NCBI GenBank assembly: GCA_029259175.1
Contig: JAPDJH010000004.1
Span: 62,001 to 126,000 of the forward strand
Origin: Hadesarchaea archaeon
GTDB taxonomy: Archaea; Hadarchaeota; Hadarchaeia; Hadarchaeales; Hadarchaeaceae
Direction of reading: 5' to 3'
DNA length: 64,000 bases
This document shows, one piece after another, positions 1 through 64,000 of this stretch (positions are counted from its first letter, which is position 1; every line of letters begins with the position of its first letter). A program made the position numbers and the translations under genes. Below the pieces are notes generated by a model that was given only the letters and a program-made list of their open reading frames with translations, had not been told where the DNA came from and did no database searches.

Positions 1-96
1 TCGGCGCTCTATCTCTGGACTCATATGGGAAAGATAGCGTACCCTCTTCAAAGAAAAATCATTAGTACTCTTCTAAATCAAGGAATCATACTCTAA
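1..96 (+). CDS. C-terminal end of an unidentified protein (partial)
   Basis: The reading frame is open from the first base of the window and ends at TAA 94-96, giving 31 residues that begin SALYLWTHMGK and end LNQGIIL. The codon use is the AT-rich style of the neighbouring glycan genes. The stop overlaps the convergent stop of the glycosyltransferase at 93-95. Nothing identifies a family in so short a tail. It may be the end of another polysaccharide gene, or an open frame by chance. Confidence 0.35.
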   Translation, partial: SALYLWTHMGKIAYPLQRKIISTLLNQGIIL

Positions 97-1244
97 CATC
101 TTTTTAGAACACCGAGAAGAATTTTGTGGATTTTTTTCGAGTTATTCTCCGCATTGAAATTCCTTTGTGCATATTTGTAAGCTTTTTCAACAATTCGTCT
201 GAGCTTCTTAGGATTTCGTAATACTTGAAGTATTTTGGTGGCCAGTTCCCTATGATCGCCGGGAGTATATAAAAAACCAGTTTTCCCATCATGCACGAGC
301 TCTGGTGTGGCTCCCGATCGAGCGCCAATCACCGGAAGTCTACTAAGCATTGCTTCGATGGTAACTAGACCAAACGCTTCAGACCGAGAACATACTAAAA
401 ACACATCGGCCTGAGTTCTAATTGAGGATAAATCTGGGACTCTGGAGAAAAACACCACCTCATTCTTAACTCCTACTCTCTCAACTAGATCCTCCAGTTC
501 CTTTTTATATGGAGATCCATTACCAACAATCCAGAGCTCTGCTTTCAATCCAACTTTCTTCAGTTCTAAAATCGCCCGTATGGCATCTGAATGCCCTTTA
601 TTAGGATGAAGTCGTCCAACCATCAACAGGATGATTTTTTTCCGCGATTTTTTTCTTCTTTGCTTCAGATTAGCCTCCACACCATCATAGACCACGTGCA
701 CCTTACTTTTTGGGAAAAACCTGCCAAATTTCTTCCTCACAGCTTTTGAAACTACGATAACTTCGCATGACATTCGATCTACCAACTTCATCGTTCTACG
801 GAGACCTAAATCAAAGTGGAGTCCGAAATCTTCCTCAATGAATTCTCGGATATGCCACACGTGAGGTTTGCCGACTAAAATTGCTGCTACCCCTCCAACA
901 GGCGACACCAACGCATTAGAATAAATAAGGTCTACATCTAGCTCTCTCGCTTTAGAAGCTATTAATACAGAGAAAAGTCCTATGTTTAAAACTTTCAGGA
1001 TTTTTACTATCATGTCGAAAAATGGATTTCTCTTTGGGCTGGCCCACCACGCTGGAAGCAATTTTCGTGTAAGTACAACATAGTGTATTCTTGCCCTTTT
1101 CAAATCGTTTTCGAAATTTCCACGATTAGGTAAAACAACATAGCAATCGACCCCAAGCTTACGCAAACCTTTAATCAGGCTCAAAAGAGCCACGTTTGAG
1201 CCGTCATATCTACTACTAGAAAACGTCACAAATAAGACTTTCAT
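93..1244 (-). CDS. GT4-family glycosyltransferase
   Basis: A 383-residue GT-B glycosyltransferase that would move a sugar from a nucleotide donor onto a growing glycan at the inner face of the membrane. The N-terminal half opens with the acceptor-binding strand MKVLFVTF. The C-terminal half has GRLHPNKG (about 210-217) and the donor-site EX7E motif, E289 to E297 in EAFGLVTIE, as in GT4 enzymes. A ribosome-binding site GGTGA lies 7 nt before the ATG. It follows the phosphatase-fold gene at 1256 by 11 nt, so the two are probably one transcript. Donor and acceptor cannot be read from sequence. Confidence 0.88.
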   Translation of the reverse strand: MKVLFVTFSSSRYDGSNVALLSLIKGLRKLGVDCYVVLPNRGNFENDLKRARIHYVVLTRKLLPAWWASPKRNPFFDMIVKILKVLNIGLFSVLIASKARELDVDLIYSNALVSPVGGVAAILVGKPHVWHIREFIEEDFGLHFDLGLRRTMKLVDRMSCEVIVVSKAVRKKFGRFFPKSKVHVVYDGVEANLKQRRKKSRKKIILLMVGRLHPNKGHSDAIRAILELKKVGLKAELWIVGNGSPYKKELEDLVERVGVKNEVVFFSRVPDLSSIRTQADVFLVCSRSEAFGLVTIEAMLSRLPVIGARSGATPELVHDGKTGFLYTPGDHRELATKILQVLRNPKKLRRIVEKAYKYAQRNFNAENNSKKIHKILLGVLKRC

Positions 1245-1255
1245 TTTCTGTTCAC

Positions 1256-2083
1256 CTATTCTACCTCAAACCAAGGTACTTCCAGAAGCGCTGGATGAGA
1301 ATAATCAAAAATGTGTCCGTAAAATCCATCTTCTCCTAAAAGCTCTCCGTGATCAGAGGTTATCACCGTTTTTCCAGGCAATTTTTTCACAAGTTTTGCG
1401 ATGTGTTTTAACACATTTTCTACTTCTCGGCGATATATTTCACGCAGTCCCTCTTGCCCATATTTTTTCGCAATTATTTCGATATACTGAAAATCCGCCA
1501 AACCTAGTTTTTTTCTAATTTTTATTGTAGTCACAGGGCCTAACACTCTACTCGCCAATCTGCCGAGCAACGCACGTAATTTAGTTATGCTTTGATAGGA
1601 TAAATCTTTCTTGAGCGAAGAATTCCAAGCGGGGGGGATGTAACCTAGAGTTAGATATGGCGTGTGGGGCTGCAAGTAATGCGCTATTATTTTTTTTCCA
1701 GGAAATTCCTTTTTCACTTGCAACACAGCCTCGTTCATAACTAATGGTGGAACCGTGTTATACTTCCGATCCCATCCATAATCCCACACGTCGATTATTT
1801 TGTAAAAATGCCCCACGGCATTGAATGCATCTTTGCTTCCCGCCGCGATCCCTTTAGAGTTAACATAAGGATGAGCCGAAACATAAACAACATTGGTCAA
1901 TCTTTTGTTGCCGAACAAAGCCTTAAGCCAGCCTTGGGTGTCCGAAGCTGGGGAGAGAACTTTCTTCAGCTTGCCACGCAAATATTTCTTATAGACAATT
2001 TCGAATACGTCGTATCTGCATGCATCAAGAATTATCAGGTTATCCCAATTAAACCGCATTATATGGGAGACTTGAGCCTCCAT
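1256..2083 (-). CDS. Alkaline-phosphatase-superfamily (sulfatase-like) protein
   Basis: About 275 residues. It shares LIILDACRYD near the N-terminus and TSDHGE near the C-terminus with the gene at 6678; both are metal-site motifs of the alkaline phosphatase/sulfatase fold. The CxPxR formylglycine motif of true sulfatases is missing. A Ser-x-x-x-Thr stretch (SPASDT here, SAGSCT in the paralogue) is conserved and could supply a threonine nucleophile, as in phosphoethanolamine-type transferases (inference). ATG 2083 is chosen because GGAGGG lies 9 nt upstream; an earlier ATG at 2104 precedes that site. Possible role: adding or removing a phospho- or sulfo-group on the glycan. Confidence 0.7.
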   Translation of the reverse strand: MEAQVSHIMRFNWDNLIILDACRYDVFEIVYKKYLRGKLKKVLSPASDTQGWLKALFGNKRLTNVVYVSAHPYVNSKGIAAGSKDAFNAVGHFYKIIDVWDYGWDRKYNTVPPLVMNEAVLQVKKEFPGKKIIAHYLQPHTPYLTLGYIPPAWNSSLKKDLSYQSITKLRALLGRLASRVLGPVTTIKIRKKLGLADFQYIEIIAKKYGQEGLREIYRREVENVLKHIAKLVKKLPGKTVITSDHGELLGEDGFYGHIFDYSHPALLEVPWFEVE

Positions 2084-2117
2084 AGTGTTTATCCCTCCTA
2101 ACATCGTGCTCTAAAGT

Positions 2118-2126
2118 CTTATAATG
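2118..2126. promoter_or_regulatory. TATA-like element between divergent glycan arms
   Basis: CTTATAATG sits near the middle of the 69-nt gap between the minus-strand phosphatase-fold gene (start 2083) and rmlA (start 2153), about 30-35 nt from each start. It is the only AT-rich TATA-like motif there, so it may serve both directions. Assigned by position and composition only. Confidence 0.4.
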
Positions 2127-2152
2127 ATCTGATGTTTATGTGTTTTGAAATC

Positions 2153-3211
2153 ATGAAAGCTCTTGTCCTTAGTGGCGGAAAAGGAACTCGCTTGCGTCCC
2201 CTCACTTTCACTACAGCAAAGCAACTAATTCCCATAGCTAACAAACCCATTTTGGGTTATGTTCTTGACAGAATCTCAGAAGCCGGAATCAAAGAAGTTG
2301 GTGTCGTAATTGCTCCCGAGACCGGCGCAGATGTCAAACGATACGTGGGCGACGGCTCAGATTGGGGATTGAGAGTTTCTTATATAGTCCAAGAACCACT
2401 GGGGCTCGCACATGCGGTGAAAGTATCGCGCGGGTTTTTGGGGAATGATGACTTTTTAATGCATCTGGGAGACAACCTTTTAAAGAAAAATCTGGGAGAG
2501 CTAATTGACAAATTCGAATCTGAGAAGCCTGATGCCTTAATCCTGCTAAAGGAGGTCGAGGATCCAACAAAATTCGGAGTGGTGGTTCTGGACAACAAAG
2601 GAAATGTTGTGAAACTCGTGGAAAAACCCAAACAGCCACCGAGTAAGCTAGGATTGGTGGGAGTTTATCTTTTCTCGAACAAAATCCATTCTGCGATAGA
2701 TGAAATCAAACCGTCGTGGCGAGGAGAGCTGGAGATTACTGACGCCATCCAGAAACTCGTTGACAAAGGATGCTTCGTGAAAGCCGAGATACTAGATTCT
2801 TGGTGGCTAGATACCGGAAAAAAAGATGATGTCCTCGCTGCCAATGCTCTTGTTTTGGACGAATACATTCAGCGAGACGTTAAGGGAGAAGCCATTGGTA
2901 GCACGATTGAAGGCAGAGTTAGTGTTGGTTCGGGGACTAAAATCATCGGAAGCGTTGTCAGAGGCCCCTGTGTAATCGGAAAAAAATGCATAATTGAGAA
3001 TTCATTCATCGGACCATATACGAGCGTTGGGGACGAATGCTTAATCAAGAACAGCTCCATCAACTATTCCATCATAATGGAGAGAACAATTATTGAAGGT
3101 GTTGAAACATTGGAGGAATGTTTGATAGGGCGAAATTGCAGAATCCGAAGCGAAGACCGTTCAAAAACGTTTAAGTTGTGTGTTGGGGATTATAGTGAGG
3201 TGAAAATTTGA
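2153..3211 (+). CDS. rmlA: Glucose-1-phosphate thymidylyltransferase, long form
   Basis: Makes dTDP-glucose from glucose-1-phosphate and dTTP, the first step of the dTDP-rhamnose route. The nucleotidyltransferase signature GGKGTRLRPLT lies right after the start, with KQLIPIANKPI, HLGDNLL (metal-binding Asp) and EKPKQPPS further on. After about residue 240 come hexapeptide turns of a left-handed beta-helix (VSVGSGTKIIGS, GPCVIGKKC), so this is the long archaeal/actinobacterial form of about 350 residues. ATG 2153 is preferred over an in-frame ATG at 2132 because family members start MKALVLSGG. First gene of the plus-strand arm; its stop overlaps the next start. Confidence 0.93.
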   Translation: MKALVLSGGKGTRLRPLTFTTAKQLIPIANKPILGYVLDRISEAGIKEVGVVIAPETGADVKRYVGDGSDWGLRVSYIVQEPLGLAHAVKVSRGFLGNDDFLMHLGDNLLKKNLGELIDKFESEKPDALILLKEVEDPTKFGVVVLDNKGNVVKLVEKPKQPPSKLGLVGVYLFSNKIHSAIDEIKPSWRGELEITDAIQKLVDKGCFVKAEILDSWWLDTGKKDDVLAANALVLDEYIQRDVKGEAIGSTIEGRVSVGSGTKIIGSVVRGPCVIGKKCIIENSFIGPYTSVGDECLIKNSSINYSIIMERTIIEGVETLEECLIGRNCRIRSEDRSKTFKLCVGDYSEVKI

Positions 3212-3738
3212 GCGATCTCGGTCTCAAAGGAGTGCGAGTCATCGATTTAAAGCGGATTCCAGACGAACGCGGATTTTTCTGCGAAGCCCTTCGAAAGGAC
3301 TGGCAGAAGTTTTTAGAAAACGAATGGATTGAGCAGGCCAACATAAGCTATAGTTATCCCAACGTGGTGCGGGCATGGCACAGGCACCACCGCGGACAAG
3401 TTGACTATTTCTTAGTATTACAAGGAGCCATGAAAATATGTGCCTACGATGACGAAGAAGGATCGGAAACCAAGAACCATCTAGTAGAAATCTTCTGCAC
3501 AGAACATAGACCACAACTTGTAAGGATTCCAGGCCACTACTGGCACGGTACTAAAACCGTGGGAAATAGACCATCTCTCACAGTATATTTCGTGACAAAA
3601 TTATACGATTACAAAAACCCAGACGAAGAACGGAGGCCTTGGAACGATCCAAGCGTGGTTCCAATTTGTATAAATGGAAAAAAAGACGATCCACGCGTAG
3701 GAAAGCCATGGGATTGGTTTTATCCCGTGCATAAATGA
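3208..3738 (+). CDS. rmlC: RmlC-like dTDP-4-keto-6-deoxy sugar 3,5-epimerase
   Basis: A 176-residue cupin that epimerises C3 and C5 of the dTDP-4-keto-6-deoxyhexose. DERGFF near the N-terminus, RAWHRHHRGQVDYF with the probable catalytic His (RxWH in place of the commoner RGLH), and GHYWHG near residue 112 fit the family. The start is TTG 3208, which overlaps the rmlA stop (TTGA), a coupled start; no better ATG is available. RmlB, which would make the substrate, is not in this window. The RAWHRH variant also occurs in related epimerases, so strict rhamnose specificity is an inference. Confidence 0.82.
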   Translation: MSDLGLKGVRVIDLKRIPDERGFFCEALRKDWQKFLENEWIEQANISYSYPNVVRAWHRHHRGQVDYFLVLQGAMKICAYDDEEGSETKNHLVEIFCTEHRPQLVRIPGHYWHGTKTVGNRPSLTVYFVTKLYDYKNPDEERRPWNDPSVVPICINGKKDDPRVGKPWDWFYPVHK

Positions 3739-4655
3739 CCATGCCGACAGTTCTCCTTACCGGCGTCAGCAGTTTGCCTGGCTACCAAACCGCCATTCAC
3801 TTGCTTCGCCTAGGTTATCAGGTCGTTGGAATTTACTTTAAAAACAAAATAAGGCTTGACCACCAAAATTTTAAACTAAAAAAGGCAGACATCACAAACC
3901 CCGGACTAATCACCAAGCTCGTAAAGAAAATCCAACCTGAAGTTATTGTCCACATGGCCGCACTGGGGAATGTAGATCTTTGCGAGACCGAGAAAAAGCT
4001 AGCATGGCGTACCAACACCTTGGCGTCTGCTCACTTAGCACGTCTGGCTTCAAGATACTCGCCTCAGTTTCTCTATCTCTCGACTGATTTCGTTTTTCCG
4101 GGCAAGGACGGAAATTATAGGGAGCTAGATCCACCAAATCCAATTAATTATTATGGACTCAGCAAACTTGGGGGGGAAATCGCTACTTTGAGTTCGAACA
4201 CCACTTGGGCAGTCGTCAGGGCAAGCTCGATATATGGTTTTGGGCCAGGTAGGAAAAATTTTGCGAAATTTTTGGTAGAGCGGCTTTCTCAGGGGCTGAA
4301 AGTCGGAGCACTCGTGGATCAGTACACTACACCCACTCAAGCTTCTCTGCTGGCAAAAGCGGTGTGTGAAATCATAGAAAGAAAACTCTGCGGGTTCTTC
4401 CACGTTGTAGGGGAGCGAATGAGCAGATATGAATTTGCCATAAAAGTGGCGAGCACGTTGGGTTTCGATAGATCACTTATCCAAAAAGCATATGTTAAAG
4501 ACATGAAATGGGTTGCAAAAAGACCGATCGATTCTAGTCTGAACTGTGAAAGAACTAGAAAGCTCCTCAAAACGAAGTTCTATTCGAGCTCCATCGCTTT
4601 TAGGGTTCTCAAGGAAGAGTACCAAGCAGTTATTAAGACCCCAAAAGCAAACTAA
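3735..4655 (+). CDS. rmlD: RmlD-like dTDP-4-dehydrorhamnose reductase
   Basis: A 306-residue short-chain dehydrogenase that would reduce the 4-keto group to finish dTDP-L-rhamnose or a related deoxy sugar. The N-terminal VLLTGVSSLPGYQ is a Rossmann TGxxxxxG motif, slightly altered. HMAALGNVDLCE, STDFVFPG and the catalytic YGLSK (Tyr-x-x-x-Lys) near residue 137 fit RmlD. The ATG overlaps the rmlC stop by 4 nt (ATGA), so the three rml genes are translationally coupled. Confidence 0.85.
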   Translation: MTMPTVLLTGVSSLPGYQTAIHLLRLGYQVVGIYFKNKIRLDHQNFKLKKADITNPGLITKLVKKIQPEVIVHMAALGNVDLCETEKKLAWRTNTLASAHLARLASRYSPQFLYLSTDFVFPGKDGNYRELDPPNPINYYGLSKLGGEIATLSSNTTWAVVRASSIYGFGPGRKNFAKFLVERLSQGLKVGALVDQYTTPTQASLLAKAVCEIIERKLCGFFHVVGERMSRYEFAIKVASTLGFDRSLIQKAYVKDMKWVAKRPIDSSLNCERTRKLLKTKFYSSSIAFRVLKEEYQAVIKTPKAN

Positions 4656-4659
4656 TGTG

Positions 4660-5643
4660 ATGAACATTCTTGTCACAGGTGGTGCAGGTTACATAGGGTC
4701 TGTCTTAGTGCGGGATCTCGTGAAAGAAGGTTACAACGTAAAATGCTTAGACCGATTCTTTTTTGGAAAATCTTCGTTATCGGAGCTAACAGATCAAATC
4801 GAAATAATTGAGGGCGACACCAGAAACTTTGACCCGAAAATTCTGAGAAATACAGATGTTGTCATCGATCTAGCCGCCATAGCTCAGCCCGATCCAGCGG
4901 GACTGGTAGATCCCCTAAAATTTTACGATATAAACTACTTGGGCCCTGTGAGAGTGGCCACTCTTAGCAAAAAGGCGGGGGTGCAACGATACATTTTCCC
5001 TTCCACATGCAGCACTTATGGGTGTCAAAACATCGTGCTCGACGAAAATTCCCCTTTAAAACCTTTGGAAATATACGCTGAAACCAAAAGCATGGCTGAA
5101 AAAGCCGTTTTGAGTCTCTCAGACGATAAATTTTGTGTAACCAGCCTCCGATTAGGAACCGTTTACGGAGTTTCACCGAAGATGAGATTCGATCTCGTGC
5201 TGAATGGAATGACTTTATCTCTTTTCAAAACGGGAGTGATAAAAGTCATGCGAGATGGTAATCAAGTGAGACCGATTGTACACGTAAGAGATGTGGCTAG
5301 AGCCATTCTCACGGTAATCGAAGCCGACATGGACAAGATACGAGGAGAAGTTTTCAATGTAGGATCCAATGATCAAAATTTCAAAGTGTTGGAACTAGCA
5401 AAGCTCATAGGTGATTCTATCGGGATAGATTATAAGATCGAATGGTATGGAGACCCGGATACCAGATCCTACCGAGTTAGCTTTGACAAAATATACAACG
5501 TTTTAGGATTTAGGGCAAAATTTTCTGCACAAGAAGGTGCAAAAGAGGTTTACGAGGCACTACAAGAGGGCAAAATAGAAGATTCAGAAAAGACTCGAGT
5601 CATCAGGTGGTATAAACATCTTCAAGACCAGGGCATCCTCTGA
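4660..5643 (+). CDS. NAD-dependent sugar epimerase/dehydratase (extended SDR)
   Basis: A 327-residue extended SDR acting on a nucleotide sugar. It starts MNILVTGGAGYIGS (GxxGxxG NAD site), carries STCSTYG, and has the catalytic YAETK (Tyr-x-x-x-Lys) near residue 143. It lacks the RmlB hallmark TDEVYG, so it is not a good candidate for the missing dTDP-glucose dehydratase; a GalE-like or other hexose-4-epimerase is more likely. ATG 4660 is chosen because the family begins here; the frame is open upstream only through the end of rmlD. It is 4 nt after the rmlD stop. Confidence 0.8.
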   Translation: MNILVTGGAGYIGSVLVRDLVKEGYNVKCLDRFFFGKSSLSELTDQIEIIEGDTRNFDPKILRNTDVVIDLAAIAQPDPAGLVDPLKFYDINYLGPVRVATLSKKAGVQRYIFPSTCSTYGCQNIVLDENSPLKPLEIYAETKSMAEKAVLSLSDDKFCVTSLRLGTVYGVSPKMRFDLVLNGMTLSLFKTGVIKVMRDGNQVRPIVHVRDVARAILTVIEADMDKIRGEVFNVGSNDQNFKVLELAKLIGDSIGIDYKIEWYGDPDTRSYRVSFDKIYNVLGFRAKFSAQEGAKEVYEALQEGKIEDSEKTRVIRWYKHLQDQGIL

Positions 5644-5659
5644 CTCTTCATGTGGTAGA

Positions 5660-6673
5660 ATGAAAACTCGCTGGCCTAATGTTGCAATAATAATCCTCAA
5701 CTGGGAGGGAGCTCAAGACACCATTGAATGTTTGGAGTCTGTTTTTCAGATCACTTATCCTAACTACGGGGTAATAGTTGTGGATAATGGTTCACGAGAT
5801 GATTCTATAGAGCAGATCAAAAGATATGCAGCAGGAGAGATCATCCCTCGGTCGAAATTTGTAAAACCTGTTTCCACGTTCAAACCCGTAAAAGTAATCG
5901 AACTTGAGGAGGATAAAGCGTTAAGAGAGGGAATAAAAGTGAAAGCCCCGCTGTCTAACAGAAAGATGATTCTCATTAAAAACAGGGATAATTACGGTTT
6001 TCCTAAAGGAAACAATATAGGAATAAAATTTGCCCTGCGCTGTATGAAGCCAAAATACCTCCTTCTTCTAAATAATGATACTGTGGTGGCCAAAGACTTT
6101 CTTGAGGAAATGGTAAAGGTGGGAGAAAAATACGGCCGAATAGGCATTCTCGGTCCAACACTTTATCATTATGCCTCTCCAAGCGAGATCTGGGCCCCAC
6201 CCATATTTGCCGGGAAAACTCCACCCAAAAAGCCGTTGAAAGTGCCATATACACAACTTTGGGGCACCGCTTTGCTTATAAAATCAGTAGTTTTTCAAAA
6301 AGTCGGCTTATTGGATGAAAGTTACTTCCTTTACGGAGAGGAAAGTGACTTCTGCCTGCGAACATCGAAGTTTTTTGACCTTTACTATTGCCCGTCCTCT
6401 AGGGTGTGGCACAAAACTACTACCCCAGCAGATTGGGGTTCTCATCGATATTATTACGAGTGTAGGAACCTATTTTACTTAGAAAAGAAATATTTCGGGG
6501 TTTTGCGAGCATTTAGATTCTTGGGCTCCTATTTGCTAACTGAAGTTCTGCCCTATCTAAAATACTTCAAATTTCAGCACGTGCGGATGTTGATCAGAGG
6601 AATTATCGATGGGATCGAAGGAAAAAGAGGGAAAATTGAGAAACCAGAAAAGCCCCACAAAACGCTAAGGTGA
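5660..6673 (+). CDS. GT2-family glycosyltransferase (rhamnosyltransferase-like)
   Basis: A 337-residue GT-A enzyme. It begins VAIIILNWEGAQDTIECLES and has VVDNGSRDDS for the nucleotide, LLLNNDTVV as the metal-binding DxD-type motif, and the acceptor-side ED-type motif in LYGEESDFC. The family includes rhamnosyl- and mannosyltransferases that extend polyprenol-linked glycans. An insert of about 40 residues (roughly 55-95, rich in Lys and Glu) separates the first two motifs and is longer than usual. Its place after the rml genes suggests it may use the sugar they make (inference). Confidence 0.86.
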   Translation: MKTRWPNVAIIILNWEGAQDTIECLESVFQITYPNYGVIVVDNGSRDDSIEQIKRYAAGEIIPRSKFVKPVSTFKPVKVIELEEDKALREGIKVKAPLSNRKMILIKNRDNYGFPKGNNIGIKFALRCMKPKYLLLLNNDTVVAKDFLEEMVKVGEKYGRIGILGPTLYHYASPSEIWAPPIFAGKTPPKKPLKVPYTQLWGTALLIKSVVFQKVGLLDESYFLYGEESDFCLRTSKFFDLYYCPSSRVWHKTTTPADWGSHRYYYECRNLFYLEKKYFGVLRAFRFLGSYLLTEVLPYLKYFKFQHVRMLIRGIIDGIEGKRGKIEKPEKPHKTLR

Positions 6674-6677
6674 TAAT

Positions 6678-7634
6678 GTGATCGAAAGTCAGAAAAAACT
6701 TATCGATAAGTTAGACTGGGACCATCTCATTATCTTAGACGCTTGCAGATATGATATATTCTCCGAAATATATTGCGAGTATCTGAGTGGGCAGCTAAAA
6801 AAGGTAAAATCTGCTGGCTCGTGTACTCTCGAATGGCTCAAAAAAACATGGGGGGGCCGAAATTACAAGAATGTTGTATATATCTCAGCCAATCCTTACT
6901 GTAACTCCTCCGAAGTAAAGATATTTGGATTTCGAGCAAAGGACCACTTTCATAAAATAATTGATGTTTGGGACTTTGGGTGGGACACCGAAGTAAATAC
7001 TGTGCGGCCGGAGACCGTACTTAGAGAAACAAAGCGCGCCCTAGAGCAGTACCCTTCCAAGAAATTCGTGATTCATTATGCGCAGCCCCATCCTCCTTTT
7101 CTGAAGGGGTACGAACTCCAAGGAATCGGCATACTAGCAAATACCTTAATTAAAAAACTCAATCTCCTTCACTCCGGAGGCGCGGCTCAGGTGGGACTAC
7201 ACCAAACAAACATACGAGATGTTATTGGAGGGAAACTAATTAGAACTCTTGGATATGGTGTCACTGCTAAAATCAAGAATCTGTTAGGATTGCCCGCTGG
7301 GGCGGTCTGGGACGTGTGGTTCAGGTTTGGGCCCGATAAAGTGAAAGAATTCTACGAGGACAACTTGAGGAGAGCTCTTAAATGCGTTAAGAAATCTCTG
7401 AACTTTCTTGATGGAAAAATAATAATAACTTCTGATCACGGAGAAATCTTTCCGATAGAAATTGAAAAGTTGGATTCGCGAGTGAAAAAAGGATTTTTGC
7501 GAGCGAAATTAAGGCCGTATAAAACGATCGGCGAATTTTATACACCAGATGGGAAAAAGATGGTGTTCGGGCATCCAGCTAATGTACGAATCCCGGTTTT
7601 GAGAGAAGTACCATGGTTTCAAATGAAAGCGTAA
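6678..7634 (+). CDS. Alkaline-phosphatase-superfamily protein, paralogue of 1256
   Basis: 318 residues from GTG 6678, with AAGGTGAT just upstream as ribosome-binding site. The order HLIILDACRYDIF, YISANPYCNSS, IIDVWDFGWD, HYAQPHPPF, ITSDHGE and VLREVPWF matches the 1256 protein along its whole length; this copy is longer by a central segment (about 150-200). The pair flanks the start of the locus on opposite strands. No CxPxR motif, so a phospho- or pyrophospho-acting enzyme or headgroup transferase is more likely than a sulfatase. The substrate is unknown. Confidence 0.7.
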   Translation: MIESQKKLIDKLDWDHLIILDACRYDIFSEIYCEYLSGQLKKVKSAGSCTLEWLKKTWGGRNYKNVVYISANPYCNSSEVKIFGFRAKDHFHKIIDVWDFGWDTEVNTVRPETVLRETKRALEQYPSKKFVIHYAQPHPPFLKGYELQGIGILANTLIKKLNLLHSGGAAQVGLHQTNIRDVIGGKLIRTLGYGVTAKIKNLLGLPAGAVWDVWFRFGPDKVKEFYEDNLRRALKCVKKSLNFLDGKIIITSDHGEIFPIEIEKLDSRVKKGFLRAKLRPYKTIGEFYTPDGKKMVFGHPANVRIPVLREVPWFQMKA

Positions 7635-7675
7635 TAAAAGTTGTAAACATCTTTATAGAGATTTTCCCGGAACTC

Positions 7676-7683
7676 CTTATAAC
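7676..7683 (+). promoter_or_regulatory. TATA-like element for the 7709 gene
   Basis: CTTATAAC is centred 29 nt before ATG 7709, the distance expected for a leaderless archaeal transcript. No ribosome-binding site is seen before that ATG, which fits. The element lies in the 74-nt gap after the 6678 gene. Confidence 0.4.
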
Positions 7684-7708
7684 TGATAGAAAGATATGAA
7701 AAATATGT

Positions 7709-9628
7709 ATGGGTGACAACAAAATTGTCGTTGTTCTCGAACACGAGAATCAGATCCGAGACTTCATCACAAAAAGAAAAACCAAGGGTAGAAAAATATT
7801 CTTGGCGGTCACACCCTTTGCCATGTATGAACTGGAAAAACTTGGGCGTAAACACAAAACACCAGAAGAATATTATGGCATCTCAGAATTGTACCGTCTA
7901 GGGATGAAGAATTATCGCAAAGTCGAAAGCATCTGTAAGATTATAGATAAGGAGATTCATGATGCGTGTCCGGTGCTGGCTCAACTCCACATCAACCCTG
8001 CTTGGTTTTCGTTCGCTGAGCTCAAGATAATATATGACACAGTGGCGATGCGGCTATTCACATTGTTCAAAATTGACCGTGCCGAGAATCCTGATTGCTT
8101 CATAGCATATGACACGAAGCGTTATCCGTTTGGTACCTCACAGTTGGCCCCAGGTTTGCGTTTTGATGGTCGAGAGTCCGTTTGGACACGTCTGCTTTCG
8201 CTTTCCGGGTGGAACTTTTACGTGAAAATACTTCCTCACCTCGAGTGGCCTGCTGGATCTTTTTTACCTAGAAAGGAATCTCTAAGCGTCCGCACCATTC
8301 TTGAAGATATGATGGTAAAAGCGACATTGCCATTCCCTCGCTTATATGATGTAGTCACTGCGGTGCACGAATATGGATGGCACGGTCTTCTTAGAGGTCT
8401 AAAAGACTTGATTCAGGAAAAAGAGAGAGTGTTATTGTTCGGCTCTAGCTGGGATTGGGACAGATGTAGAGAAGAGTTTGAAAAGATAGGGATTAGCCCA
8501 AACTTTTACAGATTGCGGTCTGACCTACAATACTATCTTAACAAACCGAGGGATTCAGGCACGGACAAGGCTCTGCGTTCGACTTGGGAGAAAATAAAGC
8601 AGATGCCTAAATTCCGCCGTTTGTTTATTTTTAAGGGTTTAGACTTCTTTCCGGTTCTTGAAGATAGATTCCAATTTCTAATTGAAAAGTTGCCATATGC
8701 CTGTCTAAACGCTTACAGAAGAACCGAAGAAATATTGAAGCGCAAAAAAGTAAGGGCATTATTGGTTAACACTTTATCCTCATGTACATACCGCTCTGCG
8801 GCCCAAGCGGCCAGAAACAATGATGTGCCAGTCATAGATTGGCAACATGGGGCTTTTGGTTTTTCACCGCATCCGATAATTCACTATACAGATATTGCCG
8901 CATCAGATATTTTCATCACATATGGTGAAGGAGTGGCCAAGCAATTTAGTTCCGTTGCTAAACGATTCAATACAAAAATCGTGCCACTAGGTTCTGCATA
9001 CCTGGCAGAAATAAGGCAACAAGCGATAACGAAAAGCAAAAAATCGCGGTTTGAAAAGGTTGCTTTATATGCCACGACCGCTTATTTTGGCCACACCTTT
9101 TACGTCTCTACCTTTCCACCCTTTGTTGACACCGCATTTTGGAATGTGCAAAAAACCATACTTGCAACGCTGGCTAAAAGTAAAGGGTGGAAAATAATAG
9201 TGAAGCTTCATCCTAGCTATCTTGTGAGACAGTCGCCATTACCACAATACGCGCAAGATAACAATTTTACAAACTGCGTTTTTTTTGGAAGAGAACGGCG
9301 TTTTACCGATTTGATGTTCATCGCAGACGTGATTATCATGGATATTCCACAGACCCCCTTACTCGAAGCATTGACTACCGACGTGCCTGTGTTCGTATAT
9401 ACGGGCTCTCTACATCTCGACAGCTTTGCTGAAAGATTACTTCGTCAAAGAGCATATTGTTATCGAAATCTTAATGCAATGATAAGAGATTTGAGCAAAT
9501 ATCTGGCGGGAGAAAAGTTAAAGAAAAAGGCATCCGTACACAATACACAATTTCTGAAAGCCTATGGTATTGGGCCCTCCTGGAAAAAAATAAAAAAGCT
9601 AGCTGCAGAGATAGTGAAAGCTTCCTAA
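7709..9628 (+). CDS. Large GT-B-like capsule/polysaccharide transferase, family unclear
   Basis: A 639-residue soluble protein. Its C-terminal half resembles capsule-type GT-B enzymes (CDP-glycerol/polysialyl transferase class): DWQHGAFGF, SDIFITYGEG, GWKIIVKLHPSY, and IADVIIMDIPQTPLLEALT followed by VPVFVYTG. The N-terminal 280 residues match nothing I recognise; that part has the motif WDWDRCREEFEKIG. The start is ATG 7709, leaderless by the upstream TATA-like element. It ends the plus-strand arm and overlaps the stop of the convergent fusion gene by 4 nt. Probable role: transfer of a sugar or polyol-phosphate in assembly of the surface polymer. Confidence 0.6.
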   Translation: MGDNKIVVVLEHENQIRDFITKRKTKGRKIFLAVTPFAMYELEKLGRKHKTPEEYYGISELYRLGMKNYRKVESICKIIDKEIHDACPVLAQLHINPAWFSFAELKIIYDTVAMRLFTLFKIDRAENPDCFIAYDTKRYPFGTSQLAPGLRFDGRESVWTRLLSLSGWNFYVKILPHLEWPAGSFLPRKESLSVRTILEDMMVKATLPFPRLYDVVTAVHEYGWHGLLRGLKDLIQEKERVLLFGSSWDWDRCREEFEKIGISPNFYRLRSDLQYYLNKPRDSGTDKALRSTWEKIKQMPKFRRLFIFKGLDFFPVLEDRFQFLIEKLPYACLNAYRRTEEILKRKKVRALLVNTLSSCTYRSAAQAARNNDVPVIDWQHGAFGFSPHPIIHYTDIAASDIFITYGEGVAKQFSSVAKRFNTKIVPLGSAYLAEIRQQAITKSKKSRFEKVALYATTAYFGHTFYVSTFPPFVDTAFWNVQKTILATLAKSKGWKIIVKLHPSYLVRQSPLPQYAQDNNFTNCVFFGRERRFTDLMFIADVIIMDIPQTPLLEALTTDVPVFVYTGSLHLDSFAERLLRQRAYCYRNLNAMIRDLSKYLAGEKLKKKASVHNTQFLKAYGIGPSWKKIKKLAAEIVKAS

Positions 9629-11715
9629 TCTAACATTCTCTTAAAGATCTCCATTTTTACACGTTTGATCTTGGCTTTTTCGTTTGGTCCTATCTTCTCG
9701 AGCAAGCGTCCAGTACCGTCCGCTATTCCTATGACTCTAGTAGGATTAGAGATTGAATCCACAACGACGTCACCTTTTTCACCTACAAGTCCTCCAGCTA
9801 CGACAGGCACACCAGCAATCTTTTTGTATCCGGCGTTTTTCTCTACTACTTCATCGGTTTCCAATACGTTTACTACTTCGCCTGAAAGACCAGCACGCAT
9901 ATCAACTCTATAGATGTTTATATGTTTCCTATGTGCGGCCCTCACGGCATCGGGTGTTATGGATCCTACTGCTGCATCCAAAATTAATGTATTGGGTCTC
10001 AAATTGCGAACTATTTTCTCATTTATTATGGGTTTTCGTAACGCAAAACTGATAAGTATGTCAATTTTGTTACAAATTCGTGGTAAATCAGTAGCAAAAT
10101 TTATAATCCGGGATCCCTCTTTTTTAAGTAAATTTAAGGCTTCAACTCCTCTTTGGAGCTTTTCTTTATCTGGATCCCATAAAATTATTTCACCGCCGCG
10201 CTCAGCCAAATTTAGCGTTAGTTTGAAGCTTAACGAGTTACATCCGCATATTAAGATTTTTTTGCCGTTTATTTCTGTGAGTCGAGACAAAAGAGTTGCA
10301 ACAGCGTTGACCCAAGCATCGGTCTCTTTATATAAAAGTATTTTACTTTTCGTAATCTCTTTTTTCAGGGTTTCATATAATCTAGGCGCTCTGACAATGC
10401 TTTCGGCATCCAATAGAATAAAGTCAACAAATCCATCGGCTGTTCTTGCGACTTCTATGGCCTGTTTTTCAGTGAGAAGCTCGGCGTTTCCAATGATATT
10501 TGTTGCACTTTCACGAACAACCGGAAAAACAGGCGATTTTCTAGGTTTCAATGTAAGAGAAATCGTTAAAACACTCTCCTTATGCTTTTTCTTTGAAAGA
10601 GATTGCAACTCAGAGGCGATCCTTTTAGCTGCAGCCCGAATAGTTGGGATGGAAAAATCTCCCACTTTGAAATATGTTTTTAAATCTTTTTCAGAAAGTT
10701 TTAATGTTCTTAGTTTTTGTTTTTCTTTTTTTAACTCTCTGGCGGCGGACATCGCCAATTCTTCAGACACGTGGACAACATCTTTTTCTGAGACTTTGAT
10801 GATGAGTTCTCTTGGATCTATGCCATACTTTTTTGCTGCTTTATAGACATTTTTCAAAAATTTTGAGTGGAAGAAAGCATACCCAGCGGTGATATCGATA
10901 GGACTCACTCCTTTCTCTCTAAGAAGAGGTCTAATTAACTTTTCGCTTAAATCCATTATTTTATGAATATCAATTCCAAGATCATAACCCATCTTTTTGA
11001 GAATCGTTAATAAAATTTCAGTACAAGCATTGCCACCGCTTCTTCCAATCCCCTGCATAGAACAATCCAGAATAGTTGCACCCACTTCTAAAGCTGCCAA
11101 ACAATTTGCGTGAACTAATGAGAGATTATTATGACCATGAAAGCCTATTCGAACATTGGTAGCTTCTCGGACAGCGTTCACGTATGTTTTCACATCAGAC
11201 GGAAGCATGCCTCCAGCTGAGTCCACGATAGTGACCACATCTGCGCCCCAAGTCTCAGCCATTTTCGCACATTCGGCTAATTTCTTAGGTTTCAGTGCAT
11301 AAGATTTCATTAAGTTTGAAAACACATACATGTCCAATCTTTTAGCATATTTGATGTAAGGTTCAGCACGATGAATTTCTGGAGCGTTCGTACCGATTCT
11401 AACAAAATCCATTCCATAGTCGGAAGCCAATTTTAAATCTCGTTTGCGCCCTATGCCCGGAATAAAGAACATGCCGAATTTGGCTTTTTTGAGAACACTG
11501 GATGCCGCTTCTAAATATTCCTCATCGGTTGCGGCGGCTTTTCCTTCTCCAGCATTAGAAGCGTTTAACCCTAGACCGTGTCCAATTTCAATAAGTCGGA
11601 TGCCTGCTTTTTCCAATCCTGCCACAATAACAGCTGTATCCTCCGCCGTGAACTGAAAATCTATAACATAACTACCGTCTCGCAAAGTACACTCTAGTAA
11701 GTCTAACCTTTTCAT
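9625..11715 (-). CDS. Aldolase (DRE-TIM/MhpE-like) fused to a Rossmann oxidoreductase
   Basis: A 696-residue two-domain protein. Residues 1 to about 340 are a DRE-TIM metallolyase like 4-hydroxy-2-oxovalerate aldolase: ECTLRDGSY, GFHGHNNLSLVHANCLAAL and QGIGRSGGNA carry the metal and catalytic residues. Residues about 390-696 hold a dinucleotide-fold domain with GKKILICGCNSLSF, ILWDPDKEKL, and VAGGLVGEKGDVVVD near the end. The ATG overlaps the upstream aminotransferase stop (ATGA), with GGAGG 7 nt before it. The family joins or splits 2-oxo acids and aldehydes; here it may make or modify a keto-sugar or acyl precursor for the glycan. The exact reaction is unknown. Confidence 0.75.
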   Translation of the reverse strand: MKRLDLLECTLRDGSYVIDFQFTAEDTAVIVAGLEKAGIRLIEIGHGLGLNASNAGEGKAAATDEEYLEAASSVLKKAKFGMFFIPGIGRKRDLKLASDYGMDFVRIGTNAPEIHRAEPYIKYAKRLDMYVFSNLMKSYALKPKKLAECAKMAETWGADVVTIVDSAGGMLPSDVKTYVNAVREATNVRIGFHGHNNLSLVHANCLAALEVGATILDCSMQGIGRSGGNACTEILLTILKKMGYDLGIDIHKIMDLSEKLIRPLLREKGVSPIDITAGYAFFHSKFLKNVYKAAKKYGIDPRELIIKVSEKDVVHVSEELAMSAARELKKEKQKLRTLKLSEKDLKTYFKVGDFSIPTIRAAAKRIASELQSLSKKKHKESVLTISLTLKPRKSPVFPVVRESATNIIGNAELLTEKQAIEVARTADGFVDFILLDAESIVRAPRLYETLKKEITKSKILLYKETDAWVNAVATLLSRLTEINGKKILICGCNSLSFKLTLNLAERGGEIILWDPDKEKLQRGVEALNLLKKEGSRIINFATDLPRICNKIDILISFALRKPIINEKIVRNLRPNTLILDAAVGSITPDAVRAAHRKHINIYRVDMRAGLSGEVVNVLETDEVVEKNAGYKKIAGVPVVAGGLVGEKGDVVVDSISNPTRVIGIADGTGRLLEKIGPNEKAKIKRVKMEIFKRMLD

Positions 11716-12818
11716 TCCATTTCCTCCAAGACGTTTAATAGCACGTTGGCACTTCGGATTATGTATTCCTTTGGAAGCGAAGGATCCACCCAAAGATTAA
11801 TTACATGTTTCCCAAAATATTTTGCTCTAACGAATAATTGAGGATCCTGCTTCCTTCCTGAAAAATACCAACGATGCACAGGAGGATACCAATTGCTTAT
11901 ATGTATGCCTTTCTTCCTAACGCGTTCTGTAACCATGTCCTGATTATTTGTCTTCAAAAGAAAGGTGTATCTCCAAGGAGTCCAATGCCAATGTTTGTAT
12001 TTCGGATGGATTATATGTTTGTGTTTCAAAAGTCTACAATAAGTTTGTGCATATTCTCTTCTTTTCTTAATATAAAATTCCAGCTTCGGGATCTCACGAG
12101 CAATAGCTTTAAGATAAACCCGAGTTACCCTGAAAATGTACATTTTTTTGAAAATTTGGGGCAACGGTAAGAAAAGTCTGTCTAATTCTTCGTTTTCTTT
12201 AGTAAGAGGATACAAGGAGTAATATAATTTTCGGTAGAGTGTTTCTAAAGATTTAAAATTAGTTGGCCGAACTGGAAGTTTTCTAATTTCCTTTTTTATG
12301 TGGTGAGCTAGTGTATTCTCATCTGTAAGCAGAGCGCCGCCGCCGCCACAATCTAGTATTTTCGTGTGGCCAAAACTAAAGATAGAAACTTGACCGAAAG
12401 ATCCAACTTTTTGACCTTTATACTCGCTTCCCATAGCTTGTGCAGCATCTTCTATCACAAACAGATCATTGTTTGATGCTATTTTGAGAAAACGCTCTAT
12501 CTTGGCAGGATATCCGTATAGATGAGGGACAATCATTCCCGCAACATCATCTTCTAACCTGAGTATTTTTTCTACCGATCGGAAACTCATATTGAAGTCG
12601 TTTAAATCTATATCGCAAAAAATAGGTTTATACCCACCATAAAGCACAGAGTTTGGAACACTAGGGCTAATAATAGTTGGAATTATTACTTTTTTGCCCG
12701 AATAACCGTTTTTTGACAATGCTTTTAGAGCAACGTAAATCGCAGCAGTTCCTCGACCAGTCATGAAGCAGAAACGTCTATGAGTATAAGCTTTTAACCA
12801 TTCTTCAACATTTTTCAT
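11712..12818 (-). CDS. DegT/DnrJ/EryC1-family aminotransferase
   Basis: A 368-residue PLP enzyme that would aminate a keto nucleotide sugar. TGRGTAAIYVALKAL binds the phosphate, VIEDAAQAMGSEYKG carries the Asp for the pyridine ring, and SFGHTKILDCGGGGAL has the Schiff-base Lys (about residue 170). It overlaps the deacetylase gene upstream by 4 nt and the aldolase fusion downstream by 4 nt. The same deacetylase-then-DegT pairing recurs at 25515-27628. Confidence 0.85.
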   Translation of the reverse strand: MKNVEEWLKAYTHRRFCFMTGRGTAAIYVALKALSKNGYSGKKVIIPTIISPSVPNSVLYGGYKPIFCDIDLNDFNMSFRSVEKILRLEDDVAGMIVPHLYGYPAKIERFLKIASNNDLFVIEDAAQAMGSEYKGQKVGSFGQVSIFSFGHTKILDCGGGGALLTDENTLAHHIKKEIRKLPVRPTNFKSLETLYRKLYYSLYPLTKENEELDRLFLPLPQIFKKMYIFRVTRVYLKAIAREIPKLEFYIKKRREYAQTYCRLLKHKHIIHPKYKHWHWTPWRYTFLLKTNNQDMVTERVRKKGIHISNWYPPVHRWYFSGRKQDPQLFVRAKYFGKHVINLWVDPSLPKEYIIRSANVLLNVLEEME

Positions 12819-13789
12819 TTAATGTCCCTCAAGATACACTTCTTAACATCTTTTAGCCTAATAAACTTACTTTTTTTTCCGACATTTTTACATTCAGATA
12901 TTATAAAACGCAAATTTTTTTCGACTTCTTTTTCATCAAAGGAAATTAATGGATGCCAAGTTTTCCCCATTTCTGGCAAAACTTCAAATGGATGAACTAC
13001 GGTAACCAACACATCATATTTACGTATATGTTCCCGAAGACCCGTGGCAAGCACATGATTGTAATAGCTCAAATTTACGTATCTCCAACGAGGTTTAGAA
13101 TCGTAACTTACTCGTGTCCTTACTGTGGTCATGGGTACTTCTAATATACCAATACTCCTCTTCTCATCAAAGATTCGGTAATTTGTTGGAGCAGGATAGT
13201 AAGGGGTTTGAGGAGTCCCTCTCCAATCAATCATTTTGAGTTTATCTCTTCTAAATCTATGAGGAATTGCCGTCGAATCTATTTTAAGCCCAAGTTCCGC
13301 TAAACACTTCATAACTTCATTTGACATGAACGCCTCACCAATGCGCGAACTTTGCGGTATAAATCCCAAGTCGATCATCCGGTGGAAGGATTCTCTCAGT
13401 TGTCTGGTGAGATATTCTGGTCTAGTCTCCAGTGTCCAGTATTTCCCAACTCGACGGTATAAATGTGGATGAAAAGCTATCTCGTGGCCTTTTAGACTTA
13501 GTTTTTTCCACAAGTTTTTATAAGAAATCAGAATATGACCAGCGTCCCCATACAATTTTTCTAGCTGAAAGTCTACTCGGATAAACCATGTTATTTTGGG
13601 ATTTCGTCCAGAGCTATCAGCAACTTTTTCAAATATCTTCAATAGCTTTGGAATTCCTTTTCTAAGACCAAGCCAACCATCTATATCACGAACTTCGGGC
13701 GTTTTCTTATTTTGATAGTAATATACATCATTTTCGACATCAACAGAGATGATTATGTGTAAAGTTCGAGATTTTTCCCGCTTTGTCAT
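12815..13789 (-). CDS. Polysaccharide-deacetylase-fold protein
   Basis: A 324-residue NodB-like TIM-barrel protein. IIISVDVENDVYYY gives the first metal Asp, KGHEIAFHPHLYR gives the His pair of the HxxxH-type site, and TVVHPFEVLPEMG near the end gives the last catalytic His. Such enzymes remove acetyl groups from amino sugars, or act as related carbohydrate esterases. The ATG is 5 nt after the ATP-grasp gene upstream. No signal peptide is visible, so it would work in the cytoplasm on a precursor. The motif spacing departs from classic NodB, so the substrate is open. Confidence 0.7.
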   Translation of the reverse strand: MTKREKSRTLHIIISVDVENDVYYYQNKKTPEVRDIDGWLGLRKGIPKLLKIFEKVADSSGRNPKITWFIRVDFQLEKLYGDAGHILISYKNLWKKLSLKGHEIAFHPHLYRRVGKYWTLETRPEYLTRQLRESFHRMIDLGFIPQSSRIGEAFMSNEVMKCLAELGLKIDSTAIPHRFRRDKLKMIDWRGTPQTPYYPAPTNYRIFDEKRSIGILEVPMTTVRTRVSYDSKPRWRYVNLSYYNHVLATGLREHIRKYDVLVTVVHPFEVLPEMGKTWHPLISFDEKEVEKNLRFIISECKNVGKKSKFIRLKDVKKCILRDIK

Positions 13790-13794
13790 CCGCT

Positions 13795-14988
13795 CTAATT
13801 TTGGGTTATAAATTTTATTTTTTTCTCAGCCATTTTTGCTATTTTCAATGCATGTTCTCGATTATTTCCAAGGGAGATAATATGTCCAATTCGGTCATCG
13901 CCACACCTCAGTGGTCTTATAATATCTCCTGGTTTTACGTAAATATCAATTTCATAAATCCCACTTATTTTTTTCGCAGAAGCTACACCCACTACTTTTC
14001 TCAATCTCCCGGGTGTATTTTTGAAAAACAACAAAACAGAACCTTTTTTCTTCGTTTTTTTAAGATTGGGTTTTTCCCCAACTGCCAAATTTATAGTAGC
14101 TTCCAAAACATCCACTCCTGTAATATTCGGGATAATATCAGTGAAAACTTTGAAGCCAGCACCTCTAGCACCCAACTCGATTAACATAGGGCCTTTTTCC
14201 GTCATCATCATTTCTATATGTGCTGGACTGTTATCAATGCCAACAGCTTTCGTCGCTTTTTTTGCTACTGTTTCTATTTTTCTTATCCATCTCTCGCTAT
14301 TTTCAAATTTTGATGGAAAACACACCAATGTGTCGACTAGATAAGGCGGCGGTGTTTTTTCCTTATCAGATGTGACTAAAATAATTTTTTTTCGTTTATA
14401 CACAAATTCTTCCACACTAATGGGGCACCCTTCCATAAACTTTTCAACCAGTATTTTTCCACAGCGCGAGTGTTTTTTTGCCCATTTGAACGCAAATTCT
14501 AGTTGTTTCCAATTTTCCACTTTGCTAACCCCTCTCGCTCCAGCATTATCGACTGGTTTCACAACCACCGGGAACCCGAAGTCCCGAATCGTTCTTTTAG
14601 CTTCTTTTAAACTAAACACTGGATGAAAAGCTGGAGAAGGCACGTTAGCTTTTTTGAAACACTTTCGCTGAAGTTCTTTATTGTTTGAGATTTTTGCTAC
14701 CTGTTTCTTTATTCCTACCAGCCCCAATTCTTCTGCAATAGTAGCTACCGTAGGAAGTGCTATCTCGGACGCTATTGTGGTTACCCCATCGATCTTGTAT
14801 TTTTTTGCTATTTTTAAGCAACCTTTTATGTTCTTGATGTCCATACATATGGGCACATCGGCTATTCGAAGGCCGGGTGCATGTGGATTTTTATCTATTG
14901 CTACAATTTTTAGGCCCATTTCTTTTGCTTTCAAAATGCCTGGCAGTTGAAATCGGCCAGCGCCGACAAACATTATCGTTTTGATCAC
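13795..14988 (-). CDS. ATP-grasp ligase of the glycan locus
   Basis: A 397-residue ATP-grasp enzyme of the PurK/CarB-like class. FVGAGRFQLPGI opens a Rossmann-like N-domain. FPVVVKPVDNAGARGVSKV is the ATP-binding glycine-rich loop, and HIEMMMTEKGPMLIELGARG carries the Mg-binding Glu residues. The C-terminal 80 residues look like a separate small domain. The start is GTG 14988, three nt after GGGAGG. Such ligases join a carboxylate to an amine; between a deacetylase and the cytidylyltransferase it could attach an amino acid or other acid to an amino sugar (inference). Confidence 0.75.
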   Translation of the reverse strand: MIKTIMFVGAGRFQLPGILKAKEMGLKIVAIDKNPHAPGLRIADVPICMDIKNIKGCLKIAKKYKIDGVTTIASEIALPTVATIAEELGLVGIKKQVAKISNNKELQRKCFKKANVPSPAFHPVFSLKEAKRTIRDFGFPVVVKPVDNAGARGVSKVENWKQLEFAFKWAKKHSRCGKILVEKFMEGCPISVEEFVYKRKKIILVTSDKEKTPPPYLVDTLVCFPSKFENSERWIRKIETVAKKATKAVGIDNSPAHIEMMMTEKGPMLIELGARGAGFKVFTDIIPNITGVDVLEATINLAVGEKPNLKKTKKKGSVLLFFKNTPGRLRKVVGVASAKKISGIYEIDIYVKPGDIIRPLRCGDDRIGHIISLGNNREHALKIAKMAEKKIKFITQN

Positions 14989-14997
14989 TTTCCTCCC

Positions 14998-15759
14998 TTA
15001 ACGCGTAAGTTTATCACTAAGTAAAGATTTTATATATCCCTCATTCCGGACTATTTGTTTATTTATTTCCAATAAACGAGGATTTTTTTCCAAGAAATTG
15101 AGAATATCATCTAAGTAGAAAATTCCTCCTTCTTTGTATAAACTACGGAACACTTCCGAAACCACGTAAAAATCTCTTTCATCATCTACACATAATCTGA
15201 TATGAGAAAGATCTCTATCGTTCTCTACCGTATATATCCGAAATTTATCAGGGTTTTTCCAAATGTAGGGAGTAACATGTTCCCTTTCTGACGCCCACTT
15301 TGCTTCTCGCCAAGCTTTTTCCAAAGCATTAAACGAAAAGACCTCGGTCTCGACAATTCCATCAGGAAATGTAGGGCCGCTTCTCACATAATCAAATTTG
15401 TCACGATTTTTTAGATAATGTTCAATTATTTTATCCACAAGTTTCGGATCTATTAATGGACAATCGGCAGTTAATCTCACTATTGGATCCACACCAAATT
15501 TTTTTGCAGCTTGATAATATCGATCCAAAACATCTTCTTCGCTTCCTCGAAAGCTATCTAATCCATTAGCTGTTGCAAACTCAACTATAACATCGTCCTC
15601 CTTTTTTTGAGTAGTTGCGATTATTATTTTTTTTATAAACTTGGACCATTTGAGACGATAAATCATATGCCACAACATTGGTTTTCCTAGAATGTTTTTC
15701 ATCACTTTGCCAGGAAGGCGTGTTGACCCCATTCTCGCTTGGATGATTGCGGCCAGCAT
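14998..15759 (-). CDS. spsF: SpsF-like acylneuraminate cytidylyltransferase
   Basis: A 253-residue nucleotidyltransferase. IIQARMGSTRLPGKVMK is the CTP-binding signature of the SpsF/NeuA group, and RLTADCPLIDPKLVD holds the metal-binding Asp residues. These enzymes activate nonulosonic or related keto sugars as CMP derivatives, so this would be the activation step of the nonulosonate pathway (PseF/LegF role). The neighbours are the PseG/SpsG-like protein upstream (3 nt gap) and the ATP-grasp ligase downstream. The sugar activated is not known. Confidence 0.8.
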   Translation of the reverse strand: MLAAIIQARMGSTRLPGKVMKNILGKPMLWHMIYRLKWSKFIKKIIIATTQKKEDDVIVEFATANGLDSFRGSEEDVLDRYYQAAKKFGVDPIVRLTADCPLIDPKLVDKIIEHYLKNRDKFDYVRSGPTFPDGIVETEVFSFNALEKAWREAKWASEREHVTPYIWKNPDKFRIYTVENDRDLSHIRLCVDDERDFYVVSEVFRSLYKEGGIFYLDDILNFLEKNPRLLEINKQIVRNEGYIKSLLSDKLTR

Positions 15760-15762
15760 AAG

Positions 15763-16770
15763 CTAACCCTCCTCCAAATGTTTCACAATTATCTGCTTGA
15801 TTCTCTTTTTGCCAGCGCCATCAATTAATTTTTTCTGTTTCATGCTCATGCTCCGTCTTTTTCCCCGGTCCGATATTACCTCATGCAAAATTTTTAACTT
15901 CCTCTGTAGGGGTAGCACATTTTCCAGCATCACCGCGGCCCCCCGTTCTTCGAATATTTTTCCAAATCTTTTTTCGCGGAAGTTCTGAGGCATGATGATG
16001 GCTGGAGTCCCCAACGCGCAAAACTCTAGTAGTGTGGTCCCCGCACCGCAAAATCCACAGTCTGCTGCAAAAATCAGTCCTCCCAAGTTCTGAACGTGTG
16101 AGTACAAGTTTATGTTTTTGTGCTGATGTTCCAATTCTTTTGTTTTTTTACCAAAAGCTGGCCCAACAACAACATCTATTTCTATATCCTCATTTTTTCC
16201 AAGTTTTGCGAGGAGATCCAAGGCTTCTTTTGTGTGAAAACATGGATCAGCTGAACCGAAAGCTATCAGTATTCTCTCTACTTTTTGCTTAATGGGCTTA
16301 TTTTTTTTAGCGTATTCGATAAACTCATCTCGGATTATGGCGTATTCTAATCCTTCATAATAATTTTTTACCACTTGTTGTGGATTAACAACTTTCAAAT
16401 TTTGGTTAAAAAGATTTATTATCACGTCTAATTGGTGAGAATATCTGAAATAATCTAAACCCACAATCAGGATCTTTCCGACAGCTCTTTTTATCACCCT
16501 CGGATTAAAATCGGGCTTCGGCTGATCTATTACAAGTGCTTTTACCGCATTCTTTTTGATAGCCTCTAATAGACTCTGCTCGATTTTGCCCCGGATTATT
16601 ATGGGAGTACGACCTGCCTTTTCAATCATTTTAACCACCATCGGATGGTCATTGCAACAAAAGCAAACGTTAAAATCTTCAAACTCTCGGGCCAGCTCCA
16701 AAGAGCGAATCACGTGTCCCAATCCTCGTTTTTCATCTCCCGCAACTTTAAACAGGATGCTTGACATCAT
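15763..16770 (-). CDS. pseG: PseG/SpsG-like UDP-sugar hydrolase
   Basis: A 335-residue GT-B-fold protein of the PseG/SpsG family. GDEKRGLGHVIRSLELA near the N-terminus keeps the G-x-G-H loop whose His is catalytic in PseG, AFGSADPCFHT opens the second domain, and FCGAGTTLLEFCALG is the UDP-binding segment. PseG releases UDP from the 2,4-diacetamido sugar before NeuB/PseI-type condensation. Context with NeuB, SpsF and a PseB-like gene supports that role; SpsG proteins of spore-coat loci are the alternative. Confidence 0.75.
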   Translation of the reverse strand: MMSSILFKVAGDEKRGLGHVIRSLELAREFEDFNVCFCCNDHPMVVKMIEKAGRTPIIIRGKIEQSLLEAIKKNAVKALVIDQPKPDFNPRVIKRAVGKILIVGLDYFRYSHQLDVIINLFNQNLKVVNPQQVVKNYYEGLEYAIIRDEFIEYAKKNKPIKQKVERILIAFGSADPCFHTKEALDLLAKLGKNEDIEIDVVVGPAFGKKTKELEHQHKNINLYSHVQNLGGLIFAADCGFCGAGTTLLEFCALGTPAIIMPQNFREKRFGKIFEERGAAVMLENVLPLQRKLKILHEVISDRGKRRSMSMKQKKLIDGAGKKRIKQIIVKHLEEG

Positions 16771-16772
16771 TC

Positions 16773-17777
16773 TCAGCTACGCACCTTTACAAATCTGCCC
16801 AATTTGGCCGATTTCTTAGCCGCAACAACCAACTCTAGGATTTTTTTGCCCTCATGCCCGTCGATTAGGGGTTTTTGTCTTCTACGTATACACTCTATGA
16901 AGTGTCGGAGTTCAGCTAGATACATGTCATTTATTTTGAAGTTGTACTTTGTAATTTTCCAGGGGCCTCCTCGGGAGATGCCCACTAAATTCTTTGAAAA
17001 TTCCCAAAGCAAGTTCCCTTTTTCCCCTGTGGCTTCGATTCTGTTTGTATACACCCTACTCAAGTAATTCAGCTCAATCGTTACCACAGTCCCGCCTCTC
17101 AGCATGAAAATAAAAGTGGCGAGATCTTCTGTGTCTATATCTAAATCGCTGATTTTTACATAATGGCAAGCAACTTTTTCCGCCTCCCCAAATATCCATC
17201 GCATCATATCGAGTGAATGAGTCCCATCGAGCAGGACCCCTCCTCCTAAAGCTCTCCTAGCGCTATACTCTTTGCGGTAGTCTGATCTCGGATGCCAATA
17301 CGGAAGGTAGTATCCCCCCACTATTCGGGCAGAGTAAACCTTACCGATAGCTCCTCTCGTTACTAGTTGCCTTAGCTTAATTATCCCCGGATTAAATCTA
17401 TAACACATGCCAACCATTAGAATTAACTTTTTCTTCTCGACAAGACGCAATAGTGAATCGACGCCTTTTAAATCGGCGGCCAAAGGCTTTTCTACGAAAA
17501 TATCGACGCCTGTCTTTGCTAGTTGTTTGGACATTGATAAATGAAGACTCGTGGGAGTACATACAAATGCTGCTTGCAGAGATGGGTTGTTTGAAATCGC
17601 CTTTTCAAAATCCGTGTACAACTCTCGAATCCCAAATCTTCTAGAAATCTGTTGTAGCCGGTTTTTGTCTTTATCACATGCAACTATATCTCTCATCCCT
17701 AATGCAAACAGGTTTGATATGTGCCGGCTCCCAATCGATCCACAACCAATAACTAAAAATTTCAAAGTCTCCCTCAC
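16773..17777 (-). CDS. Gfo/Idh/MocA-family sugar oxidoreductase
   Basis: A 334-residue NAD(P)-dependent dehydrogenase. FLVIGCGSIGSRHISNL binds the nucleotide, FVEKPLAADLKGVDSLL is the EKP motif carrying the catalytic Lys, and GGVLLDGTHSLDMMRWIFG is the C-domain signature with its His. It starts at GTG 17777, which overlaps the stop of the class III aminotransferase (GTGA). It would oxidise or reduce a sugar hydroxyl or keto group; with the aminotransferase it could convert a hydroxyl to an amine (inference). Confidence 0.82.
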   Translation of the reverse strand: MRETLKFLVIGCGSIGSRHISNLFALGMRDIVACDKDKNRLQQISRRFGIRELYTDFEKAISNNPSLQAAFVCTPTSLHLSMSKQLAKTGVDIFVEKPLAADLKGVDSLLRLVEKKKLILMVGMCYRFNPGIIKLRQLVTRGAIGKVYSARIVGGYYLPYWHPRSDYRKEYSARRALGGGVLLDGTHSLDMMRWIFGEAEKVACHYVKISDLDIDTEDLATFIFMLRGGTVVTIELNYLSRVYTNRIEATGEKGNLLWEFSKNLVGISRGGPWKITKYNFKINDMYLAELRHFIECIRRRQKPLIDGHEGKKILELVVAAKKSAKLGRFVKVRS

Positions 17778-19096
17778 GCGGTGAGTCTTTTAAAACCTTC
17801 TAAAGCTACCGGTCCCTTCAACATGGAGTAAACTTCTTTTTTCTTCATCCCAGCTATTTTTTTAAATACCATTTCAACACTCTTGAAATATTTATTCAAA
17901 TGCGATTTGCGATGGCTATAGGAAACGTAAACCGTTTTGGTCGCTAAAAAACCTTTTTCCAGCATTTCTTGAGTGAAGAAGGTGTAAAGAGCCTGATTTA
18001 GCTCTCCGTAATTGAACTTGAAAGTAGGAACCGAGGGGAGTCCCACTACCTCCAACTCTAATCCACAACTCTCAGCAAGTTCCACCCAACCTCTCTTTAT
18101 TTCCTTGCCCACCTTACAGATATGTCGTGGTACTTGACATTCACTCATCTTGGTAATGGTTGCGATAGCGGCTGCAGGACCCACACGTTCTGTCCAATAC
18201 GTGCTGCTTATGAAACTGTCTTGAGCCACGTCCATAATTTCTCTCTTTCCTATCACTGCAGCCATTGGAAAACCGTTGCTCATCGCTTTGCCAAAAACGG
18301 CAAGATCAGGATACACCCTATAGTACATATGAATGCCGCCCACATTGACGCGCCAACCTGAAGAGACCTCGTCAAAAATGAGAACAGCTCCGATACGATC
18401 AGCTATTTTTCTGACCTTTTGCAAGAATTTGTTCTTAGGCTCTCGTTCTCTTCTGGGCTCCATTACAATAGTTCCGATATCGTTATTATCCACAATTTTT
18501 TCAAGTTCTTCAATTTTGTTGTAACGAAATGGTATCGCGGTTCCTTTCAAAGCCCGCGGAACTCCAAGAGGCTTGAGGCCGGGAAGCAAATGTCCATCTA
18601 AGGCTTTCTCGTCGGCCAAGTTTGCGGCCAGATACCAATCAGACCAACCGTGGTAGCCGCAAAATGCTACTTTATCTTTCCCCGTGCTTGCCCTAGCAAT
18701 CCTCACTGCCACTGCCATGGCTTCACCGCCAGTCCTCGCATATCTCACCATGTCTGCCCAAGGATGAAGTTTTAACAAAAGTTCTGCTAGCTCGACCTCT
18801 TCAGGTGAATTTAGAGTGCACATAGAACCTCCATCTATCACATCCTTGACAGCCCTGTTAACATCGGGATCAGCGTAGCCGAGAATGCATGAACCGACAC
18901 CCATGTAAGACATATCCAAATATTGCTTTCCTTCTAGCGTCCATACCCTAACACCTTTCGCCTTCTTGAAGTATGCTGGCCACAATTTTGGCAAAAAATG
19001 TTCAGAACGTTTTGAGAGCATCTGGGTTCCCCCGGGGATTATCTTTTTTGCTTTTTCCCAAAGTTTTGCCCCAACATTTTTGGATTCGCTCGCCAT
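17774..19096 (-). CDS. Class III aminotransferase (glutamate-1-semialdehyde-mutase-like)
   Basis: A 440-residue PLP enzyme. KKIIPGGTQMLSKR opens like HemL, RTGGEAMAVAVRIARA binds the phosphate, LIFDEVSSGWRV carries the pyridine Asp, and FGKAMSNGFPMAAVIG holds the Schiff-base Lys. It lies between NeuB and the Gfo/Idh/MocA enzyme, far from any haem genes, so a role on a sugar or keto acid of the glycan pathway is more likely than tetrapyrrole synthesis. The start ATG has GGTGA a few nt upstream. Confidence 0.8.
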   Translation of the reverse strand: MASESKNVGAKLWEKAKKIIPGGTQMLSKRSEHFLPKLWPAYFKKAKGVRVWTLEGKQYLDMSYMGVGSCILGYADPDVNRAVKDVIDGGSMCTLNSPEEVELAELLLKLHPWADMVRYARTGGEAMAVAVRIARASTGKDKVAFCGYHGWSDWYLAANLADEKALDGHLLPGLKPLGVPRALKGTAIPFRYNKIEELEKIVDNNDIGTIVMEPRREREPKNKFLQKVRKIADRIGAVLIFDEVSSGWRVNVGGIHMYYRVYPDLAVFGKAMSNGFPMAAVIGKREIMDVAQDSFISSTYWTERVGPAAAIATITKMSECQVPRHICKVGKEIKRGWVELAESCGLELEVVGLPSVPTFKFNYGELNQALYTFFTQEMLEKGFLATKTVYVSYSHRKSHLNKYFKSVEMVFKKIAGMKKKEVYSMLKGPVALEGFKRLTA

Positions 19097-19100
19097 CTGC

Positions 19101-20150
19101 TCACCCTATTTTATCCCACGTTATCGGCTCATATCTTTTGATATTTTTCTTCGCTCTTTTTCCAATTACTTTGTGTAAATACTTCGGCTCCAGCCCAAGT
19201 GCAGGTCTTAAAATTGTTAGCATTTCCTTTTTCAAAACGGTTCCGGCCGGAATATCCGTTGCCGCGAATATACTTCTTCTCCCAAGAAATCTTCCTTCTT
19301 TTTCGCCTTCAAGAACTTCTTTAATACCTCGACCACGCATCTTCTCTACTTCACGAATGCTATTTACCATTTTCATAAGCTCTCGAGGTTCCAAAGCAAA
19401 AAAATGATCTGGCCCCCTCAGCTTACGACTAATCGTGAAATGTTTTTCTATCATTACTGCACCCAACGCTACTGCAGCAATTGAGGCTTCTATCCCCAGA
19501 GTATGATCTGAAAACCCTACCGGCAACCGAAATTTCTTCTCAAGTGTTTTCATTACTAAAAGGTTGACATTCTCAGGAGGGGTTGGATACATAGACACAC
19601 AGTGCAATAAGATTACATCTTTATTCCCCGTCTTTTTTATTGTATTCACCGCCTCTCGGACTTCTTGTAGGGTTGATACGCCGGTGGAAACTATCATAGG
19701 TTTTCCCTTGCGAGCCATGTATCTAATCAGCGGAAGATTTGTCAAATCTCCCGAAGCCACTTTAAAGGCCGGAACTCCAATCTCGTCTAAAAGATCTACC
19801 GCCTCTTCATCGAAAGGGGATGACAGAAAAATTAGTCCGCGCTTCTCTGCATATTCTGCGAGTATCCGGTGCCATCGGCGAGGAAGTTCCACGCGCTTAA
19901 AACTCTCATACATGGCGGCGCATCTGGCAGGTGTTTCTTCATCTCCGGTTCCCGGAACTAACCTTGCTACCAACTTGTCAGCGCTAAAAGTTTGAAACTT
20001 TATGGCATCGGCACCCGCTTTTGCTGCAATATCTATTAGGCGCTTGGCCTGCTCCAATTTTCGATCATGATTGGAACCTGCCTCAGCGATTATAAAAACG
20101 GGTTCACCATTGCCCACGAACCTCTCGCCTATTTTTATTTTTTTAGTCAT
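19101..20150 (-). CDS. neuB: NeuB/PseI-family nonulosonate synthase
   Basis: A 349-residue synthase that condenses phosphoenolpyruvate with a 6-carbon amino sugar to make a 9-carbon acid. PVFIIAEAGSNHD, AIKFQTF, KVASGDLTN, GFSDHTLG and MIEKHFTI are the TIM-barrel signatures. The C-terminal SAF (antifreeze-like) domain is seen in GRRSIFAATDIPAG. ATG 20150 is chosen because GGTGA lies 5 nt upstream; a GTG three codons earlier is in frame. The start overlaps the PseC-like gene by 8 nt. Sialic, legionaminic and pseudaminic types cannot be told apart here. Confidence 0.9.
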   Translation of the reverse strand: MTKKIKIGERFVGNGEPVFIIAEAGSNHDRKLEQAKRLIDIAAKAGADAIKFQTFSADKLVARLVPGTGDEETPARCAAMYESFKRVELPRRWHRILAEYAEKRGLIFLSSPFDEEAVDLLDEIGVPAFKVASGDLTNLPLIRYMARKGKPMIVSTGVSTLQEVREAVNTIKKTGNKDVILLHCVSMYPTPPENVNLLVMKTLEKKFRLPVGFSDHTLGIEASIAAVALGAVMIEKHFTISRKLRGPDHFFALEPRELMKMVNSIREVEKMRGRGIKEVLEGEKEGRFLGRRSIFAATDIPAGTVLKKEMLTILRPALGLEPKYLHKVIGKRAKKNIKRYEPITWDKIG

Positions 20151-21291
20151 GAAGTTCACCTATTGTCTCTTTAACTATATCTACTACTCTATTCACATCT
20201 CTCTTTGTCATTCGCGGGAACAAGGGAAGAGTAAGCACCCTTTTAGCGATGTCCTTGGTAACCGGAAGATCTCCTGATTTGAAGCCACGTTTCTTGTAAA
20301 ACGTGAATGTGTATACTGGAGGATAATGAACGGTTGCTCCTATTCCTTTAGACCTTAATGTAGAAACAAACCCGTTTCGATCAATCATAGGATCTAATAA
20401 CACTGTATAGAGGTGCCAGGCGTGTTTAACATTCGGTTTTTCAACAGGCAGGGTAAGCATCGGTGTTCCTTGAAGTTTTTTTGTATAGGTCTCCGCCAAT
20501 TCCCTTCTTTTTCTCAAGAATTTGTCCAGCTTTCGTAGCTGGGAAACTCCCAACGCTGCTTGAAAATCGGTCATCCGATAATTCCTACCCAAAAGCCGCA
20601 CATCATAAGACCAAGAATGACGGCTATCGAATCTTTCCAAGGCACTTCGATCTATCCCGTGATTCCTTAGAATCCTCATCCTATCAGCCAATCTCTTATC
20701 ATTAGTCACACACATACCCCCCTCGCCCGTTGTTACGTGCTTCACTGGGTGAAAACTGAATATTGTTATATCCGCGAAGCTTCCTACTTTTTTTCCTCTA
20801 TACTCGGCTCCGAGTGCATGGGCGGCATCTTCAATTAAGTACAAGTCATGTTCTTCTGCTATCTCTTTTATCTCTGCGATATCGCACGGATGGCCGGCGA
20901 AATCTACGTAAAGTATCGCTCTTGTTTTGGCAGTTATTTTTTTTCTTATGTCGTCTGGATCGATATTATAAGTATCCTTCTGGATATCAGCAAATACTGG
21001 CTTCAAATTGTTGAAAAGAATGGCGTTAACTGTTGCCACGAAAGTGAAAGGTGTGGTTATCACCTCAGCTTTTTTTAGTCCAAGGGACGCAATGGCAATG
21101 TCGAGTGCACTTGTCCCGGAATTTACTGCGATCCCGTATTTACAATTTACATATTTACACACTGCTTCTTCAAACTCTTCTACCTTACGGCCCATCACTA
21201 TCCAATCACTTTTCAGGACACTCACTACTTGGTCAATGTCCTCCCTATCGATCCAATGTAGCCCGTAGGGGAGAAAATAACGTGGTGCCAT
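20143..21291 (-). CDS. PseC/DegT-type nucleotide-sugar aminotransferase
   Basis: A 382-residue PLP aminotransferase. VNSGTSALDIAIASLG binds phosphate, LIEDAAHALGAEYRG has the ring Asp, and FSFHPVKHVTTGEGGM holds the Schiff-base Lys. This sequence style matches PseC/LegC and related enzymes that aminate C4 of UDP-4-keto-6-deoxy-GlcNAc. With the PseB-like dehydratase downstream in this locus it supplies the expected second step. ATG 21291 has GGTGA about 6 nt upstream. Confidence 0.85.
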   Translation of the reverse strand: MAPRYFLPYGLHWIDREDIDQVVSVLKSDWIVMGRKVEEFEEAVCKYVNCKYGIAVNSGTSALDIAIASLGLKKAEVITTPFTFVATVNAILFNNLKPVFADIQKDTYNIDPDDIRKKITAKTRAILYVDFAGHPCDIAEIKEIAEEHDLYLIEDAAHALGAEYRGKKVGSFADITIFSFHPVKHVTTGEGGMCVTNDKRLADRMRILRNHGIDRSALERFDSRHSWSYDVRLLGRNYRMTDFQAALGVSQLRKLDKFLRKRRELAETYTKKLQGTPMLTLPVEKPNVKHAWHLYTVLLDPMIDRNGFVSTLRSKGIGATVHYPPVYTFTFYKKRGFKSGDLPVTKDIAKRVLTLPLFPRMTKRDVNRVVDIVKETIGELHD

Positions 21292-21297
21292 ACGTAT

Positions 21298-22377
21298 TCA
21301 CCTGATTATTCGCTTAGCAAATTCATTCACGCGGCTCTTCATAATTCTGAGGAAGTATTCTCGGTTCCAGAACTTTTCTCCCCGGAACATCGGATAGACC
21401 TTTCCTCCAAACCCTGATTTGAAAAAAGTAATGTTTTTCTCTTTCTCAGAAGGCATATCATATAGCAGATCACCAAACTGCTGAAGTCCTACTTCGAAAA
21501 ATTCGCAACCCTTTCTTTTTAACCACATCATCGTCTCCCACAAAAGCAAAGAAGAGATTGGAACATCTGCATGTTCAGGATCATTTGCGCTTGAACCATA
21601 ATAGCACGCGTTCTTATAATAAAACATATACCCAAACCCAACATACTCGTCTTTTCGTCTTGCAGCGGATAGAAAACCGTGACCCTGTTTTATCCATTCG
21701 TACCACATCTCGAAGGTTACCAAGGGCCGAGTAATTCTTCCTGCAGCTTTGTGGTGCAACTTCCTATATTTTTCATAAATTTCTTTTGTTATCTTGTCCT
21801 TGTCAAAAACCTCAAAGGTGAGTTCGCGCTTAGCTTTTTTTACATTCCACCTATTGCCTTTTCGCATATCATTCCAAAGGTTATTTTTCCTCAAATCGAT
21901 TATGCGCGTGTTCAAAGAACAATCGTTAAATCCGTATTTCATTAATATATTAAAAGTAGGAAATTCTCCACGAAGCGATATAGGTATGAGAGGTGTTAAG
22001 TAGACAAGCGAGTATGCCACGTCTTCTTCTCTTGCTATTTCATCAAATATGGCGAAAATATAGCCGAGAATTTTTTCCCTTTCCTTTTCCGAAATGTTGC
22101 TTTTTAGTGCAGGAAAAAGAATTGGCCCCTCCGCCATTCTAAATACCTTATATGTTTTATTTTCTATCTCGTGATTCTCGACAAATAGTGGAACTACTGC
22201 TATTATCTCTCGGTTGCGCTTAAGAAAGAAACTCTGTGACTCTGTTTTCAAATGCGGCTTATAATGAACGCAGTATTCTATCCAATTAGAGGTATGCCAA
22301 AACCATGCATAATCACTTTGGAAACAGAATTCATCCCATTCTGGACGATTGGCCTTTTTCAAGTACTCAATATCCAT
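21298..22377 (-). CDS. FemAB/GNAT-like acyltransferase
   Basis: A 359-residue protein with a double GNAT/FemAB layout. EWDEFCFQSDYAWFWHTSNW resembles the entry of the Acetyltransf_6 family, RKGNRWNVKKAKRE is the basic helix seen in FemAB-like proteins, and the segment YVGFGYMFYYKNACYYGSSA is the GNAT core of the second half. It may N-acylate the amino sugar (a PseH/LegH role) or attach an amino acid. ATG 22377 is chosen: GGTGA lies 5 nt before it, while an earlier start at 22407 would overlap the next gene by 25 nt. Confidence 0.65.
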   Translation of the reverse strand: MDIEYLKKANRPEWDEFCFQSDYAWFWHTSNWIEYCVHYKPHLKTESQSFFLKRNREIIAVVPLFVENHEIENKTYKVFRMAEGPILFPALKSNISEKEREKILGYIFAIFDEIAREEDVAYSLVYLTPLIPISLRGEFPTFNILMKYGFNDCSLNTRIIDLRKNNLWNDMRKGNRWNVKKAKRELTFEVFDKDKITKEIYEKYRKLHHKAAGRITRPLVTFEMWYEWIKQGHGFLSAARRKDEYVGFGYMFYYKNACYYGSSANDPEHADVPISSLLLWETMMWLKRKGCEFFEVGLQQFGDLLYDMPSEKEKNITFFKSGFGGKVYPMFRGEKFWNREYFLRIMKSRVNEFAKRIIR

Positions 22378-22382
22378 GGGTT

Positions 22383-23315
22383 TCACCCGGTTATAGATTT
22401 CATCCATTCAGTTGTTTTTTTTATTCCTTGGTTCAAATCTGTCTTGGGTCTCCAACCCAACAACTTCTTAGCTTTAGAATAATCACATACCAATTTTCTT
22501 ATTTCTGCTTGTGGATGCGGATGACGCACATGCCGAATCCTCTTCTTATCCCTACATATGAGAAATGCCAACCGATTGATAGAAATGTCCTGCCCTGTTC
22601 CAGCGTTGATCACCTCCCCCACCGCTTTTTTGTTAGACATAGCTCTGAACAAAAAGTCGGCACAGTCTTCCACATAAAGCAAATCTCTCGTTTGCTTCCC
22701 GTCGCCAAAAACCGTGATAGGTTTCCCCTCCAGTTTCTCCCGTATAAATATACTTACAACGCCTCCTTCCGCATCACTTCTTTGATACGGTCCATAGGTG
22801 TTGAATGGTCTCGTAACTACCACCGGCAACCCATACGTTCTGAAATAGGAAAGAACCAGCTCTTCTCCGGCGAGCTTCGAGCTAGCATAGGGGGACTTCG
22901 GTTTTAACGGATGGGTTTCGCTTATTGCTGCTTTTTTGGCACTATCATAAACCATGCACGTGCTAACAAAAACTAATTTGGTGTCGTGTCTTCTGCACAT
23001 CTCTAACAGATTGTACGTCCCTACAATGTTAATCTGAAATGTCTCTCTAGGATTGTCAATCGACTTTTGAACATTTATTTGGGCTGCGAGATGAATACAC
23101 ACTTTTATGCCTTTGAAAATCCTTGCGAGTTTTTTTGAATTCAAAATATCCGCTTTAACAAACGAGAACTTCTTGTTGTCAGAAAATTCCAAAATATTTT
23201 TTGGACTTCCGCTGCTTAAGTTATCGTATGCTATTACTTCATGCCCTCGAGATAGAAGTTCCTTTACCACCCATCTTCCGATAAATCCAGCACCGCCAGT
23301 AACCAAAATTTTCAA
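22383..23315 (-). CDS. GalE-like NAD-dependent sugar epimerase
   Basis: A 310-residue extended SDR. KILVTGGAGFIGRWVV binds NAD, VSTCMVYDSA and YASSKLAGEEL give the active site with Tyr-x-x-x-Lys, and RPFNTYGPYQRS is the substrate loop. The start is TTG 23315, supported by GGAGGGG 5 nt upstream and a TTGA overlap with the dehydratase stop. It is similar in style to the gene at 29520. The nucleotide sugar it epimerises is not known; UDP-GlcNAc or UDP-Glc are usual. Confidence 0.83.
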   Translation of the reverse strand: MKILVTGGAGFIGRWVVKELLSRGHEVIAYDNLSSGSPKNILEFSDNKKFSFVKADILNSKKLARIFKGIKVCIHLAAQINVQKSIDNPRETFQINIVGTYNLLEMCRRHDTKLVFVSTCMVYDSAKKAAISETHPLKPKSPYASSKLAGEELVLSYFRTYGLPVVVTRPFNTYGPYQRSDAEGGVVSIFIREKLEGKPITVFGDGKQTRDLLYVEDCADFLFRAMSNKKAVGEVINAGTGQDISINRLAFLICRDKKRIRHVRHPHPQAEIRKLVCDYSKAKKLLGWRPKTDLNQGIKKTTEWMKSITG

Positions 23316-24352
23316 AGCAGCCCCTCCGGCAGGGCACTATCCAAAAGTTTTTTGATTTCTTCTTTTTTCAGAGGAGCTTCATCACAGGAACGATATGATT
23401 TGGGCTTGGCTTTTTTTGCGCCCGGATAAATAAACTTTATATTTTTGGAAACAAGTTCACGCATTTCTGGCAAAATTATAAACATCTCCTTGGTTTCCAA
23501 TGCTCGACGCGCTTCATCTTCAGTCATTAGTTCTTCATACAGTTTCTCTCCAGCTTTTCTACCAATTATTTTGATCTTATTCACCCGGTGCCCAAATTTG
23601 GTAGCGTATTTTCGACTCATTACTTCGGCTAAGTCAAGAATACGAATAGCTGGCATCTTGAAAACGAAAATTTCTCCGCCCCGAGCCATTTCAGTTGCCT
23701 TGATAAGCAGTCGGACCGCCTCTCTACTGGACATCACGAATCGCGTCATATTAGGATCGGTAATTGTCAACGGCTTTCCCTGCTCCAGCTGTTTGAGGAA
23801 AGTATTTGTAACAGATCCGCTGGACCAGAGCACATTTCCAAATCTAACACTCGAAAAAACCGATTTCCTCGGTCCTTTATAATAGTTGGCAGCAATGATC
23901 AGCCGCTCGCAAAGAAGTTTGGTCGCCCCCATCACGTTTACAGGGTTCACAGCTTTATCGCTGCTCGTGAATATTACTTTCTCAACCTCGGCTTGGATAG
24001 CTACATCTATCACATTCTCCGTGCCTATAACGTTCGTTTTTACAGCCTCAAATGGATTGTACTCACAACTCTCGACGTGTTTCAAGGCCGCCGCATGAAA
24101 GATGATGTCTATGCCGTCGACAGCGTAGCGCAATCTATCTTTGTCTTTTATATCACCCAGTAAAAATCGAACATTCTCCTCTCCATCCAACTGTTGGCGA
24201 AGGACAAATAGCCGTGTTTCATCAGAGTCAAAGATACGTACGACTTTTGGCCCTAATTTTAATAGTTCCTTGACTAGTACGGATCCTATTGATCCAGCGC
24301 CTCCTGTGACCAAGACTCTTTTCCCCTCTAGAAACTTGGATCTTTCTTTCAT
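23312..24352 (-). CDS. pseB: PseB/CapD-like UDP-GlcNAc 4,6-dehydratase
   Basis: A 346-residue soluble SDR. GKRVLVTGGAGSIGSVLVKE binds NADP, HAAALKHVESCEYNPFEAV is the PseB/CapD fingerprint, and FTSSDKAVNPVNVMGATKL carries the active site. The usual catalytic Tyr is Met here (MGATK), as in WbpM/CapD proteins, although the length is that of the short PseB form. It would make the UDP-4-keto-6-deoxy sugar used by the PseC-like enzyme. A TATA-like element and GAGGT ribosome-binding site precede it, so it probably begins the minus-strand nonulosonate transcript. Confidence 0.85.
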   Translation of the reverse strand: MKERSKFLEGKRVLVTGGAGSIGSVLVKELLKLGPKVVRIFDSDETRLFVLRQQLDGEENVRFLLGDIKDKDRLRYAVDGIDIIFHAAALKHVESCEYNPFEAVKTNVIGTENVIDVAIQAEVEKVIFTSSDKAVNPVNVMGATKLLCERLIIAANYYKGPRKSVFSSVRFGNVLWSSGSVTNTFLKQLEQGKPLTITDPNMTRFVMSSREAVRLLIKATEMARGGEIFVFKMPAIRILDLAEVMSRKYATKFGHRVNKIKIIGRKAGEKLYEELMTEDEARRALETKEMFIILPEMRELVSKNIKFIYPGAKKAKPKSYRSCDEAPLKKEEIKKLLDSALPEGLL

Positions 24353-24383
24353 TTCTAGGACCTCACTTCTATTTTTTTCCCCT

Positions 24384-24391
24384 CATATAAA
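24384..24391 (-). promoter_or_regulatory. TATA-like promoter of the nonulosonate operon
   Basis: On the minus strand TTTATATG lies about 36 nt before ATG 24352, leaving room for a short leader that contains GAGGT. It is in the 180-nt gap 24353-24532, the largest gap in the minus-strand arm; I see nothing else in that gap. Confidence 0.45.
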
Positions 24392-24532
24392 TTCGTTAGA
24401 CGCTGTTTTCTGGAAAGTGCTCTTACTATATTTCAGACTGCCTTCGCTAAATGAAAACTCCTCATCGTTTAGTATGGATGTGAGAGTAACTCGGATCCTC
24501 TGTTCTCGAACTACATAACACGCCAACATTGT

Positions 24533-25522
24533 CTAATAAAACCATTTGAAAACAAACCTTGTCAACGGCACGAGAAAATGTTTTGGGACTATTTTAAGCC
24601 ATCGGGGCGGTTTTGAGAGTTTTTGAACCGTATTAGAACAAGTATAGACAGGTTTCGCAGTTCCTCCCCAAGCAGCTTTGAACCAGTAATGCGAAGTCTC
24701 AGGAACTGAAGTGCCGAAATCCACGATATCGACATCTGCATCACACGCTCTTTTTATAATTTCCGAGTACAGCGCATTGTTCGGCGCCAAGTGCAGATAT
24801 TCTTTCTGAGAAGCATTGCTCCATATGTGAACTCTCTTGTTGAAAGAAAACGTCAACAATCCGGCAATCAGTTCCCCGTTGTATCGAGCGGCGAACATTT
24901 GAAATTTTTCACCTAAAAGGTCCGCAATATTGGTGAAAAAACTCAAATGATGTGGTAGCGCCGATAATCTACGCATGGTCTCTATGTAGATCTTGTAATA
25001 TTCCTTGAGAAAACTTCTCGACGTTTCTCTTTCTATAACCACGCCTGATTTTGTCGCCTTGCGGACGGAATTTCTTACTTTTTTTGAGAAATTCTCCATC
25101 CATATCGAATCAAACGAACGTCTGGTGTCCAACCAAAACGTGTCGACAAAGTGATATGCGTGTAGCTTCGGTAACTTGTCCAAAGAATAAATCACAACGT
25201 TCAATCCTTGCTCAGCACAATACTTCAAAACAAACTCCATTAATTGCATGCACGCTTTTTCTTCTCCCAAGGGACCAGCATAATCCGTGAACGGAATCGA
25301 GACAAGTCTTCGGCGGAAAGGATTTTTTGTAATGATCGCTGGCATCGCTGCTTTCATCTCTCCGCTTTCCCGAACACAGAAATAGAGCGGCTTATATCCA
25401 TACGTTTTGTGAAGTATTTCCGGCCACTCATATAACTGAAAAATCGAACCACCGTTTAATTCTACAAATCGGTTCCATTCGTCTTTGTTAGCAAAAGTTT
25501 CAAAAATTATTTCGCTAGTCAT
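24533..25522 (-). CDS. FemAB/GNAT-like protein, second copy
   Basis: A 329-residue protein of the FemAB/Acetyltransf_6 class: GGSIFQLYEWPEILHKTYGY near the N-terminus, KKVRNSVRKATKSGVVIE as the basic helix, and GELIAGLLTFSF followed by HIWSNASQKEYLHLAPNNAL in the second GNAT half. It is the last gene of the 29523-24533 run and overlaps the aminotransferase upstream by 8 nt. Such proteins transfer an amino acid or acyl group; archaea lack murein, so an amino sugar of the surface glycan is the likely acceptor (inference). Confidence 0.68.
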   Translation of the reverse strand: MTSEIIFETFANKDEWNRFVELNGGSIFQLYEWPEILHKTYGYKPLYFCVRESGEMKAAMPAIITKNPFRRRLVSIPFTDYAGPLGEEKACMQLMEFVLKYCAEQGLNVVIYSLDKLPKLHAYHFVDTFWLDTRRSFDSIWMENFSKKVRNSVRKATKSGVVIERETSRSFLKEYYKIYIETMRRLSALPHHLSFFTNIADLLGEKFQMFAARYNGELIAGLLTFSFNKRVHIWSNASQKEYLHLAPNNALYSEIIKRACDADVDIVDFGTSVPETSHYWFKAAWGGTAKPVYTCSNTVQKLSKPPRWLKIVPKHFLVPLTRFVFKWFY

Positions 25523-26690
25523 CGCCTAAACCCCGCTCTAATGCATCTTCGAGACAAGATACGATGTAATCTATATCTCGTCTCGAAAAGAAGTGATGAA
25601 ACGGTAAATTAAGTATGGATCTTGACAGCTTGATTGCACTAGGATATTGATCTTGCCGAAGGCGATATTTTCCTACCAATTCTTTTGAAATCACTGGTAT
25701 GTTATGCCATATCTTATCACACAGCACTCCGTTCATCTCCATTATTTCGAACACATAATCTCTAATTTCTGGGTTTGAAAGTCTAACAGAAAAATTCATC
25801 CAAGATGGTTGACCCACCATTGACTGGGGGAAAACTTTTCCAATTTTACCCGCTTTCTTCCGGTAGTATGGAGCAAGCTTAGCTTTCTTTTTCACCATCT
25901 CTGGAATTCTATCCAAGTAGTAGTTAAATATCGCCAAAACGAAAGCATTGCTTCTTTTTATGGGAACCAATCGTTCTTCCAATTTTGCCTTCGAACTCTT
26001 TGACAATTTTATTAACTTTCCTACCGCTTTTCCCACTACACGCGGAGCAATCCCAAGGGAAAGCGATAGCATACCTATTTCAAACATCCCGATTTCTTCT
26101 CTTTTCCCTCGAAACTCTCTGAAGAACTCTTTATTGTTTATAACCAAAAATGCACCCCCCATGTTAGGAATTGTTTTATACATACTAAACAATGCAAAAT
26201 CACCAAAATTTCCCACCATTTGTCCCCGATATCTTGCACCCAGCGCATGGGCACAATCTTCGATTAACAGGAAACCATATTCTTCTTTCAAGTCGAGAAT
26301 TGGTTTGAGATCGCAAGGAGCGCCATACGTGTGGATAATTAAAACAGCTGCTGTTTTTCTACTTACCTTTTCTTGAATCTCGTTCAGATCAACATTGAAT
26401 GTCTTTAAATCCGCATCTAAAAAAATTGGCCGAATCTTCTCTTTCAAAATCAATTGAGTGAAAAAAGGACAAGAGTATGCTGGGAGAAGGACTTCTTTAC
26501 CTTGGAGACCCATCACCCGAAAGGCGTATTGAAGGGCAGATCTTCCCATGTTGAAATCCAGCACAAGCGAATCGGGAAAGAGCGACCTCATTTTGCTCTT
26601 GAAGTATGCTTCTTGATCAACTTCAGAGAAAAACCGGCATATGTCCTGAAACTCCTTCATGGACATCCGGGGATGGATCGTGTATTTCAT
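25515..26690 (-). CDS. DegT/DnrJ/EryC1-family aminotransferase, third copy
   Basis: A 391-residue PLP enzyme. NMGRSALQYAFRVMGL is the phosphate site, LIEDCAHALGARYRG has the ring Asp, and ALFSMYKTIPNMGGAFLV carries the Schiff-base Lys. The N-terminal 40 residues are longer than in the two other copies. It overlaps the polysaccharide deacetylase upstream by 4 nt, the same arrangement as the pair at 11712-13789. It is expected to aminate a keto sugar. Confidence 0.82.
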   Translation of the reverse strand: MKYTIHPRMSMKEFQDICRFFSEVDQEAYFKSKMRSLFPDSLVLDFNMGRSALQYAFRVMGLQGKEVLLPAYSCPFFTQLILKEKIRPIFLDADLKTFNVDLNEIQEKVSRKTAAVLIIHTYGAPCDLKPILDLKEEYGFLLIEDCAHALGARYRGQMVGNFGDFALFSMYKTIPNMGGAFLVINNKEFFREFRGKREEIGMFEIGMLSLSLGIAPRVVGKAVGKLIKLSKSSKAKLEERLVPIKRSNAFVLAIFNYYLDRIPEMVKKKAKLAPYYRKKAGKIGKVFPQSMVGQPSWMNFSVRLSNPEIRDYVFEIMEMNGVLCDKIWHNIPVISKELVGKYRLRQDQYPSAIKLSRSILNLPFHHFFSRRDIDYIVSCLEDALERGLGDD

Positions 26691-27628
26691 GAAATCAGCT
26701 TCCTTAGTTTTTGCATAGTCACAAATTTGATCTTATACTTTTCCTTCAAATTTAGAATAAATCGTGACAGTAACTGGGCGTTGTTTTTTGCAGCATATGC
26801 TAGAGGTTTGCTTGGAAGCGGGATTCCAGCAAACTCCCATTCGTGAGTCAGCATAACTAGATGGGGTTTCACGCCACGAGAAATTTGATAGTTGACTATG
26901 AAATTCACGAATTCTATGCTCCACCCGACACCACGCTGGACTAATAATTTGGTGTTTAGGAAATCGAAGTGGAGATGAGGGAGTGGGAGAAAAGCAATTC
27001 TTGGTCTCGGGTTAGCTGACACCGGAATTTCTACTAACGAATCGTTTCCGACAAAAGAGGGACACGGTGGAACCCCATAGTAGGCTGGGGCAGAAGAATC
27101 TACTTTGAAACCAAACTCGTCGAGCAATGCGAGCGTTTCTAGATTGGCTACCAGATATGGCGCTCTAAAGGATCTTGCCCTAACCCCCAACTTTTTCTTG
27201 ATTATGCGAATAGATCTTTGAAGCAGTTCTTCCTTCCGTTCTGGGCTCAAAACATGAACATCGGGCAGCCACCATTGTGGGTCGCCCCAGCACTCATGTG
27301 CATAGCCGTGCAAACCGATTTCGTGATGTCTCTTAATTTTACAAAAACACTCGGGGAATTGCTCACATAACTTGGATAGAATGAAAAACGTAGCAGGGGC
27401 CCGTATAGTATTTAACATTTTCAGCAAGTTTGAAAGTCCTTTGTGTAGTGATTGAAAATCGGTTGAACGGTTCAACCCAAAATCAGATTCGACGTCCACG
27501 GTGAACGAAAAGAGTAGTTCCTCATTTGGTTCATCTGGAGAAATCTGGGTGCTGGGGACTGGCTTCATTTTGAATAACCACAAGAGATTCCTCCGATCTT
27601 TCATCAAATCGAGTATAATTCTCAACAT
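26687..27628 (-). CDS. Polysaccharide deacetylase (NodB-like)
   Basis: A 313-residue NodB-fold protein closer to the classic family than the 12815 copy. SFTVDVESDFG gives the metal Asp pair, RAPATFFILSKLCEQFP is the family's second segment, HHEIGLHGYAHECWG is the HxxxH metal site, and SFRAPYLVANLETLALLDEF is motif 3. It would deacetylate an amino sugar or glycan precursor. No signal peptide or membrane segment is visible. Confidence 0.83.
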   Translation of the reverse strand: MLRIILDLMKDRRNLLWLFKMKPVPSTQISPDEPNEELLFSFTVDVESDFGLNRSTDFQSLHKGLSNLLKMLNTIRAPATFFILSKLCEQFPECFCKIKRHHEIGLHGYAHECWGDPQWWLPDVHVLSPERKEELLQRSIRIIKKKLGVRARSFRAPYLVANLETLALLDEFGFKVDSSAPAYYGVPPCPSFVGNDSLVEIPVSANPRPRIAFLPLPHLHFDFLNTKLLVQRGVGWSIEFVNFIVNYQISRGVKPHLVMLTHEWEFAGIPLPSKPLAYAAKNNAQLLSRFILNLKEKYKIKFVTMQKLRKLIS

Positions 27629-27640
27629 GAGGTCTCCTTC

Positions 27641-28822
27641 TCATTTTTGCGATTCTATAACCTTTTTATATAATTGGAGTGTTTTTTCAGCTACCACATC
27701 CCAATCAAATTTTTCTACAAATTTTCTACCCCATTTTCCCATTCTCTCTCTTTTTTGTCTGTCCTGCAAAAGTTGAATTATTTTTTCCGCTATAAAATCT
27801 GGTCTCCCCGGATTTACAAGATATCCGTTTTTTCCATCCTTGATCAAGTTCAGGACTCCCGACCCCTTCACTCTAATTCCGATAACTGGAAGATATGCAG
27901 CCATGGCTTCTTTTAGAACTATGCCTTCGCCCTCAAAAGTGCTTGGAAGCACAAAAACCTCCGACTCTTTATAATGCTTTACTACTCCCTCATAAGTTGG
28001 TGTAAGCCCCCCAAATACTACTTTACCGTTCAGTCCCAAGTCTCTGACAAGAGCTTCAAGCTTGGGTCTTTCCGGTCCGTCTCCAATTATTTTCAGCCGG
28101 GCATCCGGAAACCTCTCCAGAACTTCTTTGAACGCCATTATCAACCAATCAACATGTTTATAGTTCACTAAACGCCCCACATACAAAATCTGGCGCCGGC
28201 ATTTTTTTACACGAACAGAATCGAATAACTTTAAATCAACACCATTAGGGATAACTGTTATATTTTTCTCACGCACACCTAGTCGAATTAATTTTTCTTT
28301 GCACTGTTGTGAAACAGCTATGATCTCTCCATTAAAAATCCGCACTGAGAGAAGGTTTACCAAGTATCCAACACCGCCCCACAGTAGCGAATGCTGTGAT
28401 TCCACCATTCCTTTGAAAGAAAAAACATCGTGGAAAGTTCGAATTATCGAAACTTTCCTCCCCAATTTTCCGATCTTGCCTGCAAATACTGGAAAATAAG
28501 CATTGCAATGAACTATATCTACCCCAAACTTGCGGATGTAAAAACCTGTTTTTAAAATATAAGACAACACGGGGGCAATGGTTTTTTGAGCTTCACCACC
28601 CCGTTGTGGATCTCTTGTCAAACCAACCCTGTAAACATGAACTCCATCCTGATACTCATAAAAAGGCTGTTCTGGAAATCGGCACGTCAAAACATATACT
28701 TGGTGACCCCGTTTGGCCACCCGCCTAGATATTTCATAAAACTGCTTTTCGCCGCCGCCCCATACTCCCAACCCACGCTTTGGATCAGGATAAATTTCCG
28801 TCACATAGAGAATTCTCATCAT
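27641..28822 (-). CDS. GT4-family glycosyltransferase
   Basis: A 393-residue GT-B enzyme. YPDPKRGLGVWGGGEKQFYE is the N-terminal glycine loop, ILYVGRLVNYKHVDW opens the donor domain, and EGEGIVLKEAMAAYLPVIG carries the EX7E-type motif. It differs from the GT4 at 93 along its length. It is placed 12 nt before the deacetylase and about 30 nt after the dolichol-phosphate-mannose-synthase-like gene. Donor and acceptor are unknown. Confidence 0.87.
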   Translation of the reverse strand: MMRILYVTEIYPDPKRGLGVWGGGEKQFYEISRRVAKRGHQVYVLTCRFPEQPFYEYQDGVHVYRVGLTRDPQRGGEAQKTIAPVLSYILKTGFYIRKFGVDIVHCNAYFPVFAGKIGKLGRKVSIIRTFHDVFSFKGMVESQHSLLWGGVGYLVNLLSVRIFNGEIIAVSQQCKEKLIRLGVREKNITVIPNGVDLKLFDSVRVKKCRRQILYVGRLVNYKHVDWLIMAFKEVLERFPDARLKIIGDGPERPKLEALVRDLGLNGKVVFGGLTPTYEGVVKHYKESEVFVLPSTFEGEGIVLKEAMAAYLPVIGIRVKGSGVLNLIKDGKNGYLVNPGRPDFIAEKIIQLLQDRQKRERMGKWGRKFVEKFDWDVVAEKTLQLYKKVIESQK

Positions 28823-28851
28823 TTGGAGGTTTCTCTTTTTATGTAAAATAA

Positions 28852-29523
28852 TTATTGTTTAGCCAATATGCCGCTCACACGCAATTTTATCAGTTTGAAG
28901 AAGATGTTTATTCCACTGGCAATAGTGGTGCCTCTAGCTTTGGAATAAGGAGTAAAAAAACAACGAACAGGGACTCCAACCACTTTCATGTTTTTTAGTT
29001 TTGCTTGAATCAGAATTTCGGATGATACCTCGTATCGAGAGCTTCTAATTTTTATATTTTGAAGGGCTTTTTTGCTGAAAACCCTCAATCCAGACTGCGA
29101 ATCCATCAGATATCCTCCCAGCATTCTAGTTATGAAATTCAAGAGAAAATTTCCGACCCGCTTATGAAAAGGAGGATTGACAAACACACGTTGACCGATA
29201 ACCAAATCAGCGTTTTTCAAATTTTTAACAAGCTGACGCACGGCTTTTGGATCGTGCTGACCATCCGCATCAAAAGTCACGACACAGTCCGCTCCTAACT
29301 CGCGTGCTTTTGAAAGACCCGTCCGTAACGCGGCACCCAATCCCATGTTGCGCGGGTGTCTGACCACAATTGCGCCCATGCGTTTAGCAATCGATCCAGT
29401 ACGGTCTTTAGAGCCGTCGTCAACAACGATGATATTGTGCCAGCCCTCGGCCTTCAGCTCTTTTAACACCTTGCCTATCATTCGCTCCTCGTTGTATGCC
29501 GGAATGACGATCCAAACTTTCAC
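28852..29523 (-). CDS. GT2 dolichyl-phosphate sugar synthase-like protein
   Basis: A 223-residue GT-A enzyme of the DPM1/DPG type: VIPAYNEERMIGKVLKEL, VVDDGSKDRTGSIAK, VTFDADGQHDP (DxD metal motif) and GLRVFSKKAL. The family moves mannose, glucose or another sugar onto dolichyl phosphate. No transmembrane helices follow the catalytic domain, so it is the short soluble type. It starts at GTG 29523, which overlaps the upstream epimerase stop (GTGA). It may provide a lipid-linked sugar for the glycan. Confidence 0.82.
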   Translation of the reverse strand: MKVWIVIPAYNEERMIGKVLKELKAEGWHNIIVVDDGSKDRTGSIAKRMGAIVVRHPRNMGLGAALRTGLSKARELGADCVVTFDADGQHDPKAVRQLVKNLKNADLVIGQRVFVNPPFHKRVGNFLLNFITRMLGGYLMDSQSGLRVFSKKALQNIKIRSSRYEVSSEILIQAKLKNMKVVGVPVRCFFTPYSKARGTTIASGINIFFKLIKLRVSGILAKQ

Positions 29524-30443
29524 GTGAGAGCCCCCAGCAGTTTTTTGACTCCTTCTTCGACCTTTACTTTTGGTTTAAAGTTCAGGACAGATCGGGCCTT
29601 TTGAATGTCAGCACAACTATACAGGATATCTCCCGGACGCGGTGGAAGGTAAACCGGTGCTAGATTTTTCCCGGCTACTTTAAGGAATATCTCACATAGC
29701 TTGTTGATTGAGGTCTGAATCCCCGTGCCAACGTTTATTATCTCTCCAGCTGGGCCCCGATCCACAGCCAACAGGGTTGCGTCGACTACATCATCTACAA
29801 AAATAAAGTCTCTCGTTTGCTTTCCATCTCCGTAAATGACCGGTGGCTCTCCCCGCAGTATTTTTTCACGGAATTTTATCATGACACCCGCATATTCTCC
29901 TGGAGGCTGTCGAGGGCCGTAAACGTTGAAGTAACGGAGAATAACAACGGGACAACCTTGCGTCTTCCATGACTGGACACATTTCATTTCAGCCTTCAAT
30001 TTAGACTCAGCGTACGGTGTAAGCGGATTGGGGGGAGCATCCTCCGGAGTAGGAATGGTCTCGGCATTCCCATAAACCGCACAGGAGGAAGCAAACACCA
30101 CCCGATCCACTTCTTGCTTGACAGCTTCCTCGATCAAATTCGAAGTCCCTTCCACATTTACATCGTAAGTGATCTCCGGATGTTCCACCGAAAACGGAAC
30201 ACTAACGATGGCCGCCTCGTGTATTGCTGCATCTACGTCTACAAGAGCTTCACGGATGTCCTCGGGTCTCCTCACGTCGCCTTTTATTAGCTCGAACCTT
30301 GGATTTCCCTCGTGTTGTTTCAAATTTTCCATTCGACCTGAACTGAAATTGTCGAGCACTACCACCTCATCACCGCGGCTCAGAAGCGCATCCACCAGAT
30401 GAGAGCCTATGAAACCGGCGCCGCCAGTCACCAATACGCGCAT
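29520..30443 (-). CDS. UDP-glucose 4-epimerase-like SDR
   Basis: A 307-residue extended SDR. MRVLVTGGAGFIGSHLVDAL binds NAD, FASSCAVYGNAETIP and YAESKLKAEM give the active site, and RYFNVYGPRQPP is the substrate loop, all GalE-like. ATG 30443 is chosen because family members start there and GAGGGTG lies upstream; the frame is open further upstream only as the antisense of yjbQ. It is the first gene of the minus-strand arm and the boundary between the AT-rich locus and the GC-richer block. Confidence 0.87.
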   Translation of the reverse strand: MRVLVTGGAGFIGSHLVDALLSRGDEVVVLDNFSSGRMENLKQHEGNPRFELIKGDVRRPEDIREALVDVDAAIHEAAIVSVPFSVEHPEITYDVNVEGTSNLIEEAVKQEVDRVVFASSCAVYGNAETIPTPEDAPPNPLTPYAESKLKAEMKCVQSWKTQGCPVVILRYFNVYGPRQPPGEYAGVMIKFREKILRGEPPVIYGDGKQTRDFIFVDDVVDATLLAVDRGPAGEIINVGTGIQTSINKLCEIFLKVAGKNLAPVYLPPRPGDILYSCADIQKARSVLNFKPKVKVEEGVKKLLGALT

Positions 30444-30469
30444 GGACTCAACACCCTCTACGTTTAGGG

Positions 30470-30478
30470 TTATAAAAA
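30470..30478. promoter_or_regulatory. Shared TATA-like element for epimerase and yjbQ
   Basis: TTATAAAAA is exactly centred between the divergent starts at 30443 and 30505, 31 nt from each. It is the only TATA-like motif in the 61-nt gap. On the plus strand the distance suggests a leaderless yjbQ transcript, and no ribosome-binding site is seen before that ATG. Confidence 0.45.
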
Positions 30479-30504
30479 TCCCCGAACATATTGTTTTTGA
30501 TTCT

Positions 30505-30915
30505 ATGCGCACGTGGTACCGCGAGCTGACTTTCTCCACCAAGCAACGCCAAGAGATAGTGGATGTCACTTCGCTGGTGCTCAAGGCGGTGCGAGATTCG
30601 AAGATAAAAAATGGCATTCTGGTCGTGCAGCTGCCACACGCCACAGCTTCCCTTGTGCTAAACGAGAACGAGAGCGGTTTGAAGCAAGACCTGCTGGAAA
30701 AGCTGGATGACCTGATTCCGGTGCGAGGCGGATACCAGCACGACCGGATAGACGACAATGCCCATTCCCACCTAAAGGCGGCGCTCATCGGTTCTAGCCG
30801 GGTTCTCCCGGTGGTCGACGGTGAGGTGATCCGCGGCACGTGGCAGAACTTTTTGGTCATCGAGCAGGACGGTCCACGAACTCGGAGACTTGCCATCTTC
30901 ATCATGGGTGAGTGA
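30505..30915 (+). CDS. YjbQ-family (UPF0047) protein
   Basis: A 136-residue protein of the YjbQ/UPF0047 family; some members have thiamine-phosphate synthase activity in vitro and the cellular role is unsettled. GILVVQLPHATASLVLNEN, DNAHSHLKAALIGSS and GTWQNFLVIEQDGPR are the conserved blocks, with His residues thought to bind metal. ATG 30505 is chosen over an earlier in-frame ATG at 30409, which would run through the divergent gene. The next gene begins right after its stop. Confidence 0.85.
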   Translation: MRTWYRELTFSTKQRQEIVDVTSLVLKAVRDSKIKNGILVVQLPHATASLVLNENESGLKQDLLEKLDDLIPVRGGYQHDRIDDNAHSHLKAALIGSSRVLPVVDGEVIRGTWQNFLVIEQDGPRTRRLAIFIMGE

Positions 30916-31467
30916 ATGGGTGCTCTCTACTTGGACATCGAAACCACTTCGCGGAAAGCCGACGAGGGATTCATCATAACCATCGGCGTGCTTCGCGATC
31001 AGGAGCCGGAGCTCGTGTTTGCCGGAACTCCCGAAGAAGAAAAGCAAGCGCTGCTGTGGCTCAAAGAGCGCCTCCAAGGTTGCAATCTCATCGTCACGTG
31101 GTACGGCTCGGGCTTCGACATTCCGTTCATCTTGACACGGGCACTACACCACGAAATCGAGCTACGGGAGCTACTAGAAATCCCTATGCTGGATCTGTGT
31201 GAGTGGAGCAAGGCAAACCTGTTGCTTTCGAGCAACTCGCTCCAATCGGTCGCTCGCTTTTTGGGCGTGTGGGAGGCCGGAAACTTCGCCGGTCCCGATG
31301 TGGGCACGCTTTACAAGCTCTACGTGCACGGAAACCCCGAGGGCAGAACGCTCATCATGCAGCACTGCCGTGAAGACCTCATTCTGCTCAAGCGAGTTCA
31401 TGAAAAGCTCAAACCTGTGGTGGAGCACTCCGGGGGATTTGCACGGAATCACTCATCCAAAGAATAA
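30916..31467 (+). CDS. RNase H-fold 3'-5' exonuclease-like protein
   Basis: A 183-residue protein with the DEDD-type exonuclease layout: D7 and E9 in YLDIETT, D68 in WYGSGFDIPFI, and D154 in QHCREDLILLKR. It resembles the YprB/RNase_H_2 group. The ATG directly follows the yjbQ stop. The downstream uracil-DNA glycosylase overlaps its end in another frame, so a DNA repair link is likely. See the finding on the possible frameshift between the two. Confidence 0.75.
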   Translation: MGALYLDIETTSRKADEGFIITIGVLRDQEPELVFAGTPEEEKQALLWLKERLQGCNLIVTWYGSGFDIPFILTRALHHEIELRELLEIPMLDLCEWSKANLLLSSNSLQSVARFLGVWEAGNFAGPDVGTLYKLYVHGNPEGRTLIMQHCREDLILLKRVHEKLKPVVEHSGGFARNHSSKE

Positions 31468-32003
31468 ATCAGTGCAAGCTGTGCAGGCTTCACCGCGGGC
31501 GAACCCATGCGGTTCCGGGAGAGGGCTCTCTGAACGCCAGCGTGCTCTTCGTTGGTGAGGCGCCGGGTTTTAACGAGGACAAACAGGGGCGGCCGTTCGT
31601 GGGCGCGGCCGGAAAGTTTCTGAACGAACTCTTAGAAATTGCCGGGCTGAAGCGCGAGCAGGTGTACATCACCAACGTGGTTAAGTGTCGGCCACCAGGC
31701 AACCGCGACCCCATGGACGACGAGATCGAGATCTGCACGACCAACTATTTGCAACACCAGTTCAGAATGATCAAGCCTCGCCTCACTGTGGCGCTGGGAA
31801 GGATTTCTGGCCGTGTCTTGCTTGGACGTCCTGTTCTGATGGCCCGAGACCACGGGGAAGTTTACCCGTGCACATATGCCGGTGTGAACCACCGCCTGTT
31901 TCTTACCTACCATCCGGCCGCCGGACTCTACGGAGCGGAAACCAAGCGAAAGCTGATCAGAGATTTCCAGAAACTCAGGGCCCTCGTCAAGGACCTCGCG
32001 TGA
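31437..32003 (+). CDS. Type 4-like 4Fe-4S uracil-DNA glycosylase, unusual start
   Basis: Removes uracil from DNA. The core has GEAPGFNEDKQGRPFVGAAG and YHPAAGLY, the two active-site motifs. In-frame codons upstream of the first standard start (GTG 31542) encode CKLCRLHRGRTHAVPGEGS, whose CxxC (codons at 31473 and 31482) supplies two cluster cysteines; the other two are VVKCRPPG and, 15 residues on, EICTTN. So the real protein begins before 31473, yet the frame has no ATG, GTG or TTG between its upstream stop (31401-31403) and there. ATT 31437 is a tentative start; translation may instead enter from the nuclease gene by frameshift. Confidence 0.8.
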   Translation: MCTESLIQRINQCKLCRLHRGRTHAVPGEGSLNASVLFVGEAPGFNEDKQGRPFVGAAGKFLNELLEIAGLKREQVYITNVVKCRPPGNRDPMDDEIEICTTNYLQHQFRMIKPRLTVALGRISGRVLLGRPVLMARDHGEVYPCTYAGVNHRLFLTYHPAAGLYGAETKRKLIRDFQKLRALVKDLA

Positions 32004-32652
32004 TTTTACGCAAGTCGAGGACTTCAATCCCATGAAGTCTCGCAAAATCCGCTGGCAAGTCCCACACCTGCCTCGCCCGTTCGATGACTATCCGATCACT
32101 TGAGGCCACCACGTCCTGACCCCTCAGATGCGAGTCCGCGCGCTTGACTGCACGGGCTTCTCCCGACAAGCCTTCTTCGGCAAGCATCTTTCGAACAGTG
32201 GCGGCGAGCTCTCCGCTTTTGCTCACCTGGCGGTCGAAAAATACAGCTACCCGTCTCGGTTCGGCACGCTTCAGCATTTGCACAAGGTGCCGAAGCAAGG
32301 GCAGTTTCTCCGCCGAAAACCTGAACTTGCCGAAAACCCCTCGCAGATCCCGGAGCACCCCATCGTCGCATCGAATCACCAAATGGTCTTCTATTAGACT
32401 TTCGAGTGTTATGAGGACATTGTATCCGTCTACCCCCAAGGTCTTGCCTCTGATTTCTCTCCATCTCACAAGCTTGGCGCGGTGGGCTTTGCTCTCGCTC
32501 CGCGAAAACACACACCTCGTGAGCAAGTAGCGCTCGGTCTGGGACAGCCGAAAGTGGTTGGCCACAAAACTCACGGCTGAACTCCTCGGATACCCTCGAT
32601 CCAACAAATAGCGAAGATCACGAATGGCTTGTTGGAGTTTATTCTCTCGCAT
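31987..32652 (-). CDS. DUF434-type protein
   Basis: A 221-residue protein that matches the DUF434 pattern: an N-terminal helical part with YLLDRGYPRSSAVSFVANHF and RYLLTRCVFSR, then a PIN/NYN-like half with GVDGYNVLITLES and AVFFDRQVSKSG, where Asp residues could bind metal. A nuclease role is possible but not established for the family. It is the last gene after LeuRS (5 nt gap) and overlaps the convergent glycosylase end by 17 nt. Confidence 0.72.
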   Translation of the reverse strand: MRENKLQQAIRDLRYLLDRGYPRSSAVSFVANHFRLSQTERYLLTRCVFSRSESKAHRAKLVRWREIRGKTLGVDGYNVLITLESLIEDHLVIRCDDGVLRDLRGVFGKFRFSAEKLPLLRHLVQMLKRAEPRRVAVFFDRQVSKSGELAATVRKMLAEEGLSGEARAVKRADSHLRGQDVVASSDRIVIERARQVWDLPADFARLHGIEVLDLRKITRGP

Positions 32653-32657
32653 CGGAT

Positions 32658-35537
32658 CTACTCCAAGTAAAGGGACGGCTTCATGGGCAAGCTCAGGCGG
32701 CCTCTGTTTTTCGGATCGTAGCGTTCTTGGTCTTCGGCCCGGAAAACCCGAAACTCAAGGCCCGTTCGAGCGCTCACATATCTTTCCAGCTCAGTGAGAA
32801 CCGCGTGCTCGTCCAGCTTTTGCTGTTTGAGGATTTCCAGTGCGCTCGGAGAGGAGCGCCGCAGCAACTCCAATATTCGCTGCAGGATTCGAGCCAAATC
32901 GCCTTTCTGACACGGAGGGCTCACCTTGGCCTCGATTTCTTTCAGCAGCTCTCCAAAGTCAATCCGTCCCGACTTGAAGTGAGATATGGCGATCTGATAT
33001 GCCCGCCATTTCCACTCCTCAGCGACGTATGCGATGGCCCGGCTCGGCTTGGTCTTGAGGACTTTCTTTATGTCCAGAATGTCGCTGACAACCGATTCGG
33101 CGTAATCCCAGGCGAGTTCGACCATCGGATCCCGGAGGGCGGCATCGGCTTCCGGCCATTTCGCAGTCGAGATGAAGTCCTTTCTTCCGAACTCGCTCCA
33201 CAACTCTTCGCACGTGTGCGGGATGAAGGGACTGAGCATTCTCAACCACGTGTCTAAAACCTTCTTGAGCACGTCGCCGCTGGGATTTTGCCCCACACAG
33301 GACAGATAGCTGCGCACGTCTTGCATCATCATGAAAAAGGCGTGCTGAATCGCTTTCCGTGTCTCAAAGTTTTCCAGTGCCTGCGTGACTTCTTCCACAT
33401 GGCGCTGAGTTCTGCTCAGCAGCCACCGCTCGGGGAGCCCGAGAGAGCGCCCCGTTTTGTTCACCTTTATGAGGTCTGTGGCTAGCTGGTAGAACCGCTC
33501 CAGATTGCGCTGCATGGCCTCGACCTCCCGGGTCTTCCAGTCCATGTCCTGCCAGGGCTCAGAGACGGAGAGCAGGTACATCCGGACGGTGTCCGCACCG
33601 TATCGCCTGACGGCCTCGTTTATGGCTATGATGTTGCCCTTGGACGAGGACATCTTTTGACCCTCGAGGATGGCCATCCCGAAGCTCACTATTCCGCGGG
33701 GGCACCGGTCGGGAAAGAGCTGGGCGTGGTGGAAGATGTGGAAGGTGAGGTGGTTGGGAATCAGCTCGTTGGCCGACATCCGATAGTCGAGGGGGTACCA
33801 ATACTCAAATTCCGCACGCATTTTTCGGAGCAGGTCAGCGGAAATACCAGTCCGTCGGGCTAGATTTTCTGGATCGCCCCTGCTGTGAAATACAAAGTCG
33901 AAGACTTCGTCCGAGAGCTGCTCTGGATCCACCTGCTTGAGCAGGTGTGCCACGGTGTAGTAGGCCATGTAAATGGTGGAGTCGCTGAGAGACTCTATTA
34001 TCCAGCCCTCCGCCCAAGGAGCGGGGGTTCCCATCCCTATCTGGCGAGTGCAAGGCCACTCGCGGAGCCACTCGATGGTGTGTTCGAACTGGGCGCGAGT
34101 TTCGGGTGGGACCAAGTGCATGCGGGCAAGGCATTCGCGGGCCTTGCGCTTCCAGTCCGGGTCGGCATAGTTCAGGAACCACTGGTCTTCAACCACCTTG
34201 ACGACGACTTGAGAGTTGCAGCGGCACACGACTGGCTTGGCCGAGAACTCGTACATAATTGCGGCCTCGCGGTTGGCCAGCATGTCGTTTCTCACGGCCT
34301 GCTTGGCCTCCGAAACTGGCATCCCACCATACTTAGGAACCCAGTCCCGCATGCGTCCTTTAGCGAACTCGTTACGGTAGACTTCCGCTGTGGCTTCCTC
34401 CAGCTTTGGGTCTCGCTGATCAGTAATGCCCATACGATTTACCACGTCTATCGCCGGGTGTTCTCCATAACCGGGTGTCTCGATGAGGGAAATCGGCTCT
34501 AGCTGCTCAACCAGCGCAGGATCGATGCCAAATGCTTTCAGGCGCTCCGGGTCGCGCTGAATCTCAACCAAGGCAATGTGATCGTAGGGGGCGTGAGAAG
34601 GGACAGAGCCCACCACTCCAGTGGCGTTGTCGGGATCAACAAACGAAGCTGGCAAAATCGGGACACGCTTGTGGGTGAGAGGGACTTCAACCTCCTGAGA
34701 GAAATCTATATTGAACGGCTCCACTTTCCCCACTTCATAGCCCTGAAGCTTGAGCTTCTCGACCGCCTGCTCGCTGACCACCCACTGCTCACCGTTGACC
34801 TCCGCAACCACATAGTTGGCCTCGGGATTCAACCAGAGATTGGTCACTCCAAAAACGGTTTCTGGCCGCAGAGTGGCGGCAGGCAGCACCAAATCGCCAA
34901 GGCGATACTTCAACAACGTGAACTCCAAGATCTCGACGCCTTCTCCCTCAAGCAAATCGTGGTCGGTCACAGGGTTGCCGCACCGTGGGCACCACTTGAC
35001 CGGATGGCGCCCCTTCACTATCAAACCGGCATCCCAGAGCTTGTGATACTGCCAAGTGATGAAGCGCTGGTAGTGGGGATCCACGGTGGTGAATTCGCGG
35101 CGCCAGTCGATAGAGTACCCGAGCCACTCCATTCCCTTGCGATAGCTGAGATCGCTTTCTTTTGCGAAATAGGTGGCGAAGCGGTGCGGGTTCTCGAACT
35201 CTTTCAAACGCTCCGGAGGAACACCGTAGCGTTCGGTTAGGACTTTAACGAACTGAGGGTCGCGGCGTTCGACACGTTTGGCCGCACCGACGATCGGAGT
35301 GCCAGTGAAGTGGTAGGCCATGGGGAAGAGGACGTTGAAGCCGCGCATGCGCTTGTAGCGGGCAATAACGTCTGGGACGGTGTAGGTGCGGCCGTGGCCG
35401 ATGTGCATAGGGCCGCTGACGTAGGGGTATGCGACCGTGAGGTAGAACTTTGGACGGTCATCTGGGTTCGCCTCGAACAACTTGGCCTCGCGCCATTTCT
35501 GTTGCCAGCGCGCATCCAGCTCCTGCCAGTTCACCAT
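32658..35537 (-). CDS. leuS: Leucyl-tRNA synthetase, archaeal type
   Basis: A 959-residue class I synthetase that charges tRNA-Leu. The HIGH motif is MHIGHGRTYTVPDVIARYKR near residue 41, the large editing domain follows, and the KMSKS motif is KMSSSKGNI near residue 650. Length and the C-terminal extension fit archaeal/eukaryotic LeuRS. It starts at ATG 35537 after a 91-nt gap that holds a perfect dyad. It is clearly GC-richer than the glycan locus. Confidence 0.97.
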   Translation of the reverse strand: MVNWQELDARWQQKWREAKLFEANPDDRPKFYLTVAYPYVSGPMHIGHGRTYTVPDVIARYKRMRGFNVLFPMAYHFTGTPIVGAAKRVERRDPQFVKVLTERYGVPPERLKEFENPHRFATYFAKESDLSYRKGMEWLGYSIDWRREFTTVDPHYQRFITWQYHKLWDAGLIVKGRHPVKWCPRCGNPVTDHDLLEGEGVEILEFTLLKYRLGDLVLPAATLRPETVFGVTNLWLNPEANYVVAEVNGEQWVVSEQAVEKLKLQGYEVGKVEPFNIDFSQEVEVPLTHKRVPILPASFVDPDNATGVVGSVPSHAPYDHIALVEIQRDPERLKAFGIDPALVEQLEPISLIETPGYGEHPAIDVVNRMGITDQRDPKLEEATAEVYRNEFAKGRMRDWVPKYGGMPVSEAKQAVRNDMLANREAAIMYEFSAKPVVCRCNSQVVVKVVEDQWFLNYADPDWKRKARECLARMHLVPPETRAQFEHTIEWLREWPCTRQIGMGTPAPWAEGWIIESLSDSTIYMAYYTVAHLLKQVDPEQLSDEVFDFVFHSRGDPENLARRTGISADLLRKMRAEFEYWYPLDYRMSANELIPNHLTFHIFHHAQLFPDRCPRGIVSFGMAILEGQKMSSSKGNIIAINEAVRRYGADTVRMYLLSVSEPWQDMDWKTREVEAMQRNLERFYQLATDLIKVNKTGRSLGLPERWLLSRTQRHVEEVTQALENFETRKAIQHAFFMMMQDVRSYLSCVGQNPSGDVLKKVLDTWLRMLSPFIPHTCEELWSEFGRKDFISTAKWPEADAALRDPMVELAWDYAESVVSDILDIKKVLKTKPSRAIAYVAEEWKWRAYQIAISHFKSGRIDFGELLKEIEAKVSPPCQKGDLARILQRILELLRRSSPSALEILKQQKLDEHAVLTELERYVSARTGLEFRVFRAEDQERYDPKNRGRLSLPMKPSLYLE

Positions 35538-35594
35538 ACAACCACTGCCTACATTTCATCGAGGAAATAAAAAATAAAACTGAGGCTCGGGTAG

Positions 35595-35612
35595 TTGTTA
35601 TAAATATAACAA
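35595..35612. repeat. Perfect 8-bp inverted repeat upstream of leuS
   Basis: TTGTTATA-AA-TATAACAA is an exact palindrome with a 2-nt centre, about 58 nt before the leuS start and 17 nt after the stop of the YdjM-like gene. It includes a TATA-like core, so it may be the leuS promoter with a regulator site, or only an AT-rich spacer. Confidence 0.5.
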
Positions 35613-35628
35613 ATGTGGTGTTTTGAAT

Positions 35629-36081
35629 TCACCCATTTTCCAAGTAAGCAAAGAGAGCCACTATTCCCAGAACCGCTAACGCCCAGTTCACAAACCGATC
35701 TGACGACCTGAAGAGACCCAGACCCACGCGTCTGTTGGATAGCGGCCAAAAAGGTCTGAACTTCGCAAAAGTGGCCATATCCCCCACCAAGTGCAACACA
35801 ACACCGAGAAACGCTCCGATAAACCCGGACCAAAAACCAAATCCCAGCCAGAGAAAAACTCCACCACTAAGCACGGCCATAACGACTGCGCCGAAAATCG
35901 AATGAGTCAGCGGCCCGCGGTGCTCCACGAATCCACCTGTTCGGATATCTAGGTCGGGGAACACCGAAAATACAACTGTGAGGGCGATTATGGGGAGACC
36001 GAGGGCTGGCGGATATCGAAAAAACATCATGCTGGCCGACATCACTGCCAGAGAGAAACCGGCATGACCTTCGGGCCGCAT
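35629..36081 (-). CDS. YdjM-like membrane metal-dependent hydrolase
   Basis: A 150-residue membrane protein with three or four hydrophobic segments. EGHAGFSLAV at the N-terminus, FPDLDIRTG, EHRGPLTHS and HLVGDMATF carry the conserved His and Asp residues of the YdjM/PF04307 family, believed to be metal-dependent hydrolases. The substrate is not known. It lies 6 nt after the alaS stop on the same strand. Confidence 0.75.
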   Translation of the reverse strand: MRPEGHAGFSLAVMSASMMFFRYPPALGLPIIALTVVFSVFPDLDIRTGGFVEHRGPLTHSIFGAVVMAVLSGGVFLWLGFGFWSGFIGAFLGVVLHLVGDMATFAKFRPFWPLSNRRVGLGLFRSSDRFVNWALAVLGIVALFAYLENG

Positions 36082-36087
36082 GGAGGC

Positions 36088-38808
36088 TCAGCTGGAGAGG
36101 ATCTCTATTGCTCGCTCCAAAGCTCTCGGAAGCGACTCCGGTTTGGTCCCTCCTCCTTGCCCGAGATGAGGTTTCCCGCCGCCACCTCCCCCTATCTCGC
36201 GCGAGATCTCTGCAGCGATCTGACCGCAATTCACCCCCGATTTCACGGCCTCCGGGCCAGCCATCACCACCACGCGGGGTCTATCGCGTCTGGAACCGAG
36301 CACCACTACCAGCGCTGGATTCTCTCTGGTGAGCACCTCGGCGGCCTTCACGAGCTCCTCGGCGCTCGCATCGACTTCCTCACAGATCACCCGACGCCCG
36401 CCCACTTCTCTGACTTTTTCCTTCAAGCTCTTGGACAACAAGTCGGCAACCTGCTCCTTCAGCCTCTCCGCCTCTTTGCTCGCCGCTTTCCAATCCTGGA
36501 AGAGGCGCTCGACCGAAGAGGCCAGCTTCTCCGGTGGAACACGAAGAATCGTTGTGGCTCGCTGCACCTGCTCCTCCAGAGCGCGGAGATAGCTCAGGGC
36601 GGCATCTCCAACAGCAAACTCGATGCGCTCGATTCCGTCCTGGATTCGCTCCGTTCGCAGGATCTTGAAGAAACCCACCTCTCCTGTCCGCGTGCAGTGA
36701 GTCCCCGCACAGGCTTGCACGTCCCAGTCCTCGATTTCTACCACTCGAAGACGCTTTCCCGGAATAACTCCTCCCTGATAGAGCACAAAACCGAACTTGC
36801 GCTCCGCGGCGACCCTGTCCATCCACGCAGTGCGAACCGGTCTGTTCTCCCGAATTACTTGATTGCAGAGGCGCTCGATTTCTTGTAGCTGCTCGGGCGT
36901 AATCCGCTTGAAATGCGAGACATCCAATCTGCTGCGGTCCTCTCCTTTCTGCGCCCCTTGTTGCCACACGTGATCGCCCAAAACACGCCGCAACGCGCCA
37001 AGCAGGATGTGAGTTCCCGTGTGGTGAGCCATGAGAGCCTGTCTGCGCTTCCAGTCGATCCGGCCACGCACCATCTGCCCGCGTTTGAACGGATTGTTCT
37101 CCAGCCTGTGCAACACCACATCACCGACCTTCACGACTTCGGTGACCCTCGCCTTCCCCGCTTTGCCCTCTATCTCTCCCAAGTCCGACGGCTGACCGCC
37201 TCCCTCTGGGTAAAATGCTGTGCGATCAAGCACCACATAATCATCAATCACGCCCACGACCTTTGCTGAGAACTCCTGCGTATATGGAGCAGCGTAGTAC
37301 AAGAGCTTGGTCGGCGTCAGTCCTTTCAACCGCTCTTCAGATACGGGGGAGACTTGGGCCACCACGTGACGCGGCCTGCTGTGAAGCTTCGCGACCTTGA
37401 TGTAGAAGTCTTCCGGAATCCTCACCTCAACTCCAAGACCTCCAGCCACTTCTCTCACCAGCTCGGGAGGAAGACCGTGAGTGTCGTAAAGCATCAAGAT
37501 TTCCGATTCCGAAAAGCCCTGACCTCTAGATCTCAGCTCTTCCGCCATTCGCTCGACCAGCGCCCGCCCGCGCTTGAGGGTGTCCCGGTACTTCCGCTCC
37601 TCGTGCGCACAGACCTCAAGGATATAATCCCGTTTTTCTCTCATTTCCGGGAACTGCGGCGCCGAGAAATCCAGCATCTTGGCCATGAGCTCCGGCAACC
37701 TGACCTCCATTCGGATTTCGTCCATGAGCCTAAGAGTTCTCCTCAGCACCAGGCGCGCGAGGTATCCCTCCCGGACGTTGCTGGGCGTTATCCCATCTGC
37801 AAACATGAATGCCAAGCAACGCAGGTGATCGGCGATCGCGTAGACCCCTTCGATCGGTGAAAGCATACGGTCAAGCTCTTCTACTGAAACCCCCGTTCGC
37901 TCGGAGAGTTTAGAGCGCAGAATGTGGAGGTCGCGGCCGCTCTCGATATCGAGCACCCCAGCGAGCTTCGAGTTCTCCTGCAGGATTTCTGGCGGTGGAA
38001 GCTGGACACCGGCCATGCCTCGCAACTCGTCGATGAGCCGGCCGAAGATGGCCTCATAGCTCGTGGGGGTCCCCTGGGTAAGCCACACAAAGCGCTCCAA
38101 ACCATAGCCGGTGTCAACGATTTCAAGAGGGATGGGCCGGTAGTTGCCACTCTCCCCCGCGTAGTGCATGAAGACAAGCGTTGCGACCTCTAGGCCACGC
38201 ACGTTGACTTCAAAATCCTCTCCAGCGTTTCCACCGCCCTCCCACATCCCCTCAATGTAGGTGATTTCCTCTGGCCTTATCCGCAGGGTTCGGGTAAGAA
38301 ATTCATGACAGTACTGGACGGTCTCGTGATTCCAGTAAATCCGCCTGGTGCGCGTGTTGAAGGCGTGGTGTCCGCCCATGAAGAACAGGGTGAAGTGACG
38401 TCCAGAGCGCCCCACATTGTCGATGTCTTTGAGCCTGATGCTCGGCTGGCTTACGACAAGGGGATTCGCAGGCGGAGGCACTTGACCGCTCGTGACCCAC
38501 GGCTGAAAGTTTGCAATCGATGCGATGGTGAGAAAGATATCATCGCGCCAGCGGGCCACGACCGGGTAACGCGGGATCACCTCGTGCCCCCGACGCTTGA
38601 AGAAACGAAGAAACGCTCGCTCGAACTCCTGCAAGGTATAGGGCTTGCGGGTCGGAGGATTTCCAATAAACGAATATTCCACACACGGCGTGTCACCGCA
38701 GAGTTCACGTTCGGGATCAAGCGTCCAGAAAAATCTCCCGCAACTCTTACACTTCCGCTGCGTGAAGCCCTCTTCCTTGAACAGCTTGACGTGATAAATT
38801 TCGCTCAT
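36088..38808 (-). CDS. alaS: Alanyl-tRNA synthetase, archaeal type
   Basis: About 906 residues; charges tRNA-Ala and edits mischarged Ser/Gly. The N-terminal CKSCGRFFWT and CGDTPC zinc-ribbon segment is typical of archaeal AlaRS. The class II core has RYPVVARWRDDIFLTIASI, the editing domain has HHTGTHILLGAL (HxxxH) and CAGTHCTRTG, and the C-Ala part is glycine-rich (GGGGGGKPH). ATG 38808 is chosen: a TATA-like element GGTTTTTAACC is centred about 28 nt upstream. A TTG-led frame seven codons longer exists. Confidence 0.95.
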   Translation of the reverse strand: MSEIYHVKLFKEEGFTQRKCKSCGRFFWTLDPERELCGDTPCVEYSFIGNPPTRKPYTLQEFERAFLRFFKRRGHEVIPRYPVVARWRDDIFLTIASIANFQPWVTSGQVPPPANPLVVSQPSIRLKDIDNVGRSGRHFTLFFMGGHHAFNTRTRRIYWNHETVQYCHEFLTRTLRIRPEEITYIEGMWEGGGNAGEDFEVNVRGLEVATLVFMHYAGESGNYRPIPLEIVDTGYGLERFVWLTQGTPTSYEAIFGRLIDELRGMAGVQLPPPEILQENSKLAGVLDIESGRDLHILRSKLSERTGVSVEELDRMLSPIEGVYAIADHLRCLAFMFADGITPSNVREGYLARLVLRRTLRLMDEIRMEVRLPELMAKMLDFSAPQFPEMREKRDYILEVCAHEERKYRDTLKRGRALVERMAEELRSRGQGFSESEILMLYDTHGLPPELVREVAGGLGVEVRIPEDFYIKVAKLHSRPRHVVAQVSPVSEERLKGLTPTKLLYYAAPYTQEFSAKVVGVIDDYVVLDRTAFYPEGGGQPSDLGEIEGKAGKARVTEVVKVGDVVLHRLENNPFKRGQMVRGRIDWKRRQALMAHHTGTHILLGALRRVLGDHVWQQGAQKGEDRSRLDVSHFKRITPEQLQEIERLCNQVIRENRPVRTAWMDRVAAERKFGFVLYQGGVIPGKRLRVVEIEDWDVQACAGTHCTRTGEVGFFKILRTERIQDGIERIEFAVGDAALSYLRALEEQVQRATTILRVPPEKLASSVERLFQDWKAASKEAERLKEQVADLLSKSLKEKVREVGGRRVICEEVDASAEELVKAAEVLTRENPALVVVLGSRRDRPRVVVMAGPEAVKSGVNCGQIAAEISREIGGGGGGKPHLGQGGGTKPESLPRALERAIEILSS

Positions 38809-38830
38809 CCACACCAATACGGGAATCAAC

Positions 38831-38841
38831 GGTTAAAAACC
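38831..38841 (-). promoter_or_regulatory. TATA-like element for alaS
   Basis: GGTTTTTAACC on the minus strand lies about 28 nt before ATG 38808, the expected distance for a leaderless transcript. It is in the 39-nt gap after the receiver-domain gene. Confidence 0.4.
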
Positions 38842-38847
38842 GCGATG

Positions 38848-39210
38848 CTACTTGGCAAGAATCTCCTCGATTTTTTTGATCAGCGCCTCGGGGTCGAACG
38901 GCTTCACGATGTAGTCTGAAGCTCCTAGTTCTTTCACACCTTTTTTCAGAGTATCCGGGATGTCGAGCGCCGTTAGGAGCGCCACCTTTTGGCCGGGATT
39001 GGTTTTTCTGATTTCCTTGTAAACCTCCCAGCCGTCCATTTCCGGCATCATGATGTCGAGCAGAACCAGATCCGGTTTCTCTTGAGAGTAGCTGTCAAGA
39101 AACTCCTTCGGATTGGTGTATCCGACAAACTCGTGCCCGGCGCGCGTGATTATTTTTTGCAAAAGTTTCACAATATCTGGCTCATCGTCAACCGCCACAA
39201 TTTTCTTCAT
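38848..39210 (-). CDS. Stand-alone response-regulator receiver protein
   Basis: A 120-residue CheY-like receiver. D8 and D9 (VAVDDEPD), phospho-acceptor D52 (LLDIMMPEMDG), T80 (LLTALD) and K103 (IVKPFD) are all present, so it should be phosphorylatable. No output domain follows. ATG 39210 is preferred over ATG 39228 because TTGGTG lies a few nt upstream and the family starts MKKIVAVDDE. No histidine kinase is in the window, so its partner is elsewhere. Confidence 0.85.
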   Translation of the reverse strand: MKKIVAVDDEPDIVKLLQKIITRAGHEFVGYTNPKEFLDSYSQEKPDLVLLDIMMPEMDGWEVYKEIRKTNPGQKVALLTALDIPDTLKKGVKELGASDYIVKPFDPEALIKKIEEILAK

Positions 39211-39242
39211 TGGCTTTGCACCAACCATTTCTGCAGGAATGT

Positions 39243-39251
39243 CGTTATAAA
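39243..39251 (-). promoter_or_regulatory. TATA-like element for the receiver gene
   Basis: On the minus strand GTTTATAAC lies about 37 nt before ATG 39210, giving a short leader with a ribosome-binding site. Placement only. Confidence 0.35.
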
Positions 39252-39548
39252 CATTTCATTACCCATAAAAGATGCTGTTCAAATAACCACCTCCAGCCAC
39301 TTCTTTAACCCACCATCGCCCCCGGATGGAGGCCCCTTCAGTGTTTGATACCACCTGCAGCGGTTGTAGAAGAAGACGAAGGCCCAGCTGTTCTGTGGTG
39401 AACGGCACACTTCCGGGATTGCTCCGCTGGTGTGAGGAGCACAACACGCCGGCTTTGTTGTATGGAACAACCGTTGCGGCATGTTCGAAAATCCCGAATT
39501 TGCCTTATTTTTGCCCGTACGCCCGTCGCAGTCCTTAAGCAAGGGGGT
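39252..39548. other. Noncoding stretch between receiver gene and rpl12
   Basis: About 300 nt downstream of the ribosomal-protein operon. Short frames exist on both strands (for example 39326-39538 plus, Cys- and Arg-rich) but none has a ribosome-binding site, family motif or length to support it. It may hold the 3' end of the operon transcript or a decayed gene. I see no clear hairpin, T-run terminator or RNA family. Confidence 0.4.
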
Positions 39549-39866
39549 TCAGCCGAAAAGCGCGCCAAGTCCTGAGAGTGCCTCTTCTTCCTTTTTCTCC
39601 TCTTCTTTCTTCTCCTCTTTCTTCTCAGCTGGTTTTTCCTCGGCTTTCTCTGCGGGCGCCGCAGGAGCCGCCGCTGGCGCTGCAACGGGTACTGCCGCGC
39701 TCTTGATCGCCTCGTCGATGTTGACCCCTTCGAGCGCAGCTACCAATGCCTTGACTCTGGCCTCGTCCACTTCCACACCGGCCGCTTTCAGGATATTGGT
39801 TATCCCCTGCTCGTCCACCGGCTTGCCCGCCGCGTGCAGCACGAGCGCCGCATGGATATATTCCAT
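39549..39866 (-). CDS. rpl12: Ribosomal protein L12 (P1-like)
   Basis: A 105-residue stalk protein that recruits translation factors. [20 protein letters not shown] is the archaeal L12 dimerisation start, followed by an Ala-rich hinge and a Lys/Glu-rich stretch, ending in [10 protein letters not shown], the factor-binding tail. ATG 39866 has GGAGGTGA 5 nt upstream; an earlier frame start at 39884 lies inside the P0 stop region. It is the last gene of the L11-L1-L10-L12 run. Confidence 0.95.
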
Positions 39867-39880
39867 TCCACTCACCTCCA

Positions 39881-40909
39881 TCACCCGAACAACGCACCCA
39901 ACCCTGATAGCTCTTCTCCCTTTTCTTCCTTTTCCTCCTCTTTAGGCTTTTCCTCCGGGGGTTTTTCTTCTTTTTGTTCTGCTGGCGGAGGAGCCGGAGC
40001 CTCTTGCACCACCAGCCCCCTGAGCTCTTCATCCAAACAGGCCTCGTTTTGCTTTCCGGCAAAGCCCGCTAAGGCGAGCATCTCGTACCTGGCAAGAGAC
40101 AGCAAATCGGTAATCACATCCCGGGCTGGGAATCGGGCGTTCAAGGCCAGATTGCGTGCGTTCATGGCAGCTTCGGCAATGAACAGCGGAACCGTCTGAC
40201 TGGTCGGATACCCGACATTGAACGCCAGATTGAACGCCCACGAAGCCGCTTGCTGCACCTCACCGGTGGTCTTTTGCTCATCGATCTCCAGCAAATCGCT
40301 TGAGAATATCAGACCATCTTGATATGCAGCCCTCAATTTGAGCCCGAGCTCTACCGGCATTATGTTGAATTTGGCCAAAATGTCAGCAATTTGCGGAGTT
40401 ATCACATCGCCGGCTTTCACGAGTGGACAGTCCTCGAGAATCACCACCTTTCCGGCTTGAATGCGTGCTTTTATCCCAACGCGCTGGAGTTCTCCAACCA
40501 CCGGGCCCGGGGGGAGATCTGTTTCTCCTGCCGGGATCACAATATCCTGGGCGGCTCTAGATCCCGGCTTCGCTGGCGCTTTGGTTTTGTTCTCCCGGAG
40601 GAACTTGCTCAGCTTGAACGCGTCCATGTCGGTGAGAATCACCGCCGTGGGTCCCTCTATCATATCTGCCAGCTTGGCCAGATCTGGACGGCTCTGAGCG
40701 ACCTTTGCGATCGCCAGTCTCAGGAGAGTGTTTTTCACCACCCGTATGGTCGCGCGTTCTCGCAGTTTTTCCCGGATTTCTTGGAATTGTTTTGCCGGCA
40801 GCTCCGTGATATCAGCTATTCCTATGACAGAGGTCTCTTGGAGTTGCTTGGCAAACTCTTCAACGAATCCCTTCTTCCATTCCGCCACGTGAGCCGTTTT
40901 TGCGACCAT
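39881..40909 (-). CDS. rplP0: Ribosomal protein L10 (P0)
   Basis: A 342-residue P0 that anchors the L12 dimers to 23S r[20 protein letters not shown] and [15 protein letters not shown] are the rRNA-binding part, [15 protein letters not shown] the inserted domain, and [10 protein letters not shown] the tail shared with L12. This is the full archaeal length, with long C-terminal helices for several L12 dimers. Its start is 3 nt after the L1 stop. Confidence 0.95.
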
Positions 40910-40912
40910 CTA

Positions 40913-41572
40913 TTATCCCTCCACCATTCCTATCTTGACGGGTTTTCCCATTGTGGTTTTAACGTAGACGGTCTTGATCCGCCCACCCAAATCGGAAAGT
41001 TTGCGATCGACCTCCTCCAGCACAGCTAAGGCGTTTTCCGCCAGCTGTCCTTCATCCATTTTTTCACTCCCGATTTTGGTGTTGAGACACAGCTGTCCCT
41101 TGTTCATGAGGCGAACCGTTCTCCTTAGCCGCTCTATTATGGGTATGGGATTGGCTGTGGCCGGGATGGGTCGAGGCATTTTACCTCGTGGTCCCAGCAC
41201 AGGACCGAAAACCTTGCCGATCAGCACCATCAGATCTGCCTGAGCCAAACACATGTCGAACTGCTCAGCTATTTTTTTGATTTCCTTTCGCTGGCCTTGC
41301 AACCGTTGGATCTCCCCTTTTCCCATAACCCGATCGGCTCCTCCTTCTCGAGCGAGTCTCGCCAGTTCTCCGTCGGCAAACACGAACACACGATTTGGTT
41401 TTCCGAGTCCGTGAGGCAGCACCACATCCAGCGTTATGCGGCTTTCCGGTTTCTTGGGATCGAGACCCTCAAGGGCAATCAGTAACTCCATCGACTGCTC
41501 GAAATTCCTCGGTTTGGACTGTTCTTTCGCCTGCCTGATAGCTTGCACCAACGCCTCCTTGCTCACGGTCAT
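40913..41572 (-). CDS. rpl1: Ribosomal protein L1
   Basis: A 219-residue protein of the L1 stalk. [36 protein letters not shown] and the terminal [16 protein letters not shown] are the signature blocks. In archaea L1 also binds its own mRNA; I did not identify that site. The start overlaps the L11 stop by 4 nt, showing translational coupling. Confidence 0.96.
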
Positions 41573-42045
41573 TCTTTCAACACCTCGTCGTGTTTTCCAG
41601 CGTCTACTTCCTGCTGGATTTCGCGCGGATCTCTTCCCTCCACTGTCACGCCCATGCTGACGCAGGTGCCTAGAACCTCTTTCACCGCAGCTTTCAGTGT
41701 TTTGGCCAAGCTGCCGGACCGCTTGACTTTGGCAATCTGGACGACCTGCTGCAGAGAGAGATTTCCGACCACTTCGCTGCCAGCCGTCTTGGCCCCCTTT
41801 TCAACGCCGAGTTCCTTCTTTATCAGGGCAGAGACAGGAGGTGAACCCACCTTGACATCAAAACTTTTGGTCTTTGGGTCAACGATCACGGTCACTGGGA
41901 CAGTCATCCCGGCAAACTCCTTGGTTCGCTCGTTTATTTTTGCTACCACTTGCCCCACGTTTATGCCGAAAGGACCGAGCGCTGGACCTAGAGGCGGCCC
42001 AGCGGATGCCTTCCCTCCTTCGACCAGCAATTTGATTTCTGGCAC
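41569..42045 (-). CDS. rpl11: Ribosomal protein L11
   Basis: A 158-residue protein of the GTPase-associated centre. [20 protein letters not shown] is the N-terminal hallmark, and [20 protein letters not shown] the C-terminal rRNA-binding block. It follows the Spt5 gene by about 50 nt and leads the ribosomal stalk group. Confidence 0.96.
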
Positions 42046-42096
42046 AGCCCATCACCCGGCTTTCTCTCAAAAGTAGCAGACGAGGTTATAAATAGA

Positions 42097-42606
42097 CTAC
42101 GAGGGGGAGCCCTCCATTTCTTCCTTGCGCTGGATGATTTTCACGGCGTCACCGCGCACGGTAACAGGGATGGGCACGGTCGCCTCAATCAGTTCGACCG
42201 TTATCTCCTCCTTGCTCTCATCGATTCGAATTATCTTTGCACGCTCCCCTTTGAACGGACCAGAGGAGATCTCCACCAAATCTCCTACGTTCATCCGGAT
42301 CACGCTTGGCCGCGGCGTCAGGAACTGCTCGAGCTGCTCCATGGGCACTTCTCCGCTCACCACCCCTTTTGCGTGCTTCACCCCGGCGCGCAGTCTTTCC
42401 ACGAAGTGGCGGCCACCAAAAACTTCGACGAACACATAACCCCGTATATCCGGTGGAGCAAGAATGCTGAGCAGATCCTTCATTCCGTAATTTTTTGCTC
42501 TTCCGTCCAGCATATCCGCCGCAGTTTTTTCCTGACCCACCGTTGTTCTCAGCGCAAAGAGCTGTGGCTTGCGCTCTGTTTGACCTTCGGTTTTCTCCTC
42601 AGCCAC
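42097..42606 (-). CDS. spt5: Transcription elongation factor Spt5 (NusG family)
   Basis: A 169-residue factor that clamps RNA polymerase with Spt4. The NGN domain has LFALRTTVGQEKTAADML and DIRGYVFVE, and the KOW domain has VGDLVEISSGPFKGERAKI. It is a little longer than usual through a charged N-terminus. It starts with GTG 42606, whose G is the last base of the SecE stop (TAGTG). Confidence 0.94.
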   Translation of the reverse strand: MAEEKTEGQTERKPQLFALRTTVGQEKTAADMLDGRAKNYGMKDLLSILAPPDIRGYVFVEVFGGRHFVERLRAGVKHAKGVVSGEVPMEQLEQFLTPRPSVIRMNVGDLVEISSGPFKGERAKIIRIDESKEEITVELIEATVPIPVTVRGDAVKIIQRKEEMEGSPS

Positions 42607-42773
42607 TATACTCCACCCCCTACCATAGAAGCTATTAGCATTATTATGTAGCCCAAGATTCCAATCAAGATAATCCCCAGCCCGGTTATCTTGGCCACCT
42701 GGAGATACTCGTCTCGGTCTGGTTTCCTAGCTACCTGAAACATTCGTTTGCAGTTCTGGATGAACTCCCCCAT
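42606..42773 (-). CDS. secE: Preprotein translocase subunit SecE/Sec61-gamma
   Basis: A 55-residue single-span protein of the SecYEG channel. The frame gives MGEFIQNCKRMFQVARKPDR, then DEYLQVAKITGLG, the conserved amphipathic segment, then one hydrophobic helix ending IASMVGGGV. Its ATG directly follows the FtsZ stop with no gap, and its stop overlaps the spt5 start by one base. Size and position between FtsZ and Spt5 are typical. Confidence 0.92.
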   Translation of the reverse strand: MGEFIQNCKRMFQVARKPDRDEYLQVAKITGLGIILIGILGYIIMLIASMVGGGV

Positions 42774-43901
42774 CTACACCGGCTCCAAACCGAGCTCTGT
42801 TAGTTCTACTCGCTTCGGAGGCCTGCCGGCGGGACCCATCACGTAGGGAGAGTGAACCCCCGAGAGAACGACGAGCACACGAATCGCGTTCCGCATCTCT
42901 TCAGAAAGCTGGGCACCCCAAATCAAGTGCGCCTCGGGGTCAAGGACTTCCGAAACTTTGGCCACCACCCGCTCGGCTTCGGTGACGGTGAGATCCGGAC
43001 TCCCTATGACGTTCACCAGCGCGCCTTTGGCATCAGTGACGTCCACGTCTAAGAGCGGGCTATTGAGCGCTTCGGCGGCCGCTTCTTCCGCACGATTGGC
43101 GGAGTCGGACTCTCCTATACCGAGTGCAGCGATCCCGCTATCTTGCAACACAGTCCGGATATCGGCGAAGTCCAGATTCACGAGGCCAGGCTTGGTTATC
43201 AGCTCTGTGATCCCTTTGATGGCATCAGTGAGCACCTTATCCGCCACCTCAAAGGCGGCCCCCAGCGGGAGGTTGGGCGCGAGCTGGAGCAACTTGTCGT
43301 TGGGGATCACTATGACGCTGTCGGCGACGTCCTTAAGCTTGTTGAGTCCCTTCATGGCATTGTTTATCCTCCTGCTGCCCTCCACGGTGAACGGCAGGGT
43401 CACGACACCGACCGTTAGAGCCTTGAGCTTGCGCGCGACCTCCGCGACTATGGGCGATGCACCGGTTCCCGTCCCTCCTCCCAGTCCGCACGTGACAAAG
43501 ACCATGTCGGCCCCGTAGAGGTGCTCCTTGATAACGGACTCGTCCTCCCGGGCGGCCGCCTCGCCCTTCTCCGGATCGTTTCCCGCCCCCAGTCCCCCGG
43601 TGACTTCCTGGCCTATCAGTATCTTGCGGTCAGCGGCAGCATAGAGCAGGTCTTGGGCGTCGGTGTTGAGGGCAATGGTTTCAGCCCCCTCGATCCCCAC
43701 TCTCATCATCCGGGAGATGGTGTTGCAGCCGGCACCTCCACAACCGACCACAATTATTCTGGCCTTGGCTTTCCGGAGAATTTCTTCGAGCTCCTCCTGA
43801 GTCACCCCCTTCGGCGCAGCGGGAGCTCTTGCCTTCGGAGCTGGTGCTATGCCCGGCTTGAACGTGAAACCAGTCTTTGGACTGAAGCCACCCTCGGGCA
43901 C
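42774..43901 (-). CDS. ftsZ: Cell division protein FtsZ
   Basis: A 375-residue tubulin-like GTPase of the division ring. [15 protein letters not shown] and [20 protein letters not shown] are the nucleotide-binding loops; [20 protein letters not shown] and [11 protein letters not shown] (the T7 loop with catalytic Asp) follow. The tail [11 protein letters not shown] could bind a membrane anchor. It is 4 nt after the dtdA stop and runs straight into secE. Confidence 0.96.
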
Positions 43902-43905
43902 CTGC

Positions 43906-44712
43906 TCACCTGCGTTCAGAGTTATCCCGCGTTTGATTTAAGTCTTTCTTGAGGAGGGTTCCGGCCTTTACGACGGGAATTCCGAGCCGCTCTCCCACCC
44001 GGTTGCAAATCTCGCGTTGCTCCGCCGATGCTCCCTTCCAGTCCACCACGATATACTGCACACCGCCCGCGGTCCGCTCGATGGCCAGCTGCAACAACTC
44101 GTCCGAGAGAGATGCGTACTTTGGTATGATGTGTCCAATACCGATGTCTGTCTCCAGCGATACGCGGGTAAAGAGGGGCGCGTAGTGTATGCCGCCCACA
44201 CCAACGGCCCTCGAACAGCGCTCGGGAGAGAGCGCTGCCAGAGCCGCTCGCGCAGCTGCTTCCCCAGCTCTCTCGTCCTTCCACTCTGCTGGCGTGCTTC
44301 CGACCTCGATGAAAGTTACGGGAAGGGAAAAATCGGCTGGGCCGTGGTGCGTGGCCTCAAGCGAAACTTGGTATCCGAGCCGCAGATCGTCATTTGCTCG
44401 CTGAAGTTCTAACAAAGCGGCTCTTATGGTCTGAGGAGAAGCGATGGCTATCCGGCGCTGGTCCAAGAGTCCGGGAACATGGGTTGTCAGCGATGGACGC
44501 CCCGATTCGCTGGCGTGGCGTGAGAGCACGACTATTTCGCTCGCATCGATGGGTGGTGAAGCTAATTCGGTGCTCTCGGTTTCGATCAACAGCAGTATTG
44601 CGCCCGGTCTCTCATAGCCGCGCATGGTCTTTTTAAACCCACCAAGTTCGATCAGTTTTTGCGCGATGTTTGCTGCAGCCGGGTCTGATTTGGAAGCGAT
44701 GATTAGCTTCAT
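43906..44712 (-). CDS. dtdA: Archaeal D-aminoacyl-tRNA deacylase
   Basis: A 268-residue DtdA/GEK1-type zinc enzyme that removes D-amino acids from t[21 protein letters not shown] at the start, [40 protein letters not shown] and [13 protein letters not shown] are the signature blocks; the His residues in these are the metal and catalytic candidates. It leads the ftsZ-secE-spt5 run. No homology to bacterial Dtd is expected. Confidence 0.93.
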
Positions 44713-44797
44713 CCGCTAGACACTGGACGTTAAACAGTTAAATGTGTGCGTCATGGAGAGAAAGTACTAATAATATTCGAGCACACCAAGTTTTTGG

Positions 44798-45349
44798 ATG
44801 AACGTCCCGGCACTTCTTAGTCCAGAGCGTGAGTTCTATCTCATCAAAGAGAAGTTTTGGGACTGGGGCAGCGGGGACATCTACGATGAACGGGGAAACA
44901 CTATTGGACGAATGAAGCGCAAGGTGTTGTCCCTGCGCTCTCTAATAACTGTGATGGACCTAAACGGCGAACCCATTTTCACTATTAATCAAAAATTGGC
45001 GTCTTTGCGATCGTGTTTCGACATAAAAGACAAAGATGGGAGGTTGATCGGGAGGACTAAGAAGAAAATCCTCTCCTTGTTCAGGCCAAAGCTGTGGCTG
45101 GAGGACCAATTTGGTAACCAGATATTGGAGGCCCAAGGGTCGTTTGCTGGCTGGGATTTTGTAATTAGAGATAAAACGGGTAAAACGCTAGCCGAGGTCC
45201 GAAAGCTGGACAGGTGGCGCGATGTGTGGCTTGGCGGAGTTTTTGATTTTAGCGACACATATGCGGTCAAAGTTCTTGAGAAGAACTGCGATCGGCGGCT
45301 GGTGCTTGGATTCGTGCTTGCCATAGACAACAGCGTGCACGATAGATAG
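44798..45349 (+). CDS. LURP-one-related (YxjI/Tubby-like) protein
   Basis: A 183-residue protein made of repeated beta-strand units such as YDERGNTIGRMKRKV, VMDLNGEPIFTINQKL and IKDKDGRLIGRTKKKIL. These fit the LURP-one/scramblase-like 12-strand barrel around a helix, possibly lipid-binding. The function in archaea is unknown. A TATA-like AT-rich stretch at 44766-44775 lies about 28 nt before the ATG. It ends just before the island repeat. Confidence 0.72.
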   Translation: MNVPALLSPEREFYLIKEKFWDWGSGDIYDERGNTIGRMKRKVLSLRSLITVMDLNGEPIFTINQKLASLRSCFDIKDKDGRLIGRTKKKILSLFRPKLWLEDQFGNQILEAQGSFAGWDFVIRDKTGKTLAEVRKLDRWRDVWLGGVFDFSDTYAVKVLEKNCDRRLVLGFVLAIDNSVHDR

Positions 45350-45361
45350 TTCGCTGACAAA

Positions 45362-45386
45362 AAACAAATGAGCCTAGTGGGATTCG
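45362..45386 (-). repeat. Outer att-like repeat of the island
   Basis: 25 nt matching the tRNA-Val 3' end plus flank at 22 positions; the three differences are all transitions (45371, 45375, 45376). Same orientation as the tRNA copy. It sits 13 nt after the LURP-one stop. The loss of match in the T-arm after GATTCG marks the inner limit. Confidence 0.65.
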
Positions 45387-45428
45387 GTCGTTAGAAGGGT
45401 TGAGTGAGTAAAAATGAGCATTTTGGGG

Positions 45429-45734
45429 CTATCTGCGGCCCTTCTCCCGCCTGCTCTTGGAGGACAGCTCACGGAGGATCCGCTCGCCCTTCTCGGTCAA
45501 CATGTACTTGGAGGTCTGCTTACTCCTCCGCTCGAGGAGCCTGTCCACTAACCCCGCGGAGTAGAGGACGCCGACGTGGTAGGCGAGCAGCCCCCGCTCA
45601 ATCCCCAGCTTCCTGGCAAGGTCGTTGAAGTAGACGCCCTGCTCTCTCGCTATCTCGACGAACGCCCGCAGCCTGTGGGGGTTGTCCAGCGCCCGGTAGG
45701 CCATCAGCTTCTCGCGTACCTTCCGCAGATCCAT
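45429..45734 (-). CDS. Winged-helix transcriptional regulator (ArsR/MarR-like)
   Basis: About 101 residues with a winged-helix layout: ALDNPHRLRAFVEIAREQG, FNDLARKLGIERGLLAYHVG as the recognition helix, and the wing TSKYMLTEKGERILRELS. ATG 45734 is chosen because GGTGAGG abuts it and a TATA-like TTTATATA lies about 36 nt upstream; a TTG ten codons earlier is in frame. Arg- and GC-rich, unlike the AT-rich spacers around it. It probably regulates itself and the neighbour at 45836. Confidence 0.78.
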   Translation of the reverse strand: MDLRKVREKLMAYRALDNPHRLRAFVEIAREQGVYFNDLARKLGIERGLLAYHVGVLYSAGLVDRLLERRSKQTSKYMLTEKGERILRELSSKSRREKGRR

Positions 45735-45835
45735 CCTCACCGCCGTTTGAATGTTGTTTTTCAAATATATAAATCTTTATCTGGTAAACTTTTCTTTATC
45801 TAAAGCCTTCCACTGCTTATACCGTCGCGCCAGTT

Positions 45836-46315
45836 TCAAACGACCTCCTCGACGGGAAGGAACCCGCGCTCGCCGAACCTCCCGTACGGGTACACGTGAC
45901 CGTGCACCGCGAGATGGATGAGGTAAACGTCGGTCAAGTAGCTGCGGGAGCGCCCGTGCAACGGGTGGTGCCGGTGGTGGACGAGGACCCTCAGCTTCGG
46001 GGCGATCCCCTCGTCCATGTGGAACTGCCCAAACTCCGTCGCGGAGCCCCACGACTCTACGTTGACGAACACTAGCTCCACGTCCCCGCGCCGTAGCATG
46101 CTCCGCTCGGCGAGGTCGGGTGCGATGTGGGGAGGGAAGTCGTCCTCGGGCACGAGGGCGATAATGCCCTCCCTCCTGAGTCTGCGCTTTATCCTGCGCC
46201 TCAGCTCGAGCCCGCGCCTGCCCGCCCCGAGAAGGACGACGATCAGGGAGGTCTCGTGGTACCTGCGCCTGAATTCCTCCTCGAGTTCGACGATCATCCT
46301 CCTGCTTATCGACAT
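45836..46315 (-). CDS. Nucleoside-deoxyribosyltransferase/TIR-like protein (tentative)
   Basis: About 159 residues. LIVVLLGAGRRGLELRRRIK followed by GIIALVPEDDFPP and VELVFVNVESWGSATEFGQF gives a Rossmann-like order with a Glu in the ATEFG position, as in nucleotide-base-cleaving NDT/TIR-type folds; HLAVHGHVYPYG follows. The match is by pattern only. Very GC- and Arg-rich. ATG 46315 lies about 30 nt after an AT-rich TATA-like element. With the regulator at 45429 it could be a defence or stress module of the island. Confidence 0.45.
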   Translation of the reverse strand: MSISRRMIVELEEEFRRRYHETSLIVVLLGAGRRGLELRRRIKRRLRREGIIALVPEDDFPPHIAPDLAERSMLRRGDVELVFVNVESWGSATEFGQFHMDEGIAPKLRVLVHHRHHPLHGRSRSYLTDVYLIHLAVHGHVYPYGRFGERGFLPVEEVV

Positions 46316-46383
46316 TCGAAAGAACACCGTGGCGACTACAATTAAATTTTCCGTTAATTACGATCAGCACCTCCTTGGATTTC

Positions 46384-46710
46384 TCACGGGATCCACAAAC
46401 TCGTAAAACGAATCGCCGACCTCATACATATCATTTCCACGCCACAAAAGTCACAACCAGCAGTCTTCAGTTTTCGGCGAATGTTGGATTCGTAAGCCGC
46501 GCCGCGGAAATAGATCGAGGTGATGTCGTAAAAGACTGAGGAGCCTAAGCGCTTCAGCTCCAGTATAGGCCGAACTCGAGCCTGTAGGTCTCGTCTTCCG
46601 TGAGGCCGAGCGACTCGTAGAGCCTCCGATGCCGAGAGTCCACCGAAGCACGCACCCAATCCAAAGCGGTGGAAGTTCTTGACCATCTGGCTCAGGCTCG
46701 AGAACCTCAG
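46384..46710 (-). pseudogene. Transposase remnant (IS1634/IS4-like)
   Basis: Pieces of a DDE transposase can be read but in different frames. One frame gives LKRLGSSVFYDITSIYFRGA, close to the conserved Asp region of IS1634-type transposases; a second frame just upstream gives DSRHRRLYESLGLTEDETYR before a stop. No full frame, terminal inverted repeats or target duplication are seen. It lies directly downstream of tRNA-Val inside the island. Confidence 0.4.
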
Positions 46711-46720
46711 CAAGCTGGCG

Positions 46721-46745
46721 AAACAAATGGGCCCGGTGGGATTCG
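46721..46745 (-). repeat. tRNA-side att-like repeat of the island
   Basis: Seven nt of flank, the discriminator and the 3' acceptor and T-arm part of tRNA-Val, repeated at 45362-45386. It is the intact copy, so the tRNA stays functional. Confidence 0.65.
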
Positions 46746-46800
46746 AACCCACGCTCTCCACCTCGTAAGGGTGGCGTCATAACCGCTAGACCACGGGCCC
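46728..46800 (-). tRNA. tRNA-Val (anticodon UAC)
   Basis: A 73-nt cloverleaf: acceptor GGGCCCG pairs with CGGGCCC, the anticodon stem CCACC/GGTGG encloses CTTACGA (anticodon TAC), and the T-arm is GTGGG-TTCGAAT-CCCAC. Discriminator A; no CCA is encoded. Its 3' end faces the island and serves as the att-like site. Confidence 0.93.
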
Positions 46801-46843
46801 GCTCCTCTTTAGCTCTCGTGTCAAAAAATCCTTTCTCATATTC

Positions 46844-47998
46844 TTAACCCACGACCATGATGATTTCCAGAACAACGATGGCCAGTATCAGCGCCAGCAT
46901 AGCGGTCTCCAAAAAATTGGAGCGCTGGACGTCTATCCGCGTCATCACCATGGTGTAGAGCTGCTGTAAGCGCTCTAATTTTTCGTTTACCAGCGCAAGC
47001 CAGTCCGAAATGCGCATCCGCTCGCTCGTGAGCCGGTAAAGCTTTCCCAAGTACCATTCGCCCGTAAGCTTTCCGATATTGCGAGCGTCTTCGATGAGAT
47101 CCATTACATCTATGCGGAACTCCGTCAGATCACCGAGTACGCGGGAGAGTTCGCGGTACTGGCGTCGTGTTAGCCACCACCGTAGCCCCGGGCCTTTGAG
47201 CACTTGGCGAAGGGTTGTGTACGCCCTCGAGATCTGCTGGTCGAGCAGGCGATCGTAGGTTTTGAGCTCAAGGAGCTGCACGAGGGCGAACTCGATTATG
47301 CGAACCAAGTCGTCCATATACTCAACAGCGCCGCTGATGAGAGCGGCATACCAGTCGACGATAACGATGTCCTCGGTGGAATAGCTAAGATAGAGCTTGA
47401 GAGCGTCCTCGATCTCTCGGACGTTCAAGACGCGCCACTCGAGTTCGCCACGGAGCACGCCCGTAGTCTGTTTTGCATAGTTCGTCCGGAAGTCCTCTGC
47501 GCTCAAGCGTGGTTCTGAATCGGTGATGAGAACCAAGCTGTAGATCTGTGGCTGTTCGAACGATGGATAAGGAAACAGGATGGCAGACGAGATGGTTTCG
47601 CGCAGTTTTCGGAAGTAGTCGAGCGGGATATCATCAAACACAATTTCGCCGCTCTCCACGCGAACGGTGTTTTCGTTCAAACGCACGAGCTTGATGAGAT
47701 CATCGAAAGTAATTTTTTGAAAATCGATGGAAATATACACTCCTATCACGCCGATGGGAAAAATGCGCCCCTCGATTGTCGCTTGGTGTCCATCGATCCG
47801 CATCGCTCCCAGCTGAACCTCGAGTGGATTCATCCCGTATTCCTCATATTTGGGCGCGAGAACGCGGTCTCCCTTTTGTCGAGGACGCTCTATGAGAGTG
47901 AGCTGGGATTTCGGAACACGATCAAGGTCGATATCCCCGCCCACATCGTAGAGATACTGGAAGATGACACGTCCGGTAAGCAAAGGCTCGTCCGGCAT
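46844..47998 (-). CDS. RMD1/YagE-family (DUF155-like) protein
   Basis: A 384-residue protein with one C-terminal membrane helix. The ending RSNFLETAMLALILAIVVLE is the family hallmark: a Leu-Glu turn leading into a hydrophobic tail. YSTEDIVIVDWYAALISG and the long helical part before the tail also fit. RMD1 relatives are mitochondrial inner-membrane or bacterial proteins with poorly known roles. It is 43 nt from tRNA-Val on the same strand. Confidence 0.65.
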   Translation of the reverse strand: MPDEPLLTGRVIFQYLYDVGGDIDLDRVPKSQLTLIERPRQKGDRVLAPKYEEYGMNPLEVQLGAMRIDGHQATIEGRIFPIGVIGVYISIDFQKITFDDLIKLVRLNENTVRVESGEIVFDDIPLDYFRKLRETISSAILFPYPSFEQPQIYSLVLITDSEPRLSAEDFRTNYAKQTTGVLRGELEWRVLNVREIEDALKLYLSYSTEDIVIVDWYAALISGAVEYMDDLVRIIEFALVQLLELKTYDRLLDQQISRAYTTLRQVLKGPGLRWWLTRRQYRELSRVLGDLTEFRIDVMDLIEDARNIGKLTGEWYLGKLYRLTSERMRISDWLALVNEKLERLQQLYTMVMTRIDVQRSNFLETAMLALILAIVVLEIIMVVG

Positions 47999-48073
47999 AG
48001 GGCTCCAAATTACTCTATGTCTGATCAGTTTAACCTTTGCAAGAGGGGCTGAAAAAAGCCGCTTTTCCCATAT

Positions 48074-48625
48074 TCAGAACAGGACGATCGTTTGGGCCAG
48101 CAAGAAGGACAGAACCCCCAAGATATCAGCGATGGACGTTAGCAGTGGGCCCACGATGTTATCCGGATCGAGACCCCGCATGTATGAGAAGATGGCGATA
48201 AAAGTGGAGCTGAGGATCACCAGTGGTGTCAGGATGAGTCCAGTCAAGAAGAAAGTCGCGGCGAATGCCACCGGGTTGGCTAGGCCGCGCGCCCAAGCCC
48301 ATCCCCCGATCACCACCGAGATGACGAAGAAGGACGTGATTCCCGACTTTACAGAGTCGAGCATTCTCTCGCCGAGCGCGTGCTGTTTTTTGAGAGCGGG
48401 CTTCACTATTCCGAGGTGAAGGGCGGAGCCAAGTCTTGCACCCAGAATGCTCCCCACATTGCCCGCCATGCCGTTTATCGGAGGAATGAGCGCGAGAACA
48501 GCCGGGAGCATCACCATGCGCTCTAGATTCATCTGTAAAAACATGCCAGCGAAAATGGATAGGACGGCGCTGAGCAGGAGAGCGAGGGTGTTCTCCTTCA
48601 CGATTTTGCTAACGGACCCTACCAT
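48074..48625 (-). CDS. MgtE-type divalent cation transporter half (second)
   Basis: A 183-residue membrane protein with about five hydrophobic spans. PPINGMAGNVGSILGARLGSA is the conserved MgtE pore segment, and DPDNIVGPLLTSIADILGV the second one with the ion-binding Asp. There is no cytosolic N or CBS domain, so it is a half-size transporter. ATG 48625 overlaps the stop of the paralogous gene by 7 nt; the two probably form a heterodimer. Confidence 0.82.
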   Translation of the reverse strand: MVGSVSKIVKENTLALLLSAVLSIFAGMFLQMNLERMVMLPAVLALIPPINGMAGNVGSILGARLGSALHLGIVKPALKKQHALGERMLDSVKSGITSFFVISVVIGGWAWARGLANPVAFAATFFLTGLILTPLVILSSTFIAIFSYMRGLDPDNIVGPLLTSIADILGVLSFLLAQTIVLF

Positions 48626-49182
48626 CCCAACCACCCCACAAGCACAACCGCCAAGAAGATACACAGAATTGCAACGATGTCTCCCAGCGTTGTCATGAGC
48701 GGTGCTGTGACATTATCTGGATCCCACCGTCTGCGGTAGGCGACTATGGCGATGATCACCGTGATGGGAATCAAGATCAAGCCGGAGAGAATCCCAGCAA
48801 ACAGGGCGATGAAAACGAAAATGTAGGGAGGCCCCACCGCTTGATTGGCGAGAACACCGATCGTGAAAGAAAGAATTCCAACGGCGAAGGACGCCAGCAC
48901 GCTCACGATGATGGCTGATAGCACGTTGATTTTTAGTTCGTGGGTGATCGCGAGACGGGGCTTGATAGTCCCGAGATGTAGAGCCGTCCCTAGCCTCGAA
49001 CCCAGCGCGCATCCGATGTTGCCACGCATGTCGATGAGCGGGGGCACCAGAATGATGAGCCCAGGGAGGGCCTCCAGGCTATGCCTCATGTGTTCCAGCA
49101 CAGACCCTGCAGTGAGGTCTAGCAGAGCGCACGCAGAAAGAATGACGACTTGCTGGAAGAAGATCGATCTCTGGCCGCTCAT
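48619..49182 (-). CDS. MgtE-type divalent cation transporter half (first)
   Basis: A 187-residue membrane protein. PPLIDMRGNIGCALGSRLGTALHLG and DPDNVTAPLMTTLGDIVAIL are the two conserved MgtE/SLC41 pore motifs, in the same order as in the partner gene at 48074. Together the pair makes a complete internally duplicated transporter, likely for Mg2+. It reads away from tRNA-Ser. No Mg riboswitch is apparent upstream. Confidence 0.82.
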   Translation of the reverse strand: MSGQRSIFFQQVVILSACALLDLTAGSVLEHMRHSLEALPGLIILVPPLIDMRGNIGCALGSRLGTALHLGTIKPRLAITHELKINVLSAIIVSVLASFAVGILSFTIGVLANQAVGPPYIFVFIALFAGILSGLILIPITVIIAIVAYRRRWDPDNVTAPLMTTLGDIVAILCIFLAVVLVGWLGW

Positions 49183-49231
49183 CCTACAATTTTCTTCTGT
49201 GAACCATATATAGAGAAGCGGATTTCCCGGG

Positions 49232-49335
49232 TGGCGCCGGGGGCGGGATTTGAACCCGCGAGGCGCAACGCGCCACAGGGTTTTCGCGGCACTGCCTTAG
49301 CAACCCTGCGCCCTACCTGGCTAGGCTACCCCGGC
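49232..49335 (-). tRNA. tRNA-Ser (anticodon GCU) with intron
   Basis: A 104-nt type II tRNA gene including an encoded CCA. Acceptor GCCGGGG pairs with CCCCGGC, discriminator G. The anticodon stem CAGGG/CCCTG encloses 23 nt that begin TTGCTA; a 7-nt loop needs removal of 16 nt after position 37, the usual archaeal intron site. The long variable arm GGCGC-GTT-GCGCC and T-arm GCGGG-TTCAAAT-CCCGC confirm Ser. Confidence 0.93.
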
Positions 49336-49392
49336 CCCGTTAGAACTACGGCTCGCTCGCTTTTTACCTTAACCCGGCCCCGCGCTCGTTCA

Positions 49393-49566
49393 CTAAATTT
49401 CTCCTCTCCTGAACTTTTCCACAAGCCGCTTTTTCTCTGGCGAGAGCGCCTTCCATAAGAAACGGTTGATCTCCTCCAGCCACTCCAATTTCTGTTTGGC
49501 CGAGAGCCTCGCATATTTTTTCAAAACCTCGGTGCCGGGATAGTGCTCAAACCCCTTTCTGCGCAC
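49393..49566 (-). CDS. 57-residue partner of the nucleotidyltransferase
   Basis: A small charged helical protein read from GTG 49566, 2 nt after the nucleotidyltransferase stop. Blocks LSAKQKLEWLEEINRFLWK and SPEKKRLVEKFRRG form two amphipathic helices. I have seen this type of short protein paired with nucleotidyltransferases, but know no assigned function. The pair could be a toxin-antitoxin module, with this as the accessory part (inference). Confidence 0.65.
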   Translation of the reverse strand: MRRKGFEHYPGTEVLKKYARLSAKQKLEWLEEINRFLWKALSPEKKRLVEKFRRGEI

Positions 49567-49568
49567 GT

Positions 49569-50060
49569 CTAGCCCCCCCTCAGCTTGATCAGTTTTTGCA
49601 GGGCTTTGACATCGGCTAGATCCTGCAACCGCTTGGAACGCCGCTTCAGTGTTATCAGGTGGTCAAGGGAAATAAGAGGAATTCTCAGATCTCCTGCTTT
49701 TACGAGTTTCTTCTCTCGAAGCACCCGTGTCATATCTAAAGAGTGTTCTAGAATCACATCCACCTCCTCATAGGGCACCTTGGGGTTTCGGAAAGTGATG
49801 GCCCTCATGTGCTTCTCTTTCTTCCACCGTTGCAAATTTTCGAGTGTTAGACTCTCCCATCCGACCGGAATCCGCGGCAAATATCCTACTTTTCTCATTA
49901 CATTCACTAGCTTGCGCACGTTAGAGGGGCTCATTTCGATCAGGAGATCTAGGTCGGCGGTTGCCCGGGGGACTCCATGCAAGTTGACAGCTATTCCTCC
50001 GGCAACAACGTAGCGAACTCCCGCTCGGTTCAGCTCTTTTAGGATTTTTTCGTAGAACAC
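49569..50060 (-). CDS. MNT/AbiEii-like nucleotidyltransferase
   Basis: About 163 residues. GVRYVVAGGIAVNLHGVPRA and TADLDLLIEM hold the Gly-Gly loop and the D-x-D metal pair of the polymerase-beta-type nucleotidyltransferase fold, and the tail ISLDHLITLKRRSKRLQDLA is common in MNT/AbiEii-like toxins. GTG 50060 is chosen: GGTGA is just upstream, and any earlier start would enter the SRP RNA gene. It lies 36 nt after the SRP RNA on the same strand. Confidence 0.75.
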   Translation of the reverse strand: MFYEKILKELNRAGVRYVVAGGIAVNLHGVPRATADLDLLIEMSPSNVRKLVNVMRKVGYLPRIPVGWESLTLENLQRWKKEKHMRAITFRNPKVPYEEVDVILEHSLDMTRVLREKKLVKAGDLRIPLISLDHLITLKRRSKRLQDLADVKALQKLIKLRGG

Positions 50061-50096
50061 CGTTTCACCGACGGTATGGGCAGGTATAACTTTTTT

Positions 50097-50420
50097 GAGT
50101 GGCGGTGGGCGTGCCCAGGGTGGACGCCTTCCCCGCACGCCGTTTGCTGGTTCCGGACTCAATCCCGTTGACTGCCAGCACCGGACGTCCTGGCTACCCT
50201 TGCTCCCTTCCGGGCCTGGGGGATTCACCAGGTAAAGGCGGTTAGCCCACGACCCTCCGGCCGGGGCCCCGCCACCGCCGGCCCAGCAGGACGAGACCTC
50301 ATCGGCGGAGACCAGCGCGTGCGTGCGGTTCCAGCGCCGCCCCCGAGCTCTCGGCCCGGCATAAGGCGGATTTCCGGTTAACAGGGGACCGCCAGCCCCC
50401 CGCCTAGCCCACCGCCACTC
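50097..50420 (-). ncRNA. Signal recognition particle RNA (7S)
   Basis: About 324 nt. The ends form a perfect 14-bp helix: 50407-50420 with 50097-50110. The SRP54-binding tip is clear on the minus strand: CCCCAGGCCCGGAAGGGAGC, with the GGAAG tetraloop-type segment and the AGCA symmetric loop. The 5' domain GGCTAGGCGG and TGTTAACCGGAAATCCGCC matches archaeal SRP RNA. Boundaries are set by the terminal helix. Confidence 0.93.
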
Positions 50421-50643
50421 TAACTTTGGTCGAGATTCCTAAAACCATAGCGGTCGAATCGTGCGGCGCCGCTGTGTGGGCTCCGCGACCCAAATGAGGT
50501 TCTCGGGGTCTGCCTTCACCAATTGGATCAACAGGGTGAAACAAAAACATAAAGAACGCAATATTTTAGCGAAACGGAGACCCAGTCGATTCTTTTGTGT
50601 ATCGACAAACATTTCATTTATGCGCCCAGTACGATTCAACTTT

Positions 50644-50689
50644 GTTTTACTCTGGCATACTTTTTTATACAAGTAAAACCAAGTAAAAC
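50644..50689 (+). promoter_or_regulatory. Operator-like repeats upstream of the AbrB/PIN pair
   Basis: GTAAAAC occurs at 50673-50679 and again at 50683-50689, 10 bp apart, and its inverse GTTTTAC lies at 50644-50650. A TATA-like TTTTTTATAC at 50661-50670 is between them. This suits autoregulation by the AbrB-type antitoxin encoded 13 nt downstream. Confidence 0.5.
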
Positions 50690-50701
50690 TATAGGAGGCC
50701 C

Positions 50702-50926
50702 ATGAAACGATTTGAGGTAAAAGTTAGCTCCAAGGGACAGTTGGTAATTCCCAAGGAGCTCAGAAAAAAGTATAAGATCAAACCAACATCCACGGTGGTG
50801 CTTCAAGAAGAAGAGGGCGGAATCAAAATCCTCGCCCCCGTGAACCTCGCAGACGTGTGTGGCAGCCTGCAAATCGACCGCAAGTGGGCAAAAAAGGCAA
50901 TAGAGAGGGATAGATCTGAATGGTGA
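50702..50926 (+). CDS. vapB: AbrB/MazE-type antitoxin
   Basis: A 74-residue swapped-hairpin DNA-binding protein: FEVKVSSKGQLVIPKELRKK is the classic AbrB signature, followed by VVLQEEEGGIKILAP and a helical toxin-binding tail ending RDRSEW. AGGAGG is 3-4 nt before the ATG. It overlaps the PIN toxin gene by 7 nt. It would neutralise the toxin and repress the operon. Confidence 0.9.
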   Translation: MKRFEVKVSSKGQLVIPKELRKKYKIKPTSTVVLQEEEGGIKILAPVNLADVCGSLQIDRKWAKKAIERDRSEW

Positions 50927-51327
50927 AGATTTTACTTGACACAATGGCACTGATCGACATCTTGACAGACAGGCGCTTCAAGCGGCTGGCATCCTTCATA
51001 GACCAGGAGAAAATCCAAGCGGTGATTTCGACGATAAGCCTGACCGAGATTTTCAAAGTTGTAGGATCGAAAGACGAAATAAAAGCGAAAACACTGATCG
51101 ACTGGATTGTCGCCTCGAGGCTGGAGAAGAGAAGTGTCGACGTTTCGGTAGCGAAAAAGGCAGGAGAGCTCAAACTGCACTATAATTTGCCAACTGCCGA
51201 TGCCCTCATCGCCGCAACCGGAATTGTGAGTGGAGCTACTCACGTTGTGACGGAGGACGTTCATTTTCAAAGCGTGAAGTCCCTCATCAAACCCATTGGA
51301 TTGAAACAAGCGGAGCGAATGGTTTAA
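50920..51327 (+). CDS. vapC: PIN-domain toxin (VapC-like)
   Basis: A 135-residue PIN ribonuclease. The acidic residues are D7 (LLDTMALID), E47-region (STISLTEIF), D95-region (LPTADALIAATG) and D113-region (VTEDVHF), in the right order. It would cleave RNA when not bound by the AbrB-type antitoxin encoded just upstream. Coding overlaps by 7 nt. Confidence 0.88.
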   Translation: MVKILLDTMALIDILTDRRFKRLASFIDQEKIQAVISTISLTEIFKVVGSKDEIKAKTLIDWIVASRLEKRSVDVSVAKKAGELKLHYNLPTADALIAATGIVSGATHVVTEDVHFQSVKSLIKPIGLKQAERMV

Positions 51328-51447
51328 GGAGAACTCCTCGAGGTTTGCGATATTGAACTTGCATCGAGAAATCAAATCATGAAGAGATGCCGGGCTGACT
51401 ACCTCATTTTCCGCACCCCTTTGATGTTCACGATCACGGTGGGTTGT

Positions 51448-52377
51448 TTAGGAACCAGCTCCTATGTCCAGTTCCCCTAGCAGTTCACAGGCTTTGCACA
51501 GATCGGAGGACGTCGGCTCTCCGCATACCCTGCAGGTCTTGGGTCTAAACTCGGGAACCGCGGAAACCAGAAACGGCCTCATCCGATCAAACATCCGTAA
51601 AATCATAAACTTAGAATTCGGGTGATTCTCTTCTAGCCAGTTGATAAAATCACGTATCTCGAGATGAATGCCACCACGGTAGGGACATTCGCTCCAATCT
51701 GCCTCTATTCCTTTCAACAAAGCATAGAGGGCGATCTCTTTCTCGGGGATTTCGCGCATGGGTTTAATCCTCGGGACAAATCCTTCACGCGGTTGATAGA
51801 CGGGACCAAGTCGGTAGAGCCGAGCCAAGTCGCTCCGCACGTAGTTGAGCATGATCGCTTGCACCTCATCGTCCAGATTGTGTGCCGTCGCGAGCTTTGA
51901 TGCGCCGGACTCGCGCGCCGCACGATTCAAGAGTGATCTCCTAAGAACCCCGCAGTACGTGCACGCTCCCAAACCGCTTCCCTTTTCTTTAGCACGGGCG
52001 AGTATCTCATCGAGTGTGGCACCGAAACTCTCTTTGAAACTAACAATTCGATGTTCTATCCCCAGCGCTTCAGCATTTTTTCTAGCAACCGGAATGCCTC
52101 TATTCCGATATCCTGCTATCCCCTCATCCACTGTTATGGCCACCAGCTCACACCGTTTGCTCCTGCAGTACTCGGCGAGCAAGTGCATACACACCACCGA
52201 GTCCTTTCCACCTGAAACCGCAACGGCAACGCGCTCCCCCGGTTTGATCATGTTGTGTTTCCGGATCGCGCGATAGAATCTCCGCTCAACACTTCGGGCC
52301 AAGCAACGATCACAGAGAAAGTCACCCGTATACCGCCGGTGATAAACGGCCCGCCTCCCGCACGCCGTGCACCGCAT
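51448..52377 (-). CDS. tRNA 2-thiolation enzyme, TtuA/Ncs6 (CTU1) family
   Basis: A 309-residue PP-loop enzyme that thiolates uridine in tRNA. RVAVAVSGGKDSVVCMHLL is the PP-loop, CTACG with CDRCL the first zinc ribbon, CTYCG and ATAHNLDDEVQ the catalytic centre, and CRVCG with CKAC the C-terminal ribbon. ATG 52377 is chosen, 1 nt after the stop of the sulfur-carrier gene; a GTG three codons earlier is in frame. The site modified (U34 or U54) is not decided by sequence. Confidence 0.88.
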   Translation of the reverse strand: MRCTACGRRAVYHRRYTGDFLCDRCLARSVERRFYRAIRKHNMIKPGERVAVAVSGGKDSVVCMHLLAEYCRSKRCELVAITVDEGIAGYRNRGIPVARKNAEALGIEHRIVSFKESFGATLDEILARAKEKGSGLGACTYCGVLRRSLLNRAARESGASKLATAHNLDDEVQAIMLNYVRSDLARLYRLGPVYQPREGFVPRIKPMREIPEKEIALYALLKGIEADWSECPYRGGIHLEIRDFINWLEENHPNSKFMILRMFDRMRPFLVSAVPEFRPKTCRVCGEPTSSDLCKACELLGELDIGAGS

Positions 52378-52378
52378 G

Positions 52379-52585
52379 TCAGCCACCCGTAACCACGGGC
52401 AGGATGGTTATCTGAGCCCCCTCTCTCAATGGCTCCTCTTCGGGGACTACACGCCCGTCCATGAAAACCACAACGGTTTCACGGGAGATCTTCAACTCTT
52501 TGAGCAGGTCCCACACCGTCGCTCCAGAATCCATCTCTACCTCCCGCTGCTCTCCGCGTCCCTTGATTTCCACCCGCATCCTCAT
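52379..52585 (-). CDS. Ubiquitin-like sulfur carrier (SAMP/ThiS/MoaD family)
   Basis: A 68-residue beta-grasp protein ending in the diagnostic Gly-Gly (VVTGG). GATVWDLLKELKISRE and VVVFMDGRVVPEEEPL are typical of ThiS/MoaD/SAMP. It is activated by an E1-like enzyme (not seen in the window) and would give sulfur to the thiolase encoded right after it. ATG 52585 overlaps the protease stop (ATGA); the stop is 1 nt before the thiolase ATG. Confidence 0.87.
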   Translation of the reverse strand: MRMRVEIKGRGEQREVEMDSGATVWDLLKELKISRETVVVFMDGRVVPEEEPLREGAQITILPVVTGG

Positions 52586-53829
52586 CTTACCATCCTCACA
52601 ACTCCCGGAACTATGTTCAGGATAAGCAGAATGAGCACCAGATATGAAGTCCACTTGACCACGCGCGATGCCCGGGCGCGTCCGACCCGGCGTTCGAGGG
52701 CCGCTTCCAACATATACCCTCCGTCCAGGGGCTTCGCGGGCAGGAGATTGAAGAGCCCCACCCCTAGATTCAGCGTGTAAAGCCACTGCAGCAGTCCAAT
52801 CCCCCACCACGGGATCAGCGAGTTGTACAGCACTGGAGTGAAGAAACCGCCTGTGAGCACCACGCTCAAAGCCATGTACAGCATGACCAGCGGATTCAGG
52901 AAGTAAGTCCTAGACCGGGCCGAAGCCGGGTAGATGCCGAACACTCCGTGGTTGTCGTCCGGAGCTTTCGCCAACGTTACCACGAATTCGCCTTCATCGG
53001 TGATTAGCTCAGCGTTTTCCCCTGCTACCGTGTTCTCCATTACCGCACGGTACTCCTCCAGCGAGTCCACCGGCACACCATTGACGGCTAGTATTCTGGC
53101 TCCGAGCAGATTTTCCGCGTAGTTCTCCAACGGGTAGTTCTCGGCCACTCCATACACGTACACCCCCGGCTTGGGCACGATAAAAACCAGCAAGAGAGCG
53201 AAAAAGACGAGGGAGATGAGCACGTTGCTCACAGGACCGGCAGCGAACATTCTAATGCGCTTGAGGGGTGTTGTTCGAGCAAGCTCTTTTTCATCGGGCT
53301 CCACAAATCCCCCCGGAATGAACAGGAAGAGGAGAAGCCCCACCGACTTGGTTTTCAAACCCTGAGCGTGCAACAGAAAGCCGTGGCAGAACTCGTGGAC
53401 TATCAACACGATTCCTATTACGACCAGCCACACTGGCAGGCTCAGTCCGGGCAGAATCCCCGGCAAAACGAATTTGACCCCTGGCAGAGCGATAGAGGGC
53501 CTCGTGTAAACGATTAGCGCATTCAAAGCGATGTTGAAAGTCACGAACACCATTAGAGCAAAACCCACAACAGCTGCGAACGTGCCGAACCGAATGAAAC
53601 CTCGCTTGAAGCGGGCGGCCGCGTTGTCTATGAAACCCAGACCCTTGCTGGTGCGCCACATAAGAACCGCTGGGTGAAGCGAGAACCCGCGTCTCTTGAG
53701 ATCGAAGAATCTCCACATCGCCAGCACGAGCGCCCAGATAACACCCACTATGAGCAAGAAGAGGATAAAATCATTCAGGCTTGCACGAGGTGCCCAAGCA
53801 GCCCCCGCTACGAGGAGGAGCCCATTCAT
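52582..53829 (-). CDS. Site-2-type (M50) membrane metalloprotease
   Basis: A 415-residue integral membrane protease. The zinc motif is HEFCHG (H145, E146, H149), an inserted PDZ-like domain lies around 235-290 (LGARILAVNGVPVDSLEEY), and the third metal ligand is in LLPAKPLDGGYML. It would cut membrane-embedded segments of regulators. It leads the operon with the sulfur carrier and tRNA thiolase, overlapping the former by 4 nt. The reason for this grouping is unknown. Confidence 0.88.
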   Translation of the reverse strand: MNGLLLVAGAAWAPRASLNDFILFLLIVGVIWALVLAMWRFFDLKRRGFSLHPAVLMWRTSKGLGFIDNAAARFKRGFIRFGTFAAVVGFALMVFVTFNIALNALIVYTRPSIALPGVKFVLPGILPGLSLPVWLVVIGIVLIVHEFCHGFLLHAQGLKTKSVGLLLFLFIPGGFVEPDEKELARTTPLKRIRMFAAGPVSNVLISLVFFALLLVFIVPKPGVYVYGVAENYPLENYAENLLGARILAVNGVPVDSLEEYRAVMENTVAGENAELITDEGEFVVTLAKAPDDNHGVFGIYPASARSRTYFLNPLVMLYMALSVVLTGGFFTPVLYNSLIPWWGIGLLQWLYTLNLGVGLFNLLPAKPLDGGYMLEAALERRVGRARASRVVKWTSYLVLILLILNIVPGVVRMVR

Positions 53830-53908
53830 GCGTGCACGAGTTTACTCGGGTCTCGTCGTTTAAGTGCTTTTAAGGGCCGGTGCGGAGAGGTGAAAGGTGG
53901 TGAGCAGA

Positions 53909-54451
53909 ATGGTGAAGATACCTCTCGCCAATGCATACAAGTTCCTCGCTCCGAGACCCATCGTGCTGATAACCACCGTGGACAAGCAGGGACGCATAAA
54001 CGCGGCTCCCATGTCGTGGGTCACTCCCGTTGAATCGGAGCCGCCCATCATCGCGTTTTCGACCAGCTATGACTCGGACACTTATCACAACATCATGGAG
54101 ACGAGGGAATTCGTGATCAACCTTGTCCCAGCGGAGATCCGGAAGCAGATGTGGATCTGCGGTAAGAGCTTTCCGCGCGGAGTCAACGAGCTAGAGCGTG
54201 CCGGTCTCGGCTGGGAGCCCTCGGAGCAAGTAAAACCGCCACGTGTACGCGAATGCCCGGTGAACTTTGAGTGCAAGTTCGAGTGGATGTATGAGGGGCC
54301 GGAGTACGTGGTGATCGCCGGACGGGTGCTGGTCACCCACGCCAGAAAGGACGCGGTAAAGCAGGGATTGCTAAACGTGGAGGCGGTCAAGCCTCTGCTC
54401 CATCTCTCGGGGCGCAACTTCGTGATTGGAGATCACCGAGCGGGTCTGTAG
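53909..54451 (+). CDS. Flavin reductase-like FMN-binding protein
   Basis: About 180 residues of the flavin reductase/flavoredoxin fold: RPIVLITTVDKQGRINAAPM, TPVESEPPIIAFS and ETREFVINLVPAEI are the FMN-binding blocks. ATG 53909 is preferred, with GGTGA 5 nt upstream; a GTG four codons earlier is in frame. It directly abuts the nucleotidyltransferase gene, so they share a transcript. The electron partner is not known. Confidence 0.85.
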   Translation: MVKIPLANAYKFLAPRPIVLITTVDKQGRINAAPMSWVTPVESEPPIIAFSTSYDSDTYHNIMETREFVINLVPAEIRKQMWICGKSFPRGVNELERAGLGWEPSEQVKPPRVRECPVNFECKFEWMYEGPEYVVIAGRVLVTHARKDAVKQGLLNVEAVKPLLHLSGRNFVIGDHRAGL

Positions 54452-55150
54452 ATGGTGACGCCTGCCAGAGTGGGTGACGAACGAGAAATCGTGTATGACG
54501 AAGAACGCTGGAGTCTGTTTCGTGCGCTCCGAGATAGGGCACGTCAGATTATGGAGGTACTGCGCGAGTTTGATCCGGTCGTCCATGGAAGCGTCGCGCG
54601 GGGCGATGTGGACAAAGACAGCGACATCGACGTTTTCATACCTCGAGTCGTGCCCTCCTACAGGATCGAACTGACTCTGCAGCGTGAGTTCGGAATCCAG
54701 CGTCGAGAACTAGTGATGGCCACTCCTTGGCAGCTTCCCAAAGCACACGTCTATTTGGATGAAAAGTGTTCCGTCACCTTTCCAATGGTGAAGCCCCGGC
54801 AAACCGAGCTCGAGTTTTATTATTTCGGTGGAGCGGCAGATCTGTCAGCTGTTGCGGAGGGAAAGCGAGTGCCCGGGGTCGACAAGAGGCTGATGCTCAT
54901 CCTTCCAACACCAGAAGGGCATGTGGAGCGTTCGATAATCGGGCAGGAGTCCGAAGTGGCGAAGATATTGGGGATTAGCATCGAAATCGTACGAGAGCGA
55001 ATTCAAGTCCTCAGCCGAAGAGCGGAGATCGGCCACACCGGTTTGTTCATTCAGCGGGAGCTCGGGACAACCGAGAGTTTTGAAGAAGTGTTCAAGTCGG
55101 AAATCTTAGAGAATCCAGCCGCTAGGCTTCGGCTAAAAGCTGGCGAATAA
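54452..55150 (+). CDS. Archaeal nucleotidyltransferase-domain protein
   Basis: A 232-residue protein with the polymerase-beta motif VVHGSVARGDVDKDSDIDVF (G-S loop and D-x-D metal pair) near residues 43-62. FEFYYFGG-like block ELEFYYFGGAADL, and a helix-turn-helix-like region near the end (AKILGISIEIVRERIQVL), follow. It resembles conserved archaeal proteins of unknown substrate rather than MNT toxins. It begins at the base after the flavin reductase stop. Confidence 0.75.
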   Translation: MVTPARVGDEREIVYDEERWSLFRALRDRARQIMEVLREFDPVVHGSVARGDVDKDSDIDVFIPRVVPSYRIELTLQREFGIQRRELVMATPWQLPKAHVYLDEKCSVTFPMVKPRQTELEFYYFGGAADLSAVAEGKRVPGVDKRLMLILPTPEGHVERSIIGQESEVAKILGISIEIVRERIQVLSRRAEIGHTGLFIQRELGTTESFEEVFKSEILENPAARLRLKAGE

Positions 55151-55229
55151 CTGCTGGACACGAATTACTTTCAGTGCGGTTAGATAGGATTAACCTAGAT
55201 AACGCTGTTATAGGTATAGAGAAATCTGA

Positions 55230-55769
55230 ATGAAAAGCTCGGAAAATGAGGAAAAAAGAGCATCTGCTGTGAAAGACGCTCTGTTTTCCCACCTGGCTCG
55301 TTTGGCAAACATGCAGGACTTCATCATCTCCCAGCGCACGGAGGCCTCCCTCTTTACCATATCCGATCCACGCGTGCGCCGAGCGATGCTCGCGATTCTC
55401 GTCGACAGCCGTGAGCACTACATGGCGCTGATTCGAACAGTCCCGGGAATCGAAGAACTGCGCGACAGCAGACGCGGTGCATCCGTGCTCCGACTGCCGA
55501 TAAAAGAGGGTGAAACAGAAGAAGAAATCCTGGTCCACCAACTGAACGTGTTGAAAAGCTTGGAAATTTCGTGGGAGCTTGTCTTGAAGTTTTTGGATTT
55601 GATCGCCGAACGCGAATTCGTTGATAACGGTGTTTACATCCGAGCGGCCAAGCTCCGGCGGCTGGCCCGAACAATACTGCGAAGACATCGAGAAAACATC
55701 CGCGTGATTGAACGTGCTCTAAAGCTATACCGCGAAGGCCACATCCGTATCAGGACTTCACGAGGTTAG
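55230..55769 (+). CDS. Helical protein of unknown function
   Basis: A 179-residue, almost wholly alpha-helical and charged protein; no family recognised. RRAMLAILVDSREHYMALIR has an E-x-x-H-like spacing that recalls ferritin-like folds, but the full set of metal ligands is not evident. No signal or membrane span. AT-rich TATA-like sequence at 55195-55205 precedes it. It overlaps the convergent lysS stop by 4 nt. Confidence 0.65.
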   Translation: MKSSENEEKRASAVKDALFSHLARLANMQDFIISQRTEASLFTISDPRVRRAMLAILVDSREHYMALIRTVPGIEELRDSRRGASVLRLPIKEGETEEEILVHQLNVLKSLEISWELVLKFLDLIAEREFVDNGVYIRAAKLRRLARTILRRHRENIRVIERALKLYREGHIRIRTSRG

Positions 55770-57349
55770 GTCTCGCACACCTCTCTGAAACGTCTGATGA
55801 CGAACTCTCTCTCAAGGGCAGACAAAAACGCTCCAGCACGTGGCCCCGATGGGCGTCCCAGGAGTGCGAGATAGATGGCTCGAAAAAGCGCGGGTGGTTC
55901 GATGTTTTGCTCCCGGGCAACATCGTAGATCAGATTGTGTATGGAGAGAGGAGAGAACTCAGCCTCGGCCAAGCGGCGGGCAAGAGAGAGAAGGCTTTCC
56001 CGCTGTTTCTGGGACAGCTCTATCCGAGGTGGTTTTTCCAGAACTTTGAAGCGCAGGTGCTCTGGAGCGTAAAGTTCGACCCAACGCTTTGCGCGCTCTA
56101 TGCGCCTGATGGCGAGTTGGATGTCTTGGTCCGAAGGCTGTTTCAGAATCCCTCGGGTCTCCAAGATTTCCAAGATGCGTTCTCTGGTGGGCGCCACCTG
56201 ACAGAGAATCGCTGCGAAGCGGAAGGAGACGCGCTGTGGCATTTGCTCGGGAACGTCATCTGTTTGCGAGAGCTCGTAGATCCGCTTCACCTGTTCTATT
56301 CTCGACTCTGGGAGAGTGGCTTTTCCGAAGTACACCTGCTCGGCGAGGTCGTATTCATCATAGAGATCCGGGAGAGCTGATGGGTCGAACTCTTTGGCTT
56401 TGAGGGGCTTGCTGCGAAAGATGAAGTAACGGAGAAGCTCGGGTTCCGCGATGTCCAGCCACTGACGCAAAGTGAACACAATCCCCTTGGACGACGAGAG
56501 CTGGACTCCACGCATGCCCACCCACTCGTAGGGGACTGGGTATGGGGGGTCGTACTCAAAAATCTGCTTGGATATGAGTTTGCCAGTGTCATAACTTCCA
56601 CCGGAAGCGGCGTGATCTTTGCCAAAGGGCTCGCACGTCACTCCTAACAGCTTCCAGCGGGCCGGCCACTCCACCCGCCACGTCAGTTTTCCTTCACCCT
56701 TGGTATAATCGGCTTCTCCCTCGTGGCCACACCCGCTCACATAGTCGGTTCCCTCGCACCGGTATCTCACTTTCGTGCCACTCCAATCGATTGCGCGAGT
56801 CGTGGATATCCTGCCGCACTGGTGACAGAGGGGGTCATAGGGAAGCCAGTCATCGGGAAGGGGTTGGTTGCGGAAGCGGTTCAGGATTTCGCGGATCTCG
56901 TCTGCCCGCTCGAGGGCCGTTCGGATGAGCTCAGACATCCGGCCGCTGCGGTACACATCGGCCGCCGAGTAAATCTCTACGTTGATCCCAAACTCTCTAA
57001 GCGATTCCACAAACGGGCGGGAAAAATAATCGACGAAGTTCCTGTACTCCGGACTGGGGGATGGGATGTTGGCGTACGGCACTCCCAAATATTGTTTGTA
57101 CCGTTCCGCTTCTTCCCCTTGGTTGAGAGGCCACGGGACACGACGCAGCGGATCGTAGTCGTCTGCGTACCAGATGGCCTTGGCTTTTGCCCCTCGCTCA
57201 ACGAGTGCCCTCCGTATAGCGTCTGCAATGAACACGTCATTTGCATGCCCGATGTGGATGTGCCCAGAGATGGAGATCCCGCTGGCCACCGTGTGCTCGT
57301 CTCCGCGTTTGAGCAGAGCTTCGGCGATGCGATCCACCCAGTGCATCAC
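55766..57349 (-). CDS. lysS: Lysyl-tRNA synthetase, class I
   Basis: A 527-residue class I LysRS, the archaeal type. ISGHIHIGHANDVFIADAIR is the HIGH-like motif near residue 30, CHQCGRISTTRAIDW the zinc-like segment, EPFGKDHAASGGSYDTGKL the family block, and VQLSSSKGIVFTLRQW the KMSKS-equivalent. It charges tRNA-Lys. Two consecutive ATG codons are possible starts. A TATA-like TTTAAGG region lies between it and the divergent toxin-antitoxin genes. Confidence 0.95.
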   Translation of the reverse strand: MMHWVDRIAEALLKRGDEHTVASGISISGHIHIGHANDVFIADAIRRALVERGAKAKAIWYADDYDPLRRVPWPLNQGEEAERYKQYLGVPYANIPSPSPEYRNFVDYFSRPFVESLREFGINVEIYSAADVYRSGRMSELIRTALERADEIREILNRFRNQPLPDDWLPYDPLCHQCGRISTTRAIDWSGTKVRYRCEGTDYVSGCGHEGEADYTKGEGKLTWRVEWPARWKLLGVTCEPFGKDHAASGGSYDTGKLISKQIFEYDPPYPVPYEWVGMRGVQLSSSKGIVFTLRQWLDIAEPELLRYFIFRSKPLKAKEFDPSALPDLYDEYDLAEQVYFGKATLPESRIEQVKRIYELSQTDDVPEQMPQRVSFRFAAILCQVAPTRERILEILETRGILKQPSDQDIQLAIRRIERAKRWVELYAPEHLRFKVLEKPPRIELSQKQRESLLSLARRLAEAEFSPLSIHNLIYDVAREQNIEPPALFRAIYLALLGRPSGPRAGAFLSALEREFVIRRFREVCET

Positions 57350-57428
57350 TCAAGTCTGGTTTGGTAGGACTAAAACTTTAAGGTACTGCGATGATCGCAT
57401 CTAAAATTTTCAAGGTTCAAGTTTTAAG

Positions 57429-57446
57429 GTAATACAATAGTATTAC
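57429..57446 (+). promoter_or_regulatory. Palindromic operator of the RHH/RelE pair
   Basis: GTAATAC-AATA-GTATTAC is a perfect 7-bp inverted repeat. It is placed just after a TATA-like TTTTAAGG and 10 nt before ATG 57457, where a ribbon-helix-helix antitoxin would block initiation. Confidence 0.6.
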
Positions 57447-57456
57447 TATCGGGAGC

Positions 57457-57687
57457 ATGAAAGTCATTACTGCGAAGATTCCTGAAAGACTGAGCAAGAG
57501 AATGGAAAAACTGATGAAAGAGCGTGGTTATCCTTCCCAGTCCGAACTGCTTCGAGACGCGATAAGAAGACTATTGGAGCCCGAACTTGACGAGAAAATA
57601 GTTAGAGAGATTATAATCGCGAGGGAACAAATAAAACGTGGAAAAACTGTTTCATTTGAAGAAATTGAGAAAAGTTTGGAAGAATAG
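57457..57687 (+). CDS. Ribbon-helix-helix antitoxin (ParD/RelB-like)
   Basis: A 76-residue protein. VITAKIPERLSKRMEKLMKE is the DNA-contacting strand and helix 1, GYPSQSELLRDAIRRLLE the turn and helix 2 of the CopG/RHH fold. The tail IKRGKTVSFEEIEKSLEE is the usual toxin-binding segment. A palindrome overlaps its promoter. The toxin gene starts 8 nt after its stop. Confidence 0.88.
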   Translation: MKVITAKIPERLSKRMEKLMKERGYPSQSELLRDAIRRLLEPELDEKIVREIIIAREQIKRGKTVSFEEIEKSLEE

Positions 57688-57694
57688 TAAGCAA

Positions 57695-57964
57695 ATGTAC
57701 TATATCGAATTTTCAGAGTTAGCGAAGAGAAAATTCGAAAAGCTAGGGAGGGCGATTCAGGTAAGGATTGTAAAAAAGCTTCGGCAGATACGAGCAATGG
57801 ATAATCCTTATAGATTTTTCGAGCCGTTGAAAGGGGTTTCGGCTAGAAAAGCCAGGGTAGGGAATTATCGAATCATCGCAGACATCGATGTGAAAAATAA
57901 GAAGATTTACGTTTTAACGATCGGTCATAGAAAGGAAATTTACAAGAAATTGCACAAGAAATGA
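57695..57964 (+). CDS. RelE/ParE-family toxin
   Basis: An 89-residue toxin of the RelE fold: YYIEFSELAKRKFEKLG, PLKGVSARKARVGNYRIIAD and VLTIGHRKEIYKKL match the family, with Arg and His residues available for mRNA cleavage. ATG 57695 is chosen because family members begin there, although the frame runs upstream to 57638 inside the antitoxin gene. Confidence 0.88.
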   Translation: MYYIEFSELAKRKFEKLGRAIQVRIVKKLRQIRAMDNPYRFFEPLKGVSARKARVGNYRIIADIDVKNKKIYVLTIGHRKEIYKKLHKK

Positions 57965-58007
57965 GGTTTGAAAGCGTTTATTTAGTTCCATCCCCTCGAG
58001 GTATTGT

Positions 58008-59183
58008 ATGAGGCCAGCATCCAAAATGCAGCAGATCCCTCCGTCGAGCACTCTCCGCGTGCTCGGGCTCGCAAAGGAAATGGAGCGCAAGGGAAAACGC
58101 GTGCTCCATCTCGAAGTTGGGGAACCGGACTTTGACACCCCAGAACACATCAAGCAGGCAGCAAACGAAGCACTGCGCAAGGGGATGACCAAATACACTC
58201 CCAGTCAAGGGATGGTAGAGCTCCGAGAGGCTATCGCCGAAGATATTCGAAAGCGCGGTTTTGACGCAGATCCAGCAAACATCATAGTGACCCCTGGTGC
58301 GAAACACGCCATCTTCTGCGCTCTCGTGGCGGCGCTCGACCCGGGGGATGAAGTCATAATCCCTAGCCCGTGCTGGACCTACAAGGCCATGGTTCAGCTG
58401 GCTGGCGGCAAGCCGGTGTTCGTCGAAACGAAAGCAGAGGAGGGATTCGTCCCGGATCCGGAGCGAGTGTTGGAAGCCATCACTCCAAAAACCAGGATGC
58501 TTTTGCTCAACTATCCGAGCAATCCCACGGGAGCCGTTCTCGACCGCGCGCAGCTGAAACCGCTCGTGGATATTGCTATCGATAAGGGTTTCTGGATTCT
58601 CTCCGACGAAATCTATGATCGTCTCGTCTACGAGGGGGAACACGTGAGCCCCTTGTCCCTCGACGGAGCTGCCGAGTGCACGATTTACATCAACGGATTT
58701 TCGAAAACTTATGCAATGACGGGATGGCGACTGGGCTACGCCATGGCTCCCAAGGATCTCGTGACCGAGATGGTAAAGATACAGCAGGCATCGACCTCCT
58801 GTGTTCCAGCATTCGTGCAAATGGCCGGGATAGCTGCCTTGCGTGGTCCCCAGGACTCAGTCGAGCAAATGCGCAGCGAGTATCAAAAAAGGCGTGATCT
58901 GATCGTCAAGCACTTGGATGCCATAGAGGGCATTTCTTGTTTCAAGCCCCGAGGGGCGTTCTACGTCTTCCCGAGCATCAAGGAGCTCGGCATCCCGTCG
59001 CTGGAGTTCTGCGAGAAACTATTGAAGGAAAAGGGAGTGGCAGTAGTGCCCGGAAGCGGATTCGGTCCTTTTGGCAAAGGACACGTCCGATTCAGCTACG
59101 CGACGTCTCCCGCTGTGATAGAAGAGGCGATGGCCCTAGTCAAGGAGCTGGTGGAGGAGATTCGGGCTGGTAAGAAGCGCTGA
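58008..59183 (+). CDS. Class I/II aminotransferase (aspartate aminotransferase-like)
   Basis: A 391-residue PLP enzyme. VGEPDFDTPEHIKQAA, TPGAKHAIFCALVAALDPGD, LNYPSNPTGAV (Asn/Tyr cofactor contacts), ILSDEIYDRLVYEG and NGFSKTYAMTGWRLGY (Schiff-base Lys) are all present; RFSYATS near the end holds the substrate carboxylate Arg. Likely substrates are aspartate or alanine and 2-oxoglutarate. The end overlaps the convergent nuclease gene by 44 nt. Confidence 0.92.
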   Translation: MRPASKMQQIPPSSTLRVLGLAKEMERKGKRVLHLEVGEPDFDTPEHIKQAANEALRKGMTKYTPSQGMVELREAIAEDIRKRGFDADPANIIVTPGAKHAIFCALVAALDPGDEVIIPSPCWTYKAMVQLAGGKPVFVETKAEEGFVPDPERVLEAITPKTRMLLLNYPSNPTGAVLDRAQLKPLVDIAIDKGFWILSDEIYDRLVYEGEHVSPLSLDGAAECTIYINGFSKTYAMTGWRLGYAMAPKDLVTEMVKIQQASTSCVPAFVQMAGIAALRGPQDSVEQMRSEYQKRRDLIVKHLDAIEGISCFKPRGAFYVFPSIKELGIPSLEFCEKLLKEKGVAVVPGSGFGPFGKGHVRFSYATSPAVIEEAMALVKELVEEIRAGKKR

Positions 59184-59793
59184 GAATTGTGCGAATCTCG
59201 CGGGCTTTCTTTCTGCCGATCCCTTCCACTTCCATCAATTGCTTTTCTGTTGCCATCATCACAGCTTGGACGGATCCGAAATGCCGGAGCAAGCGGTCCG
59301 CCAAAACGGCTGAGACCCCCGGCAGCCCTTCCACAATGAAGCGCTGGAGCTGTGCGACCGAAAGCGGGATGCGCTTCGGCCTAAGCGGTGGCTCACGAGG
59401 CGGTTTTTCTATCCTCTTTGCGAGAGTGGCCAGCAGATGGGCGGTATCGGTTTCATCCTCCGTGGGGATTATCGAAACACCAAAATCCACGGTGATGGCC
59501 GCCATCGCTCCCCGAATAGCGTTGGGATGCACATCGCGCATGGTATAGAGTCCTGCGCCCTCGAGAATCAGAAGCGGACGTTCAAAGTTTTCCGCCAGCA
59601 ACTTGGCTTGATTGAGCAAACGGCCGTCGATGAGAGATTGGAGGAAGTCCCACACGGTCTTTCTCTCAACGCCTATGTGTGTAGAAACTATGAAGTCCGC
59701 CACGGGAAGCTGTCGGATCTCCACTTCGACTCCCAGTTCGCGCAAGCGTTCGATAAGAAACGGGCTCTCGCGGTGATCGGCGACGATTTTCAT
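59140..59793 (-). CDS. XPF/ERCC4-family nuclease without helicase
   Basis: A 217-residue structure-specific endonuclease. IVADHRESPFLIERLREL starts the nuclease domain, IGVERKTVWDFLQSL is the ERKxxxD active site, and the C-terminal VEGLPGVSAVLADRLLRHFG and VEGIGRKKAREI are two helix-hairpin-helix motifs. It is the short form known from crenarchaea and some other lineages, not the helicase-fused Hef of many euryarchaea. ATG 59793 is chosen (MKIVADHRE). Confidence 0.9.
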   Translation of the reverse strand: MKIVADHRESPFLIERLRELGVEVEIRQLPVADFIVSTHIGVERKTVWDFLQSLIDGRLLNQAKLLAENFERPLLILEGAGLYTMRDVHPNAIRGAMAAITVDFGVSIIPTEDETDTAHLLATLAKRIEKPPREPPLRPKRIPLSVAQLQRFIVEGLPGVSAVLADRLLRHFGSVQAVMMATEKQLMEVEGIGRKKAREIRTILSASYQPESPPPAP

Positions 59794-59869
59794 TTTGGCC
59801 ACTCTCCCATCACTCCTAGAACCGCTCTTTTATATGATGCCACGACGCCTGAGAACAAAAACACCGGAT

Positions 59870-60145
59870 TTACGCCGCCAGCAAGGTATACGTCCATATC
59901 CACACAACAAGCCAGCAAACGAAGGTCGGAAAGAATCCGGTTTTGAGTATGGTGCTTCTAGAAATTTCCGATGGCTGTATTTTGAGAATCTGATAGGTCT
60001 GCTTGTAGGTGACATAGAAAAGACCCAACATCAAAAGGAAATCCAGCCAGCCGTTCGGGATGAATCCAGAGATTACTCCCGCCAGCACGCCTATCGCGGT
60101 AAAGAGAAGCACTACTCTCTGCCGTACGGTCAGCGCTTTCAGCAT
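59870..60145 (-). CDS. Small three-span membrane protein
   Basis: A 91-residue protein with three hydrophobic segments: VVLLFTAIGVLAGVISGF, WLDFLLMLGLFYVTY and FFPTFVCWLVVWIWTYTLL. No family recognised; size and span number recall EMC6-like proteins, but no motif proves it. Its ATG has GAGAGG directly before it and shares a centred TATA-like element with the phospholipase D gene. Confidence 0.7.
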   Translation of the reverse strand: MLKALTVRQRVVLLFTAIGVLAGVISGFIPNGWLDFLLMLGLFYVTYKQTYQILKIQPSEISRSTILKTGFFPTFVCWLVVWIWTYTLLAA

Positions 60146-60168
60146 CCTCTCTTACTCCTCCTCAGATG

Positions 60169-60176
60169 TTTTATAC
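60169..60176. promoter_or_regulatory. Shared TATA-like element, membrane protein and PLD gene
   Basis: TTTTATAC lies at the exact midpoint of the divergent starts 60145 and 60199, about 27 nt from each. It is the only TATA-like motif in the gap and suits leaderless or nearly leaderless transcripts both ways. Confidence 0.45.
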
Positions 60177-60198
60177 TCTTACCACGACCCATCATCGA

Positions 60199-61482
60199 AT
60201 GCGTGCGTGTCAACTCCTTCCGGGCGTGGTAGTTGCAGCGGTTGTCTCGGCGGTCGTTGTTGTGCTCGTCCCGATGCCACCAGATGTGACCACTTACTCC
60301 TTCCTCGGCAGCAACACGTTTCGCGACAATGTCTGGGCTGAGATCGTCGAAACGGCTCCCGAGGAGCTGGACAACCCACAGATCCGCAATATTGCGGACG
60401 TGATTTTGGAGTTGTTTACTGAAGCGGAGAACTTTATCGACATGGAGGTCTACACCATCTATGCGAGCGATTCCAGTCCTCTTTCCGATATTCATTCGGC
60501 ACTCTTTGATGCCGCGGGGCGGGGCGTCCACGTGCGGATTTTCATCGACAACGAAATCTTTCACGATCTCTATGAGTCAGAAAAAACTCTTTTCGACAAT
60601 TTGCTCAGCAACGAAAATATCGAACTAAAAACATCCCCTTGGCCGATGCACTCCAAAATGATCGTGGTTGACAATCAGGAAGCCTTGGTGAGCAGCGCCA
60701 ATCTTAGCTGGAGCGCCATGACATCGGATCGTGAGATTGCTGTTTATCTTCGCGGTGAAATCATCGTGCGCGCGTTGGACGCTATTTTTGAGAGCGGATG
60801 GTATGATTCTCCGTCCACTCTTTACGAAAACGGCTGGCCTCTGGAGTGGATCAAGCCCGTGGTCACTCCGGTGGGGTCACCCGAGTGGGCTCCAGAGACC
60901 TTGGATGTGATCACCGGGCTGATCGGCTCGGCCTCTTCAACCATCCATGCACCGGTCTACGCGTACTCCGGTTTTCCCCCTTCGCTTCGCAATTCTCTGA
61001 ACCAAGCGGCTGCTCATGGGGTAGAACTCAGGATGATTGTCGACCACTGGTATACCGGCCTAAACGATTTTCCCTATCTCTACGAGTTGGGATCAAAACC
61101 CTCAGTTGGAATAAAGGCGGCGACCTTGCCCTATGCCGCTTATCACACCAAATCGGTTGTGGTTGACGGCCGCCGAGGCTACGTGGGAAGCGCCAACTGG
61201 TCAAACGCTTCGATGACGTGGAGGCGAGAAATCGGCATCTGCTTCGATGACGAGAACCTAGCATCTGCGGTTGAGGAGATATTCCAAACTGATTGGAACA
61301 GCTCCTACGTAAGCTGGGTTGCCCGCCCAGAGCTCCCATCGGCTCTTCCCATCGGGATCTCCACTTTCGTAATTGTCTTCTCCATGCTGTTTTTACATCA
61401 GTGGTTGAGAGAACGAAAAAGACAAAAGCAGCGCCGGAAGTGGATCGCAGAACTGTGGGCTTCTTCTCGCTCCGAGTTGTGA
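60199..61482 (+). CDS. Membrane-anchored phospholipase D-like protein, two HKD motifs
   Basis: About 427 residues. An N-terminal hydrophobic helix (about 8-25) and a second one near the C-terminus (IGISTFVIVFSMLF) flank an extracytoplasmic domain with two HKD motifs: H151 K153 D158 (HSKMIVVDNQE) with SSANLSWS, and HTKSVVVDGRRGYVGSANWS. The PLD fold uses both to cleave or transfer phosphodiesters, perhaps on lipids or nucleic acid. ATG 60199 fits a leaderless start. The stop is 1 nt before the tRNA-Thr end. Confidence 0.87.
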   Translation: MRACQLLPGVVVAAVVSAVVVVLVPMPPDVTTYSFLGSNTFRDNVWAEIVETAPEELDNPQIRNIADVILELFTEAENFIDMEVYTIYASDSSPLSDIHSALFDAAGRGVHVRIFIDNEIFHDLYESEKTLFDNLLSNENIELKTSPWPMHSKMIVVDNQEALVSSANLSWSAMTSDREIAVYLRGEIIVRALDAIFESGWYDSPSTLYENGWPLEWIKPVVTPVGSPEWAPETLDVITGLIGSASSTIHAPVYAYSGFPPSLRNSLNQAAAHGVELRMIVDHWYTGLNDFPYLYELGSKPSVGIKAATLPYAAYHTKSVVVDGRRGYVGSANWSNASMTWRREIGICFDDENLASAVEEIFQTDWNSSYVSWVARPELPSALPIGISTFVIVFSMLFLHQWLRERKRQKQRRKWIAELWASSRSEL

Positions 61483-61483
61483 G

Positions 61484-61560
61484 TGGAGCCCCGGGCGGGA
61501 ATTGAACCCGCGACCTCACGCTTACCAAGCGTGCGCTCTTACCGGCTGAGCTACCGGGGC
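61484..61560 (-). tRNA. tRNA-Thr (anticodon GGU)
   Basis: A 77-nt gene including encoded CCA. Acceptor GCCCCGG pairs with CCGGGGC, discriminator T. Anticodon stem CACGC/GCGTG encloses TTGGTAA (anticodon GGT), T-arm GCGGG-TTCAATT-CCCGC. No intron. It is convergent with the phospholipase D gene, whose stop ends at 61482. Confidence 0.94.
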
Positions 61561-61640
61561 CCTATTTTCTGCTAGGACGGACGGATTTGAAAACCTATCG
61601 TCCCGCTAACCTTCTAAACCTCTGAAACATAGTGTTGTTG

Positions 61641-62426
61641 ATGCGAGTAGGAGTCATCGGTGCTGGCAACATGGGGTTGGCCCTGCTCACCGGTTTCACT
61701 CGTGCCCGTTTGCAGACCCGGCATCAGTTCATGGCAAGCGATCCAGATGAAGCGAAGCTGAAGCGGTGCGCGGAACTGGGGGTGCGTGTAAGCTCGGATA
61801 ACCAAGAAGTGGCACGCTGGGCGGATGTAGTGTTTGTAGCTGTCAAGCCCCACGTAGTTGAGAGCGTGTTGCGGTCTCTTGGAGATCAGCTCAAAGGAAA
61901 GCTCGTCATATCGATCGCGGCTGGTGTTCCTCTGGCAAAGCTTGAAGCGTTGACGCCTGCGCGTGTGATACGCCTGATGCCCAATCTCTGCGCTGAGGTG
62001 GGGGAGATGGCGGGATGTTACTGTCTGGGAAACAGAGCGAGCGCTGCGGACGAGCAGATTGTAAAAGAACTGCTCGAGCCCTTGGGGTTGGTCTTGCGAG
62101 TCGAGGAGTCCCTAATGGATGCGGTCACGGCGGTGAGCGGGAGTGGTCCGGCCTTCTTTTGCCACCTGATTCAAGCAGCAAGCGAGGCGGGGACAGAACT
62201 CGGTTTGGAGCCCGACACGGCGAAACAGCTCGCGGCCCAGACAGCCAAGGGAGCGGCTTCTATGATTCTCGCTGGTCATGACCCCGGGGAACTGATAAAA
62301 CGAGTATGTACTCCTGGCGGAACTACTGCAGAGGGGATGAAGGTACTGGAAGAGCGAAAAACCGCCGAGAGCTTGAAAGAGGCCATTAGATCGGCGGCGC
62401 GGCGTGCCAAGGAGCTTTCACGCTAG
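61641..62426 (+). CDS. proC: Pyrroline-5-carboxylate reductase
   Basis: A 261-residue NAD(P)H-dependent enzyme, the last step of proline synthesis. VGVIGAGNMGLALLTGF binds the nucleotide, VFVAVKPHVVESVL and IRLMPNLCAEVGEM follow, and the substrate signature is VSGSGPAFFCHLIQAAS and SPGGTT-like VCTPGGTTAEGM. ATG 61641 is preferred over a GTG three codons earlier. The end overlaps the convergent gene by 9 nt. Confidence 0.93.
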   Translation: MRVGVIGAGNMGLALLTGFTRARLQTRHQFMASDPDEAKLKRCAELGVRVSSDNQEVARWADVVFVAVKPHVVESVLRSLGDQLKGKLVISIAAGVPLAKLEALTPARVIRLMPNLCAEVGEMAGCYCLGNRASAADEQIVKELLEPLGLVLRVEESLMDAVTAVSGSGPAFFCHLIQAASEAGTELGLEPDTAKQLAAQTAKGAASMILAGHDPGELIKRVCTPGGTTAEGMKVLEERKTAESLKEAIRSAARRAKELSR

Positions 62427-62801
62427 TTCCTCGGAGACCCCCTCTACCGCCTGCTGAACCTCCGCCAGCCGCCGCTTGATAAAAGGCGGCAGATCTTTCG
62501 CTCGCTCGTAAGCTTTCCGGATTTCCTGCATGACTTGCTCGTAGACCTGTTGGGGCGGATTCTCCAGCTTGCGTCTTCGCGTTCGGCGCGTCTCGTAAAC
62601 GACTTCTTCAAACCTGATGGTCTGGATGTTCCAGAGATAATTTCCCAGCAAGACCACCGCTACAACTATCCGCTTGCTCTCCGGATCTTCCACGTGCTTT
62701 TCGGCAAGCAGTGCGGTGTGAGACACGAACCACCCCTGGCGCCCGAGCGTGCCGAGAAACTTGGGGGCGTTGACGCTTCGCCCTATAAGATCGGTTCCCA
62801 T
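62418..62801 (-). CDS. Conserved-looking protein of unknown function
   Basis: A 127-residue protein. The first half is beta-rich (GTDLIGRSVNAPKFLG, SKRIVVAVVLLGNYLW), the second a long charged helix (PPQQVYEQVMQEIRKAYERA). The beta part could be a small barrel domain, but no motif proves it. ATG 62801 is chosen with GGGGAT upstream; a GTG at 62813 is in frame. Neighbours give no clue. Confidence 0.6.
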   Translation of the reverse strand: MGTDLIGRSVNAPKFLGTLGRQGWFVSHTALLAEKHVEDPESKRIVVAVVLLGNYLWNIQTIRFEEVVYETRRTRRRKLENPPQQVYEQVMQEIRKAYERAKDLPPFIKRRLAEVQQAVEGVSEELA

Positions 62802-63004
62802 GTAAATCCCCACAATTTATGCACGGCTAACATTTAACTCGCTCGGTTAGGGAGTATCAGGGCCAGACATAAGCGAACGCAAAAGTGAAAAACGTCCGCT
62901 CGTCTCCCGCTCCACGAGTTCCTGAAGCGCCAGCGGCTTCGTCGCGTCGCACCTCCCGGAGAAGCTATTTATCCGATCCAAGCCAGAATCATCTGGGGGT
63001 GGAG

Positions 63005-63241
63005 ATGGCAGAGATAGTTGTGCGGATCCCGGAGGAGCTGAAGCAGGAGATGGATAAAATCCCGATAGACTGGTCGAAGGTCGCGCGGAACGCCATCCGC
63101 GAAAAAGTCGTCAGGTGGGTCAAGCTGAAGAAAGCGATATCCGAAAGTAAGCTCACAGAGACCGATGCGCTGGAGTTGGGGAGGAAAGTCAACCAAGCTC
63201 TAGCCCACCGATACCGAAAGCTGTATCCAGAGTTGGAGTAA
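63005..63241 (+). CDS. vapB: VapB-like antitoxin
   Basis: A 78-residue protein. AEIVVRIPEELKQEMDKIP is an RHH-type DNA-binding start, WSKVARNAIREKVVRWVKLK the second helix, and the acidic tail ending YRKLYPELE would bind the toxin. ATG 63005 fits with GGGGGTGG upstream; the frame is open further up but with no conserved content. The PIN gene begins 3 nt after its stop. Confidence 0.85.
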   Translation: MAEIVVRIPEELKQEMDKIPIDWSKVARNAIREKVVRWVKLKKAISESKLTETDALELGRKVNQALAHRYRKLYPELE

Positions 63242-63244
63242 GGA

Positions 63245-63658
63245 ATGGGAATGTTACTTGTCGTTGATGCAAACATCCTATTTTCGGCGTTGATTTCGCA
63301 CGGAGAGACATTCGACTTGCTGTGTTCTGAAGAGCTCCAGCTCGCCGCTCCGGAGTTTCTGCTGGTGGAGCTGAGCGAGCACAAAGCTGAGATTCTGCAG
63401 AAGTCGTCGCTTCCCGGAACTGTATTTGAGGAGTTTCTGGAGCTGCTCAGGGAGCGGATAGAAATAGTCCCCCATGACGACTTTGGAAATTTCATGTCGG
63501 AGGCAGCAAATTTGAGCCCAGACCCAGATGACATCCCATACATCGCCTTGGCCCTGAAGCTCCGCTGCCCCATCTGGTCACAGGACTCCCGGCTGAAGCG
63601 GCAGTCGAGGGTGCAGGTGTACACGACGCGCGAGCTGCTTGAGCTGCTGGGGTTGTAA
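63245..63658 (+). CDS. vapC: PIN-domain toxin (VapC-like)
   Basis: A 137-residue PIN domain of the PIN_3-like group: VVDANILFSALIS (first Asp), PEFLLVELSEHKAEIL (Glu), DPDDIPYIALAL (Asp pair) and WSQDSRLKRQ (last Asp). It would cut RNA and is controlled by the antitoxin encoded 3 nt upstream. The sequence differs from the PIN toxin at 50920. Confidence 0.87.
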   Translation: MGMLLVVDANILFSALISHGETFDLLCSEELQLAAPEFLLVELSEHKAEILQKSSLPGTVFEEFLELLRERIEIVPHDDFGNFMSEAANLSPDPDDIPYIALALKLRCPIWSQDSRLKRQSRVQVYTTRELLELLGL

Positions 63659-64000
63659 CTAGCTGGTGCCCTCACCCCAGACCACCTCCGAGCAACGGCT
63701 TGACCATCGTTCTCAAGTGCCCGCACTCCCGGGCCTGTCCGGCCTCTGGGGCTCTCCCGCCCGAGCCAGAGCTTCGCCCGTTTGATCCGGCGCAGCATCG
63801 CGTCCGCCGGCTCCACCTGCACCCGGCGCCCGTCCAGCCGCGCTTCCGCCAGCACCATTCCTCTACACCTCCTTTACGCTCCCACCTCCATCATGGGAAT
63901 CCTAAGCGTCACCGCTGTCTGGTTTAGGATGATGGTTCCAAGATCGAGTGAGCTGCAATGAGTTTATGTCGATAAAATTGAACAGTCATCTTAATAAACA
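63659..64000. other. End of window: possible gene remnants, minus strand
   Basis: About 340 nt without a gene I can support. On the minus strand an ATG at 63858 has a strong GGAGGTG about 7 nt upstream and a plausible opening (MVLAEARLDGRRVQVEP), but the frame then runs antisense through the toxin pair. Just upstream a short frame ends LRIPMMEVGA. These may be a truncated or frameshifted pair. Confidence 0.3.

What the first reader, a model, noticed from the sequence alone, without database searches (positions are those of the whole stretch)
9625..11715. Aldolase fused to a Rossmann dehydrogenase inside a nonulosonate-type glycan locus
A complete DRE-TIM aldolase (metal and catalytic motifs intact) is joined in one frame to a dinucleotide-binding domain of about 300 residues whose substrate I cannot name. 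Stand-alone MhpE-like aldolases normally pair with acylating aldehyde dehydrogenases in catabolism; here the fusion is coupled by a 4-nt overlap to a DegT aminotransferase and lies among sugar genes. This suggests a step that builds or trims a keto-sugar or acyl group and directly passes the product to the second domain.
Basis: partly seen in the sequence, partly recalled or inferred. Interest (0 to 1): 0.75.

Follow-up and report, generated by a model that had tools for sequence, protein, structure and literature searches.

The report
Swapped-dyad glycan aldolase with unknown domain
An archaeal sugar-coat gene cluster encodes a two-part enzyme: an aldolase whose two key active-site residues are swapped relative to its well-known degradative cousins, fused to an uncharacterised enzyme-like domain; related proteins sit in surface-glycan gene clusters of many bacteria and some archaea, where they probably build an unusual acid that is hung on surface sugars.

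Summary
The fusion is real: window 9625-11715, minus strand, 696 aa, with an ATGA overlap to the upstream DegT gene. The aldolase half is not an ordinary DmpG/MhpE. It belongs to a clade (support 100) in which the catalytic dyad is reciprocally swapped (DmpG His21/Tyr291 become Tyr16/His283) in 76 of 76 rows, the pocket is remodelled (F83, N134, R225), and the DmpF partner is absent (0 of 75 loci, against 5 of 5 catabolic loci). Seventy-one of 75 loci carry glycan markers. They hold either an ATP-grasp ligase (32) or an AMP ligase (30), never both: two ways to activate a carboxylic acid. The second domain is a family absent from Pfam and NCBIfam, with a two-domain dehydrogenase fold. GxGxxG is absent in all 22 aldolase-linked members; 3 of 3 NeuB-linked members keep it. 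A separate Asp/Arg/Gly-rich block is nearly invariant. Best reading: the cassette builds a polar hydroxy-oxo acid from a pyruvate-like donor, processes it, and ligates it to an amino group on a surface sugar. Substrate and second-domain chemistry are unproven.

The parts
9625..11715 (-). fusion protein, 696 aa: aldolase + second (C-) domain
   Evidence: ATGA overlap with upstream gene
10711..11715 (-). residues 1-335: HMGL/DmpG-type metal aldolase of the Tyr/His-dyad clade (Y16, H283; metal D13, H193, H195; F83, N134, R225)
10726..10899 (-). residues 273-330: DmpG communication domain (PF07836)
   Evidence: 33.7 bits, cut-off 27
9628..10710 (-). residues 336-696: linker plus C-domain, two-domain-dehydrogenase-like fold, family without Pfam or NCBIfam entry; loop GCNSLS in place of GxGxxG; conserved D436, Y462, D580, R603, GG641-642, D653, GxADGxG 663-669
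11712..12818 (-). DegT-type PLP enzyme, 4-nt overlap with the fusion; homologue fused to ATP-grasp in L082
12815..13789 (-). polysaccharide-deacetylase-like hydrolase (CE4-type), 4-nt overlap with the DegT gene
   Evidence: (TIGR03006 2.1e-5, below its cut-off)
13795..14988 (-). ATP-grasp ligase with LAL_C2 domain
14998..15759 (-). cytidylyltransferase (CMP-nonulosonate synthetase type)
15763..16770 (-). PseG-like hydrolase
   Evidence: 112 bits, below equivalog cut-off 153.6
16773..17777 (-). Gfo/Idh/MocA oxidoreductase
17774..19096 (-). class III aminotransferase (PRK06209-like)
19101..20159 (-). NeuB/PseI nonulosonate synthase
   Evidence: PseI 351 bits, cut-off 340
20143..21291 (-). PseC aminotransferase
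   Evidence: 447 bits, cut-off 423.5
21298..22407 (-). GNAT-like acyltransferase
22383..24352 (-). two NDP-sugar dehydratase/epimerase genes (22383-23315, 23312-24352)

Best explanation
The fusion is the carbon-carbon-bond-forming step of a surface-glycan decorating cassette. SHOWN by sequence: the first half is a metal-dependent pyruvate-type aldolase of a glycan-dedicated clade with a reciprocal His/Tyr-to-Tyr/His swap of the catalytic dyad, a remodelled, more polar pocket and no DmpF partner. The second half is an uncharacterised two-domain-dehydrogenase-like family found fused to the aldolase, split beside it, or beside NeuB. The genes just upstream (DegT, CE4-like hydrolase, ATP-grasp) recur with such aldolases. 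INFERRED: the aldolase joins a pyruvate-like donor to a polar aldehyde to give a 4-hydroxy-2-oxo acid. The C-domain converts this product in the next step; an unfavourable aldol equilibrium would be a reason to tether it. The DegT enzyme and the hydrolase supply or expose an amine. ATP-grasp joins the acid to that amine as an amide on a nonulosonate or related amino sugar. In sister cassettes an AMP ligase replaces ATP-grasp. The chemistry of the C-domain is the weakest step: reduction of the 2-oxo group is the likeliest single guess (about 0.35), but the cofactor loop is altered.
For: Dyad swap in 76 of 76 clade rows and in no His-type row; 20 of the 76 were not selected for the Tyr. Clade-specific pocket residues. 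Clade support 100. In BphI the Tyr290 position sets C4 stereochemistry and Leu87/89 aldehyde fit (PMC3962088, passages). DmpF beside 5 of 5 catabolic loci and 0 of 75 here. ATP-grasp 32, AMP ligase 30, both 0, neither 13 of 75 (Fisher p 5e-11); amidohydrolase 14 and deacetylase 6, all 20 with ATP-grasp, never together. Fused, split and NeuB-linked C-domain. ATP-grasp fused to DegT in L082. Nearly invariant polar residues outside the nucleotide loop: D101, R268, D318 and D331 of the domain in 24-25 of 25. Precedent: Shewanella sfmABCDE (NeuB, TPP enzyme, reductase, methyltransferase, ATP-grasp) is needed for a flagellin nonulosonate with one N-acetyl carrying a 236-Da C9H16O7 moiety (PMC3765264, abstract, passages and Discussion).
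Against: No substrate, product or glycan structure is known to me for any member. DmpG-type specificity for pyruvate is assumed, not tested. Forty-eight of 75 loci lack a detectable C-domain, so it is not needed in every version. Only 31 of 75 loci show NeuB within about 8 kb, so the acceptor need not be a nonulosonate. The 75 loci are among the best 80 of 210 and are not independent (12 are close acidobacterial relatives, 11 or 12 of them with the AMP ligase). The cofactor loop is altered, which speaks against reduction by the C-domain. Amide formation in the sfm case is my inference, not the paper's finding.
Confidence: 0.5

Rival explanations
1. The aldolase makes, cleaves or epimerises the ulosonic-acid backbone itself (a 2-oxo-3-deoxy-4-hydroxy acid), as an alternative or adjunct to NeuB, and the C-domain acts on that 2-oxo sugar acid.
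For: Both NeuB and a pyruvate aldolase yield 4-hydroxy-2-oxo acids (established chemistry). The intact C-domain sits directly beside a 791-795-aa NeuB protein with no Tyr/His aldolase in Omnitrophota: G526 and G532 have no aldolase hit at 1e-15, G721 only a 28% hit in a 537-aa frame. Forty-four of 75 aldolase loci have no NeuB nearby.
Against: The acid-activating ligases go with the aldolase rather than with NeuB, and 31 of 75 loci have both NeuB and the aldolase, which would be redundant.
Confidence: 0.2
2. The C-domain is a real NAD(P)H reductase of the aldolase's 2-oxo acid (2-hydroxyacid-dehydrogenase-like), with an unusual loop.
For: Fold matches to DpaA, PHGDH and SAHH. Relatives in Omnitrophota have GxGxxG and clear NAD(P) Pfam hits. 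P0001 keeps an acidic residue after strand 2 (WDPD). The sfm operon has a predicted reductase among its genes.
Against: GxGxxG in 0 of 22 aldolase-linked members; the second Gly is Asn, Asp, Pro, Ser or Gln in 17 of 22, Gly in 4, and L154 lacks the segment.
Confidence: 0.35
3. The C-domain is a non-catalytic scaffold or regulatory pseudoenzyme that replaces DmpF on the communication domain.
For: Altered cofactor loop; communication domain retained; C-domain not detected in 48 of 75 loci.
Against: A separate block of Asp, Arg and Gly residues is nearly invariant, more than a scaffold needs. Stand-alone versions exist beside NeuB.
Confidence: 0.2
4. An ordinary catabolic 4-hydroxy-2-oxovalerate aldolase that landed by chance among sugar genes.
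For: Passes the TIGR03217 cut-off (302 against 286 bits).
Against: Separate clade, swapped dyad, no DmpF, overlapping genes with the glycan cassette, same context in many phyla.
Confidence: 0.03

Closest known systems
DmpG / BphI / MhpE 4-hydroxy-2-oxovalerate aldolase (PDB 1nvm)
   Same: Fold, metal-binding Asp/His/His, catalytic Arg, communication domain; passes TIGR03217; closest solved structure (E 2e-57)
   Different: Catalytic His/Tyr swapped to Tyr/His; pocket F83, N134, K137, Y139, R225; no DmpF partner; glycan context; fused C-domain
Dipicolinate synthase subunit A (2rir, 3d4o), with PHGDH, SAHH, FolD
   Same: Rossmann domain of the C-domain (3d4o Z 17.8, rmsd 5.0 over 151 residues; profile hit to 2rir 2e-6)
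   Different: Altered nucleotide loop; own N- and C-terminal conserved blocks; no family-level sequence match; biological role different
Shewanella oneidensis sfmABCDE flagellin modification (PMC3765264)
   Same: ATP-grasp plus C-C-bond-forming enzymes (NeuB, TPP type), predicted reductase and methyltransferase; extra C9H16O7 moiety on a mono-acetyl nonulosonate
   Different: No Tyr/His aldolase or C-domain reported; sequences not compared here
3dxi-type putative aldolase
   Same: HMGL fold; Gly-Gly-Tyr after RD in related rows, e.g. viral L076, L078
   Different: P0001 is far closer to DmpG (E 2e-57) than to 3dxi (2e-23); 3dxi function unknown

Membership tests
4-hydroxy-2-oxovalerate aldolase (DmpG/MhpE, TIGR03217) | HMM score over curated cut-off | tested here: met
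   302.2 against 286 bits
4-hydroxy-2-oxovalerate aldolase (DmpG/MhpE, TIGR03217) | Metal and Arg residues R17, D18, H200, H202 | tested here: met
   R12, D13, H193, H195
4-hydroxy-2-oxovalerate aldolase (DmpG/MhpE, TIGR03217) | Catalytic His21 with Tyr291 (role of His21 recalled; Tyr290 of BphI read in PMC3962088) | tested here: not met
   Y16 and H283; 76 of 76 clade rows
4-hydroxy-2-oxovalerate aldolase (DmpG/MhpE, TIGR03217) | Acylating aldehyde dehydrogenase DmpF as partner gene | tested here: not met
   0 of 75 loci (5 of 5 catabolic); in the window only a weak 32% hit 50 kb away
4-hydroxy-2-oxovalerate aldolase (DmpG/MhpE, TIGR03217) | Cleaves 4-hydroxy-2-oxopentanoate | not testable with these tools
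   needs an assay
NAD(P)-dependent two-domain dehydrogenase (C-domain) | Rossmann domain in a two-domain dehydrogenase arrangement | tested here: met
NAD(P)-dependent two-domain dehydrogenase (C-domain) | GxGxxG/A nucleotide-binding loop | tested here: not met
   GCNSLS in the window; 0 of 22 aldolase-linked members GxGxxG (1 of 22 GxGxxA); 3 of 3 NeuB-linked members have it
NAD(P)-dependent two-domain dehydrogenase (C-domain) | Binds NAD(P) and does hydride transfer | not testable with these tools
   needs binding and activity assays
Nonulosonate (NeuB) glycan locus | NeuB, PseC, cytidylyltransferase and dehydratase in one run of genes | tested here: met

The most novel reading that the evidence does not exclude
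A widespread, undescribed surface-glycan pathway of Bacteria and Archaea, built round a new aldolase clade with a reciprocally swapped catalytic dyad and a new enzyme family (the C-domain) derived from NAD(P) dehydrogenases but working by another, cofactor-altered chemistry, makes a previously unseen acid substituent and loads it by two interchangeable ligase modules.
Probability: 0.4. Interest if true: 0.75.

Novelty: new variant of a known kind. Interest (0 to 1): 0.6.

Why it matters
By the curated TIGR03217 cut-off this protein would be named a catabolic 4-hydroxy-2-oxovalerate aldolase; it belongs to a distinct, glycan-dedicated clade, so relatives are probably misannotated too. The reciprocal dyad swap is a clean natural experiment on aldolase catalysis and stereocontrol that can be tested with two point mutations. 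The cassette logic (one aldolase, two exclusive acid-activating modules, interchangeable hydrolases) predicts undiscovered acid substituents on microbial surface sugars, and the C-domain is a new family with a defined fold and candidate active-site residues.

Tried and rejected
Ordinary DmpG in a catabolic pathway: rejected. C-domain as DmpF (acylating aldehyde dehydrogenase): not supported, since DmpF does not appear among the top fold matches listed (a listing only, not an exclusion). c13, a 320-340-aa neighbour found mostly in Firmicutes, was tested as a remote C-domain and rejected (hhalign probability 1.8%); by eye it looks like a PLP enzyme. The 300-aa C-terminal parts of the acidobacterial fusions do align to the C-domain (probability 94%, E 1.7e-7, 11 sequences) but the alignment stops before the conserved last block, so I count them apart. 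A rigid docking of the two halves could not be shown (pTM 0.53). The last lobe of the C-domain (about domain residues 290-361) was barely covered by the fold comparison, so its fold is untested. Plasmid and viral collections gave no C-domain relative; phage records gave one DmpG hit only. Paper searches naming such an aldolase, or an ATP-grasp ligase, with nonulosonate, O-antigen, flagellin or glycan terms listed no paper that describes this aldolase clade; most subscription journals are not held. PMC6254364 was searched for the relevant terms and held none. Co-occurrence counts were first made with greedy gene picking, which fails in GC-rich contigs; (all frames) replaces it.
Full report
What is there. 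The window lies in an archaeal genome: 1.3 Mb in 23 contigs, with an eIF-6 gene, which in the control set rings only in four archaea. On the minus strand a run of genes from about 27.6 kb down to 9.6 kb encodes a nonulosonate-type glycan locus: dehydratase/epimerase genes, a GNAT-like acyltransferase, PseC, NeuB, a class III aminotransferase, a Gfo/Idh/MocA oxidoreductase, a PseG-like hydrolase, a cytidylyltransferase, then ATP-grasp, a CE4-like deacetylase, a DegT-type PLP enzyme and last the fusion. The last four genes are tightly packed: a 5-nt gap and two 4-nt overlaps. The fusion is 696 aa.

The aldolase half. By profile it is a 4-hydroxy-2-oxovalerate aldolase (TIGR03217, 302 bits; DmpG_comm above cut-off), and its nearest solved structure is DmpG, 1nvm (E 2e-57). 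A scan of one genome per species, with patterns from the N-terminus and the metal site, found 291 candidate stretches and 210 relatives; the best 80 loci (L081-L160) were kept. I aligned 75 aldolase rows from 74 of these loci that carry the new dyad, the window protein, and 12 comparison rows (DmpG, 5 catabolic loci, 6 viral or archaeal DmpG-like proteins). All 76 rows of the new kind have Tyr where DmpG has His21 and His where DmpG has Tyr291. The 11 comparison rows with a visible N-terminus keep His21, with Tyr, Phe, Val or Met at 291. Selection does not explain this: 20 of the 76 do not carry the Tyr-containing search pattern. Other clade-specific changes are L88F (75 of 76), F139N, M142K and A232R (76 of 76 each) and H144Y (74 of 76). 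In BphI, the DmpG orthologue, Tyr290 governs C4 stereochemistry and Leu87/Leu89 the fit of the aldehyde (PMC3962088, passages); by my alignment logic these are the DmpG positions numbered one higher. A quick maximum-likelihood tree puts all 76 rows in one clade with support 100, apart from DmpG and the viral forms. Fused members lie near its base and are scattered, so I cannot tell one ancestral fusion with losses from several fusions.

Partner and context. DmpF-like acylating aldehyde dehydrogenases lie beside 5 of 5 catabolic loci and in 62 of 73 viral loci, but in 0 of 75 loci of the new clade. The 75 are all 80 kept loci minus the 5 catabolic ones; one of them, L159, is cut at its N-terminus, so its Tyr was not seen. 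Counting homologues in all reading frames of the 75 loci: DegT 43, ATP-grasp 32, NeuB 31, AMP ligase 30, PF04199 cyclase 27, amidohydrolase 14, CE4-like deacetylase 6; at least one marker in 71, none in L084, L091, L119 and L146. None of these markers was seen in the 5 catabolic loci. ATP-grasp and AMP ligase never co-occur (32, 30, both 0, neither 13; Fisher p 5e-11). All 20 loci with amidohydrolase or deacetylase have ATP-grasp, and these two hydrolases never co-occur. The cyclase occurs only with the AMP ligase (27 of 30). The p-values ignore relatedness, and 12 of the AMP loci belong to the diverged acidobacterial and planctomycete group of 13. Both ligase types activate carboxylic acids (established for the families), so the cassettes look like two versions of 'make an acid, load it'. 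In L082 the DegT homologue is fused to ATP-grasp (743 aa).

The second domain. It has no significant match in Pfam, and NCBIfam matched only the aldolase half in the best 25 rows shown. Fourteen relatives lie in L081-L160: nine fused (L081-L087, L131, L154) and five as a separate gene directly after the aldolase (L088, L142, L147, L150, L159). Thirteen more loci (12 acidobacterial, one planctomycete) encode a diverged C-terminal part; an alignment of 11 of these matches the domain with hhalign probability 94%. An AlphaFold2 model from 15 sequences is confident (pLDDT 88.4, pTM 0.80). Foldseek and VIA-align place residues of about 55-289 with two-domain dehydrogenases: dipicolinate synthase A (Z 17.8, rmsd 5.0, 151 aligned), PHGDH (Z 15.9, rmsd 2.3, 131) and SAHH (Z 15.8, rmsd 2.4, 138). 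A profile search agrees (2rir, 2e-6). The cofactor loop is not GxGxxG: 0 of 22 aldolase-linked members have it, one has GxGxxA, and L154 lacks the segment (one of the eight further Hydrogenedentota loci, L177, did not match my regular expression and was left out; three of the seven used are cut at a contig end, so their aldolase N-terminus was not seen). Three Omnitrophota members (L167-L169) have GxGxxG; two of them were scanned and match NAD(P)-domain models. All three sit directly beside a 791-795-aa NeuB protein, which in L167, the one scanned, is a FAD amine-oxidase-like domain fused to NeuB; two of those three genomes have no aldolase hit and the third only a 28% one. Outside the loop, D101, Y127, D245, R268, G306-G307, D318, P323 and G328-x-A-D-G-x-G334 (domain numbering; add 335 for the fusion) are kept in 23-25 of 25. 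So the family seems to descend from NAD(P) enzymes, the aldolase-linked branch has changed the loop, and a separate conserved site suggests that it is still an enzyme.

Spread. The domain is patchy, as island genes are: 1 of 28 genomes of the window's phylum, no second full-length hit among 394 genomes of the same domain of life, 2 of 108 in the order of a Flavobacteriales hit, 4 of 285 in the Omnitrophota phylum, 1 of 371 in the phylum of the Woesearchaeota hit, 10 of 68 in the Hydrogenedentota phylum. Each count includes its seed genome or genomes.

How it most likely works. Shown: anatomy, clade, context, fold. Inferred: pyruvate-like donor plus a polar aldehyde gives a 4-hydroxy-2-oxo acid; the tethered domain converts it; ATP-grasp joins the acid to an amine that the DegT enzyme or the deacetylase provides. 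The closest experimental precedent that I read is Shewanella sfmABCDE, where NeuB, a TPP enzyme, a predicted reductase, a methyltransferase and an ATP-grasp protein are needed for normal modification of flagellin, which carries a nonulosonate with a single N-acetyl and a further C9H16O7 moiety (PMC3765264: abstract, passages, Discussion). That paper does not show an amide; I infer it. I put 0.5 on the acid-building reading, 0.2 on backbone chemistry, and leave the C-domain reaction open with reduction as the leading guess.

Novelty. The aldolase is a new variant of a known kind; the C-domain is, as far as these searches show, an undescribed family of a known fold. The paper searches listed nothing describing either.

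Noticed in passing
L007-L079 (IMG/VR contigs): 73 viral-contig loci encode DmpG-like relatives, mostly of the His type, 62 with a DmpF-like gene in the locus: a phage-borne aldolase/dehydrogenase pair whose role is unclear.
   Followed up: partly
L167:9446-11821, L168:5673-8060, L169:1455-3842: Omnitrophota NeuB proteins of about 795 aa; in L167 the extra part is a FAD amine-oxidase/UDP-galactopyranose-mutase-like domain; the other two were not scanned.
   Followed up: partly
window 1256-2104 (-) and 6678-7634 (+): Two similar-looking genes without Pfam match when scanned, both with a 'LIILDACRYD' motif near the start; they look like paralogues flanking the rhamnose-type sugar genes.
   Followed up: no
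window 7709-9628 (+): 639-aa gene convergent with the fusion, no Pfam match, distant similarity (22%) to a gene next but one to the C-domain gene in L167.
   Followed up: no
L093:10474-11115 and similar (clusters c41, c53): About 206-213-aa family without Pfam match between the AMP ligase and the cyclase in the sister cassettes.
   Followed up: no
L082:11403-13634: ATP-grasp ligase fused to a DegT-type PLP domain, 743 aa.
   Followed up: yes

What the first reader, a model, noticed from the sequence alone, without database searches (positions are those of the whole stretch)
13795..24352. Nonulosonate pathway with extra enzymes: candidate new acidic sugar
PseB-like, PseC-like, PseG-like, NeuB and SpsF-like genes cover dehydration, amination, UDP release, condensation and CMP activation. 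Inserted in the same coupled run are a class III aminotransferase, a Gfo/Idh/MocA dehydrogenase, a FemAB/GNAT protein and an ATP-grasp ligase, none of which belongs to the standard sialic, legionaminic or pseudaminic routes as I know them. Together they could add a further amine and ligate an acid to it, giving an uncommon nonulosonic acid.
Basis: partly seen in the sequence, partly recalled or inferred. Interest (0 to 1): 0.75.

Follow-up and report, generated by a model that had tools for sequence, protein, structure and literature searches.

The report
Extra-amine sialic-acid-like sugar pathway
An archaeon carries a gene cluster for an acidic surface sugar related to sialic acid, and inside it sits a widespread but uncharacterised enzyme pair that probably swaps one hydroxyl of the sugar for an extra amine, so it may make a new member of this sugar family.

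Summary
In detail: ten tightly packed genes at 24352-13795 (- strand) encode a nonulosonic-acid (NulO) pathway, and the same gene run continues to 9625. The PseB-like gene and the neighbouring epimerase are best matched by Pen and Pal of Bacillus thuringiensis, followed by PseC, a PseG-like hydrolase, NeuB and SpsF. The class III aminotransferase (AT3) and the Gfo/Idh/MocA dehydrogenase are a real extra pair, but not peculiar to this genome. AT3 sits with NeuB or SpsF in 73 of 87 loci, in more than 25 phyla, and is fused to SpsF in 16. Its redox partner is either Gfo/Idh/MocA or an aldo/keto reductase (AKR), almost never both. In an independent sample of AKR genes, 15 adjoin AT3, five adjoin a short-chain dehydrogenase (SDR), and none both. 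Best model: the redox enzyme oxidises a NulO hydroxyl and AT3 aminates the ketone, while AKR plus SDR would epimerise. Only C4 and C8 are free; C8 is likelier. FemAB has the FemX fold and probably does the usual N-acylation; the ATP-grasp ligase is a rarer accessory. Product, position and configuration are inferred, not shown. AKR plus class III aminotransferase beside pse genes is on record (Aeromonas); I found no assigned function.

The parts
23312..24352 (-). Pen/PseB-like UDP-GlcNAc 4,6-dehydratase
   Evidence: Polysacc_synt_2; PDB best 6bwc (Pen) 306 bits, 2gn4 230 bits
22383..23315 (-). Pal-like SDR, partner of Pen towards UDP-4-keto-6-deoxy-L-AltNAc
   Evidence: PDB best 6bwl (Pal) E 2e-116, 392 bits, next 191; 58% identical to the Pal-position gene of a Priestia Pse cluster
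21298..22407 (-). FemAB/tandem-GNAT N-acyl or N-aminoacyl transferase, probably in the PseH slot
   Evidence: Acetyltransf_6; AlphaFold model pLDDT 86, Foldseek best FemX E 6e-15 and aminoacyl-tRNA-dependent Sbb17
20143..21291 (-). PseC-type DegT aminotransferase (hexose C4, later NulO C7)
   Evidence: TIGR03588 PseC 447.4 bits, cut-off 423.5
19101..20159 (-). NeuB-family nonulosonic acid synthase
   Evidence: PF03102 316 bits + SAF; PDB best SpsE 246, PseI 211 bits; G/S at specificity positions
17774..19096 (-). AT3: class III PLP aminotransferase, proposed to aminate a keto-NulO
   Evidence: PF00202; PLP Lys270/Asp242 kept, GSAM Glu segment deleted; linked to NeuB or SpsF in 73 of 87 homologous loci
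16773..17777 (-). Gfo/Idh/MocA dehydrogenase, proposed to oxidise a NulO hydroxyl for AT3
   Evidence: PF01408 + C-terminal domain; alternates with AKR beside AT3
15763..16770 (-). PseG-like UDP-sugar hydrolase
   Evidence: TIGR03590 PseG 112 bits, below cut-off 153.6
14998..15759 (-). SpsF-type CMP transferase
   Evidence: PF02348 136 bits; PDB best 6oew cytidylyltransferase
13795..14988 (-). ATP-grasp carboxylate-amine ligase with LAL_C2 domain; accessory
   Evidence: PF13535 + PF18603; same architecture in AT3 clusters L040, L043, L060; no homolog above E 1e-25 in 27 other genomes of the phylum
12815..13789 (-). polysaccharide-deacetylase-like protein, same coupled run, role unknown
   Evidence: ORF with 5-nt gap; no Pfam or NCBIfam match; assignment by eye only
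11712..12818 (-). second DegT aminotransferase, same coupled run
   Evidence: PF01041 172 bits
9625..11718 (-). 4-hydroxy-2-oxovalerate aldolase fused to a Rossmann-type domain
   Evidence: TIGR03217 302 bits, cut-off 286, residues 4-332; C-terminal part is homologous to ORFs between NeuB and SpsF in L021, L061, L070

Best explanation
The cluster makes a CMP-activated, Pse/Leg-type 9-deoxy nonulosonic acid with amines at C5 and C7 by the usual order (Pen+Pal, PseC, N-acyltransferase FemAB, PseG-like hydrolase, NeuB, SpsF). In addition, the Gfo/Idh/MocA enzyme oxidises one remaining hydroxyl of the NulO or CMP-NulO to a ketone, and AT3 transaminates it, giving a third amine. Because C1, C2, C3, C5, C6 (ring O), C7 and C9 are already fixed, only C4-OH and C8-OH are available, and only after NeuB has acted; C8 is preferred by analogy with Kdo8N. 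The ATP-grasp ligase may then couple a carboxylic or amino acid to one of the amines. Shown by sequence: enzyme families, operon, conserved AT3-redox-SpsF linkage, partner exchange, fusions. Inferred: substrate, position, order, acyl group.
For: Families and order. AT3 lies with NeuB or SpsF in 73 of 87 loci; AKR only 37, GFO only 15, both 1 (Fisher p 2.8e-5); at least 8 AKR/GFO switches on the AT3 tree. AT3 is fused to SpsF in 16 loci, and in L054 AKR is fused to SpsF directly before an SpsF-AT3 fusion, tying both enzymes to the NulO activation step rather than to UDP-sugars. Independent sample: 23 AKR hits in 396 Bacteroidota genomes, 15 beside AT3, 5 beside an SDR, 0 both. Priestia L099 has the same Pen-Pal-PseC-SpsF-AKR-PseG-PseH-PseI layout with an SDR in place of AT3. 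A Vibrio with an SpsF-AKR fusion plus a dehydrogenase makes an isomer of PseAc2 with different MS/MS (PMC7371886), as expected if AKR acts on the NulO itself. AT3 keeps PLP residues but lacks the GSAM Glu segment. Kdo8N is a precedent for oxidising then aminating C8 of an ulosonic acid (PMC5125639).
Against: No product has been characterised for any AT3 cluster. 20 of 73 NulO-linked loci show neither AKR nor GFO (10 of these have an SDR that could serve). 14 of 87 AT3 loci show no NeuB or SpsF nearby; in some the contigs are short, but four near-identical marine alphaproteobacterial loci have none. The 87 loci were chosen for similarity to AT3. The Vibrio in the MS study is a different cluster and was not examined for AT3; its authors call the data preliminary.
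Confidence: 0.6

Rival explanations
1. AT3 and its redox partner build an unusual N-acyl substituent (amino or hydroxy acid), which the ATP-grasp or FemAB enzyme attaches to the C5 or C7 amine; the NulO backbone itself is ordinary.
For: Class III aminotransferases of the GSA/GABA type act on semialdehydes and keto acids (family knowledge). This cluster has two candidate amine-acylating enzymes and an aldolase fused to a Rossmann domain. Shewanella SfmE, an ATP-grasp protein, contributes to a flagellin modification on a putative NulO (PMC3765264).
Against: Most AT3 clusters have no ATP-grasp homolog (4 of 87) and no constant acyl-activating enzyme, whereas SpsF is nearly constant and fused to AT3 in 16 loci; AKR is fused to SpsF as well.
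Confidence: 0.2
2. The cluster makes an ordinary di-amino Pse/Leg, and AT3 plus GFO act on another sugar of the same glycan (for example a 3-amino hexose, as the Gfo/Idh plus PLP pairs WbpB/WbpE and GnnA/GnnB do).
For: Gfo/Idh plus PLP-aminotransferase pairs on nucleotide hexoses are known (from memory); the window has many other sugar genes.
Against: The AT3-redox pair follows NulO genes through more than 25 phyla with varied surroundings and fuses with the CMP-NulO transferase.
Confidence: 0.1
3. AT3 plus redox act as an epimerase or re-amination system that changes the configuration of an existing amine (C5 or C7) without adding a third one.
For: AKR plus SDR clusters look like epimerising pairs and one such organism makes a PseAc2 isomer.
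Against: Oxidising an amine-bearing carbon would need amine loss first, and no deaminase recurs in the clusters.
Confidence: 0.07

Closest known systems
Pen/Pal pseudaminic acid operon of Bacillus thuringiensis
   Same: Pen and Pal by best PDB match, PseC-type aminotransferase, PseG-like hydrolase, NeuB-family synthase, cytidylyltransferase
   Different: Adds AT3, Gfo/Idh/MocA and ATP-grasp; FemAB where a GNAT would be expected; NeuB carries Gly, not the Pse-type Phe, at the C2-specificity position
Aeromonas group I polar flagellin glycosylation islands (PMC7874193)
   Same: pse genes with an aldo/keto reductase and a class III aminotransferase, in many strains
   Different: AKR instead of Gfo/Idh/MocA; I found no role assigned there to the pair; no sequence from them compared here
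Priestia megaterium plasmid Pse cluster (L099)
   Same: Pen, Pal (58%), PseC, SpsF, AKR, PseG, PseI in the same layout
   Different: SDR in place of AT3, so predicted epimer, not amine
Kdo8N pathway of Shewanella (KdnA/KdnB)
   Same: Works alike in principle: dehydrogenase plus PLP aminotransferase turn a hydroxyl of an ulosonic acid into an amine
   Different: KdnB is an iron-type alcohol dehydrogenase and the substrate is an eight-carbon sugar; not the same families
Bacillus subtilis sps legionaminic acid genes (PMC7439481)
   Same: SpsE/SpsF/SpsG-type enzymes with UDP-linked intermediates; NeuB closest in PDB to SpsE
   Different: No AT3, redox partner or ATP-grasp in the pathway described

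Membership tests
Nonulosonic acid (sialic-acid-like) biosynthesis cluster | NeuB-family PEP-dependent synthase | tested here: met
   PF03102 316 bits plus SAF
Nonulosonic acid (sialic-acid-like) biosynthesis cluster | CMP transferase beside NeuB | tested here: met
   PF02348, SpsF type
Pseudaminic acid pathway, Pen/Pal type | Pen and Pal homologs | tested here: met
   6bwc 306 bits, 6bwl 392 bits, both best
Pseudaminic acid pathway, Pen/Pal type | PseC aminotransferase | tested here: met
   over NCBIfam equivalog cut-off
Pseudaminic acid pathway, Pen/Pal type | PseG hydrolase | tested here: inconclusive
   112 bits, below the cut-off of 153.55
Pseudaminic acid pathway, Pen/Pal type | NeuB of Pse type (Phe after the KxxS motif, Ser at 184) | tested here: inconclusive
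   Gly and Ser: one of two; over the PseI cut-off (351 vs 340) but scores higher on NeuB_NnaB (389, cut-off 399.65)
Legionaminic or neuraminic acid pathway | hydrolysing UDP-GlcNAc 2-epimerase (NeuC/LegG, PF02350) | tested here: not met
   no match in the whole genome, about 91% complete
Glutamate-1-semialdehyde aminomutase (HemL) | HemL equivalog score and the Glu of the FEA segment | tested here: not met
   TIGR00713 212 bits, cut-off 527; Glu segment deleted
Kdo8N system (KdnA/KdnB) | iron-type alcohol dehydrogenase as oxidase | tested here: not met
   the oxidoreductase here is Gfo/Idh/MocA
FemAB/FemX transferases | tandem GNAT fold of FemX | tested here: met
   Foldseek E 5.8e-15, TM 0.65-0.71 to 1ne9; tRNA dependence not testable
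L-amino acid ligase type ATP-grasp | ATP-grasp plus LAL_C2 domain | tested here: met
   PF13535 and PF18603 over cut-off; activity not testable

The most novel reading that the evidence does not exclude
A whole class of triamino nonulosonic acids (8-amino, or less likely 4-amino, forms of Pse/Leg) is made across dozens of phyla by an interchangeable redox enzyme plus AT3, with the same redox enzyme paired with an SDR giving epimers. With two acetyl groups such a sugar has exactly the mass of the known acetamidino derivatives (free acid 333.1536, residue 315.1430), so it could hide in mass-only assignments.
Probability: 0.5. Interest if true: 0.78.

Novelty: new variant of a known kind. Interest (0 to 1): 0.6.

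Why it matters
Nonulosonic acids shape archaeal and bacterial surfaces and are recognised by phages and hosts. If the model is right, gene content alone would predict whether a strain makes a plain, an epimerised or an aminated NulO, and a common tailoring step would gain a function. It also warns that an aminated diacetyl NulO cannot be told from an acetamidino NulO by mass.

Tried and rejected
AT3 as a haem-pathway GSA aminomutase: rejected by score, missing Glu segment and context. One unique product for all AT3 clusters: rejected, because AT3-linked NeuBs are of several types, and within the host's own phylum one AT3 cluster has a LegG/NeuC-type 2-epimerase (L014) and another a PseI-type NeuB (L013). 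ATP-grasp as a core enzyme: rejected. A separate SpsF clade for AT3 clusters: the SpsF tree could not test it, only 4 unlinked SpsFs. Viral-contig scan with SpsF: no relatives. Profile search of AT3 in PDB at E 1e-60: none. Literature searches for triamino NulO, 8-amino NulO and class III aminotransferase in NulO clusters gave only the Aeromonas and Legionella papers; subscription journals are not held, so earlier work may exist.
Full report
What is there. Ten ORFs on the - strand from 24352 down to 13795 overlap or lie within 9 nt of each other. In transcription order they are a Pen/PseB-like dehydratase, a Pal-like SDR, a FemAB/GNAT protein, a PseC-type DegT aminotransferase, NeuB, a class III aminotransferase (AT3), a Gfo/Idh/MocA dehydrogenase (GFO), a PseG-like hydrolase, an SpsF-type CMP transferase and an ATP-grasp protein with a LAL_C2 domain. 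The run continues with a deacetylase-like ORF (by eye; no family match), a second DegT aminotransferase and a 4-hydroxy-2-oxovalerate aldolase fused to a Rossmann-type domain, down to 9625. The host is an archaeon (full-length archaeal SSU rRNA match) of a phylum with 28 genomes held; the genome is about 91% complete and has one NeuB.

First correction. The two SDR enzymes form a pair. The first is closest in PDB to Pen (306 bits; the PseB-like 2gn4 gives 230) and the second to Pal (392 bits, next best 191). Pen and Pal together make UDP-4-keto-6-deoxy-L-AltNAc in B. thuringiensis and replace PseB (described in PMC7439481; the primary paper is not held). The PseC-type enzyme passes the NCBIfam PseC cut-off. 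No hydrolysing 2-epimerase of the NeuC/LegG family is found in the genome. These point to a Pse-type backbone. NeuB is ambiguous: it passes the PseI cut-off but scores higher on NeuB_NnaB, its best PDB match is SpsE, and at two positions that PMC7371886 relates to specificity it has Gly (Neu/Leg-like) and Ser (Pse-like). The configuration is therefore left open.

The extra pair. AT3 homologs were found at 73% and 68% identity in two relatives of the phylum, at 49-53% on plasmids and viral contigs, and in over 560 places in GTDB genomes, of which the 80 best were kept. Around 87 AT3 loci the recurring layout is Pen/PseB - PseC - redox enzyme - SpsF - AT3 - PseG - NeuB. AT3 is within 9 kb of NeuB or SpsF in 73 loci, from more than 25 named phyla and both domains. 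The redox slot holds an aldo/keto reductase (AKR; Pfam) in 37, a GFO in 15 and both in one (Fisher p 2.8e-5). On the AT3 tree the partner changes at least eight times (quick tree, many weak branches). This kind of exchange suggests that the two families do the same job. AT3 shares an ORF with SpsF in 16 loci. In L054 an SpsF-AKR fusion is followed directly by an SpsF-AT3 fusion.

An independent test. To avoid choosing loci by AT3, the AKR of one cluster was searched in 396 Bacteroidota genomes. Of 23 hits nearly all lie beside NulO genes; 15 adjoin AT3, 5 adjoin a short-chain dehydrogenase (SDR) and none adjoins both within the roughly 1.5 kb flanks held. In 7 genomes checked whole, the AKR has a single match, the one of the AT3 cluster. 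A Priestia plasmid shows the layout Pen-Pal-PseC-SpsF-AKR-SDR-PseG-PseH-PseI, with the Pal 58% identical to the window's. The SDR belongs to the family that also accompanies AT3 in half of the NulO-linked AT3 loci lacking AKR and GFO.

Mechanism. A dehydrogenase plus an aminotransferase converts OH to NH2; a dehydrogenase plus a second dehydrogenase inverts a carbon. The AKR therefore probably makes a keto-sugar whose fate depends on the partner: AT3 aminates, SDR epimerises. Published MS fits this. A Vibrio with PseB, PseC, an SpsF-AKR fusion and a dehydrogenase makes a NulO with the mass of PseAc2 but different retention and fragmentation, which its authors could not explain except as an epimer or by different N positions (PMC7371886; preliminary by their own account). 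Where can the third amine go? GlcNAc supplies N at NulO C5, PseC at C7, Pen/Pal remove the oxygen of C9, C6-O closes the ring, C3 is CH2 and C1 is the carboxylate. Only C4-OH and C8-OH remain. Both become free only after NeuB (C4 is the former hexose C1, C8 the former ring-oxygen carbon C5), which agrees with the fusions to SpsF. C8 is preferred because the Kdo8N pathway oxidises C8 of an ulosonic acid before amination (PMC5125639). This step is inference from pathway chemistry, not data.

AT3 itself. It is a class III enzyme; its best solved relatives are GSA aminomutases at only 139 bits. The PLP lysine (270) and the aspartate (242) are kept. The segment that carries the catalytic glutamate in GSA aminomutase is missing (the role of that glutamate is from general knowledge). 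So it is an aminotransferase rather than an aminomutase.

FemAB and ATP-grasp. The FemAB model (pLDDT 86) has the tandem-GNAT fold of FemX and of aminoacyl-tRNA-dependent Sbb17. FemAB homologs occur in 9 AT3 loci and PseH-like GNATs in 19, both in only 2, often in the same slot after PseC, so FemAB most likely does the N-acylation, possibly with an amino acid. The ATP-grasp gene has relatives with the same LAL_C2 architecture in three other AT3 clusters (L040, L043, L060), mostly beside a methyltransferase gene, but none above E 1e-25 in the other 27 genomes of the phylum. A Shewanella ATP-grasp protein, SfmE, contributes to a flagellin modification built on a putative NulO (PMC3765264). A carboxylate-amine ligation is therefore plausible here but is an accessory.

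Modularity. AT3-linked NeuBs fall into PseI-like, SpsE-like and other groups; 31 of them carry the Phe/Ser Pse signature. In the host's own phylum one AT3 cluster (L013) has a PseI-type NeuB, and another (L014) has a 2-epimerase and a hexapeptide-repeat protein as in Leg pathways. The AT3-redox-SpsF set behaves as a tailoring module that fits different NulO backbones.

What is known. AKR plus class III aminotransferase among pse genes is drawn in Aeromonas flagellin islands (PMC7874193), and PseG, a class III aminotransferase and a cytidylyltransferase lie together in Legionella pneumophila serogroup 6 (PMC3694923). I found no function assigned to the pair, in an open-access library only. The predicted diacetyl amine has the formula C13H23N3O7, the same as acetamidino-acetyl Leg/Pse (free 333.1536, DMB derivative 450.198; published LegAmAc 450.1989), so mass alone cannot separate them.

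Verdict. It is a new variant of a known kind: a NulO pathway with a widespread, uncharacterised tailoring pair. Confidence about 0.95 that it is a CMP-NulO pathway (shown by families and synteny), about 0.6 that the pair adds an amine to the NulO, about 0.45 that the amine is at C8.

Noticed in passing
window 1-30000: GC is 0.38-0.43 from 1 to 28 kb but 0.53-0.56 from 32 kb on: the surface-sugar genes look like an island, probably acquired horizontally.
   Followed up: partly
window 9625-11718 (-): 4-hydroxy-2-oxovalerate aldolase (over the equivalog cut-off) fused to a Rossmann-type domain of about 340 aa. Homologs of the C-terminal part stand between NeuB and SpsF in AT3 clusters L021, L061, L070, where NeuB itself is fused to, or overlaps, a flavin amine-oxidase-like domain.
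   Followed up: partly
window 24533-28822 (-): A second FemAB (PEP-CTERM/XrtA-associated type, 121 bits, below cut-off), a third DegT aminotransferase, a polysaccharide deacetylase and a GT4 upstream of the cluster.
   Followed up: no
window 7709-9628 (+): 639-aa ORF without Pfam match, weakly like LIC12162-family transferases (37.6 bits, cut-off 225): a candidate glycosyltransferase for this sugar.
   Followed up: no
window 24385-24390 (-): TTATAT about 35 nt before the start of the first gene, in the 180-nt gap upstream: possible archaeal promoter, read by eye.
   Followed up: no
L099 (Priestia megaterium plasmid): Complete Pen-Pal-PseC-SpsF-AKR-SDR-PseG-PseH-PseI cluster; the AKR-SDR pair is a candidate NulO epimerase.
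   Followed up: partly
L054 3337-7070: SpsF-AKR fusion overlapping the start of an SpsF-AT3 fusion: two CMP-transferase domains, each with one tailoring enzyme.
   Followed up: partly
L080, L083, L086, L092: Four near-identical marine alphaproteobacterial loci hold AT3 with no NeuB, SpsF or NulO genes within the flanks; unexplained.
   Followed up: no
L005, L006, L008 (viral contigs): AT3-SpsF with a short NeuB, DegT and an SDR but no Pen/PseB, on contigs classed as viral.
   Followed up: no
L013 1-10700: The same-genus relative has a second NeuB, a PseG-like gene, a formyltransferase-like gene, a GNAT and a PseI-type NeuB on the opposite strand, next to its AT3 cluster.
   Followed up: partly
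own genome C2:49066-49752: An STT3-type oligosaccharyltransferase match (27.9 bits, just over cut-off) lies about 13 kb before the window on the same contig, so protein N-glycosylation is a possible use of the sugar.
   Followed up: no

What the first reader, a model, noticed from the sequence alone, without database searches (positions are those of the whole stretch)
45362..46745. Direct repeat of the tRNA-Val 3' end marks an integrated island
Positions 45362-45386 repeat 46721-46745 with 22 of 25 matches, all three differences being transitions. The repeat spans the acceptor 3' strand, discriminator and part of the T-arm. The DNA between holds accessory-type genes and a transposase relic, with no core genes.
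Basis: seen in the sequence. Interest (0 to 1): 0.7.

Follow-up and report, generated by a model that had tools for sequence, protein, structure and literature searches.

The report
Vestigial islet beside an archaeal tRNA-Val
Next to a valine tRNA gene in a Hadarchaeota archaeon lies a second, decayed copy of the tRNA's tail with about 1.3 kb of foreign-looking DNA in between, most likely the worn-down remains of a mobile element at a spot where the chromosome has also been rearranged: a real but fairly ordinary scar.

Summary
The repeat is real: 45362-45386 matches 46721-46745 at 22/25, and the three differences are transitions. No other site in the 1.3-Mb genome matches within 3 mismatches. 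It covers the T-loop to discriminator part of tRNA-Val(TAC) plus 7 bp of trailer, in the orientation an attachment-site pair would have. The 1.33 kb between holds a winged-helix gene and an NDT-like gene, both without clear homologues in relatives and GC3-outlying (0.88/0.87 against a mean of 0.56), plus a fragment of an IS1634-type transposase. It holds no integrase and is below the usual 2-kb island limit. In Hadarchaeota this tRNA normally sits between ORF384 and a convergent gene, and DtdA is normally preceded by tRNA-Val(GAC). Here tRNA-Val(TAC) faces DtdA, so the locus is also a rearrangement junction. The LOR/LURP gene outside the repeat is equally lineage-specific, so accessory DNA does not stop at the repeat. 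Best reading: an eroded tRNA-anchored islet on a rearrangement junction. Main rival: a stub of a former tRNA-Val gene left by the rearrangement. Ordinary kind, low to moderate interest.

The parts
45362..45386 (-). decayed tRNA 3'-end copy (candidate attR, or tRNA stub)
   Evidence: 22/25 to 46721-46745, three transitions; no tRNA similarity further 5'
46721..46745 (-). intact copy of the repeat: tRNA 3' 18 nt plus 7-bp trailer (candidate attL)
46728..46800 (-). tRNA-Val(TAC) gene, intact
   Evidence: ARAGORN; Rfam RF00005, 71.9 bits
45429..45764 (-). winged-helix (ArsR/MarR-like) gene; likely start at the ATG at 45734, inferred from TTTATATA upstream
   Evidence: Pfam HTH_20; Csa3-type wHTH in PADLOC; GC3 0.88, highest of 166 ORFs in 164 kb
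45836..46327 (-). 163-aa NDT-like protein, similar to part of retron type II-A (STM3845/St85) effectors; orphan
   Evidence: PADLOC NDT_II-A E 7.9e-8; NF038232 E 6.6e-6, below its cut-off; no homologue in relatives, phages, plasmids, viral or genome contigs
46429..46712 (-). internal fragment of a transposase, IS1634-type motif FYDITSIYF, truncated 9 bp before the repeat
   Evidence: 85% DNA identity of 46563-46712 to G000:C3:7572-7716; weak NF033559 match
44798..45349 (+). LOR/LURP-one-related gene, lineage-specific, outside the repeat
   Evidence: Pfam LOR 4.6e-16; absent from 40 relatives; GC3 0.59
43906..44712 (-). DtdA (D-aminoacyl-tRNA deacylase), core flank
   Evidence: Pfam; found in nearly all relatives
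46844..47998 (-). ORF384, lineage-wide gene that precedes tRNA-Val(TAC)

Best explanation
An eroded, immobile islet anchored in tRNA-Val(TAC). A mobile element probably recombined, through a tyrosine recombinase acting in the T-loop/acceptor half of the tRNA gene, so that the tRNA was rebuilt and the displaced 3' end (45362-45386) marks the far end. The integrase and most of the element were later lost, leaving a wHTH gene, an NDT-like gene and a transposase fragment. The whole sits on a chromosomal rearrangement junction that joined tRNA-Val(TAC)-ORF384 to DtdA. Shown: the repeat, its orientation and sharp limit, the foreign composition, absence from relatives, and the altered synteny. Inferred: the recombinase, the order of events, the erosion.
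For: Repeat unique in the genome; 3'-end fragment downstream of the intact tRNA in direct orientation; similarity stops in the T-loop, and the 60 nt further 5' are no more tRNA-like than random; the shared 7-bp trailer TTTGTTT matches tRNA-Val(TAC) and not tRNA-Val(GAC); the NDT-like gene absent from 40 relatives and the wHTH gene with only weak, generic hits, GC3 0.87 and 0.88 against a mean of 0.56, sd 0.11; transposase fragment cut next to the repeat. Archaeal integrases commonly use tRNA genes, with att cores from 8 bp upward, and integrase loss fixes elements (PMC8371274).
Against: No integrase in the islet; the genome's three PF00589 genes lie on another contig or 38 kb away. Length 1.36 kb. 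The accessory LURP gene lies outside the repeat. The flank beyond the relic is not the ancestral 3' flank of this tRNA, so a second event is required. No empty site found.
Confidence: 0.5

Rival explanations
1. Rearrangement stub: the relic is the remaining 3' end of a former tRNA-Val gene (most likely the tRNA-Val(GAC) that ancestrally preceded DtdA) left when a rearrangement brought tRNA-Val(TAC)-ORF384 next to DtdA; accessory genes then accumulated in the junction.
For: tRNA-Val(GAC) precedes DtdA in the same orientation in at least nine relatives. In the window's genome tRNA-Val(GAC) has moved with its upstream genes to C2:169202, and the ancestral 3' neighbour of tRNA-Val(TAC) is at C2:141254. 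A decayed tRNA-Val-like sequence lies at C2:143851-143920, where the old TAC gene is expected. LURP outside the repeat is also lineage-specific.
Against: The relic's trailer matches TAC, not GAC; no tRNA sequence remains 5' of the T-loop; the relic is 650 bp from DtdA rather than about 30-160 bp as in G004, G008 and G009. The C2:143851 stub is not recognised by Rfam.
Confidence: 0.37
2. The relic came from another tRNA tail of the GGGCCC-acceptor class (Arg, Lys, Ile) carried by a mobile element, unrelated to integration at this tRNA.
For: Tails of different tRNAs in this genome resemble each other: Val(TAC) and Arg(CCT) match at 22/25.
Against: Best match genome-wide is the adjacent tRNA-Val(TAC), and no other site comes within 3 mismatches; orientation and distance fit an att pair.
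Confidence: 0.1
3. Chance similarity.
For: None beyond the repeat being short.
Against: 0 of 100 shuffles; outside tRNAs and the two candidate relics, no site in 164 kb on either strand scores above 17/25.
Confidence: 0.03

Closest known systems
tDNA-anchored genomic islands (Islander class, tyrosine integrase)
   Same: 3' tRNA fragment displaced downstream in direct orientation, intact tRNA kept, foreign cargo between
   Different: no integrase, 1.36 kb, decayed distal fragment, no empty site, rearranged flank
Archaeal tRNA-integrating elements reviewed in PMC8371274 (SSV/pNOB8/thaumarchaeal types)
   Same: use of a tRNA 3' half; att cores extending beyond the gene are described; integrase loss traps the DNA
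   Different: no int(N)/int(C) fragment at either end; core only 25 bp and imperfect
Retron type II-A NDT effector (STM3845/St85 family), for the 163-aa cargo gene
   Same: similarity over NDT profile positions 5-121; a wHTH gene follows it (the known effectors carry a DNA-binding domain: own knowledge)
   Different: no reverse transcriptase anywhere in the assembly, about 60% of the profile length, below the curated cut-off

Membership tests
tDNA genomic island (Islander criteria, PMC4383910) | tRNA gene plus displaced fragment reaching the tRNA end | tested here: met
tDNA genomic island (Islander criteria, PMC4383910) | 3' fragment downstream, same orientation | tested here: met
   both copies on the minus strand, relic beyond the 3' end
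tDNA genomic island (Islander criteria, PMC4383910) | contains or overlaps an integrase ORF | tested here: not met
   no PF00589 match in the interval; nearest is C2:147391
tDNA genomic island (Islander criteria, PMC4383910) | length 2-200 kb | tested here: not met
   1.36 kb start to start; limit read
tDNA genomic island (Islander criteria, PMC4383910) | fragment not inside a conserved protein domain | tested here: met
   relic lies between LURP (ends 45349) and HTH (starts 45429)
Integrated element in general | empty site in a relative | tested here: inconclusive
   about 25 Hadarchaeota genomes searched; none shares the tRNA-Val(TAC)/DtdA neighbourhood
Retron type II-A | reverse transcriptase gene | tested here: not met
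   PF00078: no match in the 91%-complete assembly
Retron type II-A | NDT effector | tested here: inconclusive
   significant but partial, sub-threshold matches; fold prediction failed, pLDDT 34
Retron type II-A | msr/msd non-coding RNA | tested here: inconclusive
   no retron RNA family listed at E up to 10 in 44600-47000, but Rfam does not cover all msr/msd types

The most novel reading that the evidence does not exclude
The wHTH plus NDT-like pair is an RT-less, two-gene archaeal defence module, a split counterpart of retron type II-A effectors, delivered to a tRNA hot spot by a now-lost element.
Probability: 0.12. Interest if true: 0.5.

Novelty: new member of a known kind. Interest (0 to 1): 0.25.

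Why it matters
It adds a worn tRNA-anchored islet in Hadarchaeota and shows that in this lineage tRNA-Val genes coincide with both foreign cargo and synteny breaks. It also cautions that a tRNA 3'-end repeat alone cannot separate integration from a rearrangement that leaves a tRNA stub, since tails of different tRNAs match each other equally well.

Tried and rejected
Chance. A longer decayed tRNA at the relic: no signal 5' of the T-loop. Homologues of the 163-aa protein in viral contigs, genome contigs, plasmids and phages, and of the wHTH protein in viral contigs: none. Homologues of the C3 transposase copy in plasmids and viral contigs: none. Structure of the 163-aa protein: unusable without an alignment, so no fold search was run. 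Retron: no RT in the genome. Other short repeats in the region are at the level expected by chance (inference).

Full report
What was checked. The 25-bp direct repeat is present exactly as described. ARAGORN places tRNA-Val(TAC) at 46728-46800 on the minus strand. The proximal copy is therefore the last 18 nt of the tRNA plus 7 nt of trailer. The distal copy differs at three positions; read on the tRNA strand these are C to T, G to A and C to T, so every change is a transition away from G/C, as expected of an unselected copy. No shuffle of the window reproduces it, and a genome-wide scan allowing 3 mismatches finds only these two places. One caution: tails of different tRNAs in this genome resemble each other, and intact tRNA-Arg(CCT) matches the Val(TAC) tail at 22/25 too. 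The number 22/25 thus shows derivation from a tRNA tail. That the source is Val(TAC) rests on its being the best match and on the shared trailer TTTGTTT, which tRNA-Val(GAC) of the same genome lacks.

What lies between. On the minus strand, away from the tRNA, are: a fragment of a transposase; a 163-aa gene; a 111-codon winged-helix gene. The transposase fragment is 85% identical over 150 bp to a copy at C3:7572-7716. It carries FYDITSIYF, a motif of IS1634-type transposases, and matches that NCBI model only weakly (E 0.013). Its similarity to the C3 copy ends 9 bp before the repeat. The 163-aa protein matches retron type II-A NDT effector models (E 7.9e-8 and 9.7e-7; NF038232 E 6.6e-6, under its cut-off). 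Its GSATEFG segment holds a glutamate (Glu98) that would be the NDT catalytic residue by analogy (inference). There is no reverse transcriptase in the assembly. The 163-aa gene has no detectable homologue in 40 relatives and the wHTH gene only weak, generic ones. Their GC3 values, 0.87 and 0.88, compare with a mean of 0.56 (sd 0.11) over 166 ORFs of 164 kb, and the wHTH gene is the highest of all. This supports foreign origin. The LURP gene just outside the repeat is equally lineage-specific, but has ordinary GC3 (0.59).

What relatives show. Matching records are named Hadesarchaea or Hadarchaeum. In 18 of 20 named loci a tRNA gene follows ORF384 directly; the sequences show a Val body with UAC anticodon, often with introns that confuse ARAGORN. 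In 15 of the 20 the convergent homologue of C2_141254 comes next among the genes shared with C2, and the only congener has the same gene downstream of its tRNA-Val(TAC). DtdA is instead preceded by tRNA-Val(GAC), same strand, in at least nine relatives. No relative has tRNA-Val(TAC) next to DtdA. The window's genome has therefore undergone a rearrangement at this very interval. Its tRNA-Val(GAC), with its old upstream neighbours, is now at C2:169202, and the 141254 block is at C2:133-142 kb. At C2:143851-143920, beyond that block and in the orientation expected of the old tRNA-Val(TAC), lies a decayed tRNA-Val-like sequence. It scores above all 4596 tRNA-free windows with the congener's tRNA as query, and third with the own tRNA, though Rfam does not recognise it. 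It was found in a post hoc search and is offered as suggestive.

Interpretation. Two readings remain. In the first, an element integrated at tRNA-Val(TAC) and eroded to 1.33 kb. The sharp T-loop boundary, the trailer identity and the foreign cargo favour it; tRNA 3' halves are standard targets of archaeal tyrosine recombinases, with cores as short as 8 bp reported and integrase loss known to trap DNA (PMC8371274). In the second, the relic is a stub of the tRNA-Val that used to precede DtdA; the ancestral neighbourhood, the rearrangement and the accessory LURP gene outside the repeat favour that. I put them at 0.50 and 0.37. By the Islander criteria (PMC4383910) the configuration, orientation and coding filters pass, but the integrase and length filters fail. 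It should be described as a tRNA-anchored islet or relic, not filed as a proven genomic island.

Limits. One congener only; a 91%-complete MAG; whole-genome laying was not available; the fold prediction of the NDT-like protein failed. Only 164 kb of contig C2 was examined base by base.

Noticed in passing
outside the window, G000:C2:146755-148605 (L095:755-2605) and tRNA-Gly(TCC) at C2:147003-147079: A tyrosine integrase ORF reads antisense through tRNA-Gly(TCC), with a HEPN-domain gene and a C5 cytosine methyltransferase beyond it. A 14-bp exact copy of the tRNA-Gly tail lies downstream near C2:161058. A better candidate for a true tRNA-anchored island, of about 14 kb.
   Followed up: partly
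outside the window, G000:C2:143851-143920 (L094, about 17851-17920): Decayed tRNA-Val-like sequence at the place where synteny predicts the ancestral tRNA-Val(TAC); not recognised by Rfam.
   Followed up: partly
L126-L145, just 3' of ORF384: Most Hadarchaeota tRNA-Val(TAC) genes at this locus look intron-bearing, at varying positions (D-arm side and anticodon loop), while the window's copy has none.
   Followed up: no
window 50702-51327: AbrB-type small gene followed by a PIN-like gene, a VapBC-like toxin-antitoxin pair by appearance.
   Followed up: no
window 48074-49182: Two tandem half-length MgtE genes; in the congener the pair lies on the other side of ORF384, between it and the tRNA.
   Followed up: no
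G000:C2:126021-127000: Nucleotidyltransferase gene and its neighbour with GC3 0.87 and 0.79, the next highest after the islet genes; possibly of similar foreign origin.
   Followed up: no
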